NCBI GenBank assembly: GCA_002205965.3
Contig: NADL03000754.1
Location: forward strand, 62,001-126,000
From: Kappaphycus alvarezii
Taxonomy: Eukaryota; Rhodophyta; Florideophyceae; Gigartinales; Solieriaceae
Length of the DNA: 64,000 bases
Reading direction: 5' to 3'
Both the position numbers and the translations under genes were made by a program. Positions 1-64,000 of the stretch are shown piece after piece; position 1 is the stretch's first letter, and every line of letters starts with the position of its first letter. The notes under the pieces were generated by a model. The model was not told the origin of the DNA, searched no databases, and saw nothing but the letters and a program-made list of their open reading frames with translations.

Positions 1-329
1 GAAAAATGAGGACAGTGTTGATGACAGTGGCTGGAAGGTAATTTTTATGCGTTTCTAGTACTATCTATGACGATTTTAGGGTAACGTACTGTACTTTCTA
101 TCTTCTACCTCGTAGTTTTTAATTATTTTTTATGGTCAAGTACAGTAGTGTACAGTAAGTACACTACTGTACCGACGCCTCTCAGCCACAGACCGCCCGG
201 GTGTCGGTTATATAGGTAGCACCGAGTCGGTTGAGCAACTCTTAGGAGGTAGCGTCACCTAGCGACCCCTCCCCACTCAAAAACCTACACCTATTGTCTT
301 CTTCCCTATTACCCATTCCGCTCCCATCA
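1..329 (+). repeat. Gypsy-A 5' LTR, truncated by window edge
   Basis: Matches the right LTR at 5419-5757 from about base 6, including the shared stretches around the repeated GGAGGTAGCGTCACCTAGCG segment and the CCCATCA end. It contains extra sequence (about 95-171) absent from the right LTR. About 110 bp of its 5' end should lie upstream of the window. Confidence 0.9.
141..171. repeat. Perfect 13-bp inverted repeat in 5' LTR
   Basis: TACAGTAGTGTAC and its exact complement are separated by AGTAA. It lies inside the block present only in the left LTR of Gypsy-A, so it may be the end of a small secondary insertion. Confidence 0.8.
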
Positions 330-1460
330 TGGTACTCTTGCGCAAGGCTGATACTCCCAGCGCCAGCGCGGTCGTGTTCGACGGCACGACCGATGTGCGA
401 AGATTCTTCTTTTTCTTTGAGAATGTCGCGATGGCATCCAAACCTGACGAGAAGAAAGCTCTTTCTCTCTTCGCACACCTAGACGGCGCAGCGTTCAAAT
501 TCTATTACGATACGTTTGCGTCAAATGGTGAGCTCGTCCCCGAAGCGAAAAACTACGCCGAAGTTAAACAGAAGTTTCTCGAGCATTTCGCGAAGGACGA
601 AGACCCGAACGACGTCATCCGCTAAGTTCTAGAAGTTGGATTTGAACTAGAAGCCATTTTTGGTTATTTGAGGGAAATTGAACGCCTCTACGAGAAGGCG
701 GGGTTCGATAGCATCGCCAGGTTCAGACTCATTCGCACTGCCGCCTGTCGACACAAGGAGCTGCAGCAGTTCTTGGCATTTCGGGACCCAAGGATTATCC
801 GGGAATATTTAAGGCGCTGAAGGACTTTCACTCTAATCGTGTGGCGTTGGCTAGCCCCTCTAGCTGCACCGCTGAAGTTCCGCCGGCACGGTTGCTGGTT
901 CCCCCGAAGTCGAGGTCTAGGAACATCGAAGACAAGGTGGACGCTCTAGCCGAAGACCTCTCGAAGTGGACTCTTTTTGCCATCGTCGGCCCCTAGGAAA
1001 AATAATAAGGTCCGCCAATGCTCTTACTGCAACGAGCTTGGCCATAACGCAATTAATTGCGAGAAGAACCCGCATCGTAACACCCGCTGTTCCCTTTGTG
1101 GAAAGATGGGTCACTAAGTTGCTACGTGCTGTCCGGTGGAAGAAGGACAGCGATTCGAGAAGAAGCCCCGCCGAGAAGAAGAAGACAGGGAAGGAAGTGA
1201 TCGAGTGAATGTCCTCCGAGAAGACTCGTCCGAAACCGACTCCACAAGACGAAGGAGTAAATTCGCGAAAACAAACACCGACGGAGAGGCACTACCAAAA
1301 CAGCCCCGCCAGGACAATCATTGAGGCATTCGATCTCTCGCCTCGTAACTGGTCCCCACGCTCGGGTATGCAGCCGGGCCAAGCCCTACCCCCGGAAGAA
1401 TTCGAATCATTAGCCGTAAGAAGAAGGCGAAGAAATCGAACTGCGGAAGAAGAATTCTAA
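329..1460 (+). pseudogene. gag: Gypsy-A gag, broken
   Basis: The capsid precursor starts with ATG at 329, whose A is the last base of the LTR; this frame stays open to a stop at 623-625. Further gag-like sequence follows in shifted frames. Two nucleocapsid zinc knuckles of the C-x2-C-x4-H-x4-C type are readable in one frame at about 1019-1060 (CSYCNELGH...) and 1088-1129 (CSLCGKMGH...); the second is broken by an in-frame TAA at 1115. Such knuckles bind the element RNA during particle assembly. Start choice rests on the long open frame and on gag-like content right after the LTR. Confidence 0.85.
330..343 (+). promoter_or_regulatory. Putative primer binding site of Gypsy-A
   Basis: TGGTACTCTTGCGC follows the LTR end CCCATCA directly. 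A TGG start matches the CCA end of a tRNA, as expected for minus-strand priming. The matching tRNA was not identified. The site overlaps the first codons of gag. Confidence 0.55.
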
Positions 1461-1659
1461 TAAGCTGCAGGAATACGTAGGGAAATACGACGTTGTTTCC
1501 GAGCTTACAAACGCAAAATTGTGGTTTGACATTCGGTCAGCTTCTCCGTGGAGATGCTGAAGGAGCTACCAAAGTCGTGCGCCGTTTGTTGGGAAAACAG
1601 TCATTTCACGTGTTGCAGTCGTTTCGAATTCGGGTCTCGTTTAGTACGGTTGGTCCAAC

Positions 1660-1760
1660 TCAAAGTTTACGGAAACGGTCTGGGCTCTACTAGACTCCGG
1701 AGCCGTACCGGACGTCATGTCAGCTGATTTTCTAGACGTCTTTACCTTTCACCGAACTAC
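1660..1760 (+). pseudogene. Gypsy-A aspartic protease fragment
   Basis: The frame through 1684-1740 reads ALLDSGAVPDVMS, the D-S-G-A active-site signature of retroviral-type aspartic proteases, which process the Gag-Pol precursor. No long open frame surrounds it, so the domain is decayed. Its position between the gag knuckles and the RT is canonical for gypsy. Confidence 0.75.
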
Positions 1761-2210
1761 ACGTCTAAAAGGATAACTGTTGCGAATGGTGACAGCTCTT
1801 CCTGTGTAGGTTCGCTGGTCAAGGTCCCGACGACCTTTGGGGACCAAGCCGTGAAACTAGACTTCCTTGTCATCGAGAAGTCTCCTTTCGAACTAATAAT
1901 AGGTCTCCCTACGCTCACAGCTATGCGTGTTATATGGATTCGGGGCACAGAGCGTCCGTTTAACCATTGGTTCCGAAGAAGTTGTGCTCCCGCTCGAGCC
2001 TGACACTAATTCTACCGAGAATAAAATGGTCGAGGCGAGGAGATAGGGACTCCCAGTGAAGATTTTACTTCTGCTTTCGAACGCCGGTCCGCAGCCCTCG
2101 GACTCTCGGAAGAAGAGCTGGTCCAGCCATCCGCGAGAAATTTTACCGGATCGAGCGAAGGTCCTATAAGTGAAGAAAGCACTATCGACGAAGAAGAAGA
2201 GAAGGAGAAA

Positions 2211-3352
2211 ATGCGGGATGCTCTGAGAGCTCGTCTTGCTCATTTGAAAGAAGTAACGCAAGGCGAGATAAATGGGTTGCTTCGCGACACAGGAATCGTC
2301 GCCCGGACTATAGACGAGCTACGTCCTGCAGCCGTGACGACGAAGCATTCCTTTGAAATGAAGGACCCTACCCCGATCTATCACAGGGCTCGCCGAATGT
2401 CGCCTCGACACAACGAAATCGCCCGATGAGAAATCGAAAACATGCTATGCTGGGAATCCCCAGCGTCGTCGGCGTGGTCGTTCCCAGTGGTTATCGTAAC
2501 GAAAAAGACGGTAGGCCTCGTTTTCTGCGTGATTATCGCACTCTGAACCGCAAGATGAAGGCGGATCGTTGGCCACTACCTAAGACAGAAGAGATCTTCG
2601 ACGACCTAAAGGGTAGCTCTATATTCACCACCCTTGATTTGTTTGCGGGGTACTGGCAAATCCGCATGGCCGAAGAGTGTAAGGAGATGACTACGTTCGT
2701 CAGCCGTTTTGGTACCTTCAAGTTCGAGGTGATGCCATTTGGTCTAATGAACGCGCCTTCCACATTCCAGCGCATGATGGATTACGTACTGAAGGACATT
2801 CCCTTCGCCCGTGTCTATCTTGATGATGTCGTGATCTTCTCCAACTCTATGGAGGAGCATATTGATCATTTGGCTGTCGTTTTCAAGGCAGTCGGGGACG
2901 CAGGACTTAAACTTAAGATTACAAAATGCGCGTTTGCTATGACAAGCGTAAAGCTGCTTGGTCACTTCGTAGACAAGCGTGGAGTCCGCGTCGATGACGA
3001 GAAGATTGGTGCCATCAAAAGGGCCCCCGTTCCTACCAACTCAACGGAGTTGCGTAGCTTTCTTGGCCTCGCCGGGTATTATCGTCGCTTCATCAAGGAC
3101 TTTGCCGGAATATCCTCTGCCCTTCACGCAGCAACTTCGGGCAATAGGAAGTTCGAATGGACTGAGGAGATGACTGCCGCCTTCGAAACCCTGAAAGAGA
3201 AGCTTACTTCTCCGCCGGTGCTAGCCTTCCCGGACTTCGAGTCCCCCTTCATCGTGGAAACCGACGCTTCCAATGTCGCCGTTGGGCAGTCCTGGCCCAG
3301 AAAAAGGAAGATGGAAAGATTCATCCCGTGCAGTACGCAAGCCGGACGATGA
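2211..3352 (+). pseudogene. pol: Gypsy-A reverse transcriptase
   Basis: The longest open part (2426-3352, 308 codons) holds the fingers and palm of a Ty3/gypsy RT. Visible motifs are DYRTLNRK, TTLDLFAGYWQI, VMPFGLMNAP and the catalytic box VYLDDVVIFS, followed by LGHFVDKRGV and SFLGLAGYYRRFI of the connection region. The frame runs into the RNase H start (ETDASNVAVG) and is lost at about 3290. The upstream open piece 2211-2429 belongs to the linker between protease and RT. Reverse transcription would copy the element RNA in virus-like particles; this copy cannot do so. Confidence 0.92.
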
Positions 3353-3610
3353 ACTCAGCAGAGCGTAACTATTCCGCCTGCGAGAGGGAGGCCTCGCCGT
3401 TATTTTCGCTTTAAGGAAATTCAGAGTGTATCTGTTATCGACGGAGCCCTTCAAGCTCATTACCGACCATCAAGCCCTTCGTTATGCCTTCAAGAAAAAC
3501 GACATTCAGGAAGGCTGGCGCGATGGATAGACTTCCTTGCGGAGTATGAATTCGAGGTAGAGTACAGGCCAGGTACGGGAAACGGAGCAGCTGATTTCCT
3601 CTCGCGTGGT
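3240..3610 (+). pseudogene. Gypsy-A RNase H, frameshifted
   Basis: After the break near 3290 the signature continues in other frames: SRTMNSAERNYS, then KLITDHQALRY near 3450-3485 and EYRPGTGNGAADFLSR near 3560-3605. The last motif is the normal end of gypsy RNase H. At least two frameshifts separate the pieces. Confidence 0.85.
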
Positions 3611-3803
3611 ACCTGCCGGCCGTCTCCTGCTTCTGGACTTGATGAAGGAGACTTAGTTGCCGCTGGATTCTGCCGCTACAGAAGAGAATCATAATCGAGC
3701 CTTTCCTCCTCGACGTCGCGCGTCATTTGCAAGGTTTAAAGATCCGAGTTGATGATGAAGAGAAGCGTCGTTCCGTCAAGCGTATGGCTAAAAACTTCAT
3801 GAT

Positions 3804-4480
3804 GTGGGAAGGAAAGCTGCTCAGACGAACCAGAAACGGGCTAAATCTGTACCGTTTATGAAGGAAAGGGTCGCGATATTGAAGACCTTTCACGACGATA
3901 TCGGACATTGGGATAAGGAGACGACGAGGAAATTTGTCGTAGACCGCTATTGGTGGCCGCAGATGCACCAAGACATTCAAACTACGTGAAAAGTTGTGAG
4001 GGGTGCCAGAAGACGAGGCCCGTTCCGCCGTACCGTACGACTTTGAACGTCCCACTGACGAATATCTTCGAAACTTATTCGATCGATTTCGCGGGACCTC
4101 TGCCGATATCAAACGCCGGAAAGAAGTATCTGCTCATCGCCGTCGAGCATTTGACAGGTTGGCCAATCGCAGTTGCCACCACAGACTCGTCGGCTGCAAC
4201 TGTCTCCCAGTTCATCGAGAGTGAAGTTATGCACCCTTTTGGTCCCCCGAAGACCATTATCAGCGACAACGCTGGGTGCTTCACCGCTGCCTCCGTCGCT
4301 GATTTCATGAAAAACATGGAATTACCTGGACCACTGTTCTCGCGTATGCTCCCATGTCTAATGGTAGAGCCGAAAGGATGGTACGAACCATCAAGACAGC
4401 CGTGAAGAAGATGTTGTCGGCCAAGGTATGGATTGGGAAGAGTGTTTGCCCCGTGTCTTGTACGGATACCGCCGCCGTCG
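3804..4480 (+). pseudogene. Gypsy-A integrase, frameshifted
   Basis: An HHCC zinc-binding segment is spread over two frames (FHDDIGHWDKETTRKF, then CEGCQKTRP at about 3990-4020). The catalytic core follows in the frame open at 3950-4405: YSIDFAGPLP (first Asp), IISDNAGCF (second Asp). The Glu block (SNGRAERMVRT) lies near 4360-4390 after another shift. Downstream to about 4860 the reading frames carry no recognisable chromodomain. Confidence 0.88.
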
Positions 4481-5410
4481 CCTTTCCGCGGGAGCTTCGC
4501 CGTTCGAACTGATGTTCGGAGTAGTTCCGCGCATGGTCCATCTGACCCCGTCCGTTGATGACGCGCCTCAGATACACATCGCAAGTTGGAACTTCTGGCC
4601 TCCTCTGCCCTTCGAGCTCAGCGTCGAGAAGAACAGATGCATAGAATGGGTGATTCAACCTCTACAGAGCTTCGCATGTTCAACGTGGGGTATTGGTTCT
4701 AGTGGCACATTGCCGGCATTAACTTCGGCCGCTAAGTGGCCTGCCCTCAGTTCTCGCTATTACGGTCCTTGTCGCGTTTGGAAAGTAGTTCACCCTCGTA
4801 CTGGCTCATCTCATACGGGGGTCGCCATTCACGCCGCTCCATCCACGCGAGGAGACTAGTTCCTTTTCTTTGCGCTCGAGCCACTTAAAGGCCTAGGAGC
4901 ACTTGATTAACCATGATAGCTATCGTTTCGCCTTTTTCTATAATGCCTTTTATGTCTTTCTCTGTTGTTTGTTGAGTAATTGCACCCAAATGGAATCTTA
5001 ATTTGCCTCTCCAGGCGAGAAAGCCCGATTCCAGACTCTTCTCTACCCTCGCGAAGTGTTATCTTCTCATCCCAAACTCTTCAACTGCACCATAGGTTCC
5101 AGAGCTCGGTACTGCGCACAACTGATCTTTGCTCCGATCGCCTTCTGGTTTTCCCTAACCGCGGTCTGTTTCATAAGCACAATCCTCCTATCCGCAGGGG
5201 ATTTTGGGACGACGATACCACCGGATTCCCTCGCCCCTACACGCTCAGTGGATAGGCCAGTCGCGGAGGCTTTGTCTGACCTGAATCAACACTGAGCTTC
5301 GAGGCGAAGGCGGTGCGCGGGAGGAGATGGAAGCCTCTGAGGTTACAAGGCTTCAAGAGTTGGTGGCTTGGTGCTTGGTTACGGGCAAGGAATGAGTGTG
5401 TTGCAGTTCA

Positions 5411-5418
5411 GGGGGGGG
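5411..5418 (+). promoter_or_regulatory. Polypurine tract of Gypsy-A
   Basis: A run of eight G ends just before the right LTR start TGTACAG at 5419, the expected place for plus-strand priming. Confidence 0.7.
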
Positions 5419-5757
5419 TGTACAGTGTGTTACAGGTGTGCAAGGGTCGGCCGATCTCTACCTGAGCTGGCCGAGCTCACTGTATACTGCACGGGTTGCA
5501 GTTTGAGGACGGGGTGGTGTTGATGAAAGTGGCTGGAAGGTGATTTTTATGCGTTTCTAGTACTATCTATGACGATATTTTAGGGTAACGTACTTTACTG
5601 ACAACTCTCAGCCACAGACCGCTCGGTATCGGTTATATAGGTAGCACCCGAGTTGGCTGGTAGCTTGGAGGAGGTAGCGTCACCTAGCGACCCCTCCCTA
5701 CCCCTAAACCCACGCCTCTGTCTGTCTTCTTCCAAAACCCCTCTTCCACTCCCATCA
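5419..5757 (+). repeat. Gypsy-A 3' LTR
   Basis: A 339-bp sequence from TGTACAGTG to CCCATCA. It matches the left LTR over its last two thirds and has TG...CA ends. A probable TATA element (GTTATATAGG) lies near 5632. Confidence 0.88.
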
Positions 5758-5837
5758 GACAGCTGTTCCCTGAGGGATGTCGTGATATGGGTAAAATCTT
5801 AACTATTAAAATGTAAAGGATTGGCGGCAAGCCGTCG

Positions 5838-5985
5838 AAGCGCTAGAAAACTGGCTGGAGGCCAGCCAACAGGCACGCCGCATTGGACATCGCTGCTGCT
5901 GCGGCATGAAGTTGTGTTAAGACTTGTTTGACCTTGGTGTAGGTCTCTCTTGCCCTCGTAGCGACGTCGCGTGCGACATCGGTTA
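5838..5985 (-). pseudogene. RLE element C-terminal fragment (minus)
   Basis: Minus-strand translation gives a piece like DVARDVATRARETY followed by HAAAAAMSNAACLLAGL and a stop. The same module ends other copies at 21.5, 29.9, 33.5, 39.3, 42.7 and 48.8 kb. It corresponds to the extreme C-terminus of the RT-endonuclease protein. 5'-truncated. Confidence 0.75.
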
Positions 5986-6093
5986 GCAGCGTGCAACGCG
6001 GGCGGTTCTAGCGATTTTAATGCAGAGGCATGCGGCAGCAGCGGTGATGTCCAATGCATCATGCCTGCTGACAGGCTTCGAGCCAGCCATTTA
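5986..6093 (+). pseudogene. RLE element C-terminal fragment (plus)
   Basis: The same C-terminal module as its left neighbour but on the plus strand, ending at the TAG near 6091-6093 after GFEPAI. It is nearly identical to the plus-strand copy at 33.4-33.54 kb. The two fragments are head to head. Confidence 0.75.
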
Positions 6094-6600
6094 GGCACAT
6101 GACTCGCATTACTCATTATCCTCTATCATGACATTCAAGACAGATTTCGGAAATAGAACGAGATCATTATTGGCGATAGAGTTTGCCTGAATCTTTGCGC
6201 ACAAAGAAACAGCTACCATGCTGGCCAAAAGAGCGATAAAAACCTTGAGGGAGATCATTTCCTTTGTTCTTGTAATTAGTTGCGTTCTTGAACGCGATAC
6301 TTTAGTGAAAGACAGGTAGATGTGACCAGAGGATGCCGAATAAAAAGATGATGGGAAAGATTATGTACTCGAAAGTTGGGGAATTTTTATATTGTAAAAC
6401 GGATGGGCTGATCAACGATAAATCTCCAAACTATTTCCTCCTGTTTCCAATCTTATTGTAAGCATGCTGGGGCCGGTGATCTTCGTGGTTACTGCCAGCA
6501 TTATTGAGTGTTTTGCCTGAGAGGTGGAAATTTCGTGGACCATTTATTGTTGAAAATCTGCGGGCTAAAATAGCAATCAAAAATAAGAGAAAATAATTGC
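6094..6600. other. No gene recognised
   Basis: AT-rich sequence without a convincing open frame on either strand and without similarity to the repeats defined elsewhere in the window. Confidence 0.5.
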
Positions 6601-6605
6601 AGAAG

Positions 6606-7206
6606 ATTGGAAAGGGAGGGTAAATTTGGGGTGCTTTACTGATTAGAGATGTAGGACGGCTATTTACGTAGACTATGGGGGCAGGTCTGTATATTAGAGT
6701 GTCTGAAATGGAGGCAGAAGTGCAGTATAGTCACCTGTTTGTCTTATTTTTGCAAGGCCAGCTGTAAGACTGCGTTTTCTCACTAATTCTGATATGGAGA
6801 TGTTTCAATTTAGGCGCTGTTCTCTCTTCAGTAGAGTCAAAGAATTAGTTGACGGTATTCTGTCTAGTGCTGCTACCTTATGAGAAACGAAACACCCAGT
6901 TGAACTCGCTGCAGCGGTCAATGAAAAATATGAGTAGTGCCAGATACAAGGAGGGGAGCGACTAACGGTAGGCATATAGAGGTGACATATTAGAATGTGA
7001 GGTTGGATTCGTATATAACAATTTGCTCATCAAGGTGAGCATAGAGCCGATGTCAAATGCTACAGTACAGTCGTGCAAGCCGTCTATCGCACTCCCTGTG
7101 CTCCTTGTGTCTTGGTTTTTACATCCATACGGGGGGTAATTTTGGGGTGCTTTACTGATTAGCGATGTAAGACGGCTATTTTCCGAGACTAGCGGGGCAG
7201 CCATAC
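6606..7206 (-). repeat. Two copies of a RLE-type 3' end, 62-bp direct repeat
   Basis: Segments at about 6613-6675 and 7137-7200 share GGGGTGCTTTACTGATTAG and ACGGCTATTT. An inverted relative is at 41345-41418. Read on the minus strand each ends with AAAGCACCCC...TTACCC, the terminal signature of the RLE family. Between and beyond them no coding sequence was recognised. Confidence 0.6.
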
Positions 7207-7221
7207 AGGGTTGAGCGTCCT

Positions 7222-7275
7222 TAAAGGGGGGGGGAGATTTGGGTGCTTTTCTATTTGAAAGATATCAGTGGGCTG
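7222..7275 (-). repeat. RLE element 3' terminus
   Basis: A run of G followed by AGATTTGGGTGCTTTTC and GAAAGATATC. This is the complement of the shared 3' end also seen at 21.39, 33.97, 42.56 and 52.79 kb. Confidence 0.6.
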
Positions 7276-7434
7276 GTATCCTCTGTATGTATCAAACAGT
7301 GCACAGTAATAGGGGAGGGCGGGGTTACACTTTCTAGAAGGCCACCTTGACAAGGAGCATACATTTAGCTACGAAGTTGAATGGCCACAGAGTAGTGAGT
7401 TCGAAATATAAATATCCGCTTTGACCACTGCCAA

Positions 7435-8349
7435 AGGTAGTCCCCACAAATATCTGCGAACGGCTCATAACTCGCTATTTCCTCCTAGGAGATATCTAAA
7501 CCACTAAAGATACTCCCAGCCGGTTCCCGCGTCGACACCACTTGGTCATTGCCGTCCAGCCCCTGCCCCACAATTCCAACACTTCCCATGCCTCTCTTTC
7601 CCTCATCCTCCTTTTCCTCGTCCTTATCCTCGTCCTCATTCTCGTCCTCATCCTCGTCCTCATCCTCCCTCTCATCGTTAACCCCGTGGACCAATTCCGG
7701 GGCTGCCCACTCCTCGAAGGTCTCCCCAGCTCCCTCCTCGACCTCCCACTCCTGCCCCTCAGGTACCTCCTCCGCCTCCTTCTCGACGAGCAAGCGACGC
7801 ACGAATTCGATTACCTTTTTATGTTTGTCTGTGTAGGTAGTCATCGCGGTCAGTAGGTCCCAAAGGGAGTAGGAGAATGGAGTTTAGGGAGCGGGGGTGG
7901 CGATTTTTGGTGATGGAGGCGGAAGGGCGAAGGTTGTTCATTTTGGTTGTAAATGGAGTGGGGTGATTGTGGATGGAGGGTAGAGGTTGCGAGGGGGAGG
8001 GTAGTGTGTGTAGGGGTTGGTGGATTTCGAAAAAGTTGGGTAAAATGGGTTCAAGTACACCTTAGAGACGGACTGGAGTCGGTACTAAAAAGTTAAAATC
8101 GAAATTGCAGTAACGCATTTGCGTGAAATTTCTACATAAGGAGTGAATTTGATGAAGAAGGTAGATGAAAACGATGTAAAATGCTGATTTGGAGAAGAGG
8201 ATACAGTATTAAAATATCTAGGGAGGATGGTAGACAAATTTGGAAAGGATGGTAAGTGGAGGCAAGGGTGGGATCGTTCTGAGTTTTTGGTCCCTTTGGG
8301 AGGACAATTTACTGTTTTACACGAGCGGAGGACCATTTCCTGTGTTACA
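7435..8349 (-). mobile_element. E(a): 3'-truncated E element
   Basis: Read on the minus strand it starts TGTAACACAGG at 8349, like E(f) at 62773, and carries two imperfect 28-bp direct copies at that end. The start-to-ATG distance is 408 bp here and 403 bp in E(f). The conserved upstream part, including CTAGATATTTTAATACTG, is present. It stops being similar after the ADICGDY codons at about 7435, so the R-U5-like 3' part is missing. Confidence 0.8.
7440..7941 (-). pseudogene. Acidic E protein, broken copy
   Basis: The start codon is at 7941 (MNNLRPSASITKN). The DDYLHRQT motif is followed by a frameshift; the frame open from 7844 to 7485 then carries KKVIEFVRRLL, the EVPEGQEWEVEEGAGETFEE block and a shorter Asp/Glu tract. 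An in-frame stop follows GLDIS at about 7485, after which the C-terminal block EEIASYEPFADICGDY is still readable. Function unknown; see E(d). Confidence 0.8.
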
Positions 8350-8739
8350 ACCTCCACACAAGAGATAGCTAATATGAACAAATGAAAACAAAAAAAGTTT
8401 TACTTGCTCGCTGAATGGACTTTTTTCATTTTCGCTCAGTGAAAAGGGGGAACAAGGAGGTTTCATTTACCGGAAAAGGTGAGCCATCTTATTCACAGTC
8501 AGTTTGTATAGAAGTTCGCATGTGCGTAAAACGTTGCAGCAGGCTTTAATGGGACTTCTCTAACAGCAAGTATAGGGAGGCCAAGCAGGAAAAAACAATT
8601 AGAAGTAAATAAAGATTCGGAGTGTCTCTGTGGAAGGTTTTGCTCTTCGAAACGTCATCAAACAGCGAAAAGAGGTATTTGTTAAACGAGAAACTGGAGG
8701 TACTATCTTGACTCGCAAAAAAGCACTCAATTTTACGTT
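8350..8739. other. No gene recognised
   Basis: AT-rich flank between E(a) and E(b). Open frames here are short and show no family signature. Confidence 0.45.
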
Positions 8740-10185
8740 TCCCTCATCATTCCATTTCCTTTTGTTTCTACCTTTACTTTCTTTTTCTTTTGCGCCACCA
8801 ATTTTACATTTCTTTATACTTTTTTCTTTTTCTCGTTCTTCGTTTTATGATTGATTACTTCCCTTTTGATGGTACATCGTTCGGTCTTCTCAGTTAATTT
8901 TATCATCATCACCCCTAAACATCTTTTACCTTAATCAATATGTCTACACGTGATTTTCGACATAAATCACCCTTTAAAGAGAGTTTTTAGTTAATCTCAC
9001 TACAGGACCAATTTAAGCCTACTCTTTAGATTAATCGGGCCTGACAATCTAAACAGTTTGCCACTATCCAAAAAATTCAGGCGTCGCCTAAAATTTATCC
9101 TCATCCTTACAGCAACAAAAGGTCGACAACTCACACTACCCTTGAAAACCATTGTGCAACGACTCCCTCCTTCTCGCTTCGCTGCCAAACCCATCAATAT
9201 CTCTATTTTATTCCCTTCTGGCCCAACCGACGTAGGGGACTACCCCCGTCGTTAAATCAGGAAACGCTTGACGGAGCTCGCTGCTCGTCACCAGGTGGAG
9301 ATCGAGACACAGGGATCGGAAGGGGGTACTCCGGGGAGGAGAATGGTGAAGCAGGGGAGTACATGGAGGAAAGGGTGGTCACTGAGCTTGTCTACAGGAT
9401 AGACCAAGGGGAGGTAGAGGAAGAGATCAGAGAGGATGAAGGAGTAGAGGATGCTAGGGAGGAAGATGAGGAAAGTGGGGCTTCCAGACGAAGACAGCGG
9501 CCTCAAACTGGTTCATATGGGAGGATATGGGAGGGTAAATAATGGACTGGTTGGACTAGATGGTCCCTGCCATGGATCCGGATGGGGGATGACTCAGTTG
9601 AGCTGTATTTTTTGCGGGAAGTGACGAACAATTTTTGGCCATCCGCAGACATGTTTAGGCAGCACATCGGCACTTATGATGTCCTAGGTGAAGTAATGGG
9701 TTCTGGTCTAGAGGATGAAGAATTTGAGGAGTAGACTCACTTAGTTTCTTTCAAGTATTTTTTACCAAACCATTTTTGTCCACATGAAGTCTTTCTCCAC
9801 TAATTCTGGTGCTTCTGGTAGTTTTATCGAGTTTTTAGTTTGAGAAAAAAAGTCTACGTAGGCTGGTTGATATGATTACTCCATTTAAATAAATTCCTTC
9901 ATGAGACGAAAAAACAAGTTGGCAGACAACTTCATGTCCAGTCCCGAATAGTTGGGAAATTGAGAGTCAACTTCAAACCAAGAAATAGTTTCTACCCAAT
10001 TTACAGAGCATTCGTGGTAGAGCCTGCTCCTTTTGAGTTGTTTACTGGAGCAGTCACCTAGTTTTTTCTCTGAATCCTTTCCAAAACCCGGTAACGTCTA
10101 CGATAGCACTTAAGTCGCTCGAAAATACCCTTACCTCGGGTAGTTAGTGGGTTACTTTTCTGTAACCGTTATTTTCAACCTATCA
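8740..10185 (+). mobile_element. E(b): very divergent E element
   Basis: The layout is that of E: an AT-rich upstream part, an acidic gene remnant, then the conserved 3' part with CAAGTTGGCAGACAACTTC and GAGAGTCAACTTCAAACC (about 9918-9990), ending ...CTATCA-like at 10185. The left end is uncertain. A GCCAC follows the right end and another occurs at 8794-8798, but this pair could be chance. Confidence 0.65.
9120..9734 (+). pseudogene. Divergent acidic E protein remnant
   Basis: In shifted frames one can read GPTDVGDYPRR (compare GPTDADDYLRR in E(d)), then LVYRIDQGEVEEEI (compare LVYEVN), a short acidic stretch, and a C-terminus WPSADMFRQHI...LGEVMGSGLEDEEFEE (compare FADICGD...LEELFGSDLENGK) with a stop at 9732. 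The acidic tract is much shorter than in other copies. At least one stop interrupts it after PRR. Confidence 0.6.
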
Positions 10186-10189
10186 GCCA

Positions 10190-11250
10190 CCGTGGCGGAA
10201 AGGCAACGTGCGTTGTAGCCACGCGATTTCGGATTTCTTCTGGGAAACTTGCTTCAAAGCCCTTCGCAACCCCCGTTCGAAAGCTTTGCCAAGTGGTAAG
10301 GTAATTTTCGTTGGGTTTGAGCGGAAAAATTACAGAGAATGACATGAAGAGACACAATATTTGAGAATATTGTGTAAGATTTGGGGCCCTTTCATGGCAG
10401 AGACGGAGGTCCAAAGTGACTCCGCCTTCCGCAGGGCAATGAAGGCCAGGGAAGTGCATGCACCCGGGGTGTGATTCAGGCTTCCAAGAGATGTAATAGC
10501 GTTAGAGGCGAGTAATTTGTATGGCAGATCATGTAGGAGAGAATGTGGTGAGATAGAGCAATCAGGCTGGCATTTTCTGACGGTTAAGGCCAATATGAAA
10601 GCCAGAGTTCGGGCCGATCAGGTGCCGGAACTAGAGAGCGACTCGGGTTCGTCAGATGAGAGCAAATATGGTTGCGTCATCCGCATGTCATGTGTGATGT
10701 GGGAGGGCAAGAAAATTGGATGTAAGTCCTTGCACAAAGGAGTGAAAGGCAATTGCCAAGACCACCATGCAGAAAGGTTCGCCCTGTTTTCGTGCCATTC
10801 TGACTCCATATAACGTTAGGCCGAAGAAGAGGCGGGAAAAGTCCTTGAAGAGGTGATTAAACCAACTAATGGCCGCCAGAATACAGCGCAAAGCCTGTGA
10901 AAGAATTTCAGAACGCCCCATTGAGATGAAGGCTTCAAGAAATCAACCTGAATGAGCACGTTGGGGTGTCATTTTGCTGCAGCTCGTTTATAGGTGCCCT
11001 AGTTGCATTGGTGATGGCTTGCGTATCACATGGAAAGCCTACGCAGGGTTACGAAACTATTGATCATCCCGAATTCGCTTCATTGTCAGACATCCAACAA
11101 GTTGACGGATGGCAAGGTCAATGGCGATCGGGCGTAGAGTGCTACGGGCTTCACTTTTCGGCAGGCACAGTAAAGTGGCAATTGGGACGTACTTGCTGCT
11201 CTCAGTGATGCAGTAACCATTGACTAAGCTGCTAATGGACGCTTTGAACC
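10190..11250 (-). pseudogene. RLE-family reverse transcriptase relic
   Basis: Minus-strand frames give a decayed RT of the same type as RLE-1: LRPIAIDLAIRQLVG near 11110, GRSEILSQALRCILAA (10870-10920), then RKQGEPFCMVVLAIAFHS (compare GTQQGDPLGALLFALALHP) and a catalytic box HADDATIF at about 10665-10687, where YADD is expected. Stops and frame changes occur throughout. Confidence 0.65.
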
Positions 11251-11394
11251 ACTTGAAGCCCTCATTTGAGGACTCTGTGCCGCCGGTTGCATGTACTAGA
11301 GCTCTGAATATAGAGAAGGGGAGTCCATTAGAACCAGGGCAACTGTGGTACGGGAGTTTTTACAGCTTGCGGCGGGCTTCGGCGTCGGTTAACC

Positions 11395-12250
11395 TGTGAA
11401 AAGTTTGGGTATTTTTACTCTCGTAAGATATATTCGATCTATCCTAAAGTTTTCGAGACAAACACAATCGGTGAACTTGTACGGCGGGGGCAGGGTACCT
11501 CTGTCGGTTCGGACAGCGGAGTGGAAAGGAGCGGGATAGAGGGACCGCAGCTTATCAGCAGTTGACAAGGTGGTCGAGACTGGTGGGGCCGCAGTAATAA
11601 GGACTTAGACGGCCTCGTTTGGGGACCTTTGACCAATTTACATTTGCAACGGTCCTGTTGTGATCGGGCACGAACTGCCTTGCGGTATAGAACAGCGCTA
11701 GAGGAGTCAGCAGCTTCATCAACGAGACTGGAAAACTTCCATTCTTTTGTTCGGCAGATCTTGCGCTTAAGGAGGGGAACAGACTTGGGCGATTCCAATG
11801 GCGGAGCTAACCTCCGACGTTCTTGCGTCGAGCACGTTTAGTGGGAGCCACGATTTTGCGGAGATTATCAGTGCGCGCTTGTGTAGAGCGGGACTCAACG
11901 AGCCGCTTGCGAAGACATGCAACAAGGGAATGGAAATGAAGGCAGAAAGAATTCGGGAGATAGGGAAGGGAAATGACAGGGACTGCAAAAAAATGAAGGG
12001 GATCGGACATCGTTGGGCAGGTCCCGTGGGTGGGGCAGCCATTACCCCGTGGCGGAGGGTGAGGGTGGTGAGCCCTCCTCCATGTTGGAGTCTGGTTCAG
12101 AACCTGACGGACGGAGGCGTTTGGTAGGAGAGGAGTTTTGGGGAGGGGATGTGGTAGACGGTTTGGCCAGTGGGGGTTTGGTGGGACTAGCGGGCAGGGC
12201 GCGCTCGACACTGCGGACCATGAAGTCCGAAATGAAGGACCACCACACTT
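11395..12250 (-). pseudogene. RLE-related debris, N-terminal-like part
   Basis: At 11395-11480 the complement of the RLE 3' UTR is visible (GTTTGGGTATTTTTACTC, then AAGATATATTCGATC). From 11440 to 12250 the minus strand has Pro/Ser/Arg-rich open stretches, for example at 12211-11807 and 11798-11439, resembling in composition the N-terminal part of RLE-1 and of the 54-kb copy. The second assignment is by composition and position only. Confidence 0.35.
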
Positions 12251-12264
12251 CCGTGAAGTACTTT

Positions 12265-12960
12265 GGTAGGTGTAAATCGTCGGGAAGGGAGATGATCAGA
12301 ACAAATTAACCCAAGATGGAGGTGTAATAAGGAACAAAAGTGTAACCGTGGTATAGTTTAGCGAACAGATAGAGGTAGGTAAGGACGACAGTTCAAATGG
12401 CTACAAGCCAGTATAGAAGGGACAGGGTTTACCACAGATGATCTGTTACCAGCGTAAGAAAAATTTTTCTTGTGTCTGAAAATGACTCTCAACTTCCTAA
12501 CTATTCGGGACATGACATGAAATTTGTCTGCTCACTTTGTTCATCTCTCCAAGATGATGTAGTTCCATCAGCTTATATTGAATTTTCGGCTAACCATAAA
12601 TTCATTAAGAAACATACAAAGTACCATGAAATTAATTAAAGCGAATCGTGTGGACGAGAGAGACTAGTAGAAGATATATCTTCAAGGTAAATATTTATGT
12701 GCCCTACCCATACCCCGCTACCCATCGGTCACGGGTTGTAATTGATGTGGCCATTATAGACTTGTCGGAGTCACTCTTGGTATCACGCAGAACCTTGGCG
12801 TGTATTGAATGTACTAATTCCAGGGTGTCATAAACTAAAAAATCAACCCAAGAATTTGGCACACTCATCCAAATTAAAAACATCTTTCAAATTCAGATAC
12901 TGTATCCTAATTGGGTCCTCTTTTGTTTTTTTCGGATGCAAGTTTCGTGCATATCACGCC
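12265..12960 (-). repeat. E2 element fragment (minus)
   Basis: Minus-strand reading matches the copy at 17.14-18.03 kb over its upstream part (CCGATGGGTAGCGGGG near 12730, GAGTGACTCCGACAAG) and the shared E 3' part (ATATAAGCTGATGG, GCAGACAAATTTCATG, CTATACCACGGT, CCCGACGATTTACACC). It ends CA at 12265. The upstream half differs from E(a-f). Confidence 0.7.
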
Positions 12961-13645
12961 CTCCCGCTCAAGACGAACATCCCGGCTCTTCATTGTGCTA
13001 TTCTGTTTTAGTTAATGTTATCTGTGTTATTGCCACAATATAAGGCCTTTCAAAATAAAAAATGATGATTCTGATAGCCAACATGGTGTTCCGAAGAAGG
13101 TTCGCGTCATTGGATTTTGACTCCGTTCTATGGCTTCATATGTAGATTTGATGAACCTACGATGGGGTTGAATACAATATTCTTCCGTAACTCCTTCGAA
13201 TCCCCCAAGAGCAAAAAAATATAAATGATATGCGAATTTGTCTAGAAGATACCTGTAAAATGGATGCTTACAAGGAACGAAGATACAATGGTCTCGACTC
13301 CGAAAGGCCCGTCTGCAAATCGATCGCCTTCTACAAGCATGTGGACTTCAGCGCAGGGAATAAAAGGGGAATTAGGAGGGCTTGCGGTGTATAGAGCATT
13401 TGGGGTTCATTCTTGACTCAAATCGGATGGTTTTGGGGTCTCAGCTCGTCGTTTGGAAAAACTGTGGGGCATCTCGCAGCAATAAATGTTCCACTTGCGA
13501 AATAAACAGGTTTTAGTCTTTCTTTTTCATTTTTAGTTACAGTCTAGCCCTCAGAGATCGTTCTGGGGCAATTTATTTCCACAACAAATGATCTTATGAA
13601 ATCTGAATACATAGGCAATGGATAGACACATAGCTTATCTTTAAG
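12961..13645. other. No gene recognised
   Basis: Lies between an E2 fragment and a gypsy RT relic. The minus strand might hold decayed 3' pol sequence, but no RNase H or integrase motif could be read. Confidence 0.4.
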
Positions 13646-15017
13646 TTACGTGAACGAATTTTGCATTTCCCCGTTCCAGAAAAATTTTCGGTCCTTCTTT
13701 GTTATGGCATGTAACGTTGCTGCCGTCTTATTGAAATATTTGGTAAGTCTTCGATAATAGGAGGCAAGTCCTAGGAGAGCTTCAAGCCTCCATCTTTGAA
13801 GCGGGCATCGGTGCCACCTTGATTTTTTCCTTTTTTCCTGACTAATCTTAATTCTCTTTTCGTCCACATATGACAGAGTAGTCAGATTGCTTTTTCGCAG
13901 ACAAGCATTTTTGGTCAACCAAATTTTCAGACTAGGTGCCGATATCCCATCCACCACTTTTTGACATCTGGTATGGCTGATCCATTTTTTGAGAATATAA
14001 CACATCATCGATATAAAAACATCGCAAATAGAATTCCTTTCAGAACTTCATTCATTTATTCTTTGGAATTTAGCTGGTGCATTCATGAGACGAAAAGGCA
14101 TCACTTCGAATCTGAAGGTGCCGATATTTCTAGGAAAATTCATTCTGTCCTTACATTTTTCATCCAAAAGAATCTATCAATACCCAATGTAAAGCTCAAT
14201 TGACGTGAATTATCTTCCTTCCTTCAAGTCCTCGAGGATTTATACCATATTTGAACTCGAAAATCAGTCGGATATCATTATTTGGATTAATTGTACGTAG
14301 TCTAGGCAAAGGGGAATTTTTCCATCTTTATTTAGTTTAATCACAACAAAAGTTGCCATTGAGACGAAAATAGGCGAATTATATAATTTTCCAACATACT
14401 TGTAGAGTTTTTTAGATAAAATGGTAATATTTCGGCTGTTGACGTCTAGTTCTTTTCTTTATTGCCTGATTATCGGTACGTTTTAAAAATTGAGTGACCG
14501 GTACACTTTCTTTCTTAGATCTACAACGATGCATGCAATTGCGTCGAAGATTTTAGTATGTCGGATATTCTGTTTCACGCTGTCTTTTAATTCGATATTA
14601 TCGCAAAAAGAAACATATTCGGGACTCAAATTTTCCCAAAATTCCAGTATTTGTCTGTTTCAAACCCAGAATCATACTCATCCCAGAACTTTTTTCGTAC
14701 TGTACTCCTTGTGCGTATCTTTTTTCATTTCCGAAAGTTTCAGTTGGGTTGGAGTCTTCTCTGTCATAACTAGAAGTGAAATATCCACTATCGGTTTCTC
14801 TTAAATCTTCGGGATGTATGCTTTTGTCGAAGTCCAAGGGTATCTTTATGAATCTGCCGTCAATATGAATTAAAACGATTTCATTGCCCAATTCAATGCA
14901 TGTTTCTAGTTTTTCCATGGTATGATAACCAATATTTGCATCGAAAATTATATCAGACATGATAATGAAGTCGACATCAATTTTTAAAGTCCCCACCAAA
15001 TACTGAAACCTTGTCAA
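13646..15017 (-). pseudogene. Gypsy-C protease and reverse transcriptase relic
   Basis: Minus strand. The open piece 15017-14598 has VDFIIMSDIIFDANIGYHTM, the C-terminal part of a gypsy protease. Further down, shifted frames give GTFRFEVMPFRLMNAP (about 14135-14085), the catalytic FYIDDVLYS (YIDD codons at 14004-14015) and, in the piece 14008-13646, LLGLASYYRRLTKYF and KKDRKFFWN of the connection region. Integrase and LTRs were not found. AT-rich and clearly unrelated in detail to Gypsy-A and the chromovirus. Confidence 0.8.
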
Positions 15018-15109
15018 CAGTGCTAATACATTTTGATGCGGTTAGATCCGCAACAGTTGTTCTTCGCGTAGTTGGAATAATTTAAAGAGCTATACCTGTC
15101 ACCAAAATT

Positions 15110-15455
15110 TCTGAAATGAGATTTGGAACAGCACAAAAATTCTGTATAGGTAGATTAAACTGATTCCTCTTATGGAGATCAAGCAAGTTGGCAGAAAACT
15201 TCAAGTCAATTCCCAAGTAGTCGGAAAGTTTAGAGTCAACTTCGGAGCCAAGAGACGTTTTCCACGCTAGTCACAGAAAATCAGTGTTAGTCCATGCTCT
15301 TTTTATACAGTTTTTTCGCCCTCTAACTTTTTGCCGTACCCACCTCTTTCTGCTTGCTCAAATATACCACGGTAGCACTTTTCTCGCTTTTAACACCTTT
15401 TCCTTGGGGTAACTGGTTCTTAGTATCTCTTCTCCCGACGATTTATCCCATTACA
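15110..15455 (+). repeat. E/E2 3' part (R-U5-like), truncated
   Basis: Contains CAAGCAAGTTGGCAGAAAAC, ATACCACGGTAGCACTTTT and CTCTTCTCCCGACGATTTA, ending TTACA at 15455. Nothing of the E or E2 upstream half precedes it; the Gypsy-C relic does. Confidence 0.7.
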
Positions 15456-15879
15456 AGTTGCAGTGAACTGGATAATCCTTTACAGCAGGAAAGAGGTAAA
15501 AAACCTTTGATGAGGCTCTGCAGCTACATCATATCTTCCAAGCTCCATAAATGGGAACCCAACCCTTAAAAGGAGCTGTGAAGCAATGTTTTGCAAAGCT
15601 TTTAAATGGTGAGCTGGAATTCAAAAATGCCGCGGCCGCAATTTTGTTCGCAGAGCTGAGTTGGATCCCAAGGGATATTTTTTCGCGTCCTTTGGTTTGA
15701 CAGGCAGCTGGAGTTCTCGAAATACTACAGATTCCGGTAATTTTCCTGCCAATTTTCGAATATAGTCCTCTATCATCCGATCGAACTCTTCCGCGCCTTC
15801 AACTATGCAAGACGGGGGTACTTTGGGCATCAAATAGCCTATTTTCAGACGTCAAAAGAGTTACATCGTAGCTGGGACG
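15456..15879. other. Unassigned stretch
   Basis: The only notable open piece is minus 15833-15621 (70 codons, YIRKLAGKLPESVVF...). I recognise no family and cannot say whether it is coding. Confidence 0.3.
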
Positions 15880-16800
15880 ACAATTGCCTATGATCAAGGC
15901 AGACAGTGGGGTTCGGCAGCGCCAAGTGCAGTCATCGGCCTTCAGTATTCACGGAGCGGAGAATTTTGATCGCTTCGACGAGTTGCTCGTGGCGTCCGAT
16001 AATGTACCAATCACCGTGACACCATAGTTGAAGTAACAACTTTGCCAAATCTTCTTCCTACCCTTCATCTGAAGTGAGTAGTTCTTGTACTTTGATAAAA
16101 ATAGAGTGTAGCACAAGGTCGAAGATAGGCTTCCGAAGTTGTCTCCCTATTGTGTCCCGCAAACGCTTCTTATCATCTGACTGCCTATCCACAGAAATGC
16201 TGACTCGTTTGCGTAACCGTACGAGACCAAGGCTGTAACTCTGGAAGTAGCTGCCTTATCGAGTTCAGGAAAGCGGGTCTGATGCACATATTAAAAGCGT
16301 TCTTGAGGTCGACCGTCAGTAGCTCATACGCTGGATCACTACCGTACTCCTGAAAGCCTCTTCGAATTCCATGTTAAACATATCAGTACGGACTTTGTAG
16401 CGGTACCCACTTAAAGGGATTGGAGGTAATCTGCCGCCTCTGGGACACAAGATTCATCGTGCAGCTACCGACCAATCTGTGCAGCGTCTCCCCAACGGCG
16501 ATTGGCCTAGGTGGCATTTCTTTCTTCGCAAACAGAGTAGGTTTAGCACCAGCGATCCAAGGAGCAAAAATGCTAGTGCTCTTTTAGTTTCTAAAACATT
16601 AACAAGTCTCGTAAGGGCTGCCAAAAAGCCGTAATTCCATTATGAGGATGGACATCTTAGCAATTCTACCAGGTAGCATGAGTTAAGACCTGAGCCTCTG
16701 GGAGGGTATCCTAGTTTAATTGTCCTGATAGTACCAAGGAAATCCTCTTCAGTGATCGGTCGGAAACTGCAGTTGGTAGAAAATGGTCCATTGACGATAG
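15880..16800 (-). pseudogene. Divergent non-LTR reverse transcriptase relic
   Basis: Minus-strand frames show PIAVGETLHRLVGSCT (about 16515-16465), YELLTVDLKNAFNMC (about 16330-16285), SYGYANESAFLW (about 16225-16190) and a GTQ-GDN block near 16155 where GTQQGDP is usual. These are RT motifs of the same broad group as RLE-1 but of another subfamily. Many stops. No zinc finger or endonuclease was traced downstream. Confidence 0.65.
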
Positions 16801-17139
16801 TTGTTTCATCGGGAGATTGCTGGGGATTTTTATCGACAAGGACATCGATACAATAACCGGTAGCTGGTAGAGAGCCTAATGAGTTCAGAGATTGTGCAGC
16901 CTTTCCTCACGTACCTTCTTTGGCCAATTTTGTGTCGTTTTGATATTGATCTGCGCTCCGAAAGAAGAGTGCTGGTACAAGGGGGTTTCTTGGCTAGTCG
17001 AGTACTTGTGCCAATATTGTTTTGAGTGCCCCACGTTCCATAAATTTATTCTTTCCCTGATTTTTCCGAAATAGAGTGCTACCGGTATTCACTGGAGCAT
17101 GAATTTGATGAGTGAATGTTCGTTAGCATAACGACTGGG

Positions 17140-18026
17140 AAAAGAACTATTTTTGTGAGTACCAGAGTTGCTCGTGATTTATCAGCAAGATATGCGTTCA
17201 TTACATCGTCCATCGACTTTGCATACGTCTCTGTTAGACTACTGCGGAGCTTTGACGTTATGTGCGATATGACAGGGGTGTGGGATGTGAAGATCTCTTT
17301 TGGAAAGGGCAGGGAATGTGATGTGCGCTAAATTTGCACTCGAAAAAAAATCTAGAAGAGGACTTAATTCTGGCACAGTGTCGGAATTTGCAAGATAGTT
17401 TTACATTATTTGAATTTGCAAGATATTTTTATTTTGGATGAGTGTGACATATTCATGGGTTGATTTTTAATTTGAGGATACGCTGTAATAATAGATGTCA
17501 GTACAGTTCTGGGTGATACTAAGAGTGACTCTGAAAGGTCCATATAATGGCCAAATTAATGCCCACTCCTGGCCGATGGGTGGCGGGCATGGGTATGGCA
17601 CCTAGATAAATACCTTAAGGAAATATCTTCTAGTAGTCCTCTGGCTTACAAGATTCCTTTTAATTTGATATCTGGTTATTGCTATGTTTGTTTGAGACTT
17701 TAAGGGTAGCCAAATTTCTATATAAGCCGAGTAAAATGCTTCCTCTTGTGGAGGTCAAGCAAGTTGGCAGACAACTTCGAGTCAAGTCTCTAGTAGGAAG
17801 TTGAGAGTCAACTTGAGACCCAAGAAATTTTCCTACGCGGGTCTCAGAGCATCAATGTTATGCCCTGTACCTTCTATACTTGACTGAAGCCCTCTCAACT
17901 GTCTTCCATATTCACTCCGTTTTGTTCGTTCAACTATACCAAGGTAGATTTTTTGTCGCTTGCAACACCTCCTCCTTGGGGTAATTAGTTCTGAGTGTCT
18001 CTTCTCCCGACGATTTACCCCTATCA
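17140..18026 (+). repeat. E2 element (plus)
   Basis: The upstream half matches the complement of 12.4-12.96 kb; the 3' part is the E module: TATA-like TCTATATAAGCCGAG at 17721, CAAGCAAGTTGGCAGACAAC, AACTATACCAAGGTAG, CCCGACGATTTACCCC, ending CTATCA at 18026. The left boundary is approximate. No acidic gene was found in the upstream half. Confidence 0.7.
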
Positions 18027-19098
18027 GACTGTTAACAAAAGATAGGGTTCTGTGATGTGATGTTGGGACTTTGGTTTGGAGCTGTTGGAGCCGGTTCATA
18101 TGAAACCGGTACGTGCGTAATGCAGTCGACCTCCTCTAAAGTTGTGTGATTTAGGACAGCTTGATCCATGCCAGCGATTAAAAACTGCTCTTCAACTAAC
18201 TATCTGCCATAAAATACTGCTTTTACCCTCTGATCGTTATAACCATAACTACTAACCAGACGGCAGCTGATCGTTCTCGATATTATAGTCCGCAATGAAC
18301 CTCCAGTGCATATAAAAAGCCTCTGAAATGCGGATTCGCTAAACCGGTATTCTTAAATTGAGAGAAGCTGATTCCAGGCGACTACTTGAGACAACTTGGT
18401 TCTTTATTTATTCTTTATTAAGAATTAGTTGAGCCTGATAAATAGACACAAACCGGCAAAGGATTTACCGACGCTTACACCAGCAAAGCGGACGGAAAAA
18501 CTTCCCTATTGAAATCTAGGTAAGCCGAGAAAAACTCCTGGTGTAGGCGAGGTGCTCACAGAAAGCGACGACGACAGCGACGAAATCTCGAAGTGAGCGA
18601 TCTTGAGTTAAATCACTAGGACGGCAACATTTGAGAACTCTCGCTTGCTGAGACGAATAAAACACTGGTGGAGTGCGACATGGTATGCTGAGCATTGCTG
18701 AGCGTGACCGGGAGGACGACCTTCCATACACGCCTTGAAGGCTACATACGCAGCAACTGTCGCCCCACCACCGCACAAGGCAACCACCACCACCTATGTA
18801 ACGCTCTGAAACTGCTTTTTCAGTCAACGCTCACTCATCTACAACACCAAACGCTTTTCACTGTCCTCACTCCCTTCGTTACATATAAGCAACTTAGTCG
18901 CTTAGCCCTTAAGGGCACCCGCTATGCTAGGGCCCATGTCCGCCCCTTCTTGGCGGTCCTTCTTCAATAAACTTTCAATCCACTTGGTGCCATCAATGTT
19001 ACTAGTGATTAAAGTCCTATTTGTCAGCAATGTTACCTGACGTGCAAACTTGATTTTCACAAAGGTCATCTGATCGAAAATTTTCGAATTTTTTGATG
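18027..19098. other. Unassigned stretch
   Basis: Minus pieces at 18827-18516 and plus piece 18695-18970 are short and overlapping; none shows a known motif. AATAAA-like sequences occur on the minus strand near 18410-18400. An old element end is possible but not shown. Confidence 0.3.
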
Positions 19099-19103
19099 AT
19101 CTC

Positions 19104-20622
19104 TCTCGCGCGCGCGTGGGACGAATTTTTTTTGTCGTCGTCCTCTGATTTGAACATACTATAGCGCATTCCCCTTTACGAATTTTCTTATACCTACTGT
19201 CCTCACTAGCACTCTTTTACTTTGCTCACCCCCAACTAGATTCTACCTATTCATCCCTTCCAATGCTTATACTTTCTGCGGTCCTCTCCAAATTTACGGC
19301 CGTTCTACCTAAATTTATTTTAATAATGTATCTACTCCTATAAATCGATCCAACACCAAGTTCGTTTTTCCTTTTTGCAAATTTCCTTCTCCAAATTCTT
19401 TTTTTCTGAGACAAATGGTGCCAATTCACTACTTCAAATTCCCTTTTAGATTCATTTTTTAGATCTGTAAAATGCGCCCTCGGGAGCCTATTTAAACCCA
19501 TTTATAATGAATTTCAAAGCCCCCCCATCATTTACTCATTACCCTCCATCCCTACCCATTCGAATCACCCTTAATTGCCTGTTACGCCTTACATTCCACT
19601 AAAAAGAAAACCCAATGCCCTTCCAGCGCCATTTCCAATACTCGCCACTGGCGCCCCCTAAACTCCATTCCACTACTCCCTTTCGGCCCTACTGACCTCA
19701 ATGAATATCTCTGCAGGAAAACTAAAGAGAAATTAATCGAGTTCGCTCTCTTTTTTTTCATCGAGGATGAGGCAGAGGAATTAAGCGAAGGGCAGGAACA
19801 TGGGGGTGGAAGATGGAGCTGGGGAGACTTTTGAGGAGTAGGCGGCCGCGGGACTGGTTTATAAGAATGAGGACGAGGACAAGGAGGATGATGAGGGGGG
19901 TGAGGACAAAGGAGAGAACGAGGGCGAGGAGATTAAAGGTAGGGAGATCCGGAAAGTGTTGGAATAATGGGGTGGGGCTGCATAGTATAGACCAGGTGTC
20001 CCGATGCTGGAACTGAATGGGGGCATAGTTTAGATATCTTTCAGGAGTAAATAGAGAATTGTAAGCCGTTCGCATATATCTGTTGGGACGTTTTGGTTGG
20101 TATGGGTATTTTCGGTGATTTTTGGATCAAATGCAGGGAATTGAAAATTGTAACGACTGGAATTATTTCCGCGTTTCTTTAGAATGTTTTAAATATCATT
20201 TACTATCTTTAAAGTATCTTTTAGTGGGTCTTACACGTCCGAGGAAATTATTTCTATGAACTTTACGATTTTCAGTATGGTTTTGCCAAGACTTTAGGGA
20301 TAGCAAAAAGTCTATATAAGCTGAGTAAACTGATTCCTAGGAGAATGTTTAAGAAAATTGGCAGACAACTTCAAGTCAAGGCCGAAGTGGTTAGGAAATT
20401 GAGAGTCAACTTCAGACCTAGTAAGCGTTCTTTTTCCGTTTTGTTAGCGAAGGTAGGTGGAAGAGCCCGCCCCTCCTAAATACACTCGTAGAAAATTGGT
20501 CCCTAATCAATGTATACAACTCCCTGATCCTGCAACTATACTAAGATAGCAATTTTGTCGAAACAACTCCGTTCTGAGATAGTGAGAGTCGAATACCTCT
20601 TTTCCGCTGTTTACCGCTATCA
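19104..20622 (+). mobile_element. E(c): complete but decayed E element with 5-bp duplication
   Basis: Length 1519 bp. The left flank ATCTC (19099-19103) and right flank ATCTC (20623-20627) are identical. It starts TCTCGCGCG where E(d) starts TGTTAGGCG, and ends CTATCA. The upstream part (GGGAGCCTATTTAAACCC near 19480), gene remnant and 3' part (TCTATATAAGCTGAGTAAAC near 20311) are in the same order and spacing as in E(d). Confidence 0.78.
19615..20140 (+). pseudogene. Acidic E protein, decayed copy
   Basis: ATG at 19615. The frame breaks early; in a second frame GPTDLNEYLCRKTKEKLIEF and EDEAEELSEGQE are readable. The acidic tract is short and frameshifted, and the C-terminal block (SLDIFQE-IENCKPFAYIC) ends with a stop near 20140. 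Confidence 0.75.
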
Positions 20623-20627
20623 ATCTC

Positions 20628-21384
20628 CTGGTAGGTGACGCCGAAACGAAAGGATCTCTTTGGGAGGTGGAGGCAGGGCAGCGTGGCCAAGGTGTGGTGA
20701 GGGAGCGATCCGGATGAGGAGTCCCTCGCGAGAGTTAGCAAGGCTGCGCGGGGTTGGATAGACAGAGCGATAGAATTTCCGTACCTACAGTGGAGATGGA
20801 GGTAATGAGGGTGATCCCTGCCCAAAGGAAACTTTAGGAAGAAAATATGCAAGCGAGAAACGGTGGAGACCCCAAGACCTGCCGAGCGAGCAAAGTCCAC
20901 GCCGTGGACTGTACCATATCTTCCATATATTAAAATAACCCAATATCCCGTGGAGACCACCTTTCGCAGTGGTCACTGTAATAGACTGGTATCTTCTAAC
21001 TCTCGCGGATACTACCACATTGATGTAATTGAGATAATAAAAAGTGCAAACAATTGTGTGAGAGAGCGCCTTGGGGTTTACGAAGGTTGCGATAAAGAAT
21101 CCTGTTCCTTCATGGCTTCCCATCGCTTGGATACCTGGCCTAGTGGGATAGCGCCCGCCTCACGGTTCTACGATGAGGTGACGGGCTGCTTTCTGGAGGT
21201 CTAGGAAAAGGAGGAGGACTTGACGTTATTTTCTACGGTTTTGTGCCCGCCATTCATGCAGGAGATGATCGCCGAAACAGTGGAGCTTTTCATGAAAGTT
21301 TCGTCTAGCGAATATCTTACATCCCAAGTCTCCATCCTGTCGCTGGTATACTGCTGCTTCTTTCTCAGTGTTACTACGAAAAAT
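20628..21384 (+). pseudogene. RLE element N-terminal region fragment
   Basis: At 21075-21150 the plus strand is similar at DNA level to 23380-23470 of RLE-2 (GGGGTTTACGAAGGTTGCG versus GGGGATTCACGAAGGTAAC, both followed by TTCCCAT.GC.TGGAT). The rest (20640-21070) has no readable motif. No intact frame. Confidence 0.5.
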
Positions 21385-21387
21385 GAG

Positions 21388-21755
21388 AGGGAACGTTTGG
21401 GTGTTTTACTGTTGGAAGATATTTCCGACCTATCCCATGGTTTTCCAGACAACCGCAATCGACTCAAAAAGGGTATACCTACAGCGTAATGGGGAAGTAA
21501 CTACGCTTCCTAAAATGCTTCCTTCAGGCCAGCCATCAAGCAGGCCGCATTGGACATGACGGCTGCTGCAGCGTGCCTTTGCATCAAAACCCCCCGAACC
21601 TTTCCGTACGTCTCCAGTGCCCTCACAGCCACGTTTCTTGCCACGTCATTTAGCACTGCACATGCATCCGGGTGCCAACCTCCAAGAGTGGAGATTGGCA
21701 CAGGCACGAGCCTGCCTCTGGTGGAGGTCGCGATAAAGGATTGATATCTTCTCTG
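21388..21755 (-). pseudogene. RLE element C-terminus and 3' UTR
   Basis: Minus strand. Coding piece up to a stop at 21510 includes NDVARNVAVRALETYGKVRG and QRHAAAAVMSNAACLMAGL, the C-terminal module of the family. It is followed by about 120 bp of 3' UTR (with CAACCGCAATCGACTC on plus) and the terminal AGTAAAACACCCAAACG complement at about 21400. 5'-truncated; its left-hand 3' end is intact, as expected for target-primed insertion. Confidence 0.75.
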
Positions 21756-22100
21756 CTTTGTGTTAGGCGCAGATTTTTTTGCCGCCGTCATCTACAGGCC
21801 TATAGTTTACTGTACTACCTCTCCTTGTCCAAATTTGCTTATAGTTCCGGTCCTTCCTCGTCCTCCCTGAACCTCGCTTATCATTACCGCGGTCCTCCCC
21901 AAATTTACTTCCATTTTATCTAGATATTTTTATACTGTATCTACCCCTCTGAATCGATCCCGAATCAAGTTCTTTTTCCCTTTTTTTACCTCCTCCTCCA
22001 GATTCGTTTTTTTTAGAAAAAGGGCGCAAATGCACTACTACAAAATCCCTTGCAGATTTATTTTACCTATTCCTAATCGATAGAACCTGCCCCGGGAGCC

Positions 22101-22108
22101 TATTTAAA
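22101..22108 (+). promoter_or_regulatory. TATA box of the acidic E gene
   Basis: TATTTAAA, 110 bp before the ATG. The surrounding GGGAGCCTATTTAAACC is kept in E(c) and, with changes, in E(e); E(a) and E(f) have a related ACTTAAACC or ACTTGAACC at the same place. Confidence 0.6.
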
Positions 22109-22217
22109 CCTTTTTATTCCAAGTTTCAAACGTCCCTGATCATTTTACTCATCACTCCTCTTCCCCAACACACCCAAAACACCCTCTATCCTCCGTCTAC
22201 AATCATTTACAACCAAA

Positions 22218-22868
22218 ATGAGCAACCTTCGCCCCTCCGCCCCCATCACTAAAAACCGCCCCTCTCGCCCCTTAAACGGCCTTGCGCTCGCAGTATATGG
22301 CCCGACGGATGCAGACGACTACCTGAGACGGCAGACTAAGAAGAAGATAATAGAATTCGTCCGCAAGCTCTTCGTCGAGGATGAGGCCGAGGAGGTACCT
22401 GAGGGTCAGGAGTGGGACATCGAGGAGGGAGCTGGGGAGACCTTTGAGGAGTGGGTAGCCCCTGGATTGGTCTATGAGGTTAATAACGAGGAGGACGGGG
22501 AGGATGAGGATGAAGATGAAGATGAGGATGAGGATGAGGATGAGGATGAGGTTGAAGATGAGGACGAGGACGGGGAGGATGAAGATGAGGAGGAGGAAGA
22601 GGAGGAAGAGGAGGATGACGAGGACGAGGACGAGTTGGATGAGGGAAATGGGGGCATGGAAAGTGTTGTACTGGTGGGGCCTGGACTGGAGAGTATGGAT
22701 CAAGTGGTGCCGACGCTGGAACCGGATGGAGATATCTTTAGTAGTTTAGATATCTCCCAGGAGGGAATAGAGAGCTGTGAGCCATTCGCAGATATTTGTG
22801 GGGACTGCTTGGACAGCATGGATATTTTAGAGGAGTTGTTTGGATCTGATTTAGAGAATGGGAAATAA
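22218..22868 (+). CDS. Acidic E-element protein, unknown function, intact
   Basis: 216 codons. Residues 1-20 are basic and proline-rich; 28-52 (YGPTDADDYLRRQTKKKI...) and 53-89 (EDEAEEVPEGQEW..., EEWVAPGLVYEVN) are conserved in all copies. Residues 91-142 are nearly pure Asp/Glu; 147-172 vary little; 173-216 (DIFSSLDISQE, FADICGDCLDSMDILEELFG, LENGK) are conserved with a rhythm of hydrophobic residues. No signal peptide, membrane segment or known domain seen. Acidic tracts of this kind occur in histone- and DNA-binding-protein chaperones, and the C-terminus looks like an acidic activation or protein-binding helix, but that is speculation. The start is the first ATG, preceded by ACAACCAAA, a context kept in other copies. 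Homologous decayed genes lie at 7.9, 9.2, 19.6, 32.2 and 63.2 kb. Confidence 0.82.
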   Translation: MSNLRPSAPITKNRPSRPLNGLALAVYGPTDADDYLRRQTKKKIIEFVRKLFVEDEAEEVPEGQEWDIEEGAGETFEEWVAPGLVYEVNNEEDGEDEDEDEDEDEDEDEDEVEDEDEDGEDEDEEEEEEEEEDDEDEDELDEGNGGMESVVLVGPGLESMDQVVPTLEPDGDIFSSLDISQEGIESCEPFADICGDCLDSMDILEELFGSDLENGK

Positions 22869-22996
22869 GAGGACCTCATTGATTGTTAGTTTCTTAAGTA
22901 TCTTTTGTTTAGAGTATATCATCCACACAAATTGTTTGTATGCATTTCCTGGTACCTTCTGTAGTTTTGTTCGGACTTTAGGGTTAGCCAAAAGTC

Positions 22997-23003
22997 TATA
23001 TAA
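22997..23003 (+). promoter_or_regulatory. Second TATA box, 3' part of E(d)
   Basis: TATATAA inside AAGTCTATATAAGCTGAG, about 310 bp from the 3' end. It is kept in E(c), E(e), and both longer E2 copies. In an LTR model this would be the promoter of the full-length RNA, with R-U5 downstream. Confidence 0.6.
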
Positions 23004-23311
23004 GCTGAGTAAAGTGCTTCCTCCTTGAGAGGTCAAGCAAGTTGGCAGACAGCTTCAAGCTCAGTCCCAAATAGTTAGGAAGTTGAGAGTCAACTTCAGA
23101 CCCAAGAAGCATTTATTTTACCCTAGTCACTAAGCATAGGTGGTAGACCCTGCCCCTTCCATACTTGCTTGTAGCCCATTCAACTGTCGTCCCTATACAC
23201 TCCTTTTCGTTCGTTCAACTATACCACGGTAGCACTTTTGTCGCTTGCAACACCTCCTTCTTGGGGTGGTTGATTCTGAATATCTCTTCTCCCGACGATT
23301 TACCCCTATCA

Positions 23312-23800
23312 CTTTGCATTTCGCGCCGCATTCAGAGAGGACATTGGGTTGAAGGCCCTTACTCTTCTGTTGCAGGGAGCGAGGGGATTCACGAAGGTAA
23401 CATCAAAAAGTCGGTCCCTCCGCTGCTTCCCATTGCCTGGATGTCTGGTCTCGTGCGAAAAATTGAAGCTCATTTTCAGAAAAAAACTATGCGCAGACTC
23501 GTCCTTTCGCGGCCAATGATCTATACGACACCTTTCTCTGTCGTCTTGTTTCTGCTGCCTCCGATGACTACCTAATCCGAGCCCTCCTAGAGCTGATCTC
23601 CATTCCAAGCTTGTTTTCCGCCATAAGTGCCCCCATAGGTCAGCGATGGACGCCCAGACCCCTTATCAATCTTGGCAGACCACACCCGTTTGGCTTTTGA
23701 CCGCTAATACGATTATCTGCTCCACGAGGCCCAGGTTTTGTTGTGTCCTCCGTCTCTCGCTTCTAGATGCTATCCTTTCCCCTTTAACCCTTCTCTGAGT
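23312..23800 (+). pseudogene. RLE-2 (plus), N-terminal part
   Basis: Plus-strand frames give GLKALTLLLQGARGFTKV, then AASDDYLIRALLELISIPSL and a piece NLADHTRLAF. These align with minus-strand RLE-1 pieces HRHRALLELVALPKLVF and NLADRIRLASSGLFDD. Continuation of the same plus-strand element is found at 28.7-29.0 and 30.1-31.5 kb, beyond the inserted RLE-1. Confidence 0.6.
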
Positions 23801-24226
23801 TCTCTTAATCGCCATTGACACTGCTTGCGTTGTCGCAGCAGCCCTATTACGGCTATTGCTTTCGCGTCACACAGCAAGATACCAAACAAGAAAGAACTTA
23901 CTTTACAGAACAAGTCCAAAAGCACACGTAAGTTCCAAAGTCGGACTTCGGAGTAATTTTCACGTGCTCGGTGTCGACGCGTCTTAATTTCAGGGAGTGA
24001 AGAACCGTAGTAATCGTCGATAATATAAACTGCAAGAGTAAACGTACCGGGACCGGATGACCCCGCTTTTAGGTTCCGGAAAGTAGATCGCAGATGCAGA
24101 TCAGAGCATTCCATAAAGGTTGGGTTATTTCTAGTTTTTGTTCAAAATCATGCCTTCTCCCATTTTTGGTGTGTGTAATCTTTACGGGATGTGGAAAGAG
24201 CATGTGGGAGAACATGCTGAGGGGGA

Positions 24227-25640
24227 TTACAGAGAAATTAACATGCATAGGGGGATGAGAGAGAAACTAATCGGAAATGCATCTGGTAAGAACTTGACGA
24301 GCTTGTAACCCATGCAAGCAGAACAAAAGCGCGTGATTAGGAGGTGCAGCTCCCATTGGGGAGTGGTGCCTCGACGGGCAGCAGCGAACGTAGAAAGGCG
24401 CCGGAAGAAAGTCGCACCGTCGGCCCCAAGGGCACCGAACACATCAATACCAACAGGAAGAAGCCGTATATCGTTCGTGTGGCAGACTAGACCGTAGTGC
24501 GTGTGTTTCGCACGTTCAGCCATTGAGGCAGCTGCGCCGCCAGATAGGGCACACTGGGAAACGCGAGAAGTGACCTGTGGATGGGCCACTGTGACATCCA
24601 AAGCAATATCCTTCGGGTCGAGGCCATATGCAGCAGGGATATAAAGATCTATGCGAAGGGCGGACGAGGAAGAGGACGAAGGGGGAAGGGGAGGAAGCAG
24701 ATGTTCAAGAGAGGCAGAAATTCCAAGCTCCTTACAGTAGCGATGGAGAGCGTTACGCAAGACATTGTGGCGACGGTCTGCCCATCATTGTACTTACAGG
24801 TGAGGGCATGTTTGCCCAGGGGATCGAGCAACGGGCGATGTCGTTGGAACGGCGAGCACATACCGGACATCGATCATGACCAGAGAAAATCGCGCGGCCG
24901 AGGCGTAGAGATTCAGCGACTATCCAAGCTTGAGAGGACAGATAGGTGCCGCGGTGAGGGTGCGGTAAAGTAGAGAAAGCTGAACAGGCGGACGACTCAC
25001 GGACAGATAGGAGGCGAGATCTGTCGCGGTCAGAGGATGATCGGAAGATCCGATCGAACGTCGAACTGTGAAGCTCAGACGAGATAGCAGACTGGAGCCG
25101 TTCGTCGGGGACCGGCGTTTGACACCTCTGAAACAGGGAAGTGGGCGACAGGGAAGCCGAAAGATCTGGATAACGGGTAGATAATAAAGAAATCGCGGCC
25201 CGAGGCACTTCCTCCAGGTGTAGGTCTCCCGAGAAGGAGAGCAGATCTGAGAAACGGCGGAAAACATCAATCATCGAAGCCGCATAAGCGGACTCAGGGA
25301 TTGACGAAGCGAGAAGAATGCCGAGGCCCCCGTAGGAAATAGGAAGGCAGGCTTGCTCCCATTCGGAGTCGGTGCAAGGACCATGAATCTGTGCGAAAGC
25401 CTCCCGCTGCTTCCGGTCGAAGCTGACGGCCAAAGCCGTAGATTGGTGGGGGAGAGAGTCCGCAGCAGATAAACAACCTATAGGCGCTCGCACAGAAACG
25501 GTGCAAGTGGTAGGCCATCTGGGCGTCATCGAAGGACTGAAGACAGGAAAAGATGCGATCTACTGCAGCTTGACGGGTGTCAAATGCGGCGCTGACGAAG
25601 GTATCGGAACCAATGGGAGAGCCGAGAACGGTAAAGCCAT
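24227..25640 (-). pseudogene. RLE-1 C-terminal part: zinc finger and RLE-like endonuclease
   Basis: Minus strand. Frame 25529-24753 contains LPISYGGLGILLASSIPESA (post-RT motif) and DRCPVCARRSND, the first two Cys of the zinc finger. After a frameshift, GKHALTCKYNDGQ supplies the His and Cys. Frame 24760-24227 carries LRIDLYIP and ALDVTVAHP, matching the R-P-x-D...D pattern of restriction-like endonucleases, then LPVGIDVFGALGADGATFF and the terminal helix-rich tail. The endonuclease would nick the target and prime RT. Confidence 0.72.
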
Positions 25641-27105
25641 CGGGCGTGGAGAAGGGGCAGGGAAGAGTGAGGGGAGAGGGATTATAGGAGAGGCCGTATA
25701 CGTGAGTTTCGGTCATATTCAGTGCGAACCCGATGGCTGGTCCCTGACTCTGGAAGAATTGCAAAGCCTCGAGGGCCTGCGAGCGGGAACGACCAAGTTC
25801 CCATCGTCTGCATACCAAGCGTTGAGCGGGGGCCGGAATCGCTCCTGGAACTTGAGAACGAGAGGATGGAGAGCGAGAGCGAAAAGCAGAGCCCCCAAAG
25901 GATCCCCCTGTTGAGTGCCATCGGCGCTTAGTATGGAGAATGAACCGAATGAGAGAAAAGAGGTATCCCATAACAGTAGTGAACCCATCGCGCGATGCCA
26001 GGTGCAAAGTCCAGAACGGCATCAAGAATGCGTTGTCGACAAATGCTGTTGAAAGCATTGTGGGCATCGACTTGGATCAATACGTGGTCCTGGAACTTGG
26101 TGTTTTGCGTCAGGCGACGGACGGCATGAACAATGGCCTCAGCCCGCTTTTAACGCCCACGCCGAGTTGATGAGGCAAGAGATAGGAAGCTGCAGTCGAG
26201 CAAGCCTTGTGAGCGAGGAGGCGGGCAATAAGTCGGCGGAGGAGGAGACCAACAGCTATAGGGCGAAGTCCACCGTTGGGCTTGTGGAGGGCTGTGAGCC
26301 GGCCCCCACAGAAGTAGGCCCTGCACGAGTCCGGTAGTTCGCCGTTGGAACACATGTTAACAAACTTGGTCAGCACATAAAGACAGTCACGGCGGGATGC
26401 ACTCCCCCGCAGGTCGAAGCAACATACGGAGAAAGAGCGGGGAAAGGCCGTCAGATCCAGGGGCGGTGGACGGGTCGAGGCTATGGATGGCTCTACGAAC
26501 ATCCGAAACGGAAAACTTGACGGCAGGGGGAAGACGAGAGTTAGGGAGGGGCTGAACGGGGGACGTGGGCGTGGGGTGAAGGGATTTGAGTCTGCGGAGA
26601 TTGTCTTCCGAGGGCACAACAGGTGGGGTATCGTGCAGTAAGGCTGCTGTGGCGCGGGAAGGACTGCCACGGTGCAGTAAGCGGCGGCTGCGCTGGAGGG
26701 TAGATGGGGAATCAGAGGCGTCTGGCATGGGTAGCAGGGGGGGGAGGCCCCGAAAAGGGAGAGGGCTTCAATGAAGTGGTCATCGAAAAGACCGGAAGAT
26801 GCGAGACGAATGCGGTCGGCAAGATTGGAGCAGATTTCAGAGCGGCTCGAGCGATGGAAGCGAGGATGATTGCGTCGAAATACGAGTTTGGGGAGGGCGA
26901 CAAGTTCGAGAAGGGCACGATGACGATGTGCATCAGACGGAGCAGCGATGACACGGCTCAGGGAGGCAAAATAGAGGTCGTAGGCCGCTGCTTGAACTGG
27001 CGAGGGATGTACGGAAGAACGGGTATCGAAGCCCTGAAAAGAGCAGGGAAAGTAAGGGCAGTAGGAGGGACAGAAGCAATCCTACTGGTCATTATCGGTC
27101 ATTGA
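25640..27105 (-). pseudogene. RLE-1 reverse transcriptase domain
   Basis: Minus strand. Readable in order: HRHRALLELVALPKLVF-like start near 26890-26840, VKFSVSDVRRAIHSLDPSTA and SDGLSPLFLRMLL (about 26520-26420), GGRLTALHKPNGGLRPIAVG (about 26310-26250), LLPHQLGVGVKSGL (26175-26135), VDAHNAFNSI (26075-26045), then GTQQGDPLGALLFALALHP (about 25925-25870) and the catalytic YADDG (25800-25814). The frame changes at least twice. The box pair GTQQGDP/YADDG is typical of algal, protist and some invertebrate LINE-type RTs. Confidence 0.82.
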
Positions 27106-27146
27106 TTCCGGAACTGGGACGTATTCGAGGACAGAGAACCGACCGT

Positions 27147-28227
27147 CTACCTGCGGGGAACGGGGGAGCTAGGAGCAGAAGAGGTCGCGGGCCCAGGGCC
27201 GCGACGTGCAACCAGGGTAAAACCGTCCGTATCGGTCACATCTGGACGGGCGCGACGGCGCTTAGAGTGACAGCGGGAACCGAAGGGGGTGGAGGGGAGC
27301 ATGTCCTGGGCAAAGGTGGGATCGGCAGAAGAGTCTGGTAAGCTGCGGACTCCATTTCGCGGAGGGATTGGGCAAAAGCAGGAGCCGGATACCACAAGCA
27401 GGAAGGAGATTCCAGGCGTTCGATTTCTTGTCGAAGGCCAGGAAGGACGCCGCGGAGCTGGGCAGGAGACAGGTCTGAAGAGATGTCCATGATTTCGGAA
27501 AACACGAGTTCGGGAGGGTCGTAGTTGTCCGATGTCTTCGCCAAGTTTCGGAAGGCGGTATAGGCGGGAGGCAAAGACGCCAAACCCGCTCGGCAGCGCA
27601 CACCATGAAGATATGAGGGGAAGAGGAGCGAATAATGGAACAGGAGCCCGGAAAACCACCTTGTGTGATGGCTCGGCGGAAAGCGGACGGATCGTGTACA
27701 GGAAAGTCCGGAGGAGACGTGACGACGACAACTCGCTTGGTGTTGCCACCAAAAAGCCCTCGAGTAGCTCGGCGGACGCGGCCCGCAAACTTGGTGGAGA
27801 TGCGAACAGCTGAAAGGTCACCCTGATGGGTGAGGCCTTGGCGACCCAGGAAAGGGAGACGGCGGCGGGGTTTTGGGGCTGTTGGGGGCATGGCCTCCGC
27901 GCGTAGGTAGGATTTCGCGGGAGGTTGAGGAGCAGGATTGGGAGATTGGTCCGGTTCAGTGGCTGGAGAAGTTGGCTGGGAAGGGGCCGCAAGAGAGGTC
28001 AAGATCTGCAGGACGGAACAAAACTGAGGGTTGTTTTGCAGAGAAGGGGCCAGAACGGTCGCCACGGGGGAGTTCTGAACGGCAGAACAGAATACAGCTG
28101 TGGCTGCAGGGTCGCAGAGATTGACGACTCCATCAAAGATGGAGACGCATTTGACCAGATAGTCCATCGACGCATGGGTTAGGGAAACAACGGTGTCGGA
28201 ATGCCCAGAAGAAGGTCGGGAAGGCAT
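27147..28227 (-). pseudogene. RLE-1 N-terminal protein region, frameshifted
   Basis: Starts ATG 28227 (MPSRPSSGHSDTVV). The frame is natural to about 27600, including RRATRGLFGGNTKRVVVV and PPDFPVHDPSAFRRAI. It continues in another frame (27601-27236) with PPELVFSEIMDISSDLSPAQ and WYPAPAFAQSLREMESA, then in a third with DTDGFTLVARRGPGP to a stop at 27147. A similar ending (DPNGFALVTTPRDQRP) occurs in the 54-kb copy. No zinc finger or known domain recognised; whether it is a separate ORF1 or the N-terminus of one long protein is open. Confidence 0.6.
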
Positions 28228-28689
28228 GGTGGCAGAAACTGTGGGGTCGGGAGATCACGGGAAAGGAAATAGCCAATAAAAAGATCACGATAGACTTAAA
28301 ATCAAGAAGTAGCCAATAAGATAGCGCTGTGGAAAAACGAATCTGGCGAAGATCGGGAGAATCAAAGAAGAAAAAAGAAAAAAAACCAGGAGAAGAGGGA
28401 AGATGAGGGCGAAAGCAACGTCGATGCGCGACAGAGCGCAACCGCAGCAGGACCGCGGGAGCGGGCGCGAACGTCGGACGAGGGAGAGCGAGGTGTAGGT
28501 GGAGGAGGGAGCTTAAGCGAAGAAATAAAAAGACAAGTCAGCTAAAGACGATAGAGGGTGACACGTTTCACTGAATATCGCACACATATTTTGGTAGGTC
28601 TTTTTTATATCATTCTCTACCTAAGGCAGTAGTAAGAAATATTATGAACTGGAAGAATTGAAAGGAACACATAAATTGAGTCAAACGCG

Positions 28690-29030
28690 TTAAAGTAAGA
28701 TACTCTCAAAGAATCAATGCATTGGTTGTATCACCGGTCAATTGAATCAACACAAAATTCCGAGAATGAGTTTGATTTCACGACAAATGGTGCCCTACTC
28801 CAAGTTCAAGGCCTGACTTCTCCTACTGAGGACAGTCGTCAAGCCCTTGACACCCTCTTTCTAATAAAACCTACCCTTGTCTCTGCTTTGCCCCTCAATC
28901 AACTTCCCTCTGTATTCAAAATTTCCGTTTCCAGTGTCCGCAGCGCAAGCTGCAGCCGAGAGATCATCACTACGGCCCACCCTGACGGTTTGTACACGGT
29001 GTTTTTTCGCCTGATAGTTCGCCTGTAGCG
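28690..29030 (+). pseudogene. RLE-2 (plus), RT N-terminal part
   Basis: The piece open at 28717-29028 includes LPLNQLPSVFKISVSSVRSA and HPDGLYTVFFRLIV, aligning with RLE-1 PNSRLPPAVKFSVSDVRRA and SDGLSPLFLRMLL. It resumes RLE-2 on the far side of the inserted RLE-1. Confidence 0.6.
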
Positions 29031-29039
29031 CGTGTGGCT

Positions 29040-29810
29040 ACCGATTGTGATTGACCGATTAGCTTACCAATTTTATCAACTTGTGTCCTGTACTCTCCAT
29101 TAGTCGCTCGAGTAAGTCTCGTGATTTTACACCGAACATTGGGTTCAGATTGAGAATTCCTACGGACTGCCAATAAGTAGCGAAGTAGGACTGCTAATGA
29201 GTAGCCAATCTACATGTTGGCATGGCCTCCGGTCGAGTCTAAAGACCTCAACATTAAACATTACCGACAGAGAAGCTAGGGTGCTGCCCCTTTTCTGTTT
29301 TACTCGTGAAAAGGCGATATCATCTTCCCTGACTTGGAGGCACTTCGTGCAGACAAATGCATGAACCTGATTGAACAGTCGAGTCACAATCTTTCGATCG
29401 ACGTTCTGCCTAATTGTTGCCTGTGCAATGCTTGGTGTCTTTGTAATCTATATAAGTCAAGAAGTAGTTCAGACAAATACGACTTAGGGGCCAGACAAGC
29501 CAAAAGTAAACCAATTGTCAACAACTTTTTGCAACGGAGTATTATCGGCCCCTTTCCGCAAGTACTTCTACGGATAGCTGCTTACCGCCCTCCCTAAGCA
29601 GAAATGCGGTGAAATGCCTACTGCTGCAGAACTCTGGCTGCTTTGCTGGTTTCTAAGATGCTCAAATAAAAAGCTTACTCGCTCGTTCGTTCATATTTAC
29701 TCCCACACCAACTGGTCCTAGTGGCAAAAATTGGTGTTGAATCGATTCAAAATTCTTTCTGTCGCATATTTCACCGCCCCATGATTTTTATACTATACTC
29801 TTCTACAAAA
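29040..29810. other. Unassigned stretch within RLE-2 locus
   Basis: No motif of the RLE protein or other family can be read. Open pieces at 29334-29597 (+) and 29387-29160 (-) have no recognisable content. Probably decayed RLE-2 or an unrelated insertion. Confidence 0.35.
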
Positions 29811-29811
29811 G

Positions 29812-30065
29812 GGGGGAAATTGGTTTGGTTACTGCGAGAAATGGAAAGGTTGGGAGTCCTCTGTATTTGTAATCAAACCATTGGCGGGACCCATATTGCA
29901 AGTACTTGAGCGTCTGTACCAGCTTGAAAGTAGCTGGTAGACCGGATGACAAGCAGGCTGCGTTGGAAGTGACCATCAACGCCGCGTGTCGTTGGAGGAG
30001 AATTGTCCTCACCCTGGAGTATTGGTCCAGGGCTCGGTTGGCGACTTCTCGGGCTACCTTCTACA
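29812..30065 (-). pseudogene. RLE C-terminal fragment and 3' end (minus)
   Basis: The 3' terminus GGGGGGAAATTGGTTTGG is at 29812 on the plus strand. Minus translation shows SRVRTILLQRHAALMVTSNA and ACLSSGL. A near-identical terminus lies at 44105-44170. Inserted between two parts of RLE-2. Confidence 0.65.
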
Positions 30066-30079
30066 AAATAATGCCCAAA

Positions 30080-31490
30080 TATATTTTACATTACATGTAT
30101 CTCTCGCCAAATTATCCTCGACTCTGTCCAAACGTATGCCCCCGGGATCGCCCGATGGGTCCATTATTGTTATTCTATAGCACTGAGCTAATATTTGATT
30201 TTTCTCTATTTTCAGTTCCACGGGCACGCAACATGGTAACCCGTTTGGCTTTTTGGCGGTTTGCCCTTAACTTGCAGATGCTTATCTCATCGTCTCAGGA
30301 CACGCTTTTCTCTCCCGTATGAATGCTTGATACGCCGACGATGGTAATATCGTAATCCAACGCTCAGAAGAAGCCAATTCCATATGGTTCTTCCAGACCG
30401 CTGGGCCTTCGCTGGGATTCAAGCTCGAGCTGAGCAAGGCCCATGCCTGCGCTTTATTTTTAGCACTTCGGCCGCTCGTTTACCTACCTCTTTTCGATTC
30501 CTTATAGCTTCAATTTTGTCGGGTCCCACATTAGCCCCGACTCCTATGTTACCGATTTATTCGATCGTATCGAGCAGGACATCAATCATATTTTCTCCAC
30601 CCTTCAGGCAACCGAGGATGCCCAGTTGGCCTTACACTTACATGGCTGTTTTGCTAGCGCTTGTAGTGCCATGCGCTTGCTCCGGACGCTTCTTTCCACC
30701 CTGTCTACGGCACTTTCCGTTCGCTTCGATGAGAACCAGACGGAAGCATTCCAGCAGCTACAAAGCCCCTGCTCCAACCGTTCGTGGATCCAGGCCTCTC
30801 TCCTAATTTCCAAGGGTGCACTGAGTCTTCCAAACCTCTTCTCTTGTCCAAGTTGCGTACTCCACCTTTCTCGTGGGTTCATTTCCAGTCCCTTCCACCC
30901 TTCTTGCCTCCATTAATGACCCCTACTTGAAGTCCCGCGGTCCACAATGTCACTCATATCTTCCCTCCCTCTGTTCTTTTTTAAACACCAATGTAATCTT
31001 CCAGTTCTGTACGTCCCCAGTTCTAGTTCCCGGTGAGACACTCCAGTCTTCCATCACCTCCGAACTCCACGCTTCCGCATTCGGTTGCATGTTTCTCCGC
31101 GCCAGCGCCGCGAAGCGGGCTCGTCTCCTCTCTTTGCATACCAAATCATTCTGGTCTGTCTTTACTGCAATTCCTTACTCGCACCGTTGCACTTATTTGA
31201 CATCCCATTCTCGGAAATTGCTGTCGCACCTCGACTCGGTATCCAAATTTTCTCGAGATGATTGAGGTTCTCGGTCTTCTCTCGCTGTTCCACCGACGCT
31301 GCTCCAGTTCTGAGCCCAATGGGGAAACATTCCCTGACCTGCATGCATAATGACGGGAAAACTCGTGTCACAACGTCCTTCGCAATGCACTCAATCACTA
31401 CTGCAAAGAACTCGATATCAGTGCGCCCGTTAAACACCCGCTCCAGTCCACCTCCTCACACCTCTCGCCCTCTTTCTGCATGAGTCTTAA
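30080..31490 (+). pseudogene. RLE-2 (plus), RT C-terminal part, zinc finger
   Basis: Plus-strand frames show the catalytic YADDG at 30331-30345 followed by NIVIQRSEEANSIWFFQTAG, then LEDAQLALHLHG-like sequence, VRFDENQTEAFQQLQSPC (compare RLE-1 VSFDRKQREAFAQIHGPC) and GKHSLTCMHNDGKT near 31327-31365 (compare GKHALTCKYNDGQT). Ends abruptly at 31490 against E(e). Confidence 0.72.
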
Positions 31491-32726
31491 GGTTACTCTC
31501 CACTTCCTACTACTCGGGACTTAAAATTAAGTTTTCTGCCAACTTGCTTAACCTCTCCATGAGGAAGCAGTTTATTCAGCTTATATAGACTTTCGGCTAC
31601 CCTAAAGTCCGAGCAAAACTACGGAAGATACCAAGAAATGCATAAAAACACTTTGTGTGTGGATGATATAATCTAAACAAAAGAAACATAAGAAACGAAA
31701 AATCAATCTGGTCCTCTTATTTCCCGTTCTCTAGATCAGACCCAAACAACTCCTCCGAAATATCCCTGCTGCCCAATCAGTCCCCAAAAATATCTGGTAA
31801 CGGCTCATAACTCTCTGTTTCCTCCTGGAAGATATCTAAACCACTAAATATGGCCCTATACAGTTCCAGCGTCAGGACCACTTGGTACATAATGTCCAGC
31901 CCCGGCCCCACCTTTCCAACTCTTTCCATGTCTCCGCCCCCTCATCTTCCTCGTGCCCCTCTTCATCCTCCTCATTATCCTCCTCTTCAATCTCTTAGAC
32001 CGATTTCGGGGCATCTCACTCTTCGAAGATCTCCCCAGCTCCCTCCTCGACTTCCCACACCTGCCCCTCACCTACCTCCTCCGCCTCATCCTCGACGATC
32101 AAACGACACACGAATTCGATCACCTTCTATTTGGTTTGTCGGCGTAGAAAGTCATAACAGTCAGTAAGTCCGAAAGAGAGTAGGGGAATGGCGTTCAGCG
32201 GGTGGGGTTGGTGATTTTTGGGAATGACTTGGGAGGGGAATAGGTGGTGCATTCTGCTGGTGTTTGGGGAGTGGTAGGTAATTGAGGGTGTTTTGAATGG
32301 GCAGGGGGAGAGGGGTGGTAAGTAAAATGATTGGGGACGTTTGAAATTTGGAATAAAGGGGTTTAAATAGTCTCCCGAGGCCGCATTCTGTAGATTTGGA
32401 ATAGGTAAAATAAATCTACAAGGGAATTTGTAGTAGCGAATTTGCGCCTTTTTTCTCAAAAAAATGAATTGTAAGGAGGAGATAAGCGAAAAGGGAAAAA
32501 AGAACTTGATTCGAGATCGATTTAGAGGGGTAGATACAGTATAAGAATATCTAGATAAAACGGAAGTGAATTTGGAGAGGGCCGCTGTAAGGATAAGCAA
32601 GGGTCAGGGAGGGCGAGAAAGGACCAGAACTACAAGCAATTTTGGACCAGGGGAGGTAGTGCAGTAAATTAAAAGTCGGTTGATGACGGCGACAAAAAAT
32701 CCCTTCCGATCCGCGCAAGCCTAACA
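31491..32726 (-). mobile_element. E(e): E element, 3'-truncated (minus)
   Basis: Minus strand. Starts TGTTAGGCTTGCGCGG at 32726, then GATTTTTTGTCGCCGTCATC as in E(d). The upstream part, gene remnant and second TATA region (AGTCTATATAAGCTGAATAA near 31590) follow. Similarity stops at 31491 inside the 3' part, where RLE-2 begins, so the terminal 190 bp or so are missing. Confidence 0.82.
31730..32252 (-). pseudogene. Acidic E protein, decayed copy
   Basis: ATG at 32252 (MHHLFPSQVIPKNHQ). LTDCYDFLRRQTK corresponds to PTDADDYLRRQTK of E(d). The acidic part is frameshifted into Arg/Lys-rich frames and shorter. The stop position matches the GNGK-like end before AATAAGAGGACC in E(d). Confidence 0.72.
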
Positions 32727-33250
32727 CTTATGATGTGCTACGAAGAGTGATCCTCAATTCTTCCGCTTCCTCGCTTCTCTTGCTGTCAGCCGACGAAATT
32801 TCTCTGCCATGCTTGAGTTGCGGATTTCGTTACGCATTTTTTATTCTGTCTTCACGGGATGCAAGCCCGCCAGGTGAGCACCTGTCGTCTGCTTGAGTAG
32901 TATTTCTTCTCTTATACTTCTACATGTCTGGGTGTTTTGTTTCATACTTGTCTACACAGGGCATATTTGTATCATTTAACTTGGGACTTTTTTTCGGATA
33001 CGATTCCAGTACACAACGATTCGTGCCTTGCAAACATTAAAGCACCCAAATTTCTCCCCGTTTAGTCTAAGAAAGTTGGAATCTATGTATGAATGACAAA
33101 CTGTATTGCGGCCAAGGAAGTGGTTACAAACAGGGGGGGTCCACTAGGTTTCGGCAGGGAATCAATTTGCTTTTAACTAGCCTACTGTTGCCTTTCAAAT
33201 AGTAAAGCACCAAAACCTTTCCCCTCCCTTAACAATCTCTCGATTGTTTT
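32727..33250 (+). repeat. Non-coding stretch with two RLE 3' ends
   Basis: Plus-strand termini at about 33020-33050 (TTAAAGCACCCAAATTTC then TCCCCG) and 33198-33232 (AGTAAAGCACCAAAACC then TTTCCCC). No open frame of note between them. Confidence 0.5.
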
Positions 33251-33384
33251 TTTGAAACCATCCACCGCCACTGCCTCCACTGCTCTGGCTTTATCCCGGC
33301 TGTTCCTCTTTCTGTTTCACACTGTGTTTTTATCGCGACCGCCGCCCGAAGCAGGCTCATGCCTATCCCCATATCCACCCTCGG

Positions 33385-33541
33385 GGGCTGGCACCTGGAC
33401 GCCTTCGCAGTTCGGGAACGTGGCTGTTAGGGCAATGGAGACATACGGGACGGTTCGAGCGGTTTTAACCCAGAGGCATGCGGCAGTAGCAGTGATGTCT
33501 AATGCATCATTCCTGCTGATAGGCTTCGAGCCAGCCATTTA
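33385..33541 (+). pseudogene. RLE C-terminal fragment (plus)
   Basis: Open to the TAG at 33539-33541. Reads GNVAVRAMETYGTVRAVLTQ, then RHAAVAVMSNASFLLIGFEP. The upstream half (33252-33385) is Ser/Pro-rich and may be unrelated. Confidence 0.7.
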
Positions 33542-33581
33542 GGCACACGAGTGATATTATCCATTATCCTGAACACGTCTA

Positions 33582-33847
33582 GCATACACCGGGGATAGCC
33601 GAACCGCACTTTTCAAAAATTAAAGAAACAAATCGATTCGCGTTAATTGCGGATACGTCGATAATATATTCCTTCTGTACTTTCGCACGCGTGGAAGAAG
33701 CCAACCAGTGCTCTCAAACCCAAGATGAGAATGATTCAGACCGTTGCAATGAAAGTCAGGGCAGAGTACGATAGAGCAATTTTTGATGGTATCGATTTGG
33801 TTCTTTAATATTTGAAAGGTGCGGTTCGGCTATCCACCGGTGTATGC
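33582..33847. mobile_element. 266-bp MITE with long terminal inverted repeats
   Basis: The ends GCATACACCGG...GGATAGCCGAACCGCAC are inverted copies over about 55 bp with few differences. A TA dinucleotide flanks each side (33580-33581, 33848-33849), as in Tc1/mariner-type insertions. The interior has no open frame. It lies just 3' of an RLE C-terminal fragment. Confidence 0.8.
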
Positions 33848-33972
33848 TAAACGTAACATGTGGCCAAAATAAATAAGGTTGCTTTGAATGGGCAAGTCAG
33901 TGCTGAGCTTCCGCTTCTATAGAGCAAGTAAATATGCAGTGAATTCCACGGATCCGCCGATATTGTCTACGG

Positions 33973-34026
33973 GGGGGAAAGGTTTGGGTGTTTTACTCTT
34001 GGAAGATATATCCGATCCACTCCATG
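33973..34026 (-). repeat. RLE 3' end, part 1 (interrupted by chromovirus)
   Basis: Seven G then AAAGGTTTGGGTGTTTTAC and GAAGATATATCCGATCC up to CCATG. It continues at 39261 with CCATGGTTTTTCCGACAACC, exactly as in the uninterrupted copy at 21424-21450. Confidence 0.85.
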
Positions 34027-34314
34027 TGTAACAGGGGAAGCGTGGTCGTTTACCAAAACCCTGTTGTTCGTTTCGTTACACTAGCGTTCGTCGTTCCGCC
34101 CGTGTTGCCTCCCTTCTATCCCATGCTCTACAGTTAGCCTCATCAGTTTAAGTAGCGATTTGGGTACTCGGGAGTTGGTCCCGTCGGCGTGCCCCGCACC
34201 GTCGGGGTGACGACGGCGATTGCCCAAAGTCATAAAAGTTCTCGTGGCAGCCTGTCCTGTAAGCTAGCTTGGTCGAAGGGTGTACATTACAGTAAGAACC
34301 CTAAGTCGGTTACA
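34027..34314 (-). repeat. Chromovirus 3' LTR
   Basis: 288 bp with ends TGTAAC...GTTACA. The last codon of pol is completed by its first bases: GTG TAA spans the internal/LTR border. Confidence 0.95.
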
Positions 34315-35767
34315 CTCGCCCGCTCTTTGAAAGCGATGTCCTCAGCGCTTTCTCATATTCCTTAACGAGTTCCTTGCAATGCCCTAGATCAGACTTCGCG
34401 ATCCATTCAGCCTCAGACTCAGACTCTCCAGTGAACTGGACAAGATAATAAATCCTGCGATTCTCTCGGGTCTTGTCTAAAATACGCTCTACTTCGTGTT
34501 CGACAGCCCCGTCGGCATCAATGACGACTGGAAGGGGGCCAGAGGCACCCTCGGGGCGATGATAACGCTTGAGCTTTGAAACATGAAATACATTATGTGC
34601 TCGCGACATCGTGGGAGGCAATTCCAGACGATAAGTAACAGGACTCATTACTTCTAGCACTCGCAATGGCCCCAAATACTTCGGACGCCACTTAGTTGGT
34701 AAGGACGATCTATTAAAGCTGTCCAGGCCGTCAGAACGTAACAAAACCAATTCATTCTTCTCAAAAGACACGTTTGGATCCCTACGAAGATTCGCGTAGT
34801 GCTGTTGCTTGGCACGTGCTGCTGCTATATTGTCGCGTGCGAGAATGCGGTAAGCTTCCAGGCGGTCAGCCAATTCTCTCGCTGACTGGCTCGGGACTTC
34901 TTCAATAGAATAGCTTCTGGTCTTCACACTCAACGGTACTCGGCCGATGTCTACTTCAAAGGGGGAGAGGCCTGTGCTCTCGCTTCGAGAACAGTTATAC
35001 TCGAATTCTAAAACTGGGAGCATACGACTCCACTGATTCGGTGATCGCTGAATGCTAGCTCGTAGCATTCCAGATAATGTCTTAATCGTAACTTCTGACT
35101 GGCCATCTGTCTCTGGGTGGTCAGCAGTAGACATGTTTAGGTCGACTTCAAAAATACGTGTCAAACCTTCCCAGAACTTAGATCTGAATTTCGGATCCCG
35201 ATCGCAGATGAATTTACGTGGTACTCCGTGCTTTGCAAACAAATACTGCTGCAAAAGCTGAGCTGCACCGGGAGCATCAATTGCTTTCGTGGTGGGGATG
35301 AAGATTGCTCTTTTTGAGAGTTTATCTACGACAACAAACACAGAATCAAATGCATCTTCATCCATAGGTAGTTCCGTCAAGAAATCCATAGACACAGTGT
35401 GCCAGCAGCTCTCGGGGATGTCGTGAGGCTGCAAGCTACCTCCAGGGAGACTGTTCTTAACCTTATTCACCTGACAGTCATGGCATCGCGAACAGTAGCT
35501 ACGCACGGCATCATACATCCCACGCCAATATACTTGCCTCGTCATTGCAGAATACGTCTTATCTGCATGAAAATGCGAAGGTTCGTGGAATGCCTTGATA
35601 GTATTTGTCCGGAGGGCACCATAGTTCGGAATATAGACTCTGGACTGATCGTTTGCTATCCATAGCAAAGTTCCATTCTCAAACTTAAAGTTCTGTGCTT
35701 GTTGTTTGCCCTGTGGTGTGCTTGGCGGCGTTTCGTCTTTAAAGAACTCAATCAGCTCTTTTGCCAA
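34310..35767 (-). CDS. pol: Chromovirus Pol part 2: integrase with chromodomain
   Basis: About 485 codons continuing Pol after a one-base break. HHCC zinc domain: H61, H67, C95, C98. Catalytic triad D128 (VSMDF), D189 (FICDRDPKF), E225 (DGQSE), with exactly 35 residues between the last two. The C-terminal part has the GPLRVLEVMSPVTYRL segment, then VFHVSKLKRYH and a chromodomain-like end (VERILDKTRENRRIYYLVQF, AEW, LVKEYE). Chromodomains steer integration toward modified chromatin. The nominal start has no ATG; the real protein is the downstream part of the polyprotein. Confidence 0.9.
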   Translation of the reverse strand: MAKELIEFFKDETPPSTPQGKQQAQNFKFENGTLLWIANDQSRVYIPNYGALRTNTIKAFHEPSHFHADKTYSAMTRQVYWRGMYDAVRSYCSRCHDCQVNKVKNSLPGGSLQPHDIPESCWHTVSMDFLTELPMDEDAFDSVFVVVDKLSKRAIFIPTTKAIDAPGAAQLLQQYLFAKHGVPRKFICDRDPKFRSKFWEGLTRIFEVDLNMSTADHPETDGQSEVTIKTLSGMLRASIQRSPNQWSRMLPVLEFEYNCSRSESTGLSPFEVDIGRVPLSVKTRSYSIEEVPSQSARELADRLEAYRILARDNIAAARAKQQHYANLRRDPNVSFEKNELVLLRSDGLDSFNRSSLPTKWRPKYLGPLRVLEVMSPVTYRLELPPTMSRAHNVFHVSKLKRYHRPEGASGPLPVVIDADGAVEHEVERILDKTRENRRIYYLVQFTGESESEAEWIAKSDLGHCKELVKEYEKALRTSLSKSGRV

Positions 35768-37689
35768 AGCATCGTGGGGTAGGCGTTCCTAATTTCATCC
35801 AAGGCTCCACCTAGCGCAATGGAATGCAAACGAATGTCATGATCCGGGCGTCGGCTCAGGGCATCTGGCACAGTATTCACTTTCCCCGGGACATGTAACG
35901 TATCATATGTAAACGACTGTAGCGTGTCGAGCCAGCGGGCTTGGCGACCTGACAACTTGGCCTTTGACTGCAAATAGCGGATGGGTTCGTGGTCAGTCCT
36001 GAACGTGAATTTTCTCCCCTTCAGGTAAACCTCCCAGTCTCGTAAGGCAATCATAAAAGCAAGTAGTTCCTGGTCACCTACGCACCATCGACTTTCAGCG
36101 TCTGTTAGCCGATGAGAAAGGTAAGCCACTGGTCTACCGTCTTGTTCCAGAGTTGCTCCGACGGCAAATTGAGATGCATCCGTAGAAACAATAAATTCTT
36201 TTTCAGAAGAGGGGTGTGCCAGCACTGGCGCCGTAGTGAGAGCTTTCTTCAACGCATCAAATGAGTTCTCCTGCTCTTCACCCCACTCGAATGTTTTCGA
36301 CCTTAAAATGTCTGACACGGGCCGAAGGATATTAGCGTACCCTCTGATGAACTTGCGGTAATAATTCGCGAGCCCAATGAACTGCTGGACGTGACGAATC
36401 GTCGTTGGCCTTGGCCAGTCTAGGATTGCATCCTTCAGATTAGCTTGCATCTCAATCCCGTTTGCACTGACTACGTGCCCTAGGAACTCGATACTGGAGC
36501 TCCCAAACTCGCATTTTGCTGGCTTTGCAAACAGTTGTTCTCTGCGCAAGATATCAAACAACGAGCGCAAATGTTTCTTATGTTCCTCCATATTGCGACT
36601 ATACACAAGTATATCATCAAGGAATATGACCAAACATTCGCCATTTAGGTCTCGTAGAAGCGTCGTCAGCAAACGTGTGAAGCTGGCTGGCGCGTTAGTA
36701 AGTCCGAAACACAGTACAGTCCATTCATAAGACCCGAATCGTGTTCGAATCGCGGTCTTCGGGATGTCCTCGTCACGAATACGCATTTGGTGGTATGCAC
36801 CAAGAAGATCCACTTTGGAAAATACAGTAGCCCCACTCACGTGGTCTAAGGCCTCGGATATGAGTGGCAGAGGTGTCACATCTGGGATAGTGATCTTGTT
36901 GAGAGCGCGGAAATCACATACCATTCTAAGATCGCCTGACTTCTTACGCACAAAAAACACTGGTGCGCCATACGGCGATATTGACGGGCGCAAAAATCCT
37001 TTGTTGACCAACTCCTTCAACTGCCGTTTGAGCTCTGCTAGCTCATCTGTTGATAGCCTGATAACCGGTCGCACAGGAGGTGCTGAATCACTTTTCAGAT
37101 TGATCTCAAAATTAACGCCTCTTTGCGGTGGTAGTTCATCTGGCAACTCATCTCGGAAAATTTCGCCGTACTCCCCGACTAACGATGCCAACTCAGGCGC
37201 CACCTTGGACTTTCCCTCCGCAGGCATTACCTTCACCGCAAAAAGCTCAACGTTGCCCTTTCGCAGCATCTTTCTCATCCGTTTGATGGAAATTGTCTTC
37301 AGGGATATGCTTCTATGGCGCGGTACTTGCCGAGGTCGTATCAATTTCGTAGATCCACCTGGCAGAACGACTTTGAGAGAGCAGTTACTCCAATCCACGA
37401 TAGGATTATGCTCTCTTAACCATGATCGGCCTAGCACTAACGGCGTGTGCTCGGGCAGCTCGATTACATACAGAGTTTGCTCGCTTAAGCAACCGTCTAG
37501 GCCAATGATACCATTCGTGATCCCTGTAGTCTTCGTTTCGGAGCCGTCTCCTAGCTCCACCTTCGTGACAAAATCACGTACTTCAAGACAAGCTCGCTGA
37601 GCCAGCTCGGAGGTTATAAAATTGTCTGTGGCCCCTGGGTCGAGATGACCAACAGACTGTACACATCCGACAACACAATCATAATACAT
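35752..37689 (-). CDS. pol: Chromovirus Pol part 1: protease, RT, RNase H
   Basis: 645 codons. Protease active site DPGA at residues 17-20 (usual form D-S/T-G-A). RT: MVCDFRALNKIT, SKVDLLGAYHQMRI, FGLTNAPASF and catalytic FLDDILVYS at 356-364; LGHVVS and FIGLANYYRKFI follow. RNase H begins at VSTDASQFAVGA (D504), with TDHEPIRYL and NTVPDALSRRPDH. The frame ends with a stop at 35752, and the integrase continues 16 bp back in another frame. The Pol frame is closed upstream by a TAA at about 37757, just after the Gag stop, so Gag-Pol fusion by a simple shift is not obvious. Confidence 0.92.
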   Translation of the reverse strand: MYYDCVVGCVQSVGHLDPGATDNFITSELAQRACLEVRDFVTKVELGDGSETKTTGITNGIIGLDGCLSEQTLYVIELPEHTPLVLGRSWLREHNPIVDWSNCSLKVVLPGGSTKLIRPRQVPRHRSISLKTISIKRMRKMLRKGNVELFAVKVMPAEGKSKVAPELASLVGEYGEIFRDELPDELPPQRGVNFEINLKSDSAPPVRPVIRLSTDELAELKRQLKELVNKGFLRPSISPYGAPVFFVRKKSGDLRMVCDFRALNKITIPDVTPLPLISEALDHVSGATVFSKVDLLGAYHQMRIRDEDIPKTAIRTRFGSYEWTVLCFGLTNAPASFTRLLTTLLRDLNGECLVIFLDDILVYSRNMEEHKKHLRSLFDILRREQLFAKPAKCEFGSSSIEFLGHVVSANGIEMQANLKDAILDWPRPTTIRHVQQFIGLANYYRKFIRGYANILRPVSDILRSKTFEWGEEQENSFDALKKALTTAPVLAHPSSEKEFIVSTDASQFAVGATLEQDGRPVAYLSHRLTDAESRWCVGDQELLAFMIALRDWEVYLKGRKFTFRTDHEPIRYLQSKAKLSGRQARWLDTLQSFTYDTLHVPGKVNTVPDALSRRPDHDIRLHSIALGGALDEIRNAYPTMLWQKS

Positions 37690-37768
37690 TTCATTGTTGC
37701 CTGCTGTTTCTGTCCCAATTGCGGACAGACGAAGGGTACATCCCCGTTTAGATTAACATGGGCCGCCT

Positions 37769-38914
37769 CTAACGACGGCGTTGGCCTTTTGGGTTGTCCC
37801 CACGGCCTGCCACCTGCAACCCATTCTGGTTGCTTTCTTCGATTGAACATCTGTGTCCTGGTTCCCACGCCGCACCACACTCAAAGCAACGGTTATGCTT
37901 GCGGTAATGGTTGCGCTGTTTGGAATCCGACGGACCCCAGATAGGATCCTTAGGATCCTTCTCAGGCATCATTGTCTTCTCTCCACGAGCCTTCTTAAGA
38001 TTGATATCCTTCTTTACACCTTTAATATCGGGGCGACGGTCCTTGGGGCGGGTATCCATGTTCCCTGAGGACCACTGCTTCGCCAAATCCAAAACACGGG
38101 CATGATCGTACACTTCCTGTAGATCATTCGGTTCACCTGTGGGATACTTCTTACAAAACTCTTCTTTAAAACGATCGGTGAGTCCATTGAAAAAGAAAAG
38201 ATACGCTTCCGAGAGAGGAGTCTCGCATAACTCTACGAGATCACGGAAAGAAGATATATAGCTGTCCATTGTCGATGACTGCTTGATCTTCATAAGTCTC
38301 GCCTTTGCACGGGCGCGCTCATTTTGGGGGACAAACTCGCGAAGCATAGCTGTTTGAAGCTCATCTACTGTTCTCGGCTTCTGATTATTGCGCTCCAATC
38401 CCATCATCCAGACAGCAGCGCGATCCTGTAAATAGCAATCAGCCAGTTCTACCATTTTCTGGTCACGGAAACCACTTAGACGTCCGACCTTTCTCACATT
38501 GTAAATGAATGACTTCACCTTAGTAGACGTGCGCTCATCATGATTGCCTGCATAGCTACACAACTGCGGTGCCTTGATCGAGCGAAGATCGCACGAGCCC
38601 TCTCCAGCGTTTCCGGAAGAGCCTTGATTGACTGTGCCTTGCTCGACTAGCGTAAGCAAATTCTCTATGCGTGCATCTTGTGCAGCCATCGTCTGACGCA
38701 TCATCTGGATCTCTGACCGTAATGACTGAATAACCTCCTCGTTTGTTGCACTACCTTCTATGGGTCGCGTGCCGGAGTCACCTGCACCTTGCGCACCTTG
38801 CGCGGTGATGTTCGCACTCATGGCTTGTCGTGAAAGACCAAACTTAGATCTTTCCTTTGCCCGGCGCGGTCCTTGAACACGTGTCGGTGGTGGAGGAATT
38901 CGAGTTGGAGGCAT
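37769..38914 (-). CDS. gag: Chromovirus Gag
   Basis: 381 aa, intact. Basic, proline-rich N-terminus; a coiled-coil-like heptad region around residues 60-90 (VIQSLRSEIQMMRQTMAAQ); a capsid-like gag domain about 110-300 (VWMMGLERN, LREFVPQNERARAKARLM, DSYISSFRDLVELC). A zinc knuckle at about 343-356 has the compact form C-x2-C-x7-H-x-C (CFECGAAWEPGHRC) also common in plant gypsy Gag. It forms the virus-like particle and packages RNA. The start lies 59 bp after the LTR and is the first ATG. Confidence 0.92.
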   Translation of the reverse strand: MPPTRIPPPPTRVQGPRRAKERSKFGLSRQAMSANITAQGAQGAGDSGTRPIEGSATNEEVIQSLRSEIQMMRQTMAAQDARIENLLTLVEQGTVNQGSSGNAGEGSCDLRSIKAPQLCSYAGNHDERTSTKVKSFIYNVRKVGRLSGFRDQKMVELADCYLQDRAAVWMMGLERNNQKPRTVDELQTAMLREFVPQNERARAKARLMKIKQSSTMDSYISSFRDLVELCETPLSEAYLFFFNGLTDRFKEEFCKKYPTGEPNDLQEVYDHARVLDLAKQWSSGNMDTRPKDRRPDIKGVKKDINLKKARGEKTMMPEKDPKDPIWGPSDSKQRNHYRKHNRCFECGAAWEPGHRCSIEESNQNGLQVAGRGDNPKGQRRR

Positions 38915-38952
38915 ACAACTCGTGCGTCGCTTTCAGCTGTGAACCACTGGAT

Positions 38953-38970
38953 CGCAACGCGATGCTACCA
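38953..38970 (-). promoter_or_regulatory. Chromovirus primer binding site
   Basis: On the minus strand, two bases after the LTR, TGGTAGCATCGCGTTGCG. Initiator Met tRNAs end in GCTACCA, so priming by that tRNA is likely. Confidence 0.7.
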
Positions 38971-38972
38971 AG

Positions 38973-39260
38973 TGTAACAGGGGAAGCGTGGTCGTTTACC
39001 AAAACCCTGTTGTTCGTTTCGTTACACTAGCGTTCGTCGTTCCGCCCGTGTTGCCTCCCTTCTATCCCATGCTCTACAGTTAGCCTCATCAGTTTAAGTA
39101 GCGATTTGGGTACTCGGGAGTTGGTCCCGTCGGCGTGCCCCGCACCGTCGGGGTGACGACGGCGATTGCCCAAAGTCATAAAAGTTCTCGTGGCAGCCTG
39201 TCCTGTAAGCTAGCTTGGTCGAAGGGTGTACATTACAGTAAGAACCCTAAGTCGGTTACA
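38973..39260 (-). repeat. Chromovirus 5' LTR
   Basis: 288 bp, by eye identical to the other LTR over the full length. Confidence 0.95.
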
Positions 39261-39265
39261 CCATG

Positions 39266-39408
39266 GTTTTTCCGACAACCACAATCGACTCAAAAAGGGT
39301 ATACCGACACAGTAATGGGGAAGGAACTACGCTCCCTAAAATGCTACCTTCAGGCCAGCCATCAAGCAGGCCGCATTGGACATGACGGCTGCTGCGGCGT
39401 GCCTGTCT
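39266..39408 (-). pseudogene. RLE 3' UTR and C-terminal codons, part 2
   Basis: Continues the copy that starts at 33973. Contains CAACCACAATCGACTC and the complement of codons for AAAAVMSNAACLMAGLK, then ends at about 39408. A 5'-truncated insertion. Confidence 0.8.
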
Positions 39409-39878
39409 ACTGCAGTGCCCGCAGGGTGATACAATTTCAAAGTCATTCCTAAATTTTATTTCATAAGACTAGATCCTAAAGCCGCGGTACGTTTCTCACA
39501 GGGGGCAGCGATATTTTTCCTGGCACAGTACTCAAACATGTGCTCAATTAAGTAAAATCGCGAGGACGAGTGATGAGTTTTACGCCAACTGGTCTGTAGA
39601 GATCAACGGGAGCACAAGGACGTGGCAGGTGGGTCATCCTTCACAATCACGGATGCGCAAGATGCACTCAATCGGTATCCGAAAGAAATGTTCTTGTCCC
39701 AACGCATTCACACCTCTCCGGCGAGGGGGCTTCTCGTCGAACAGCCGATACCAACTACAAAATCACTCAGCCGTACACAGCACACCGCGCACCCTCAAGC
39801 ATCAGTTTTTCTGTGGCCATGAAAAGCGCATCCCTCATACTTGACCTATCCAAACACGCGACCCAAGCTCACCACCCC
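39409..39878. other. No gene recognised, downstream flank of the CAP gene
   Basis: Short open pieces on plus (39622-39844) show no motif. Likely 3' flank of the CAP gene on the minus strand. Confidence 0.4.
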
Positions 39879-40833
39879 CTAACACATCTTCATACGACCA
39901 TCAGGATCCTCCTCATCCGCAAACCACACATGCGCATAATCGCCATAAATGCCAACTCCCATACTCCCAAATGGCCCCCACACGCCCGCCTCCCTCAGCA
40001 CTGCATCATGCCCCGACGAGCGTTGCCACTGATCCAACGCCATATCCGCCGTTTCCCCCGCGCTATAAAACGCGCTAATCTCATATCCATTCCCAACAAA
40101 CCGGGGGTTGATCTCACTAGGCTTGCGCCACATCCCCACGGCCTGCGCATGGTCGCTGGTATAACAGACGGGGGTCCAAGTGCCACACGCGGCGGACCAG
40201 GAATGGAGATTACAGGTGTCGGTGGTTGGGGTGTTGGTGTGGGAGTCAAAGGCGTGGGCTTGTGCGACGGTGGAGAGGGTGCGGGAGACCGGGACGGGGG
40301 GGAGGTTTAGGGAGGCGCGGTAGCGGTTGATGAGGGTGGCGAGCCTTCGCTCTTCTTGGGTGAGGCAGACGCCGGTGTGGGCGGAAAGGTGAGGGAGCAT
40401 GAAGGGGTGAGGGCAGGGCGGTTGGAGGGGACGGTGGTTGTGGTGCTGGTGGTGCTGGTGCTAGTGGGGGGGAGTGTGGTGGTGCTAGTGGGGGGGAGTG
40501 TGGTGGTGCTGGTGGGGGGAGTGTGGTGGTGCTGGTGGGGGGAGTGTGGTGGTGCTGGTGGGGGGAGTGTGGTGGTGCTTGTGCTGGTCGGGGCGTGGTG
40601 GAGTTGCTGGTGGGAAAGAAGCGGCGGCAGATTTCGAAACAGGGTTCGGGGTCGGAGAAGCGGCTGCAGAAATTGTCGCACTGGGAGCGGTTTGTGATGG
40701 CTTGGCGGAGGAGGAAGGGGAAGGAGAGGGGGTGGGGGGCGTGGAGGAGAGGGAGGGAGTAGGGGTGGAGAGGGCGGGGGGAGGGAGAGGAGGAGGAAGA
40801 GGGGAGGAGGAGGAGGGGGAGTAGAGAATGCAT
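39879..40833 (-). CDS. Secreted CAP-domain protein with Pro/Thr-rich linker
   Basis: Minus strand. Start ATG at 40833 gives a hydrophobic signal-like MHSLLPLLLLP. A small Cys block follows (QCDNFCSRF, PCFEICRRFF; spacing C-x3-C-x8-C-x3-C), then a long Pro/Thr/Ser/His linker. The CAP (SCP/PR-1) domain is in a frame open 40400-39879: EERRLATLINRYRASLNLPP, AQAHAFDSH, NLHSWSAACGTWTP, VGNGYEISAF, QWQRSSGHDAVLRE, YAHVWFADEEDP. N-terminus and CAP domain are in different frames; the switch must lie in the CAC/CCA repeats of the linker, by a short intron, slippage or a sequence error. CAP proteins act outside the cell, often in defence or sterol binding. No TE similarity; single copy here. A TATA box lies upstream. 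Confidence 0.78.
40436..40615. repeat. Imperfect minisatellite in the CAP linker
   Basis: Repeats of GGGGGGAGTGTGGTGGTGCT and close variants, 24-27 bp long, at least six times on the plus strand. Encodes the Thr/Pro/His/Ser-rich linker on the minus strand; all three minus frames stay open through it. Confidence 0.8.
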
Positions 40834-40918
40834 TGCGCTCGTTTTTCTCAGGGCTGACTGCGGGGTGGGGATGTGGAGGATGGATGGAGGGGATTGAGGT
40901 GAGCATGGGAGCGGGGGG

Positions 40919-40925
40919 ATTTATA
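40919..40925 (-). promoter_or_regulatory. TATA box of the CAP gene
   Basis: TATAAAT on the minus strand, 86 bp before the ATG at 40833. Confidence 0.6.
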
Positions 40926-41002
40926 GGACTGGGCGGGAGCGGGTGGAGGAGGAGGAGGTGGAGCAATTTGAGAGATTTGTGTGGTTGATTGAGGATGGAC
41001 AC

Positions 41003-41609
41003 GGCGTTGAACGGATTTGTGTAGGAGATGGAGATGGATTCATTGACAAGTGGTGCACAGGTGAGGTATTGAATTTATTTGTAGGATTTCGATCAATGCA
41101 GCAGCTCTCAATTGCATTGAATTACGTGTTCCCCGAAGGTAAGATACAAAAAAAAGCCATTGTTGCCCAAGCAGGTGTCTTGTAGCGTAACATACTCACC
41201 CAGTTTCCGTACATTTGTATCTTACCATTTCGACTGTCCCCAATCAACCCTAAACCCTAAACAAACAAACCCCTTGGTCCAAATTCCGAAACTCCCGAAA
41301 CTCACGTAAACCGTTTGCGCCCCACTCGCGGCACTATAACATACCTGTCCCCCTACCAGTCTTCGGAAAATAGCCGTCCTGCATCCCTAATCAGTAAAGT
41401 ACCCCAATTTCCCCCCTTATAATTTCCACATTATTCCTACCACCAAGCGGCCAAGAGGAGGATCCCATTCACACCACCTCGCACGTATTGCCCATCCCAT
41501 CGCGTCCCCCAACATAGTAGGTTCCTGGACTGGACCCCTGATATTAAGAAAGAAAGAAGTTTAATGCGTTCAGTATCAATGCAGTAAAGTTTTCCAACCT
41601 CAACTGCAT
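41003..41609 (+). repeat. Non-coding stretch with one RLE 3' end
   Basis: At 41345-41418 the plus strand carries the inverted relative of the 6.6/7.1-kb repeats, ending AGTAAAGTACCCCAATTTCC. A short CCCTAAA-like motif (two units) at 41248 resembles a plant-type telomere unit but is too short to interpret. Confidence 0.5.
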
Positions 41610-42119
41610 ATGCGCTTGCTTACCCCATCACACTTGTGCCACAGGCACACGTTTACGAAAGACACGCAAGCCTTTCGAGTACGTGGCTGGTGTACTCTAT
41701 TCACACCGAATTACAGTACTATACATACATCAGATCAAAGTGGCACATTTATAGCATTCCTACAGCTTGTTGAATCTAAAGCACAAATTAGTGTGGCTGT
41801 ATGCTTGCGCCCATGGGCTGACAAGATTGTTGCAATTCTGGAGAGAGCGGCATTTCAAATGGAATCGTCACCACCACGACTACCCCACACTCTAGGAATT
41901 CCGCGAAGAAAAGCACTAGACGAGGAGGATCGGCTTCGAGTTCAAGGGCTGTTTTTTTTCGACTGGGTTTTTTTGGGCCTGCGCATGGACCCGACCGATC
42001 TCAAGAATTACACTCGAACCCCGCACCAAGAACGCTACTCATCTTGGTCTTTCCCCGACTACATAGCCCTATGCGGCTCTTCGTCAGGAGTAAATCAAAT
42101 GTTCATCCCACCACCGTAG
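41610..42119 (+). CDS. Hypothetical protein, uncertain
   Basis: 169 codons from ATG 41610 to a TAG at 42117-42119. No repeats or known motif. The second half (IPRRKALDEEDRLRVQG, FDWVFLGLRMDPTDLKNYTR, WSFPDYIALC) has a natural amino-acid mix, unlike shadow frames here. No clear promoter and no opposite-strand alternative. It may be a real gene, the end of one, or a TE relic. Confidence 0.35.
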   Translation: MRLLTPSHLCHRHTFTKDTQAFRVRGWCTLFTPNYSTIHTSDQSGTFIAFLQLVESKAQISVAVCLRPWADKIVAILERAAFQMESSPPRLPHTLGIPRRKALDEEDRLRVQGLFFFDWVFLGLRMDPTDLKNYTRTPHQERYSSWSFPDYIALCGSSSGVNQMFIPPP

Positions 42120-42552
42120 CCCATTTCGACGCATTGTTTCCAGGAAACTCAGGACCGATGCCAGCTGCTGTGACAAAGTGTGTTTGAGTGCTCCCAAGAT
42201 GGACATCTCGCATTCACCAGAGTCGCAGGTGACAGAATACTGTAATTTTTTGGGGAAAAACTACAAACTTTCCTCGAATCCCGCGAGTCTTCGACTCTCT
42301 CTTCTTTTCACTAAGTGTCAGTCACTTTAGAATGGGGATGTGGGCACGTAAACACAACACAAAAATTGGTCTCCTTGCACTGCGAGCGAAACTACAGTAT
42401 ACTAACATTATTAGCAGCCTATTTTATCAGAACGGGGTGAATTTGCGTTTGGTTTTTTGTACTGCGAATGCAACGGAGGCGAGTCCTGCCACTGTGCAGT
42501 CTAGCGTTTGTTTGTGTATACCATTGCTGTAAATGTTTCACCAAACCAAATC

Positions 42553-42805
42553 AACAAGGAGGAAATGTGGGCGGTTTAATACTTGAAAGATATGGTCTGT
42601 TGTGGCCCGGAATAACCTACAGGGTGACCAGTACTACCTTTTAAATTCCCAAAAAAGCCGGCTTAAGGCCGCCCAGCTGACAAGCTGCGTCGGATATTAC
42701 GGCCGCGGCAGTATGCCTCTGAGTAATTATTGCTCGGACCTTACCATATGCCTCTATCGCCCTAACGGCCACGTTCCGCGCGACGTCGGTTAGCACCAAT
42801 CAACA
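42553..42805 (-). pseudogene. RLE C-terminus and 3' end (minus)
   Basis: 3' terminus GGAGGAAATGTGGGCGG and GAAAGATATGGTC near 42558-42595. Minus codons read LTDVARNVAVRAIEAYGKVR and QRHTAAAVISDAACQLGGL. 5'-truncated. Confidence 0.7.
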
Positions 42806-42856
42806 AGTGCTTCCCAAAGCTTCGATTACTTTACCACAGACATATGCAGGTGCAAC

Positions 42857-42884
42857 ATGCAAAGTCTTGAATACCCCACGGTAA
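42857..42884. other. Unoccupied paralogue of the Harbinger-1 target site
   Basis: AGTCTTGAATACCCCACGG-TAA-CAAACCTAA here corresponds to the left flank of Harbinger-1 (AGTCCTGAATACCCCACTG-TAA) joined to its right flank (TAA-CAAACCTAA), with a single TAA. Confidence 0.85.
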
Positions 42885-42899
42885 CAAACCTAACAAAAT

Positions 42900-43145
42900 T
42901 AGATTTGAATAGGTTGGCTAAACTCTGCATGTGGTGGGACGCGACATATTACAGACGCGGCACACGTGGACCAAATCGCATAACTAAGCTGCTGATAAAG
43001 CCGAGTCTTCACTCCTCCCGTCGAGCATCCGCTGCGGGTTGCGACAGCGACCGCGTATTCGTCGATTACCTTCAACGTCGTCGCAGACGGCGATCCAAGT
43101 GAGTCGAAGGCTAGCGGCACAAACTTCCATCCCAGTTTTGATCGT
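42900..43145 (-). pseudogene. RLE C-terminal tail segment (minus)
   Basis: Minus strand reads IPGRSKLGWKFVPLAFDSLG, then IDEYAVAVATRSGC and YQQLSYAIWSTC. Similar pieces are at 49145-49310 and 52860-52985. In RLE-1 the matching segment (LPVGIDVFGALGADG) follows the endonuclease on the same strand; here the endonuclease piece next to it is on the opposite strand. Confidence 0.72.
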
Positions 43146-43765
43146 CCTGGGATGGCTTCATCGGGACAATATTTTGTATCGAGCCTTGTGCAAGTCGGCA
43201 GCAAAGGTATTCTGGAAAGAAGACGAATGGGAGAGGTTCCCAAGCACTACGCTGCATACGGAAGCTGATATTCGGCGGAGGATCCGCCGCCAAGCATACT
43301 TAGAGACGCCTGCCGCAGCCTTTCTCACGGCACATCCGTCTGCGGTCAGCCGGACCTACAATAAGATGTGCTCAGTGATGCTACGCCGCCACCTGGGAGT
43401 TCAAGTGTTTGACGACACTGTGCCGCTGCAATGCTCGGAATGCAATAGGCCCATGGACAACCGAGGTGACCATGCAGCGGATTTTTGCAAAAAAGGCCTG
43501 GGATGGACTAACCGGCACAATGCCGTAGTGAAGGTATTTGGCCGACAAGTGTTCAAAGCAGCAGGAGTCGGCGTCCAGTATGAGGTGAAATACTTAATTC
43601 CCGGACTGAATGCACGGCCTGGCGACATTCTAGTGTACCCGAGGTCGGAAGAGATTAACACCTTGCCGCCCATCCCGGTGGCATACGACGTCACAGTAAC
43701 ATCGCCATTCCACGAGGGGTTCGTGTCCATTGGAGCGCGTGGGGCGCGCGCCGTTGCCAATGCCC
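43146..43765 (+). pseudogene. RLE zinc finger and endonuclease segment (plus), displaced
   Basis: Open frame within 43039-43848. Contains CKSAAKVFWKEDEWERFPST, a zinc finger (LQCSECNRPMDNRGDHAADFC), RHNAVVKVFGRQVFKAAGVG and the endonuclease core RPGDILVYPRSEE...AYDVTVTSPF, ending with IGARGARAVANA. All expected catalytic positions are kept and the frame is open, so this is one of the best preserved endonuclease sequences in the window. It precedes, instead of following, the segment that normally comes before it. Confidence 0.8.
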
Positions 43766-44090
43766 GCCGATGGCAAGTGCGGTCCGACAGCAAGTGGCTC
43801 TTCCGTTACGCCTCGGAGGCCACGGATTCACACCCGTGGCAACGCTGAATCTAGCGTCGTATGCGGCCAGTGTCATAGACTCCGAACAAGTGACATGCCC
43901 CGACGATCCTAGCGCAGCCCACCACCGTGCACAAAGCTATGCACATGTTGATACCCACCTTCTCGAGTTTGTCCGACGACTCCACCCAGGCTTCTCTAAC
44001 GGACATGGAGGTCTCCCAGAAATGCTGACAGCCGCCAATCTTGCAAACAAGCACGATAATACGCACAGCTGCCCAGAGCTCTTGTGCTTG
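43766..44090 (+). pseudogene. RLE post-RT segment (plus), displaced
   Basis: Reads AVRQQVALPLRLGGHGFTPV, LASYAASVIDSEQV, HAHVDTHLLEFVRRLHPGF-like sequence and GGLPEMLTAANLANKHDNTH. In the 53-kb copy the same segment lies directly before the zinc finger on one strand. Confidence 0.78.
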
Positions 44091-44104
44091 TGCTATGCCG
44101 GTAC

Positions 44105-44348
44105 AGCAATGGGGGGAAAATTGGTTGGTGGAAAATTGAAAATTGGTTTGGTTTACTGCGAGTAATGGAAAGGTGAGTCCTCTGCATTTGTACAGCACTG
44201 TACAGTACACTAGAAGGGGAAATTTTTAGGTTATTTTAATGCATGGAAGATGTGGTCGGTCGGGACATTGCTGTACAGTAGAAGTGATTTACTTTACAGT
44301 ACTACAGTAATATGTATGCAGATGCATGCAGTCCTGAATACCCCACTG
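44105..44348 (-). repeat. Two RLE 3' termini (minus), Harbinger-1 left flank
   Basis: GGGGGGAAAATTGGTTGG at 44109 with a GGTTTGGTTTACTGCGAG terminus like 29.8 kb, then GGGGAAATTTTTAGG at 44217 followed by AATGCATGGAAGATGTGGTC, which matches 52810-52832. Confidence 0.6.
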
Positions 44349-44669
44349 TAAGAGCAAACCTACTGGTGCGCTAAAATTTAGATCATATTTACAGATATAG
44401 AAATCAAAATAGAGCCGTTTGGGCTGGCAAACCTTCCGGAGAGTTGCTAAAATCGATCCGTTTTTGCCGTGAACGGTCCAATACTCAAGTCGTACTCAAC
44501 AGGAGCCAACCAGTCGCAATAAGCCCAACGTTTACCAATAATGCAAACCATACAACAGAATGACGCACCTTAAGTCATAACCCATCTCAGGTACTCAACG
44601 AAATGCACAGGCGATCTATGTTCTTGCCTCTGAAATGCCTTCCTCTTTTGCTCCGAACACTTTCTCGTA

Positions 44670-45914
44670 ATGGTTGACCCCATGGAGGCAGAGGCTTTCC
44701 TGAAAGCTCGATCAGCTGCTCTCGCGGCATCAACTGCTGCTGTTGCAGATATTCAAAAGCCGCAAAAATGACGAACTGCGAAGGAAGGAAGAAAGGATCA
44801 CGAAACATCATTCGAGGAGAAAGCAGTTGGCTTCGTGACTATCTGGGATCCAAACCCATCTAGAACCTTTGTAGTTTTCGACGAAGATTCAGATTTCCTC
44901 GCGGTATGTTTTTAAAGCTTCATCCCGATCTGACTACCCATTTTCCTCTCATTTGGCGTCTGCAGAAAGATGCTGCTGGTAAAACAGGAATATCCTCCAA
45001 AATCAAGGTTCTTGCCTGTCTTCGAGTGTTGGGAACTGGCAAATCATTCGATCATATGGACGATGCCACGCAAATGGCAAAAGAAACGTTGCGTTTTTAT
45101 TTCAAGCACTTTTGAAGTTGCATGCTTAAGCTCTACGGACCTTCGTTTTTGAATAGGCTTCCCAATGTGTCTGAGTTGCAACGTATTCAAGAAGGCTGCA
45201 GTGAGTATGGATTTAGAGGTTGTGTAGGCGCTGTTGATTGCTGCAAAAATTTTTGGAAGAACTGCCCCCACCAGCTCAAGGGTCAGTATCATAACACGAA
45301 AGAAGGGAAATCAGCAACTATTCAGGTTGAAGCGTGGTGTGATCGCGATCTATACTTGTGGAACTGGTTTGCGGGACGGTGAGGTACAAATAATGACAAG
45401 ACAATGATCGTAGTTTCTCCTCTGTTCACTTCTATTCTGAACGATTCGTATAGATTCCGCTTTCCAACTGACTATCGGCTTCATGGGTCATCACGCGCAC
45501 GTACCTTGCTATACTTGCTGGTCGAAGGAATATGTGCTGAATGGAATATATTTGGCGAGCCGATCCATGACCATGCGAATGAGAGGGAGCAGCTGTATAC
45601 CAAAATTCAGAAAGCTCTCCGAAAGGATATTGAGAGAGATTTTGGTGTCATTCAAGCAACGCTTTCAAGTTTTGCGCCGCCAGTCTCTCTTCTGGTTCAA
45701 GAATGATATCATTTCTATGAGTGAAACATGTTTTATATTGCATAATATGTTGTTCAGGATGAACCAAGAAGGTATTTTACAGGAGGATGTCTCTGAGGAG
45801 AGCGGGGTTTTTGATTTGATTACGGAAATTTATGATGGGGAGCACGCCCAATCTCTGGAACGAGGGAATGAGAATGCCGAGCTAGCGGAGAGCTTGGATG
45901 CAAGGGGAATCTGA
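44670..45914 (+). pseudogene. Harbinger-1 DDE transposase, frameshifted
   Basis: Start ATG at 44670 (MVDPMEAEAFLKARSAAL). After a frameshift, MFLKLHPDLTTHF, KDAAGKTGISSKIKVLACLR and MAKETLRFYFKHF; a stop; then FRGCVGAVDCCKNFWKNCP with the first Asp, GQYHNTKEGKSATIQVEAW, LWNWFAGR-GTNNDKT with the second Asp, and DIERDFGVIQA with the Glu. Stops follow at about 45115 and 45381. These are the motifs of the DDE_Tnp_4/plant-transposon group. The enzyme would cut at the TIRs together with its Myb-like partner. Confidence 0.9.
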
Positions 45915-46725
45915 AGAAGGTGGAGCAGATATCGACGCCGTGCAAATACGAGAGAGCTTTTTGACCTCGTCTATGGGTTTTCAAGCTGTCCAACAAGACC
46001 TGGTTTGCTCTGCAAAGCAACGGCGACGGCGACAGGCACAGATATTCGTTTAGGTCTTGCACAGTAGAACAAGAAATAACAGAATATCTAGGACTGAGTT
46101 TAGCGACAGTGCATTAAATTTATGCTCTATTGCTTGAAAATATGATCCATATGCCCGGTCCTCCTGAAGAACTCAAGAAATACAGGAGACAGAATCATCT
46201 ATTGCATTTTGACTCTTTCCTGCCTTAGGAAAGGTGTACAGGAATCCTGTGCACTGATTTGGAGTATTAAACCCTCCCAAACCCTGCTTTGCCTTAGTTC
46301 TGACCCAAGTATAGACTTGATGTACCATTGTTTAGTAAAGTATGTGTGATTTCTCTGGGTTTTAGAACTCAAGTCGCTGTTGTGCGGGTGTCTTGTATCG
46401 GAATAGCAGGAGTAAAATAGAAACCGCCATGTAGGAGAGTCCTTTAGACGAGTGTGTAGTTTTAGGACTACAGCTTGGCTCAAATATCACTGGCATCACT
46501 GAAGGTAGCGATAGGGCTAGGCAAGACTGCTCTAGTGTGCGTTGTTTATCTCAAGCTTGCTGGGCAAGTTCCCCATAATCTTGGATAAGTTAATGGTGTC
46601 TCATTCTGCTTTATCTTCCTTTGAGAACGGAAAGAACTTCCTAAGAATGATTTCATTGAGAGCTACTTCATGTTTTCTTCTACTAGTTTCTACTGACCTT
46701 AATCACCATCTTGCTCACCACTACT

Positions 46726-47972
46726 TCACTCATTCTCATTGAGAACCTGAGCCCCGCTATTGAAGTTTCTATCCTCTTCCTGCGAAATAGTTCCTTCATC
46801 ACCCTCTGACTCCTCGCGCCCCCTCCTGCTACGCTTTTCCTGCATTATCATGCGCCTTGCGTTCATGACGTCACTAATTATCTCCTTGAAGTACTCAGAC
46901 TCCGGAGGCAAGAGCTTTAAAAGATGTAAGTCAGCATTGGTTTCATGCTCCTCCTCTTTTCTCTGGACTGAACGAAGCAAGATTTTGTTCCCCTCTTCCA
47001 TACTTTTCTTGATATCAGCTAGTACAATTGCAAGTTTCTCTTTGTCTGCGCAGGACTTCTTCTCCGTTTTCCTCTTTTTAGCGCCTACTTGACGGGTCTC
47101 ATTCTCTGCCTGCACCACTTCGGCCACAGAACCCCCCGCGGCCATCGCTGCCGCCACATCTTCTTCATGAACAACAATGCTGGACTGATTTAAAAACCCT
47201 TGAGCCACGTCGTTTCTACTGGCACAGGGAACGTGACCAGCAGAATTGCTTTCATTGTATCTGACAGGTGGCGATTTAAAAGGTGACTTTGCCTGCCTCT
47301 TTGCGCAGTCGTCCGCAACCTTGTCGTGCTGGCAAAGAAAGTCGGCTACAGCGACGAACTTGAAAGGCGGCACGTAAATAAGAACCCCATCAGAGCCTTT
47401 GCTACCCGCCTTCTTCCTGTACTGCTCCTGAGCCAATTCATCCAGATCGTCCGCAGTTGCTCCAGAGATGTTCATTTGCCGTACTTTCATTCGCGCTGCA
47501 ATAAAATGCTGGCCTTCACGTGCGAGCCTCTGCCACGTGCTACGCAATGAGATAGCAGTACGGTCTATGTTGTACTTTCTCTGGCAGATAGAAGCGATCC
47601 AATTCCACCTGGTAGGCTCGTTCTGATTGAAGCCCTTTCTCGACAGTTCAATCCAAGCTTTTGCCAGGCCTAGTGCTTCTTCCTCCGAAAACGCCTTTCC
47701 CCTTCCCCGCTTTTGTCCAGCAATCGTTTCCTCCGTTGCACCACTGCCCCTACCACGGGATCCTCTCTCTCTACTCTCTTACCTCCCCTTCCTCTACTGT
47801 TCGCAGCTGGCGAACGAGACGGAAAACTCTCGGATTGAATCTGGGGTGGTCGACTCTCTGCGCTCTGAGCTAGATTGGCAGTAGCACCACTGACATCAAA
47901 GGAATTGCGAAGGCTCTCAGTTTCCAAGTCAAGCCCAGCCAAAGAGGAAGACTCTCCAGCAGCAGTCTGCAT
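46726..47972 (-). pseudogene. Harbinger-1 Myb/SANT-like accessory protein, one frameshift
   Basis: Minus strand. N-terminal piece 47972-47670 (MQTAAGESSSLAGL, ending in basic RRKRLLDKSGEGERRFRRKKH). After a shift: LGLAKAWIELSRKGFNQNEP, ISLRSTWQRLAREGQHFIAA, KVRQMNISGATADDLDELAQ and FKFVAVADFLCQHDKV, the trihelix-like Myb/SANT pattern of Harbinger ORF1 proteins. A long region with a coiled-coil-like stretch (KLAIVLADIKKSMEEGNKIL) and a charged C-terminus ends at 46726. The partner protein brings transposase to the nucleus and to TIRs. Confidence 0.85.
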
Positions 47973-48529
47973 GGTTGCGGCGACCAGTATTTGCCGCGCT
48001 GTGTTTTATTTAAAACAATTAGACGTCAGGCGAAGCTTGTACTTGGATTTTATATGCGAAAGAAGTATAGCTCTGTCAATCTAGGAATTGCGAGTGTGAT
48101 GTAATTGAAGACCTTTTTGTTGGTGCCTTGCTTGGTGCATGACCGTTTTTAACTGCGAGATCGATTGCAGGAGGTTTATGTCTTCCGTATGGCCAGCTTC
48201 GAAACAAAATGTGCAGACAATTCTCCTTTAAAGTAGAGATACATTATGTAATGGCGATGCTTCCCAGTATCAAAAAGGCGTCAGAGAAGTACAAAGCTTG
48301 ACAGAGGAAAGGATGTCTCATTTGGCAGTCAAAAACGCGCGAACTACCCTGAACGAGGCTTCGGGAGCATGAATGAAACGTTCAATTATAGCGCTTGCGT
48401 TCTAATTGGCCGAAAGGGAGATGAATTTCGGTTAATTCCGGCCATTCGGTGCGATATCTCCATATCTACATTATTCTAAAATACAAATACATTTAGCGCT
48501 AGGTCTAAAATTTAGTGCCAAAATTAGCC

Positions 48530-48620
48530 GGATAGCGCACCGGTAGGTTTGCATTTGGACGAGAAGTGCGCTAAAATTCTGCTCAGAAATTGAAATAGCG
48601 CACCGGTAGACTTGCTCTAA
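48530..48620. repeat. Doubled terminal repeat at right end of Harbinger-1
   Basis: GCGCACCGGTAGGTTTGC at 48535-48552 and GCGCACCGGTAGACTTGC at about 48598-48615 are two copies of the TIR in the same orientation, about 63 bp apart. Only one copy is at the left end. Confidence 0.8.
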
Positions 48621-48870
48621 CAAACCTAAAAGGATTGGGTTTGAATACCAACCCACATATATACCACAGTAAATTAACCCCTCATTTCACAGGTTTGAAT
48701 ACGGTGGCTAAACTCTGCTTGTTTTCGGGCAGTACATATCACAGACGCGGCACATGTACGGAAAAGTTCGGGGGGTTTGATGCAAAGTCACGCTGCAGCA
48801 GCCGTCATGTCCAATGCAGCCTGCTTGATGGCTGTCCTGAGCGTAGCCCTTTAGGAAGCGTAGTTCCTTC
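48621..48870 (+). pseudogene. RLE tail with C-terminal codons (plus)
   Basis: The right flank of Harbinger-1 continues the 42.88-42.97-kb sequence (GGTGGCTAAACTCTGC, CACAGACGCGGCAC), then a plus-strand C-terminal module at 48770-48855 (CATGTCCAATGCAGCCTGC) ends with TAG. Frames are shifted. Confidence 0.6.
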
Positions 48871-48989
48871 CCCATATGAAAAAAGTGGGGTGTCTTTATT
48901 GAGATGTATGGATTGGCTGGAACCCATTTGGAGTTGCAAATCTGCATGCCATATTAAATAAATGTGCCGATGGTCGAAGCAATGTACAA

Positions 48990-49310
48990 ATCATTGCTGT
49001 CGAATGCTAGCAAGAGCAGCAGTCTACCAGAAAGTCAACGGGATCCTTCCCAAGTACTTTGTCGGTATACCTTTTTGAGTCGATTGTGGTTTTATGGAAA
49101 ACCATGGGATAGAGTGGATAAATCTTCCAAGAGTAAATTACACAAACTTCCCCCCGTAGACCAAATAGCATAGCTAAGCTGCTGATAAGGCCAAGTCTTC
49201 ACTCCTCCCGGCGAACATCCTCTGCGGGTTGCCACAGCGGCTGCGTATTCGTCGACTACCTTCGTACCACTTCTAGCACCACTACCGGCGTGTGTAAAAG
49301 CCAAAATTTA
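48990..49310. pseudogene. Two RLE ends meeting tail to head
   Basis: A plus-strand 3' UTR (GAGTCGATTGTGG, GGAAAACCATGGGATAG) ends with ACACAAACTTCCCCCC at about 49156. Directly after it a minus-strand tail segment begins: VVDEYAAAVATRRGCSPGGV and PYQQLSYAIWSTGG (49310-49157). Confidence 0.7.
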
Positions 49311-49337
49311 CAAATTTTAACATTAAGAGTCCGCAAC

Positions 49338-49351
49338 GCATCACCACCGGT
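49338..49351 (+). repeat. Harbinger-2 left inverted repeat core
   Basis: GCATCACCACCGGT; exact complement at 52678-52691. Confidence 0.75.
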
Positions 49352-49777
49352 AGATGTATATCTAAATTGGGGAGCCAAATAGCGAAACCGGGATCTTAAT
49401 CAGACGCATTATACATTTTCGTTTGGTTTTTGGCTCTACACAAGGTAAAAGAAGCTCGCAAATGAGCTCCGTACACTTGGCATAGAAGTCTCACTCTATA
49501 GCTCTTCCCGCCAAATGTTGAAGGACAAACCGCCTCTTCTTGAGCAAAAAGAAGGCACGCCTTCCCCCCTTATGTGATGGAACCCCCATCCGGTGCACCT
49601 CACATGGCGGTCGTTCTTCCGAAAAGCGGCTCTCCTTCACAAGTACCTAAAAATACCTCCAGGGGATCTAACTTCTCCCCCAATGAAGATCTCTTGCTGT
49701 GAAAGGTTTGTTTGAATTTTTCTCAATCTGTTATCGACCAAGACTGTTGATATATATATAATTTATACGAGTGTTTC

Positions 49778-49795
49778 ATGCCGATATCGGCATGA
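49778..49795. repeat. Perfect 18-bp palindrome in Harbinger-2
   Basis: CATGCCGATATCGGCATG, in the left non-coding part of the element near a TATATATATAA stretch. Confidence 0.85.
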
Positions 49796-50244
49796 ACGTC
49801 TACATGTGTATAAAGTACTTGCATACACTGCTGTCCAACGGGCACCAGTCCATTTTTTCTCCCAAGACACTATTACTTATTTTGGCATGGCCTCCGGCCG
49901 ACCACAAGACTCAAAACTCAAAGACAAAGACGACGTGAACAACCGCTCCCCCTGCGGGCGCTGTCGCCTCGCTGTCCCATCGCTTTCCGTTTCGGTAAGC
50001 GGGGGGCGGCGCACCACTCAAGTGCGAGGAGGCGCACTTCGTGCAGCAAACCGCACGAATTCGACCTGCGGTCAAGTCACCAATGTAACCATGTACTATA
50101 GAGTCTTTCAGTCGGTAATCCGACGTAGTAGACTGAAGTAATTATAAGTTCAACTGAATAGCGGTTTGTCTTAGAGTCATTTAGTCGGGTAAAAAGGACA
50201 AAAAGTCTGAAAAATTCAACAAAGACTCTGATGGATTCTGCGAA

Positions 50245-51027
50245 GTGACTTCTACGTCTTTTGCCAGTCAGTGTTCTGGAACACCAAGGACTGTGAACAG
50301 TCTGAAGAGCAGCTGGACTACTGTGAAGCGTGTAGCGCATAAATTTCTTGCGGTAGAGAAACTTTATCGCGCAAACATACCATCTGGCGAAAGAGAAGAG
50401 GAAACAGAAGACAACGTAAAGGAGATGTATCACCAAAATAACTCGACAATCGAAAAGAAGGGTAAAATTAAGCTAGCGTCACCGATCAAGAGTCTGGAAG
50501 CCATCTATTTTTTGGCGCGTCATCCAAAGTTTTTCTCACGTTACGGAGGGCCAAGTCAGCCTTCTTCTCCGACAAGTCGTCAAGAAAGTGATCAAAGGAT
50601 TGATAGCAACAACAGCGGGCCCAACTCTACAAGTTTTGAAGGTGGTTTCATACCTTCATCTGCTTCATCTCGTTCTCGTCCGATGGTAACAAAGAAACGC
50701 AAAAAGGAGGCTCTGATTGAGTCAGGAGCAAACAAGATGTCAAAGTCGCTTGACAGTATCAGTCCGGCGATCAGAGATTGCGCTTCCTCAAAAGCGAGAG
50801 CCGCCAGAGTGACGCTTCGTTTCAAAATCGTCAGAAGAATGTCTCTCTCCGATTAGGAAAGAAACAAGCTGCTTGATGCTTTGCTGAAGGAGGCGTCAGA
50901 AATTGGTGCAGAGCATAATAATGGTGATAATTTGGGCGACGGGAGCCATCACAAAGTCTTATCCTCTGTTCCTCCTTCCTCCGGCCTGTCAGATGACAAA
51001 AGGGAATGGGAAGCGGAGGAGGCATAG
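50245..51027 (+). pseudogene. Harbinger-2 Myb/SANT-like accessory protein
   Basis: Open 50245-50856, then one stop and a continuing frame to a TAG at 51025-51027 (ERNKLLDALLKEASEIGAEH...). Motifs: TPRTVNSLKSSWTTVKRVAH, HKFLAVEKLYRANIPSGERE, EDNVKEMYHQNN, SPIKSLEAIYFLARHPKFF. These are the R-T-x2-SL-x2-W and HPKF patterns of Harbinger partner proteins. A charged region with KKRKKE follows. The true N-terminus is probably upstream of 50245. Confidence 0.78.
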
Positions 51028-51249
51028 GATATCTATAGGTACACTTGCCCCGACTCTCTTACCGTTTTTAGCGCGGGTATAGCATTTGTCGCCATCAGTA
51101 ACGGTCGTAAGAACCCAATTAGCGCAATCGCAACGAAATTTTCACTAAACCTTTACGTCTGAAATACTTTCCAGACTACTCTCCAACTCTTACGGCCCAA
51201 AGGTGATGTGAAAGAGCTTCAACCAGCTCTTCTTGAACGCTTTGATTAA

Positions 51250-52538
51250 CTACCAGATCATTACGTTCCATGAGTGCGAAAAGGCCACTCGCGTGTTGAG
51301 TTCCTTCTTTTTTCCTGTAAACGGTGTGTAAGATGCTGATTTGCTATCTGCAAATTCCTCGACTTGTTGAAGGCTCCCCATAGCTGCTCTATCAACGTCT
51401 ACCTCGTCGTTTAGATCCCCTCGCAGTGCCACCATTACTATCATGTTGTGAATAATAACGCAAACTTCGCCAATAAGCGCCACCATTTCGTCGCTCCATT
51501 TGTGCGTTTCTTGTCGCAAGATTCTAAAGCGACCCTGTAGGCATCCAAACAATCTCTCTACGCCCTTCCTTATCGATTGTTGTCCCTCTGTTAAATGAAC
51601 TTCTCTCTCGTTGCGGGGTGCTGCGTTCGGTCCTACAAATATAGCCCAATCAGGGTAAACGCCATCGACAAGCATATGCAAGAGCCAGGACTTTGTAGTT
51701 CCGTTGATTACATAACCTTCTGGGAGGGCCATGTTCCTGATAGTATGTTGCAAAGTAGAGGGCTGTTGGCTAGCACCGTGAGGTCTTTTTTTGTACCTGC
51801 TCCCGGCAAATCAGTGCCAGGAGTAAATATTGCGATCGCACAGTACTTCGCAGCTGATTGTTGCCATTTTTCATTGTTTCAGATTGTGGTATTGGCCTTT
51901 TAGGCTTCTTGGACAGTTTTTACATGAGATATGTATGCATTATAGGCAGAATACACACCCTGGAAAATCAACTTTCGCGCATCCGAAAACTATTCTTCTT
52001 ATCTCTTCTATTGCTAGTTCTCTATTTTAGAACTGAGGACCAAACCGTCTTTTCATGGGTTTAGAAAGCGACAAAAGTAAAAGCGCTGCGTTTCCGGAGC
52101 CATGCGACACATATTGTCCATTTGCGAAAATGATAGTCCGCTTCCAAGTCTTCGCAGAGCAGCCAGTATCTTTTGGTGTGTTGAAAGTCCAAAGCGTCCA
52201 GTTGCGTCTTTTTTCTGCTCAAACACGGGGTAAACTTACAAAATAGCTCTTTGTATGAACAAATAGAGTTGGACTGGAATGCGAAAGACTTGCCTGAATG
52301 ACGAAGGCGGGTGGACAGGACTTAAAGAAAGGTAGTCATCGTACCATGAGCATGTCCCTCTGGGTAGATCTCTGGATGTTTCAATCGGTAGTGTGGCACT
52401 TCTAGTACACTCATTGTATAACTGAACTGCAGTTGCAGTAGAAAGGTGACCATAAAGATCGTCACTGTCATCAAAGATATCATCAATCGTTGCATCTAAG
52501 TTTGAGGAGTTCTCCGAAGAGCTAGAGGATGATGCCAT
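51250..52538 (-). pseudogene. Harbinger-2 DDE transposase, frameshifted
   Basis: Minus strand. N-terminal piece 52538-52236: MASSSSSSENSSNLDATIDD, then CSWYDDYLSLSPVHPPSSFR and VFRIPVQLYLFIQRAIL, the usual start of the transposase fold. The middle (52230-51760) is decayed. The C-terminal piece 51753-51250: YVINGTTKSWLLHMLVDGVY, NEREVHLTEGQQSIRKGVER, LFGCLQGRFRIL with the catalytic Glu, and CVIIHNMIV. The two pieces together give the normal length of the family. Confidence 0.82.
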
Positions 52539-52785
52539 TTCACATCAAGGTAAAGATGAGCGATGAAGGAGATAGACTGATACTCCAAGGGGTTGGAATT
52601 TCAGCAGTACAGTAGCTCTGCGAATTAGATGACCGCACGTTGTAATTTACAGTAGAAATATTACTTTTGGTTACCTGACCGGTGGTGATGCGCCTAGTGT
52701 GTATCTTTCATCTTGAAATGTATAGAATTTTACATATAGGAAATAGGCGAGTCGGTGATGGTGCTCTTATCCCGCATAACGCATA

Positions 52786-54511
52786 GGGGGAATTTCTGGG
52801 ATATTTTAATGCAAGGAAGATGTGGTCGGTTATATCCACGCGGAGCATAACCGGCGTGGATGCAACCGACCAAGACCAAAAATTCTCTCCTTCGACGTCG
52901 TCGCAGACGGCGATCCAAGCGAGTCGAGGGTTAACGGCACAAAATTTCATCCCAATTTCGATCGTCTTGGGAGGGATTCACCGGGGATGGTTGCTACTTT
53001 GCTAAAAAGCTCCCTTTTTTCTGTCTTTCCGCTTCATTCGCAACGGCTCGCGCCTCGCGCGCTCCAATGGACATGAATCCCTCTTGTAATGGCGATGTTA
53101 CTGTTACATCGTACGGCACCGGGAGGGGCGGCAAGTTGTTGATAACGTCCGACCTTGGGTGCATTAGGATGTCAACAAGGTGTGCATTCAGTCCCTAAAG
53201 TAATATTTAATCGCATATTATACGCCGATTCCCGCTGCATAGAACACTTGTCGGCCAAATACCTTCACTACAGCATTGTGTCGATTAGTCCATCCCAAAC
53301 AATTTTTGCAAAATTCCTCTGCATGGTCACCTCGGTTGTCCATGGACCTGTTGCACTCCGCGCATTGCTGCGGCGCAGTGTCGTCAAACACTTGAACTCC
53401 CAGGTCGCGGACTAGCATCACTGACCACATCTTATTAGAGATTCGGCTGGCCGCAGACGGATGTGCGGTAAGAAAGGCTGCAACAGGCGTCTCTAAGTAT
53501 GCCTAGTTGCGGATCCTTCGTCTAATATCAGATTCCGTATGCAGCGCGGTGCTTGGAAAACTGTACCATTCGTCTTCTTTTCGGAATACCTTTGCTGCCG
53601 ACTTGCACCAGACTTGATGCAAAATGCTGTGTGTATTATCGGGCTTTTTTGCAAGACTGGCCTTTGTCAATGTCTCTGGGAGGCCACCTTGTCCGTCAGA
53701 GAAGCTTGGGTGGAGTCGCCGGACAAACTCGAGAAGGTGGCTATCAGCGTGTGCATAGCTTTTTGCATGGTGCTGGGTTACGCCAGGATCATCGGGGCAT
53801 CTCACTTCTTCGGAGTCGATGATGTTGGCCGCATAAGACACTAGATACAGCGTTGCCACTAGGGTGAACCCGTGGCTTCCAAGGCGCAACGGAAGGGCCA
53901 CTTGCTGGCGGACCGCACATGTCATCGACACGTTGTTTCACCGCGAGTAATATTTTATAAGGTTGCATGCGGATCAGCAATGGGGAGGACGGTAATAGAG
54001 CCGGGGAAGCTCCCAGTGGCTAAGGCCTGGCGGAAAAACAAGGCGTTGCGGAATGGACTCTGGGCGCTGGTCGCGTGGGGTGGTGACAAGGGCAAACCCG
54101 TTTGGATCGTTGTTGACGAGCCGGGCGGAGATGCGGTTTATGCTCCTCGTCGGAGTCGGGTGGACCGACGGAGGAGGGTTGGGGGCGGCGGCTGTGTGGC
54201 GACCTAGGATTGGGAGACAGGTGGGCGGCGAATTTGGCGGCACGGGCATGCAAAACGCACCGGCAAGATACGGCGAGGGAGCTTGGTCCGGTACGGCAGG
54301 CGTCCTTGCGGAGTTTGGAGAGTCGGAGGCCCGAATACAGTGAGAGAGCTGGAGATTGAAGAGCGTGGAAGTAAGTCGAGGTAAACAGATCGGTGGTTGA
54401 GGGGAGATGATGGACGAGATCCATGAAAAGGTCATGGGACCCAGGGGCAGCAAAGAGAATAGATCGCGCGACGGTGGAGCAGCCCCCCGCGGCGGGCTTG
54501 GTGGCACACAT
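52786..54511 (-). pseudogene. RLE copy lacking its RT (minus)
   Basis: Minus strand. N-terminal region 54511-53960 (MCATKPAAGGCSTVARSILF; in another frame DPNGFALVTTPRDQRP) is joined near 53950 to the post-RT segment (AVRQQVALPLRLGSHGFTLV, LVSYAANIIDSEEV, 53931-53650), then WCKSAAKVFRKEDEWYSF, the zinc finger CAECNRSMDNRGDHAEEFC and RHNAVVKVFGRQVFYAAGIG (53430-53218). Tail segment (SKLGWNFVPLTLDSLG) near 52970-52900 and the terminus AAATTCCCCC at 52786 follow. It gives the canonical order of the C-terminal segments for this subfamily. Confidence 0.75.
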
Positions 54512-57180
54512 AGGAAGTGGAGAGAAGCATTAATCCCTTTTGGGTAGTTGAAAACGTTGCTCCAGGCTTTTGCCTTTGTTTTTTAATTATTTTTATGGTT
54601 ATATCTGGTCGAATGCATATATCTTTACCATTTCTATTCCGAAAGTTGTAAGCTGTAACATACAAATGGCAAAGATGATTTCTTTAAATGGAGTAATAGG
54701 ATCAATCAGGTGGTGCAGTCATCTGATCTGGCTATAAAGTTAGAGCGACCCTTTACTTGCTGAAGTCATCACCCGTTGATAACAGTTTGGACGAAAATGT
54801 TTTGCGTTGTCGAAAAATCGTCTCAAAGTATCTCCCAATGCTCTGATTCATCTTCTTCAACTACTTTTCCGGCTATGGTTTTCGATTAAGAGGAATATAA
54901 TACAGAAGAGAGGGGTTTCGAGCAACTTAGCCTTCAGCTTAAAGGAATTCTTTGCAACCGGATTGGAGTCCTGCCTCTGGTCATATTAGTTCATTTTCCG
55001 AACACAAACCTTCCCGAAACTGTTGATGGTGCTTTTTCCCTGTGAATGAAAGACTTTCGCCTGCAAGAAATCAACCTTATGTACTGGCTGCTTAACTTCG
55101 AACCTTGTCGTCTTATCAACCATGAAATTCCTTTTATTTCGTCTGGAACTGGATACAACGTCAGGTATCCCATGTTCTCTGACCACTCGGAACCTACTAT
55201 GATGAAACTGCAGACGAGCAGTATCGGTCGATCTCATGATCAAGACAGTTTTGTGGATGGAAATATGATTACCAAGGAGTACATTGAATTGCTAGCAGTC
55301 TATCGACAAATTATCACACGCGTATTATTAGAAACTGGTATGTGTGATTCAAGAAAACACAGCTCCTTGCTAAAATGAAAATTCATCGAGAGGGAATCCT
55401 TTTGTTTGGTGCAAAACTCCAAAGCTCCTGACTGTAAAGGAATTTATACTAACCATCTATGCCAGGAAAATAGTCCTAGTTCACATTTTTATTCCTTTAT
55501 TATGGTCGCTTCCTCATTATACTGGTTTCTACTCAGCTTTCATGGGCGACGAAAAGATCTACCTGGATGAAAAACAAGACGCCCTCTACCCTACGCTGGA
55601 TATATCAGATCGTTTTAATCAAAATATGACCTCCATTTCAGTGATGGTAACTATTGAACTATACCCGAAACTAGAAAAAACACAATTAAGAGAGATGTAG
55701 TTTTACTACAAGAGTGTGAACCCTGTTTTCACTAACTCATATTCAGAAACATGCATTGGGGCTTTTTTCTATGGTCTCAGAGCTAATTGTGGTCGCGAAA
55801 GGCATGGTACAATAATTTGGGAAAAGAAGCGGACGATAGTCGTCAGAAAACATTATTAAGCCAAGGTTTTGAGAACAAATCTTCTATCATTGATATTCAT
55901 AAACGAGTGAAAACGACCATAGTCGTGAAAACATAAGTAAAGTACACTCTACTTCTGTGCTACCTATCTACTGTTTTACATGGTATGGATAGTCCCATTC
56001 GCCCTTCTGCCTCAAACATTGTCTAAGCGGACCAGCAAGTTTTAGACACTGACCAAGGCGGTGGTCCATCCAAAGCGCAGCCCCCTCGGGCGACATCAAG
56101 GGGTTACCGACAGGACTTAACGAGCATGAGAGATTGTCGAAGGACATCTTGACAAGGAACCTTGTCTGTCGAACAAGTGATCGGCTGATATACCAATATG
56201 AAGAGGGCTTCCCTTTCGGGAGAGGAATGACAGATGCGTTCTGTGGCTTCATTCGGACTCTTTTCGAACAATTTTGCCCAAACTTATTCGCCTCCAGCGA
56301 TTTATTCCTCCCAGAAGTGATCGTGAGCTCATATTGGGTGAACGTCTCGTTGTGCCAAAGGATCATGATACAATGATCATTCTCATCCTTCTCGACCTCC
56401 TAAAAGAGCGGAATGCGATAGGGTGTGTACAACATGTTTCACTGACGACTTGTTTGATAATCAAACGATAGGTTTTACTGATAATGAAGGCAGCTGAGGA
56501 AAGCACTTCAATCTATCAGTTTCGATAAGGACAACTATATTCAACCAAATAAATGGTGCCAATTTATTAATTTCGTGGTCTTCTCCACTTCATTCTTTCA
56601 CTTGTTTGAAAAGGGCATCCTGGGCACCTCGACGTATCGTCATCACGAGTAGTAACTCCTGAAGGCATGCAGCTTGGTGCGGAACGCGACATCTGATCTA
56701 GGTTTTCGCCAGATATGAACCCCGAAAAGAATGAAAGAACGTGTGTAACAGCTTCCATGAAACTCTCGATTCGGTAGCCGTGCCATGCGTGGATTCCCTA
56801 TTCGCACCTGTTGAAATTGCAGTGGGTACTGGAATCCCCCTGGAAGGGAATTTCGCAGAGAGGCAGCGGTTTTTTCGCTTTTGTGCGAATCCATATCCAC
56901 GGAAGCGGACACCTTGTCTGGGAGAAGAGGTATGATTATACCTTCCTTCACAAAAATGTGGCAATTCACAACTGTTGGTGCTTCAGCAGTACCTTTCTTG
57001 TAATAAACGAGCTTCCCCTCGAATTGGCAGATGTGGATGCATAATAGAGGAAAATTGTCTTGCTGTACCGCAGAAAGCGGCCACGTGTTGCGAAAAGGGC
57101 GTATCCTTAAAGGATTGAAGTATTACAAAGGATACCAGATACAATGGACAGGCCAGCTCGGTGATGATACAAATCGCTGC
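54512..57180. other. Unassigned, possibly decayed element
   Basis: Plus frame 55046-55378 (NLMYWLLNFEPCRLINHEIP...) and minus frame 56969-56643 (PGGFQYPLQFQQVRIGNPRM...) have natural-looking composition but no family I know. Their neighbours are full of stops. No repeat of other parts of the window was seen. Confidence 0.3.
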
Positions 57181-60010
57181 TAGATCGTAGATACTTTATT
57201 CGAGGAGAAGAGCAGGGAAAAGTGGGCGGTTGTGGTGAAATGGATAGGCAGCTCAGCAAAGATGAATAAGGGGGAGTGCAGAAAAAGTAGGAGGACGTTT
57301 AAATGGGGGCGGACATGGAAAAGCGGTCGGCGGAGCGGAAGAGCGGTTGAATTAGAATCGGCGGGAAGAGAGGAGTGATGGGATGCGGAGCTCTTGCGCG
57401 TAATCCTGAAAAATTCAGAATACACGTGTAGCTCGAAAAGTTTCAAAATACACGTGGATATAGAAATAAGACGCCCAATCTTCCACTACTTAATATAACG
57501 ACTTGTCAAAATGAGCTAATCCAAGTCAGCATCCCCATCCGTCTACATTCACCTCCCCTCTATCATCTCTGATGTTTTCCAAACTCACCAATATCTCTAA
57601 CAGTGAGACATTTAGTGGCATTCGTTGACACGGCGTCACGAACGCGGTAAAGCTTGAATGTCACAGGCTACGGGGACACTAACTTTTAGCTAAATGACTA
57701 TTCCGCAGCAAACGGATCACTGAAGTTCAAGTTAACCCTCCGTAGTTTGAAAATAGAAAATTTCGAAGAAACCGACATTCGTTCTAGAAGGGGGACAGCG
57801 ATGAATTGGAAAGGAACTCTTGCAGTGAGCCGTTTCGTTCCTACTCGAGCATTTATCAACGTGTGTATATTACTCAAGGCGAATTGTAAAGAGATGGTGC
57901 GCAAACTGCTCATGAAAGGATGCAAGTATCACAATCAATGGGTCATGTGGTATCCATCCGCGACTCCTCGTTCGAAAAATTTCAAAAGTTTTTATACTTC
58001 CCAATAATTCAACGAAATGAATCAAAAAATGACACCTTTCGAGAAATTTTCAATTTTTTGAAACTTTTTATATTTTTGCAGTCTCCACCAATCATATTTA
58101 TCAAATCTGAAAAAAGTTTTAGAAATGGCCTATCGACAGCCGATATGTTTTGGAATCCCCTTCCTTCTAGGAACCCCCTGTTGGCCTGCTAATTTGTCAT
58201 CTATTCCCGTGAAGCCCCACAAAAACCCCAAACAGCGTAGAAATAAACTCATCCCCATATTCTAATACAGAATTTACCCGTAATCCCTCTTCCCGTAATC
58301 CCTTTTAATTGGCTTTCATCTGTCATCGTTCACTCTACAACCTCTTAGCTCCCTACTCTTTTAATTTCCTAGGCACGTAATGAAGCAGGTCTCCTATACC
58401 GATTCTTCTCCCTCCAATTTCCTCATCTCCTAATCCTTACTCCCCTAAAACCATGAAAAAATCCGAACTTCGTGTCTCTTCTTTTGTCACACCTACCCCT
58501 ACCAACATCTCCTAACTTGGCCTCTTGTTATCCCCAATACTTATATACACCCAATCTCTTGAGTTAATTTTTTCCTGCCCTTCAGGCTATAAAGACCCCC
58601 TAATCCTACCGGCCACCATCTCTTGCACGTGAAAACCTCGAATTGCTCAATGCTTTATAGACTATGCCGTTTCATCTATTAAACCTCCGCCACACCTTCT
58701 GTCGTTGCTTTTATGGTAGTTTTTTTCTATTCTTCAAATCCACTAATCCTGTAATACGCTTTACCTCCTATCTGCTATCCTACGAAACCCTAGAAACCTG
58801 TTACGCAGATATGGTGGGGGGAACATTGCCCTTATGCACAAAGATGTAGGCAGATCTATCGGCTGTGGACGTTCGCAAAAGTTGAAGCTCACCGCGGACT
58901 TACCCCCTCTGTGTCCGGACTTACCCACGATCAAGGCCTTCCATATGCCCAAATAGAAGCTCTTGGTCCCCTCAAATCAGCATTGACCCTTTACCTCGTG
59001 GTCTTGGCCCCGTCTTGTCAGCACCCTCCCCCGTACATTTCGACATTTTTCGAGCGATCATAAGTGTGTTCCGGTAGAACTGCGTGCAAATACAGATGCA
59101 TAATAACATTTTTTGACGAAAATGATCCAGGAAAATTATTGGACGGGGGAAATGCTTAGGGAAGTCCATGCCCGCAAATTGCAAGAAAATATTTGTACAG
59201 TAGAAAGTCAAAACATCGTAGTTATTCTCTAGTGGAAGAGTGAGTTCCAAGTAAAGATCCCAACTACAAAGGGTGAGAATGGGGGCTACGGTCTATTGCG
59301 AAGTTTGTAGTGAAGTAAAATCGTCAAGATTTCAAAAATGGATGGGCAACCTCCGAAGGTTTTCTGCCATATCCAAAAATATCACACTAGATTATATCTT
59401 CATATACCATTGCAAGGAGGAGTTTTAGGCCCCAAAAATTTAGTTATACTACGTATTACAGCAACTTTACCATATTTGGAAATCTTTCTCCAACGAGCAC
59501 GTTTTTTAAAGGTACTTCTCATCGCTCCCACTCACATCAGCTCAACTAACTGCCCATCCACCTTGCTTTCAATTGCCACACTGTCTCCCTCATTTCCCAG
59601 CTTTCATTGAGAAATCCTGGGAGATTTTGACATTCGAGTGCATCTAAATTGGTACATGAAAGGACCATGTATCTCTTTCGCAAATTTCTGATTACACATA
59701 GCAGTTTCCATGGCCTTCGTATGCATGCGATTACCAGCAAACGTATTTAAGTGACGATCACTCAAAAATATTTTTTTAACTTCTCTTTCAATATATTGAA
59801 ATAGGAATCAATTGACTGGTTCATTCCCCAATCCTGATGTAAATCAAACTCAGATTCTGTTTGATTTTCCATACTGGAGGTGGCAGATTCGCTGAATTGG
59901 TAACAAAAGCACAGTGGGCCGCTGGGTGACGATGATAATTGAGCAAAGATGATTACGCAGTAATCTTCTATTATTAGTTAAAGATAAATGATTAAGCCTT
60001 ACTGAGAGTA
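57181..60010. other. No gene recognised
   Basis: Short frames only (for example 57747-58007 plus, 59250-58972 minus). Pyrimidine-rich plus strand at 58200-58630. No motif found. Confidence 0.4.
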
Positions 60011-60399
60011 GTACTTAAGCTTATTGGCCTAAAAAGCCTTCTAGGCCAAATAAACGAGGATGACTGAACTGTTACATTTGTTACTGAAAATCTGATGAGA
60101 CTAGTAAGCGTTATGCGGATAAAATGCAAAAATTCTCGCTCATAATTTTCGCCTAATAAGCAAAATAGTTAGACCTATTAGCTTAAAATTCTCATTCAGC
60201 TAAGGTGATCAGCCGATAAGCTTTGCACGATAATCGATGTTGGCCGACATGAACTCATTTCTATTAAATTACAGCGCAGCACTGTACATTACCCTCCCAC
60301 ATTACTACACAGTACAGCAAAGTAATGCAGTGCAGTTCTGTGTGTCGGTTGGTGCATGTAAAATTCTCGGCAATGAAAGCTAGCTATCAGTTTTTTCAA

Positions 60400-60655
60400 A
60401 TAACTAATATTTACACTAATAGCTACAATAGGCGAATAACTATTAGTAGTAATTCTTCAAGTATACCTACTTCAAACTGGTAGTGTATATCTACTACTAT
60501 TATGCGTACTAATTTAGTACTATTATTACCAGAACTAAAACTATTAGTAGTACTGCTATTATTACAATAAATATTAGTCCTACTATGACAGGTACTAATA
60601 GTATTTGCAGTAATATTATAGTAGTATTTTTAGTATTACTAATAGTAGGAGTACT
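60400..60655. repeat. TAN-rich low-complexity block 1
   Basis: Dominated by the triplets ACT, AGT, ATT, TAC, TAG and TAT with no fixed unit, e.g. ACTATTAGTAGTACTGCTAT. Related blocks lie at 61.27 and 62.52 kb. Confidence 0.8.
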
Positions 60656-61264
60656 TACCGACGAACTGAAAAGAACCACCTACAAAACGCATACACATAC
60701 TTGGGAGAAGCTTAATTGTCAATATCGTACCATGACCGAGAACCTGCAACCCAAATTCCTAGATCAGCGTTTCAAAATACTGATTCCATCAATTACGTGA
60801 ATGGTATAGGGCCTCTTACTTCCAGCAGATTCCATACCATTTTCTTTAAAGTCGGCTGAATTTCCTAGTATCCGGCGTTCTTCTGAGCTCAAATTTAAAC
60901 TGTCTCCGAAATACGACTAGTAATCAGCCAAACCTGATCAATTGCTGACGACTCCACCCCTAAAGTCCCATTGGCAGCCTTGAATAAGTAAAAATACCTC
61001 CAAATCTACTATTCCATAACTCCTTTCGATGTATCGAACGGCTTTAGCTGTTCTGATAAAATTTATTTATCAAATTTTGCCTGCAGCTCACTTCATGTGT
61101 TCAGTTGGTAATCTATTGAACGACCTCTCACCAACCCCAGCAAAGTACCATCACAATCAAGGCTCAACATGAAATTCCCACCTACCACGATTTATTGAAT
61201 ATCATTCTTTGTGCTTTTGCGATTAACGAACCATAGTTGTGAGAATTTATGTTGTGTAGGAATA
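60656..61264. other. No gene recognised
   Basis: Ordinary AT-rich sequence between two TAN-rich blocks. Confidence 0.45.
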
Positions 61265-61435
61265 CCGCAGTAGGAATACAATAACATAAGATGTATTATT
61301 ACTATGATAGTATTCCTATAGTAATAGTTACAGTAGGAGCCAAGTATTATTACTGGTTTGATAGCTATTATCTTGGTAGATATTAACTGGTGTACTAGTA
61401 GGTACTACCATTTGTATATTAGTAGGTATTGAAAT
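61265..61435. repeat. TAN-rich low-complexity block 2
   Basis: Same composition as block 1: GTATTATTACTATGATAGTA, GGTACTACC and similar. Confidence 0.75.
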
Positions 61436-62517
61436 AATCGAAAAGACACGAATATAAAAATAATGCTTTTATTTTTTGTGGTAAAATTACTATGACCTAA
61501 TTTCAGGTTGAAAACAACCGTTAACAGATAGAAGAGAATATTAAAATCAGAAATCTACAATCTATGAAACAGAAATTAACCATCTAAAAAAATGACAACC
61601 TCTTTGAAATATATATGTTGTGCTACGCTTAGTTGCAAAATTAACCCAGCGGATGAGGCTCAGTGGTCCTCTTTCGACAATAAGTCTTCTACCAAGCCAA
61701 AACGGTGATCGCCACAACGAGACTGAGTAATTGAGACTGAAAACCCAAAACAGCCTCATTAAACCCGGATTCATCTCCACTCCGATCTCCAAAATGGACA
61801 GTGTGTGACGCTTCAATCATGATCAACTCCACCTCTTTGCATATCCCCTTGCCCTCGACTGCATATTGCCGCAGGATATTCTAATATACTAGCGTCTTTC
61901 TCAATTTAAATGAGAATTTCCTTCAACAAAAGCCTTAATGATACGCCTCTTCATTGGTACGTCTCTTAATACCTTCTATCTCGGGAGTAGGACCTAAACA
62001 TTTGACTCTAAAGATACATTTATCCTTTTAATTCAAAAAAAATTCCGACCCTAAGATAATACTCCTTAACGAAGCCTCAAAATGGTGGTAAAATTCTAAA
62101 AATTGCCTAAATTTGACATACTAGTAATCTCCCTTCCCATTTTCTATTGAAATGATTCTATTCCAACAGTATTCGAAAACCTCTACCTTCCGATTATACA
62201 ATCACTATAGTCCCCTACTTGCGCGGTGATGGTAAATACCCGGGCCGTAAATACCGTCTGAATTCTGCTTAAATCCCACGCTGCGCGTCGATCGGGCGCC
62301 CGATCGCCAGATCTTTTATCTTTAAATCGAAGTGTAAGCTTGAAATAAGCTTGCTTACCTTTCCGTTCGCTTGAATTTTGGCCTTGATATTTTGTGGTAA
62401 AGGTATTTTGATAAAGCTGAGTTGTCAAAAATCGAAATCAAATGAGCGACGGGAAAAAGAAAGATATTTTAAGGACAGTACTACTTGTTTTCTTTTCTTC
62501 CAGAAGAGAGCTTTTGA
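61436..62517. other. No gene recognised, contains an 18-bp palindrome
   Basis: CGATCGGGCGCCCGATCG at 62289-62306 is a perfect palindrome in a locally GC-rich patch. Frames at 61816-61562 and 62428-62183 (minus) have no known motif. Confidence 0.45.
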
Positions 62518-62772
62518 CCGTAAATAGGTATTACTATTCTATTTTAATAGCTAGTATAATAATAACTACTACCAATAGCACACTAGGAGGTATTAATACT
62601 AATAGTACTTTTATACCAGTAAAATTACTACTATACTAGGTATTATTACAAATACTGCAAATATAGTAAGAATGTTACTACTGATCTAGTATTCTTATTG
62701 TTCTACCTACTACTATAGTAGTTATACGAGTCTTGTACTAGTATAGTAGCAGCACTATAATATGATTAATAC
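62518..62772. repeat. TAN-rich low-complexity block 3
   Basis: Same composition as blocks 1 and 2; it ends exactly where E(f) begins. Confidence 0.75.
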
Positions 62773-64000
62773 TGTAATACAGAAAATGGTCCTCCCGTCG
62801 TGTAATACAGAAAATAGTCCTCCCCTCCTGTAGTTTAACAACTTACAACGATCCCGCCCCTGACTTCGTTCACCGTCCTTTCCAAATTTGCCTCCCATCC
62901 TCCCTAGATATTTTAATACTGTATCACATCCTCCAAAATTAGCGTTTTACGTCTTTTTTAATCTACCTTCTTCATCAAACTCACTCCTTGTGTAGAAATT
63001 CCGTGCAAATGCGATACTGCAATTTCGATTTTAGCTTTTTAGTACCGACTCCAGTCCGCTTCTAAGGTGTACTTAAACCCATTTTACCCAAGTTTTTTTG
63101 AGATCCACCAACCCCTACACACACTGCCCTCCCCTCACACCATCTATCCTCCGTCCACAATCACTTACAACCAAGATGAACAACCTTCGCCACTCCGCCC
63201 CCATCACCAAACACTGCCCCTCTCGCCCCTTAAACGGCCTTGCGCTCGCTGCATATGGCCCGACGGACGCAGAGGACTACCTGCGACGCCAGACTAAGAA
63301 AAAGATAATCGAGTTCGTCCGCAAACCCTTCGTCGAGGATGAGGCCGAGGAGGTACCTGAGGGGCAGGAGTGGGAAGTCGAGGTGGTGCTGGGAGACCTT
63401 CGACGACATGGCAGCCCCGGAATGGGTCTACAAGGTTAATGATGAGGAGGACGAGGAGAATGAGGAGGAAAAGGAGGAAGAGGAGGAAGAGGAGGAAGAG
63501 CAGGAAGAGCAGGAAGAGCAGGAAGAGGAGGAAGAGGAGGATGAGGAGGACGAGGAGGAAGAGGAGGAAGAGGAGAATGAGGAGGACGAGGAGGAAGAGG
63601 AGGAAGAGGAGAATGAGGAGGACGAGGAGAATGAGGAGGACGAGGAGGACGAGGAGAATGAGGAGGACGTCGAGGACGAGGACGGGGACGAGGAGCATGA
63701 CGGACAGGGAGGCATGGGAAGTGTTGGAATGGTGGAATGTATGGGACAAGTGGTACCGACGATGGAAACGGATAGGGATATCTTTAGTAGTTTAGATATT
63801 TCCCAGGAGGAAATAGATAGTTATGAGCCGTTCGCAGATATCTGTGGGGAATTCTTGGGCAGCATAGATATTTTAGAGGAGTTGTTTGGATCTGGTTTAG
63901 AGAATGGGAAATAAGAGGACCTCATTGATTGTTAGTTTCTTAAGTATCTTTTGTTTTAAGTACATCGTCCACACAAATCGTTTTTATGCATTTCCTGGTA
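62773..64000 (+). mobile_element. E(f): E element running out of the window
   Basis: Starts TGTAATACAGAAAATGGTCC with two 28-bp direct copies, as in E(a). The upstream part, gene and the first 90 bp of 3' UTR match E(a) and E(d). The second TATA box and 3' end would lie beyond 64000. Confidence 0.85.
63176..63914 (+). pseudogene. Acidic E protein, one frameshift
   Basis: ATG at 63176 (MNNLRHSAPITKHCPSRPLN). GPTDAEDYLRRQTKKKIIEF and EVPEGQEWEVEV are in frame; one base change in length near 63385-63395 moves the rest (TFDDMAAPEWVYKVN, a Glu-rich tract of about 100 residues, SSLDISQEEIDSYEPFADIC, ILEELFGSGLENGK) to another frame ending at 63914. The tract is longer and more Glu-rich than in E(d). 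Apart from this shift the gene is intact. Confidence 0.85.

Follow-up and report, generated by a model that had tools for sequence, protein, structure and literature searches.

The window, i.e. the whole 64-kb stretch of DNA that was analysed, contains on its plus strand a complete element of 1551 bp (21761-23311), here named E(d), which we read as a solo LTR. It starts with TG (first octamer TGTTAGGC), ends with CA (last bases CCTATCA) and is flanked by two copies of CTTTG, at 21756-21760 on the left and 23312-23316 on the right, which represent the target duplication. An intact ORF of 216 codons, counted from its ATG, encodes an acidic protein (22218-22868). Its putative promoter is a first TATA box (TATTTAAA, 22101-22108), 110 bp upstream of the ATG. 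At 22997-23004, some 310 bp short of the 3' end, follows a second TATA box (TATATAAG), the putative LTR promoter at the U3/R boundary. All of these features lie in the sense orientation of the element, and those described in the original prediction (the length, the TG and CA ends, the CTTTG repeat, the 216-codon gene and the second TATA box) are all present where they had been placed. Both ends are backed by other copies of the family. The left octamer recurs in a second copy (c8, see below) beside an unrelated flank; the 5' ends of these two copies were set by eye at a TG, and their BLAST match begins only 14 bp inside E(d) and 27 bp inside c8. The right end carries CTATCA, which is common to c2, c5 and c6. 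No terminal direct repeats were found in E(d), whose self-matches are confined to the acidic tract of the gene.

The surrounding DNA is repeat-rich and eukaryotic, with 47% G+C and gypsy pol genes, and some of its open frames are read as pieces of non-LTR and Harbinger-type elements. Two identical 288-bp LTRs with TG..CA ends and a perfect CCATG duplication bound a Ty3/gypsy element of the minus strand (34027-39260). A relative of its target is uninterrupted at about 21389-21578 and contains CCATG once, at 21435-21439. Because of the identical LTRs and the perfect duplication, this element is probably a recent insertion. Further observations concern the rest of the window. The minus strand at 39879-40833 probably contains a host gene whose product is a CAP-domain (cysteine-rich secretory) protein (Pfam: PF00188, E-value 6.3e-8 in 39879-40400); a 23-bp tandem repeat adjoins it at 40452-40583. 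A weak match to the Plant_tran transposase (21.3 bits against a cut-off of 22) is located at 45483-45914 on the plus strand; beside it, a stop-to-stop frame of 350 codons (46726-47778, minus strand), whose 254-residue part starting at an ATG has no Pfam match, is at a guess a Harbinger-type partner protein. Scans of the 64-kb window for tRNA genes and Rfam families gave no matches, and neither did a scan of IMG/VR with its gypsy pol.

Pairwise and profile searches of the window identified nine copies, including E(d) itself (c7): six bear the gene or what is left of it, two are of a geneless type (F-type) and one is truncated. The six copies counted originally are therefore correct for the gene-bearing members (c1, c2, c6, c7, c8 and c9), and the number of all relatives is nine. 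Only the ORF of E(d) is open throughout; the genes of the other five are broken by stops or frameshifts. Copy c1 (7428-8349, minus strand) starts with TGTAACACAG and has lost its 3' part. Copy c2 (about 8680-10185, plus strand; its start is a rough guess) is the most diverged gene-bearing copy and ends with CTATCA. Copy c6 (19104-20622, plus strand) is 1519 bp long with TC..CA ends and ATCTC on both flanks. Copy c8 (31481-32726, minus strand) starts with TGTTAGGC and has lost its 3' end, and c9 (62773-64000, plus strand) starts with TGTAATACAG, carries a frameshift and runs off the window. About two tandem 28-bp repeats open c9 (62772-62832), and the start of c1 is similar. The F-type LTRs c3 (12264-12956, minus strand, 693 bp) and c5 (17319-18026, plus strand, 708 bp) have TG..CA ends, more precisely TGATRTGC at the start and CTAYCA at the end, and match each other over 625-645 bp in BLAST; their 5' ends were set by eye at a TG, 52-83 bp beyond that match. 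Copy c4 (15121-15455, plus strand) consists of the 3' module alone, lacks an upstream part and ends with ATTACA.

A profile built from five gene-bearing copies scores those same five, by construction, with E-values of 2.6e-211 or lower. Copy c2, which was not part of that profile, is scored with an E-value of 8.5e-54; in pairwise BLAST it aligns with E(d) in the 3' module only. A TG start is present in six of the seven copies with a placed 5' end (c1, c3, c5, c7, c8 and c9, some of them placed by eye at a TG), the seventh being the TC of c6, and all six copies that have a 3' end (c2-c7) terminate in CA.

The most widely shared part of the family is its last 340 bp or so. This TATA/R/U5-like module (22974-23311 in E(d), plus strand), defined by nhmmer and alignment, is common to c2-c8, with c8 retaining its first part only; the seven copies from which the model was built score E-values between 6.8e-39 and 1e-106. 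Its parts are the TATA region, a leader whose conservation is strong (AAGTTGGCAGACAACTTC...GAGAGTCAACTTC), and the likewise conserved terminal ...CCCGACGATTTACCCCTATCA. The second TATA box TATATAAG is unchanged, and followed by the conserved leader, in c5-c8, and it is altered in c2, c3 and c4. Allowing up to three mismatches, the 18-mer AAGTTGGCAGACAACTTC has seven matches, in six copies and twice in E(d), against 0.04 expected. The first TATA box TATTTAAA, in the gene-bearing upstream part, is unchanged in c6 and c8 and altered in c1 and c9. Outside this module the gene-bearing and the F-type copies differ: E(d) matches c3 in BLAST only over its last 395 bp and c5 only over its last 347 bp. 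One 3' module thus occurs behind either of two upstream parts, E or F, which are quite unlike each other. LTRs would be expected to show this layout if they shared promoter, R and U5 but differed in U3.

The 22-base pattern of the leader had no stretches in viral contigs; the five stretches found in bacterial genomes are regarded as chance, since the similarity to E extends over at most 25 bases around the pattern. A near-palindromic conserved block just past the second TATA box (23037-23104, plus strand) was considered as a possible RNA stem-loop. Among five of the seven copies, it folds better than shuffled sequences in E(d) (z of -2.4) and c5 (-2.2), but z is only -1.6 in c2, -0.6 in c4 and -1.3 in c6, and pair counts over the seven copies revealed no covariation beyond shuffles. 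Given the weak values in c2, c4 and c6 and the absence of covariation, a regulatory RNA structure at this place was rejected.

The upstream parts are themselves mosaic. In the quartet c7, c8, c9 and c1, positions 1-415 of E group c7 with c8 at 84 of 84 informative sites, and positions 416-710 group c7 with c9 at 30 of 31, six further sites being mixed. The best-split statistic of this quartet is 111.8, compared with at most 24.9 in 2000 shuffles, and the breakpoint falls between 22164 and 22195, that is between the first TATA box and the ATG. Such mosaic U3s are well accounted for by template switching in the course of reverse transcription; alternatively, gene conversion could have produced them.

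The original prediction had called for the 5-bp duplications to be tabulated over the copies of the family. Among the four two-ended copies (c3, c5, c6 and c7), a perfect repeat flanks c7 (CTTTG) and c6 (ATCTC), and the flanks of c5 (GAATG/GACTG) agree at four of five positions; those of c3 (GGGCG/AAGTA) show no duplication. As the start of c6 was placed with the help of its own repeat, ATCTC is the weaker evidence, and of the four only c7 shows a perfect duplication around ends that were placed independently of it. The insertion site of E(d) can also be read without the insertion. After removal of E(d) together with one CTTTG, a minus-strand frame of 198 codons results, which reaches the own stop of a non-LTR element, whereas six joins in the other phases run into a stop 36-38 codons past the junction (151-154 codons in all). 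Joins that drop 2 or 8 extra bases share the restored phase (199 and 197 codons), and the frame would be restored by chance for one join in three. The two sides of the junction carry a DVTF motif and a C-terminus, and both are seen again where the window has further non-LTR copies. A non-LTR C-terminal fragment resembling HAAAAVMSNAACLMAGL is seen at five places (about 5.9k, 6.0k, 21.6k, 39.4k and 48.8k), and E(d) is inserted upstream of one of them.

The sequence beyond the placed ends is largely unrelated from copy to copy. For the 600-bp upstream flanks of seven copies, 20 of the 21 pairs were matched or beaten by at least 4 of 100 shuffles (the lowest being c6-c9, with 4); the flanks of c7 and c8 beat 100 of 100 shuffles over 33 bases, located about 340 and 470 bp from the ends. 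Downstream, where six copies could be compared, at least 9 of 100 shuffles reached the score of 14 of the 15 pairs. The match between c7 and c6 beat all shuffles over about 75 bases and is read as two pieces of a non-LTR endonuclease domain. By eye, the 3' flanks contain no start resembling a primer site except TGGT, 6 nt after c6; the sequence beginning there, TGGTAGGTGACGCC (20629-20642), resembles such a start. Despite this resemblance, the perfect ATCTC duplication around c6 argues for a solo copy.

The acidic protein is under purifying selection. The ORF of E(d) yields dN/dS values of 0.25, 0.28, 0.33 and 0.42 against c6, c8, c1 and c9, respectively, in an alignment of five of the nine copies (c1, c6, c7, c8 and c9) from which the acidic tract was removed, along with gapped codons and any codon that reads as a stop in either copy. 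Nine of the ten pairs have values of 0.50 or below; among the six pairs of broken copies, five range from 0.37 to 0.50, and c8-c1 gives 1.00. Controls in shifted frames, available for c9 and c1 only, gave 3.55, 0.59, 1.01 and 0.98, the value of 0.59 belonging to c7-c9. The low ratios indicate that purifying selection acted on the coding frame until most of the copies decayed. Even the remains of the gene in c2 keep the motif GPTD..DY.RR and a C-terminal resemblance to the E(d) protein.

With a predicted pI of about 4.05 and a GRAVY of -1.03, the E(d) protein is acidic and strongly hydrophilic. Residues 1-46 are basic (net +5), an amphipathic segment KKIIEFVRKLF is located at 42-52, a D/E tract of 55 residues (91-145) has a net charge of -48, and the acidic C-terminus (net -17) contains two short predicted helices. 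AlphaFold2, applied to a three-row alignment, predicted helices only at 29-53, 188-198 and 201-213, with a mean pLDDT of 48.8; according to this low-confidence model, which offers no fold for comparison, the protein appears mostly disordered or unresolved. The description of the protein as unknown stands after the database searches. Pfam, run on eight proteins of the window of which two are E ORFs, assigned no family to the E ORFs, and the best PDB matches by sequence (E-values 0.66 and 0.27) are taken as chance. In a large protein set, the whole protein had no significant match among the 7993 candidates scored, those with the most words in common, a negative of little weight because the acidic tract probably attracted most of them; residues 1-90 (36 candidates) and 140-216 (9 candidates) had no significant match either. 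A search of IMG/VR with the protein returned 600 pattern stretches, none of which was confirmed, and phage records likewise gave no significant match. A pattern of the 9aaTAD type, which we take to be a signature of activation domains, matches once in the C-terminus and was discarded, since 1106 of 2000 shuffles equalled it.

What do these copies represent? We consider it quite probable that they are solo LTRs of an LTR retrotransposon with an accessory-protein gene in its U3, in a layout like that of the sag gene of MMTV but apparently unrelated to it. The observations in favour of an LTR are the ends, one clean target duplication, the shared 3' module, the selection on the ORF and the mosaic upstream parts; on this set, in which the 5-bp duplication goes with a restored frame and the upstream parts are recombinant, solo LTRs are the best-supported reading. 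This agrees with the first half of the original proposal, solo LTRs with a conserved protein in U3. Its second half, a new class of small element, persists as a rival. All copies in the window are solos: within the 64 kb, neither LTR pairs nor a primer site, a polypurine tract or a reverse transcriptase could be tied to E or F. A heavily decayed gypsy-type pol is located at 13568-15041 (minus strand), between c3 and c4; it could not be tied to either of them as an internal region, and c3 was dismissed as its 3' LTR because the upstream sequences of c3 and c5 do not match.

The rival just mentioned takes E as the whole mobile unit, i.e. a small non-autonomous element with LTR-type ends (TRIM-like or of a new class) and a single gene, for whose movement a different LTR element would supply the integrase in trans. 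Nine copies without a full-length element in 64 kb would suit it, as would family ends that coincide with element ends, and the TG..CA termini and 5-bp duplication resemble those of the resident gypsy element. However, solo LTRs are frequently more numerous than full elements, and a TATA box with a conserved leader about 310 bp from the 3' end, together with exchanged E and F upstream parts, is the anatomy of an LTR; we therefore judge this rival unlikely. A TRIM in the strict sense, with two short LTRs and no coding capacity, was rejected, as E(d) has no terminal direct repeats and possesses a selected ORF.

A DNA transposon or MITE-like element with 5-bp duplications, imperfect terminal inverted repeats and a passenger gene is very improbable. 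The first 14 bases of E(d) do match its inverted last 14 at 10 positions, but c5 reaches only 8 of 14, and LTRs commonly have TG..CA ends that form short, imperfect inverted repeats. Moreover, the ORF has no Pfam domain and hence no recognised transposase, and the conserved module of TATA box and leader would be left unexplained. More improbable still is a host gene family dispersed by segmental duplication, with ends that are coincidental. In its favour are the one intact gene, which has a TATA box of its own, and the purifying selection; yet E(d) sits in a target duplication with a restored frame, the sequence adjoining the placed ends is unrelated between copies, and the F-type copies have the same 3' end without the gene.

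For the reading as solo LTRs, the following course of events can be proposed, in which we infer an internal region, reverse transcription and promoter use for the E family. Solos would arise when the two LTRs of a full element recombine with each other. Promoter, R and U5 of the LTR itself would make up the last 310-340 bp or so, and the upstream 1.2 kb or so would be a long U3 with a gene in sense orientation behind its own upstream TATA box; the F-type LTRs (c3 and c5) would combine the same R and U5 with a U3 that has no gene. Transcription of the full element would start from the second TATA box and the RNA would end in the 3' LTR. A gene in U3 would consequently lie at the 3' end of the genomic RNA and be copied by reverse transcription into both LTRs, so that even a solo LTR would retain a whole copy of the gene and its promoter. 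The acidic protein would probably be made from a separate transcript begun at the first TATA box. As to its function, we suggest only tentatively, from the basic amphipathic N-terminal helix, the D/E tract and the acidic C-terminus with predicted helices, that it could be a nuclear helper of the trans-activator or the histone- or chromatin-binding type, which raises the expression of the element or helps it to escape silencing.

Known systems offer partial parallels. To our knowledge, genes inside U3 are known mainly from MMTV, a betaretrovirus, and it was the retrovirus with a gene inside its LTR that our literature search returned among the matches listed. Provided that E is an LTR, both have a sense ORF within U3. 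The products differ: Sag is a membrane superantigen, while the E protein is acidic and strongly hydrophilic, and the E ORFs of two copies had no match in a scan of Pfam. Furthermore, E is known here without internal retroviral genes. As stated in the available part of one report (PMC9412291), Sag of MMTV is driven in B cells by the U3 promoter P2, even without P1; a U3 promoter of its own for the gene is likewise suggested by the two TATA boxes of E.

The foamy virus gene Tas/Bel1, a proposed trans-activator, and the 3'ORF of the snakehead retrovirus (SnRV) are similar to the E gene as small accessory genes at the 3' end with a proposed action on the LTR promoter, a role that the E protein could share by inference only. 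For SnRV, the accessible portion of one source (PMC12193657) recounts that the 3'ORF was earlier suggested to be Tat-like, and the promoter is reported there to function independently of it. Families of LTR retrotransposons in bdelloid rotifers possess an ORF3, a third ORF besides gag and pol (PMC5408684); to the extent that this source is available, they resemble E in that an accessory gene was captured and kept, and differ in that ORF3 is not described there as lying within the LTR. The resident Ty3/gypsy element at 34027-39260 shares with E the 5-bp duplication and LTRs with TG..CA ends, but its LTRs measure 288 bp, and none of the models for E, F or R/U5 picked up the element. Among the matches listed in searches of the open-access literature (genes in LTRs, accessory trans-activators, LTR surveys), none was a retrotransposon for which a gene in the U3 or LTR has been described.

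Beyond the case of E(d), a more general and rather doubtful hypothesis can be put forward: in a lineage of LTR retrotransposons outside the vertebrates, a U3 gene with its own promoter may encode a factor that acts in trans, as an activator or against silencing. Every solo LTR would then stay a self-contained expression unit, able to go on helping the family or to be domesticated from it, and template switching would exchange U3 cassettes that have the gene for others that lack it. The intact E(d) beside its broken relatives makes the idea of a U3 gene testable. LTRs are normally regarded as non-coding. If the reading is true, a conserved U3 gene would exist outside the vertebrate retroviruses, and this layout would have arisen more than once; solo LTRs could then spread genes as well as promoters, and would be a ready source for co-option by the host.
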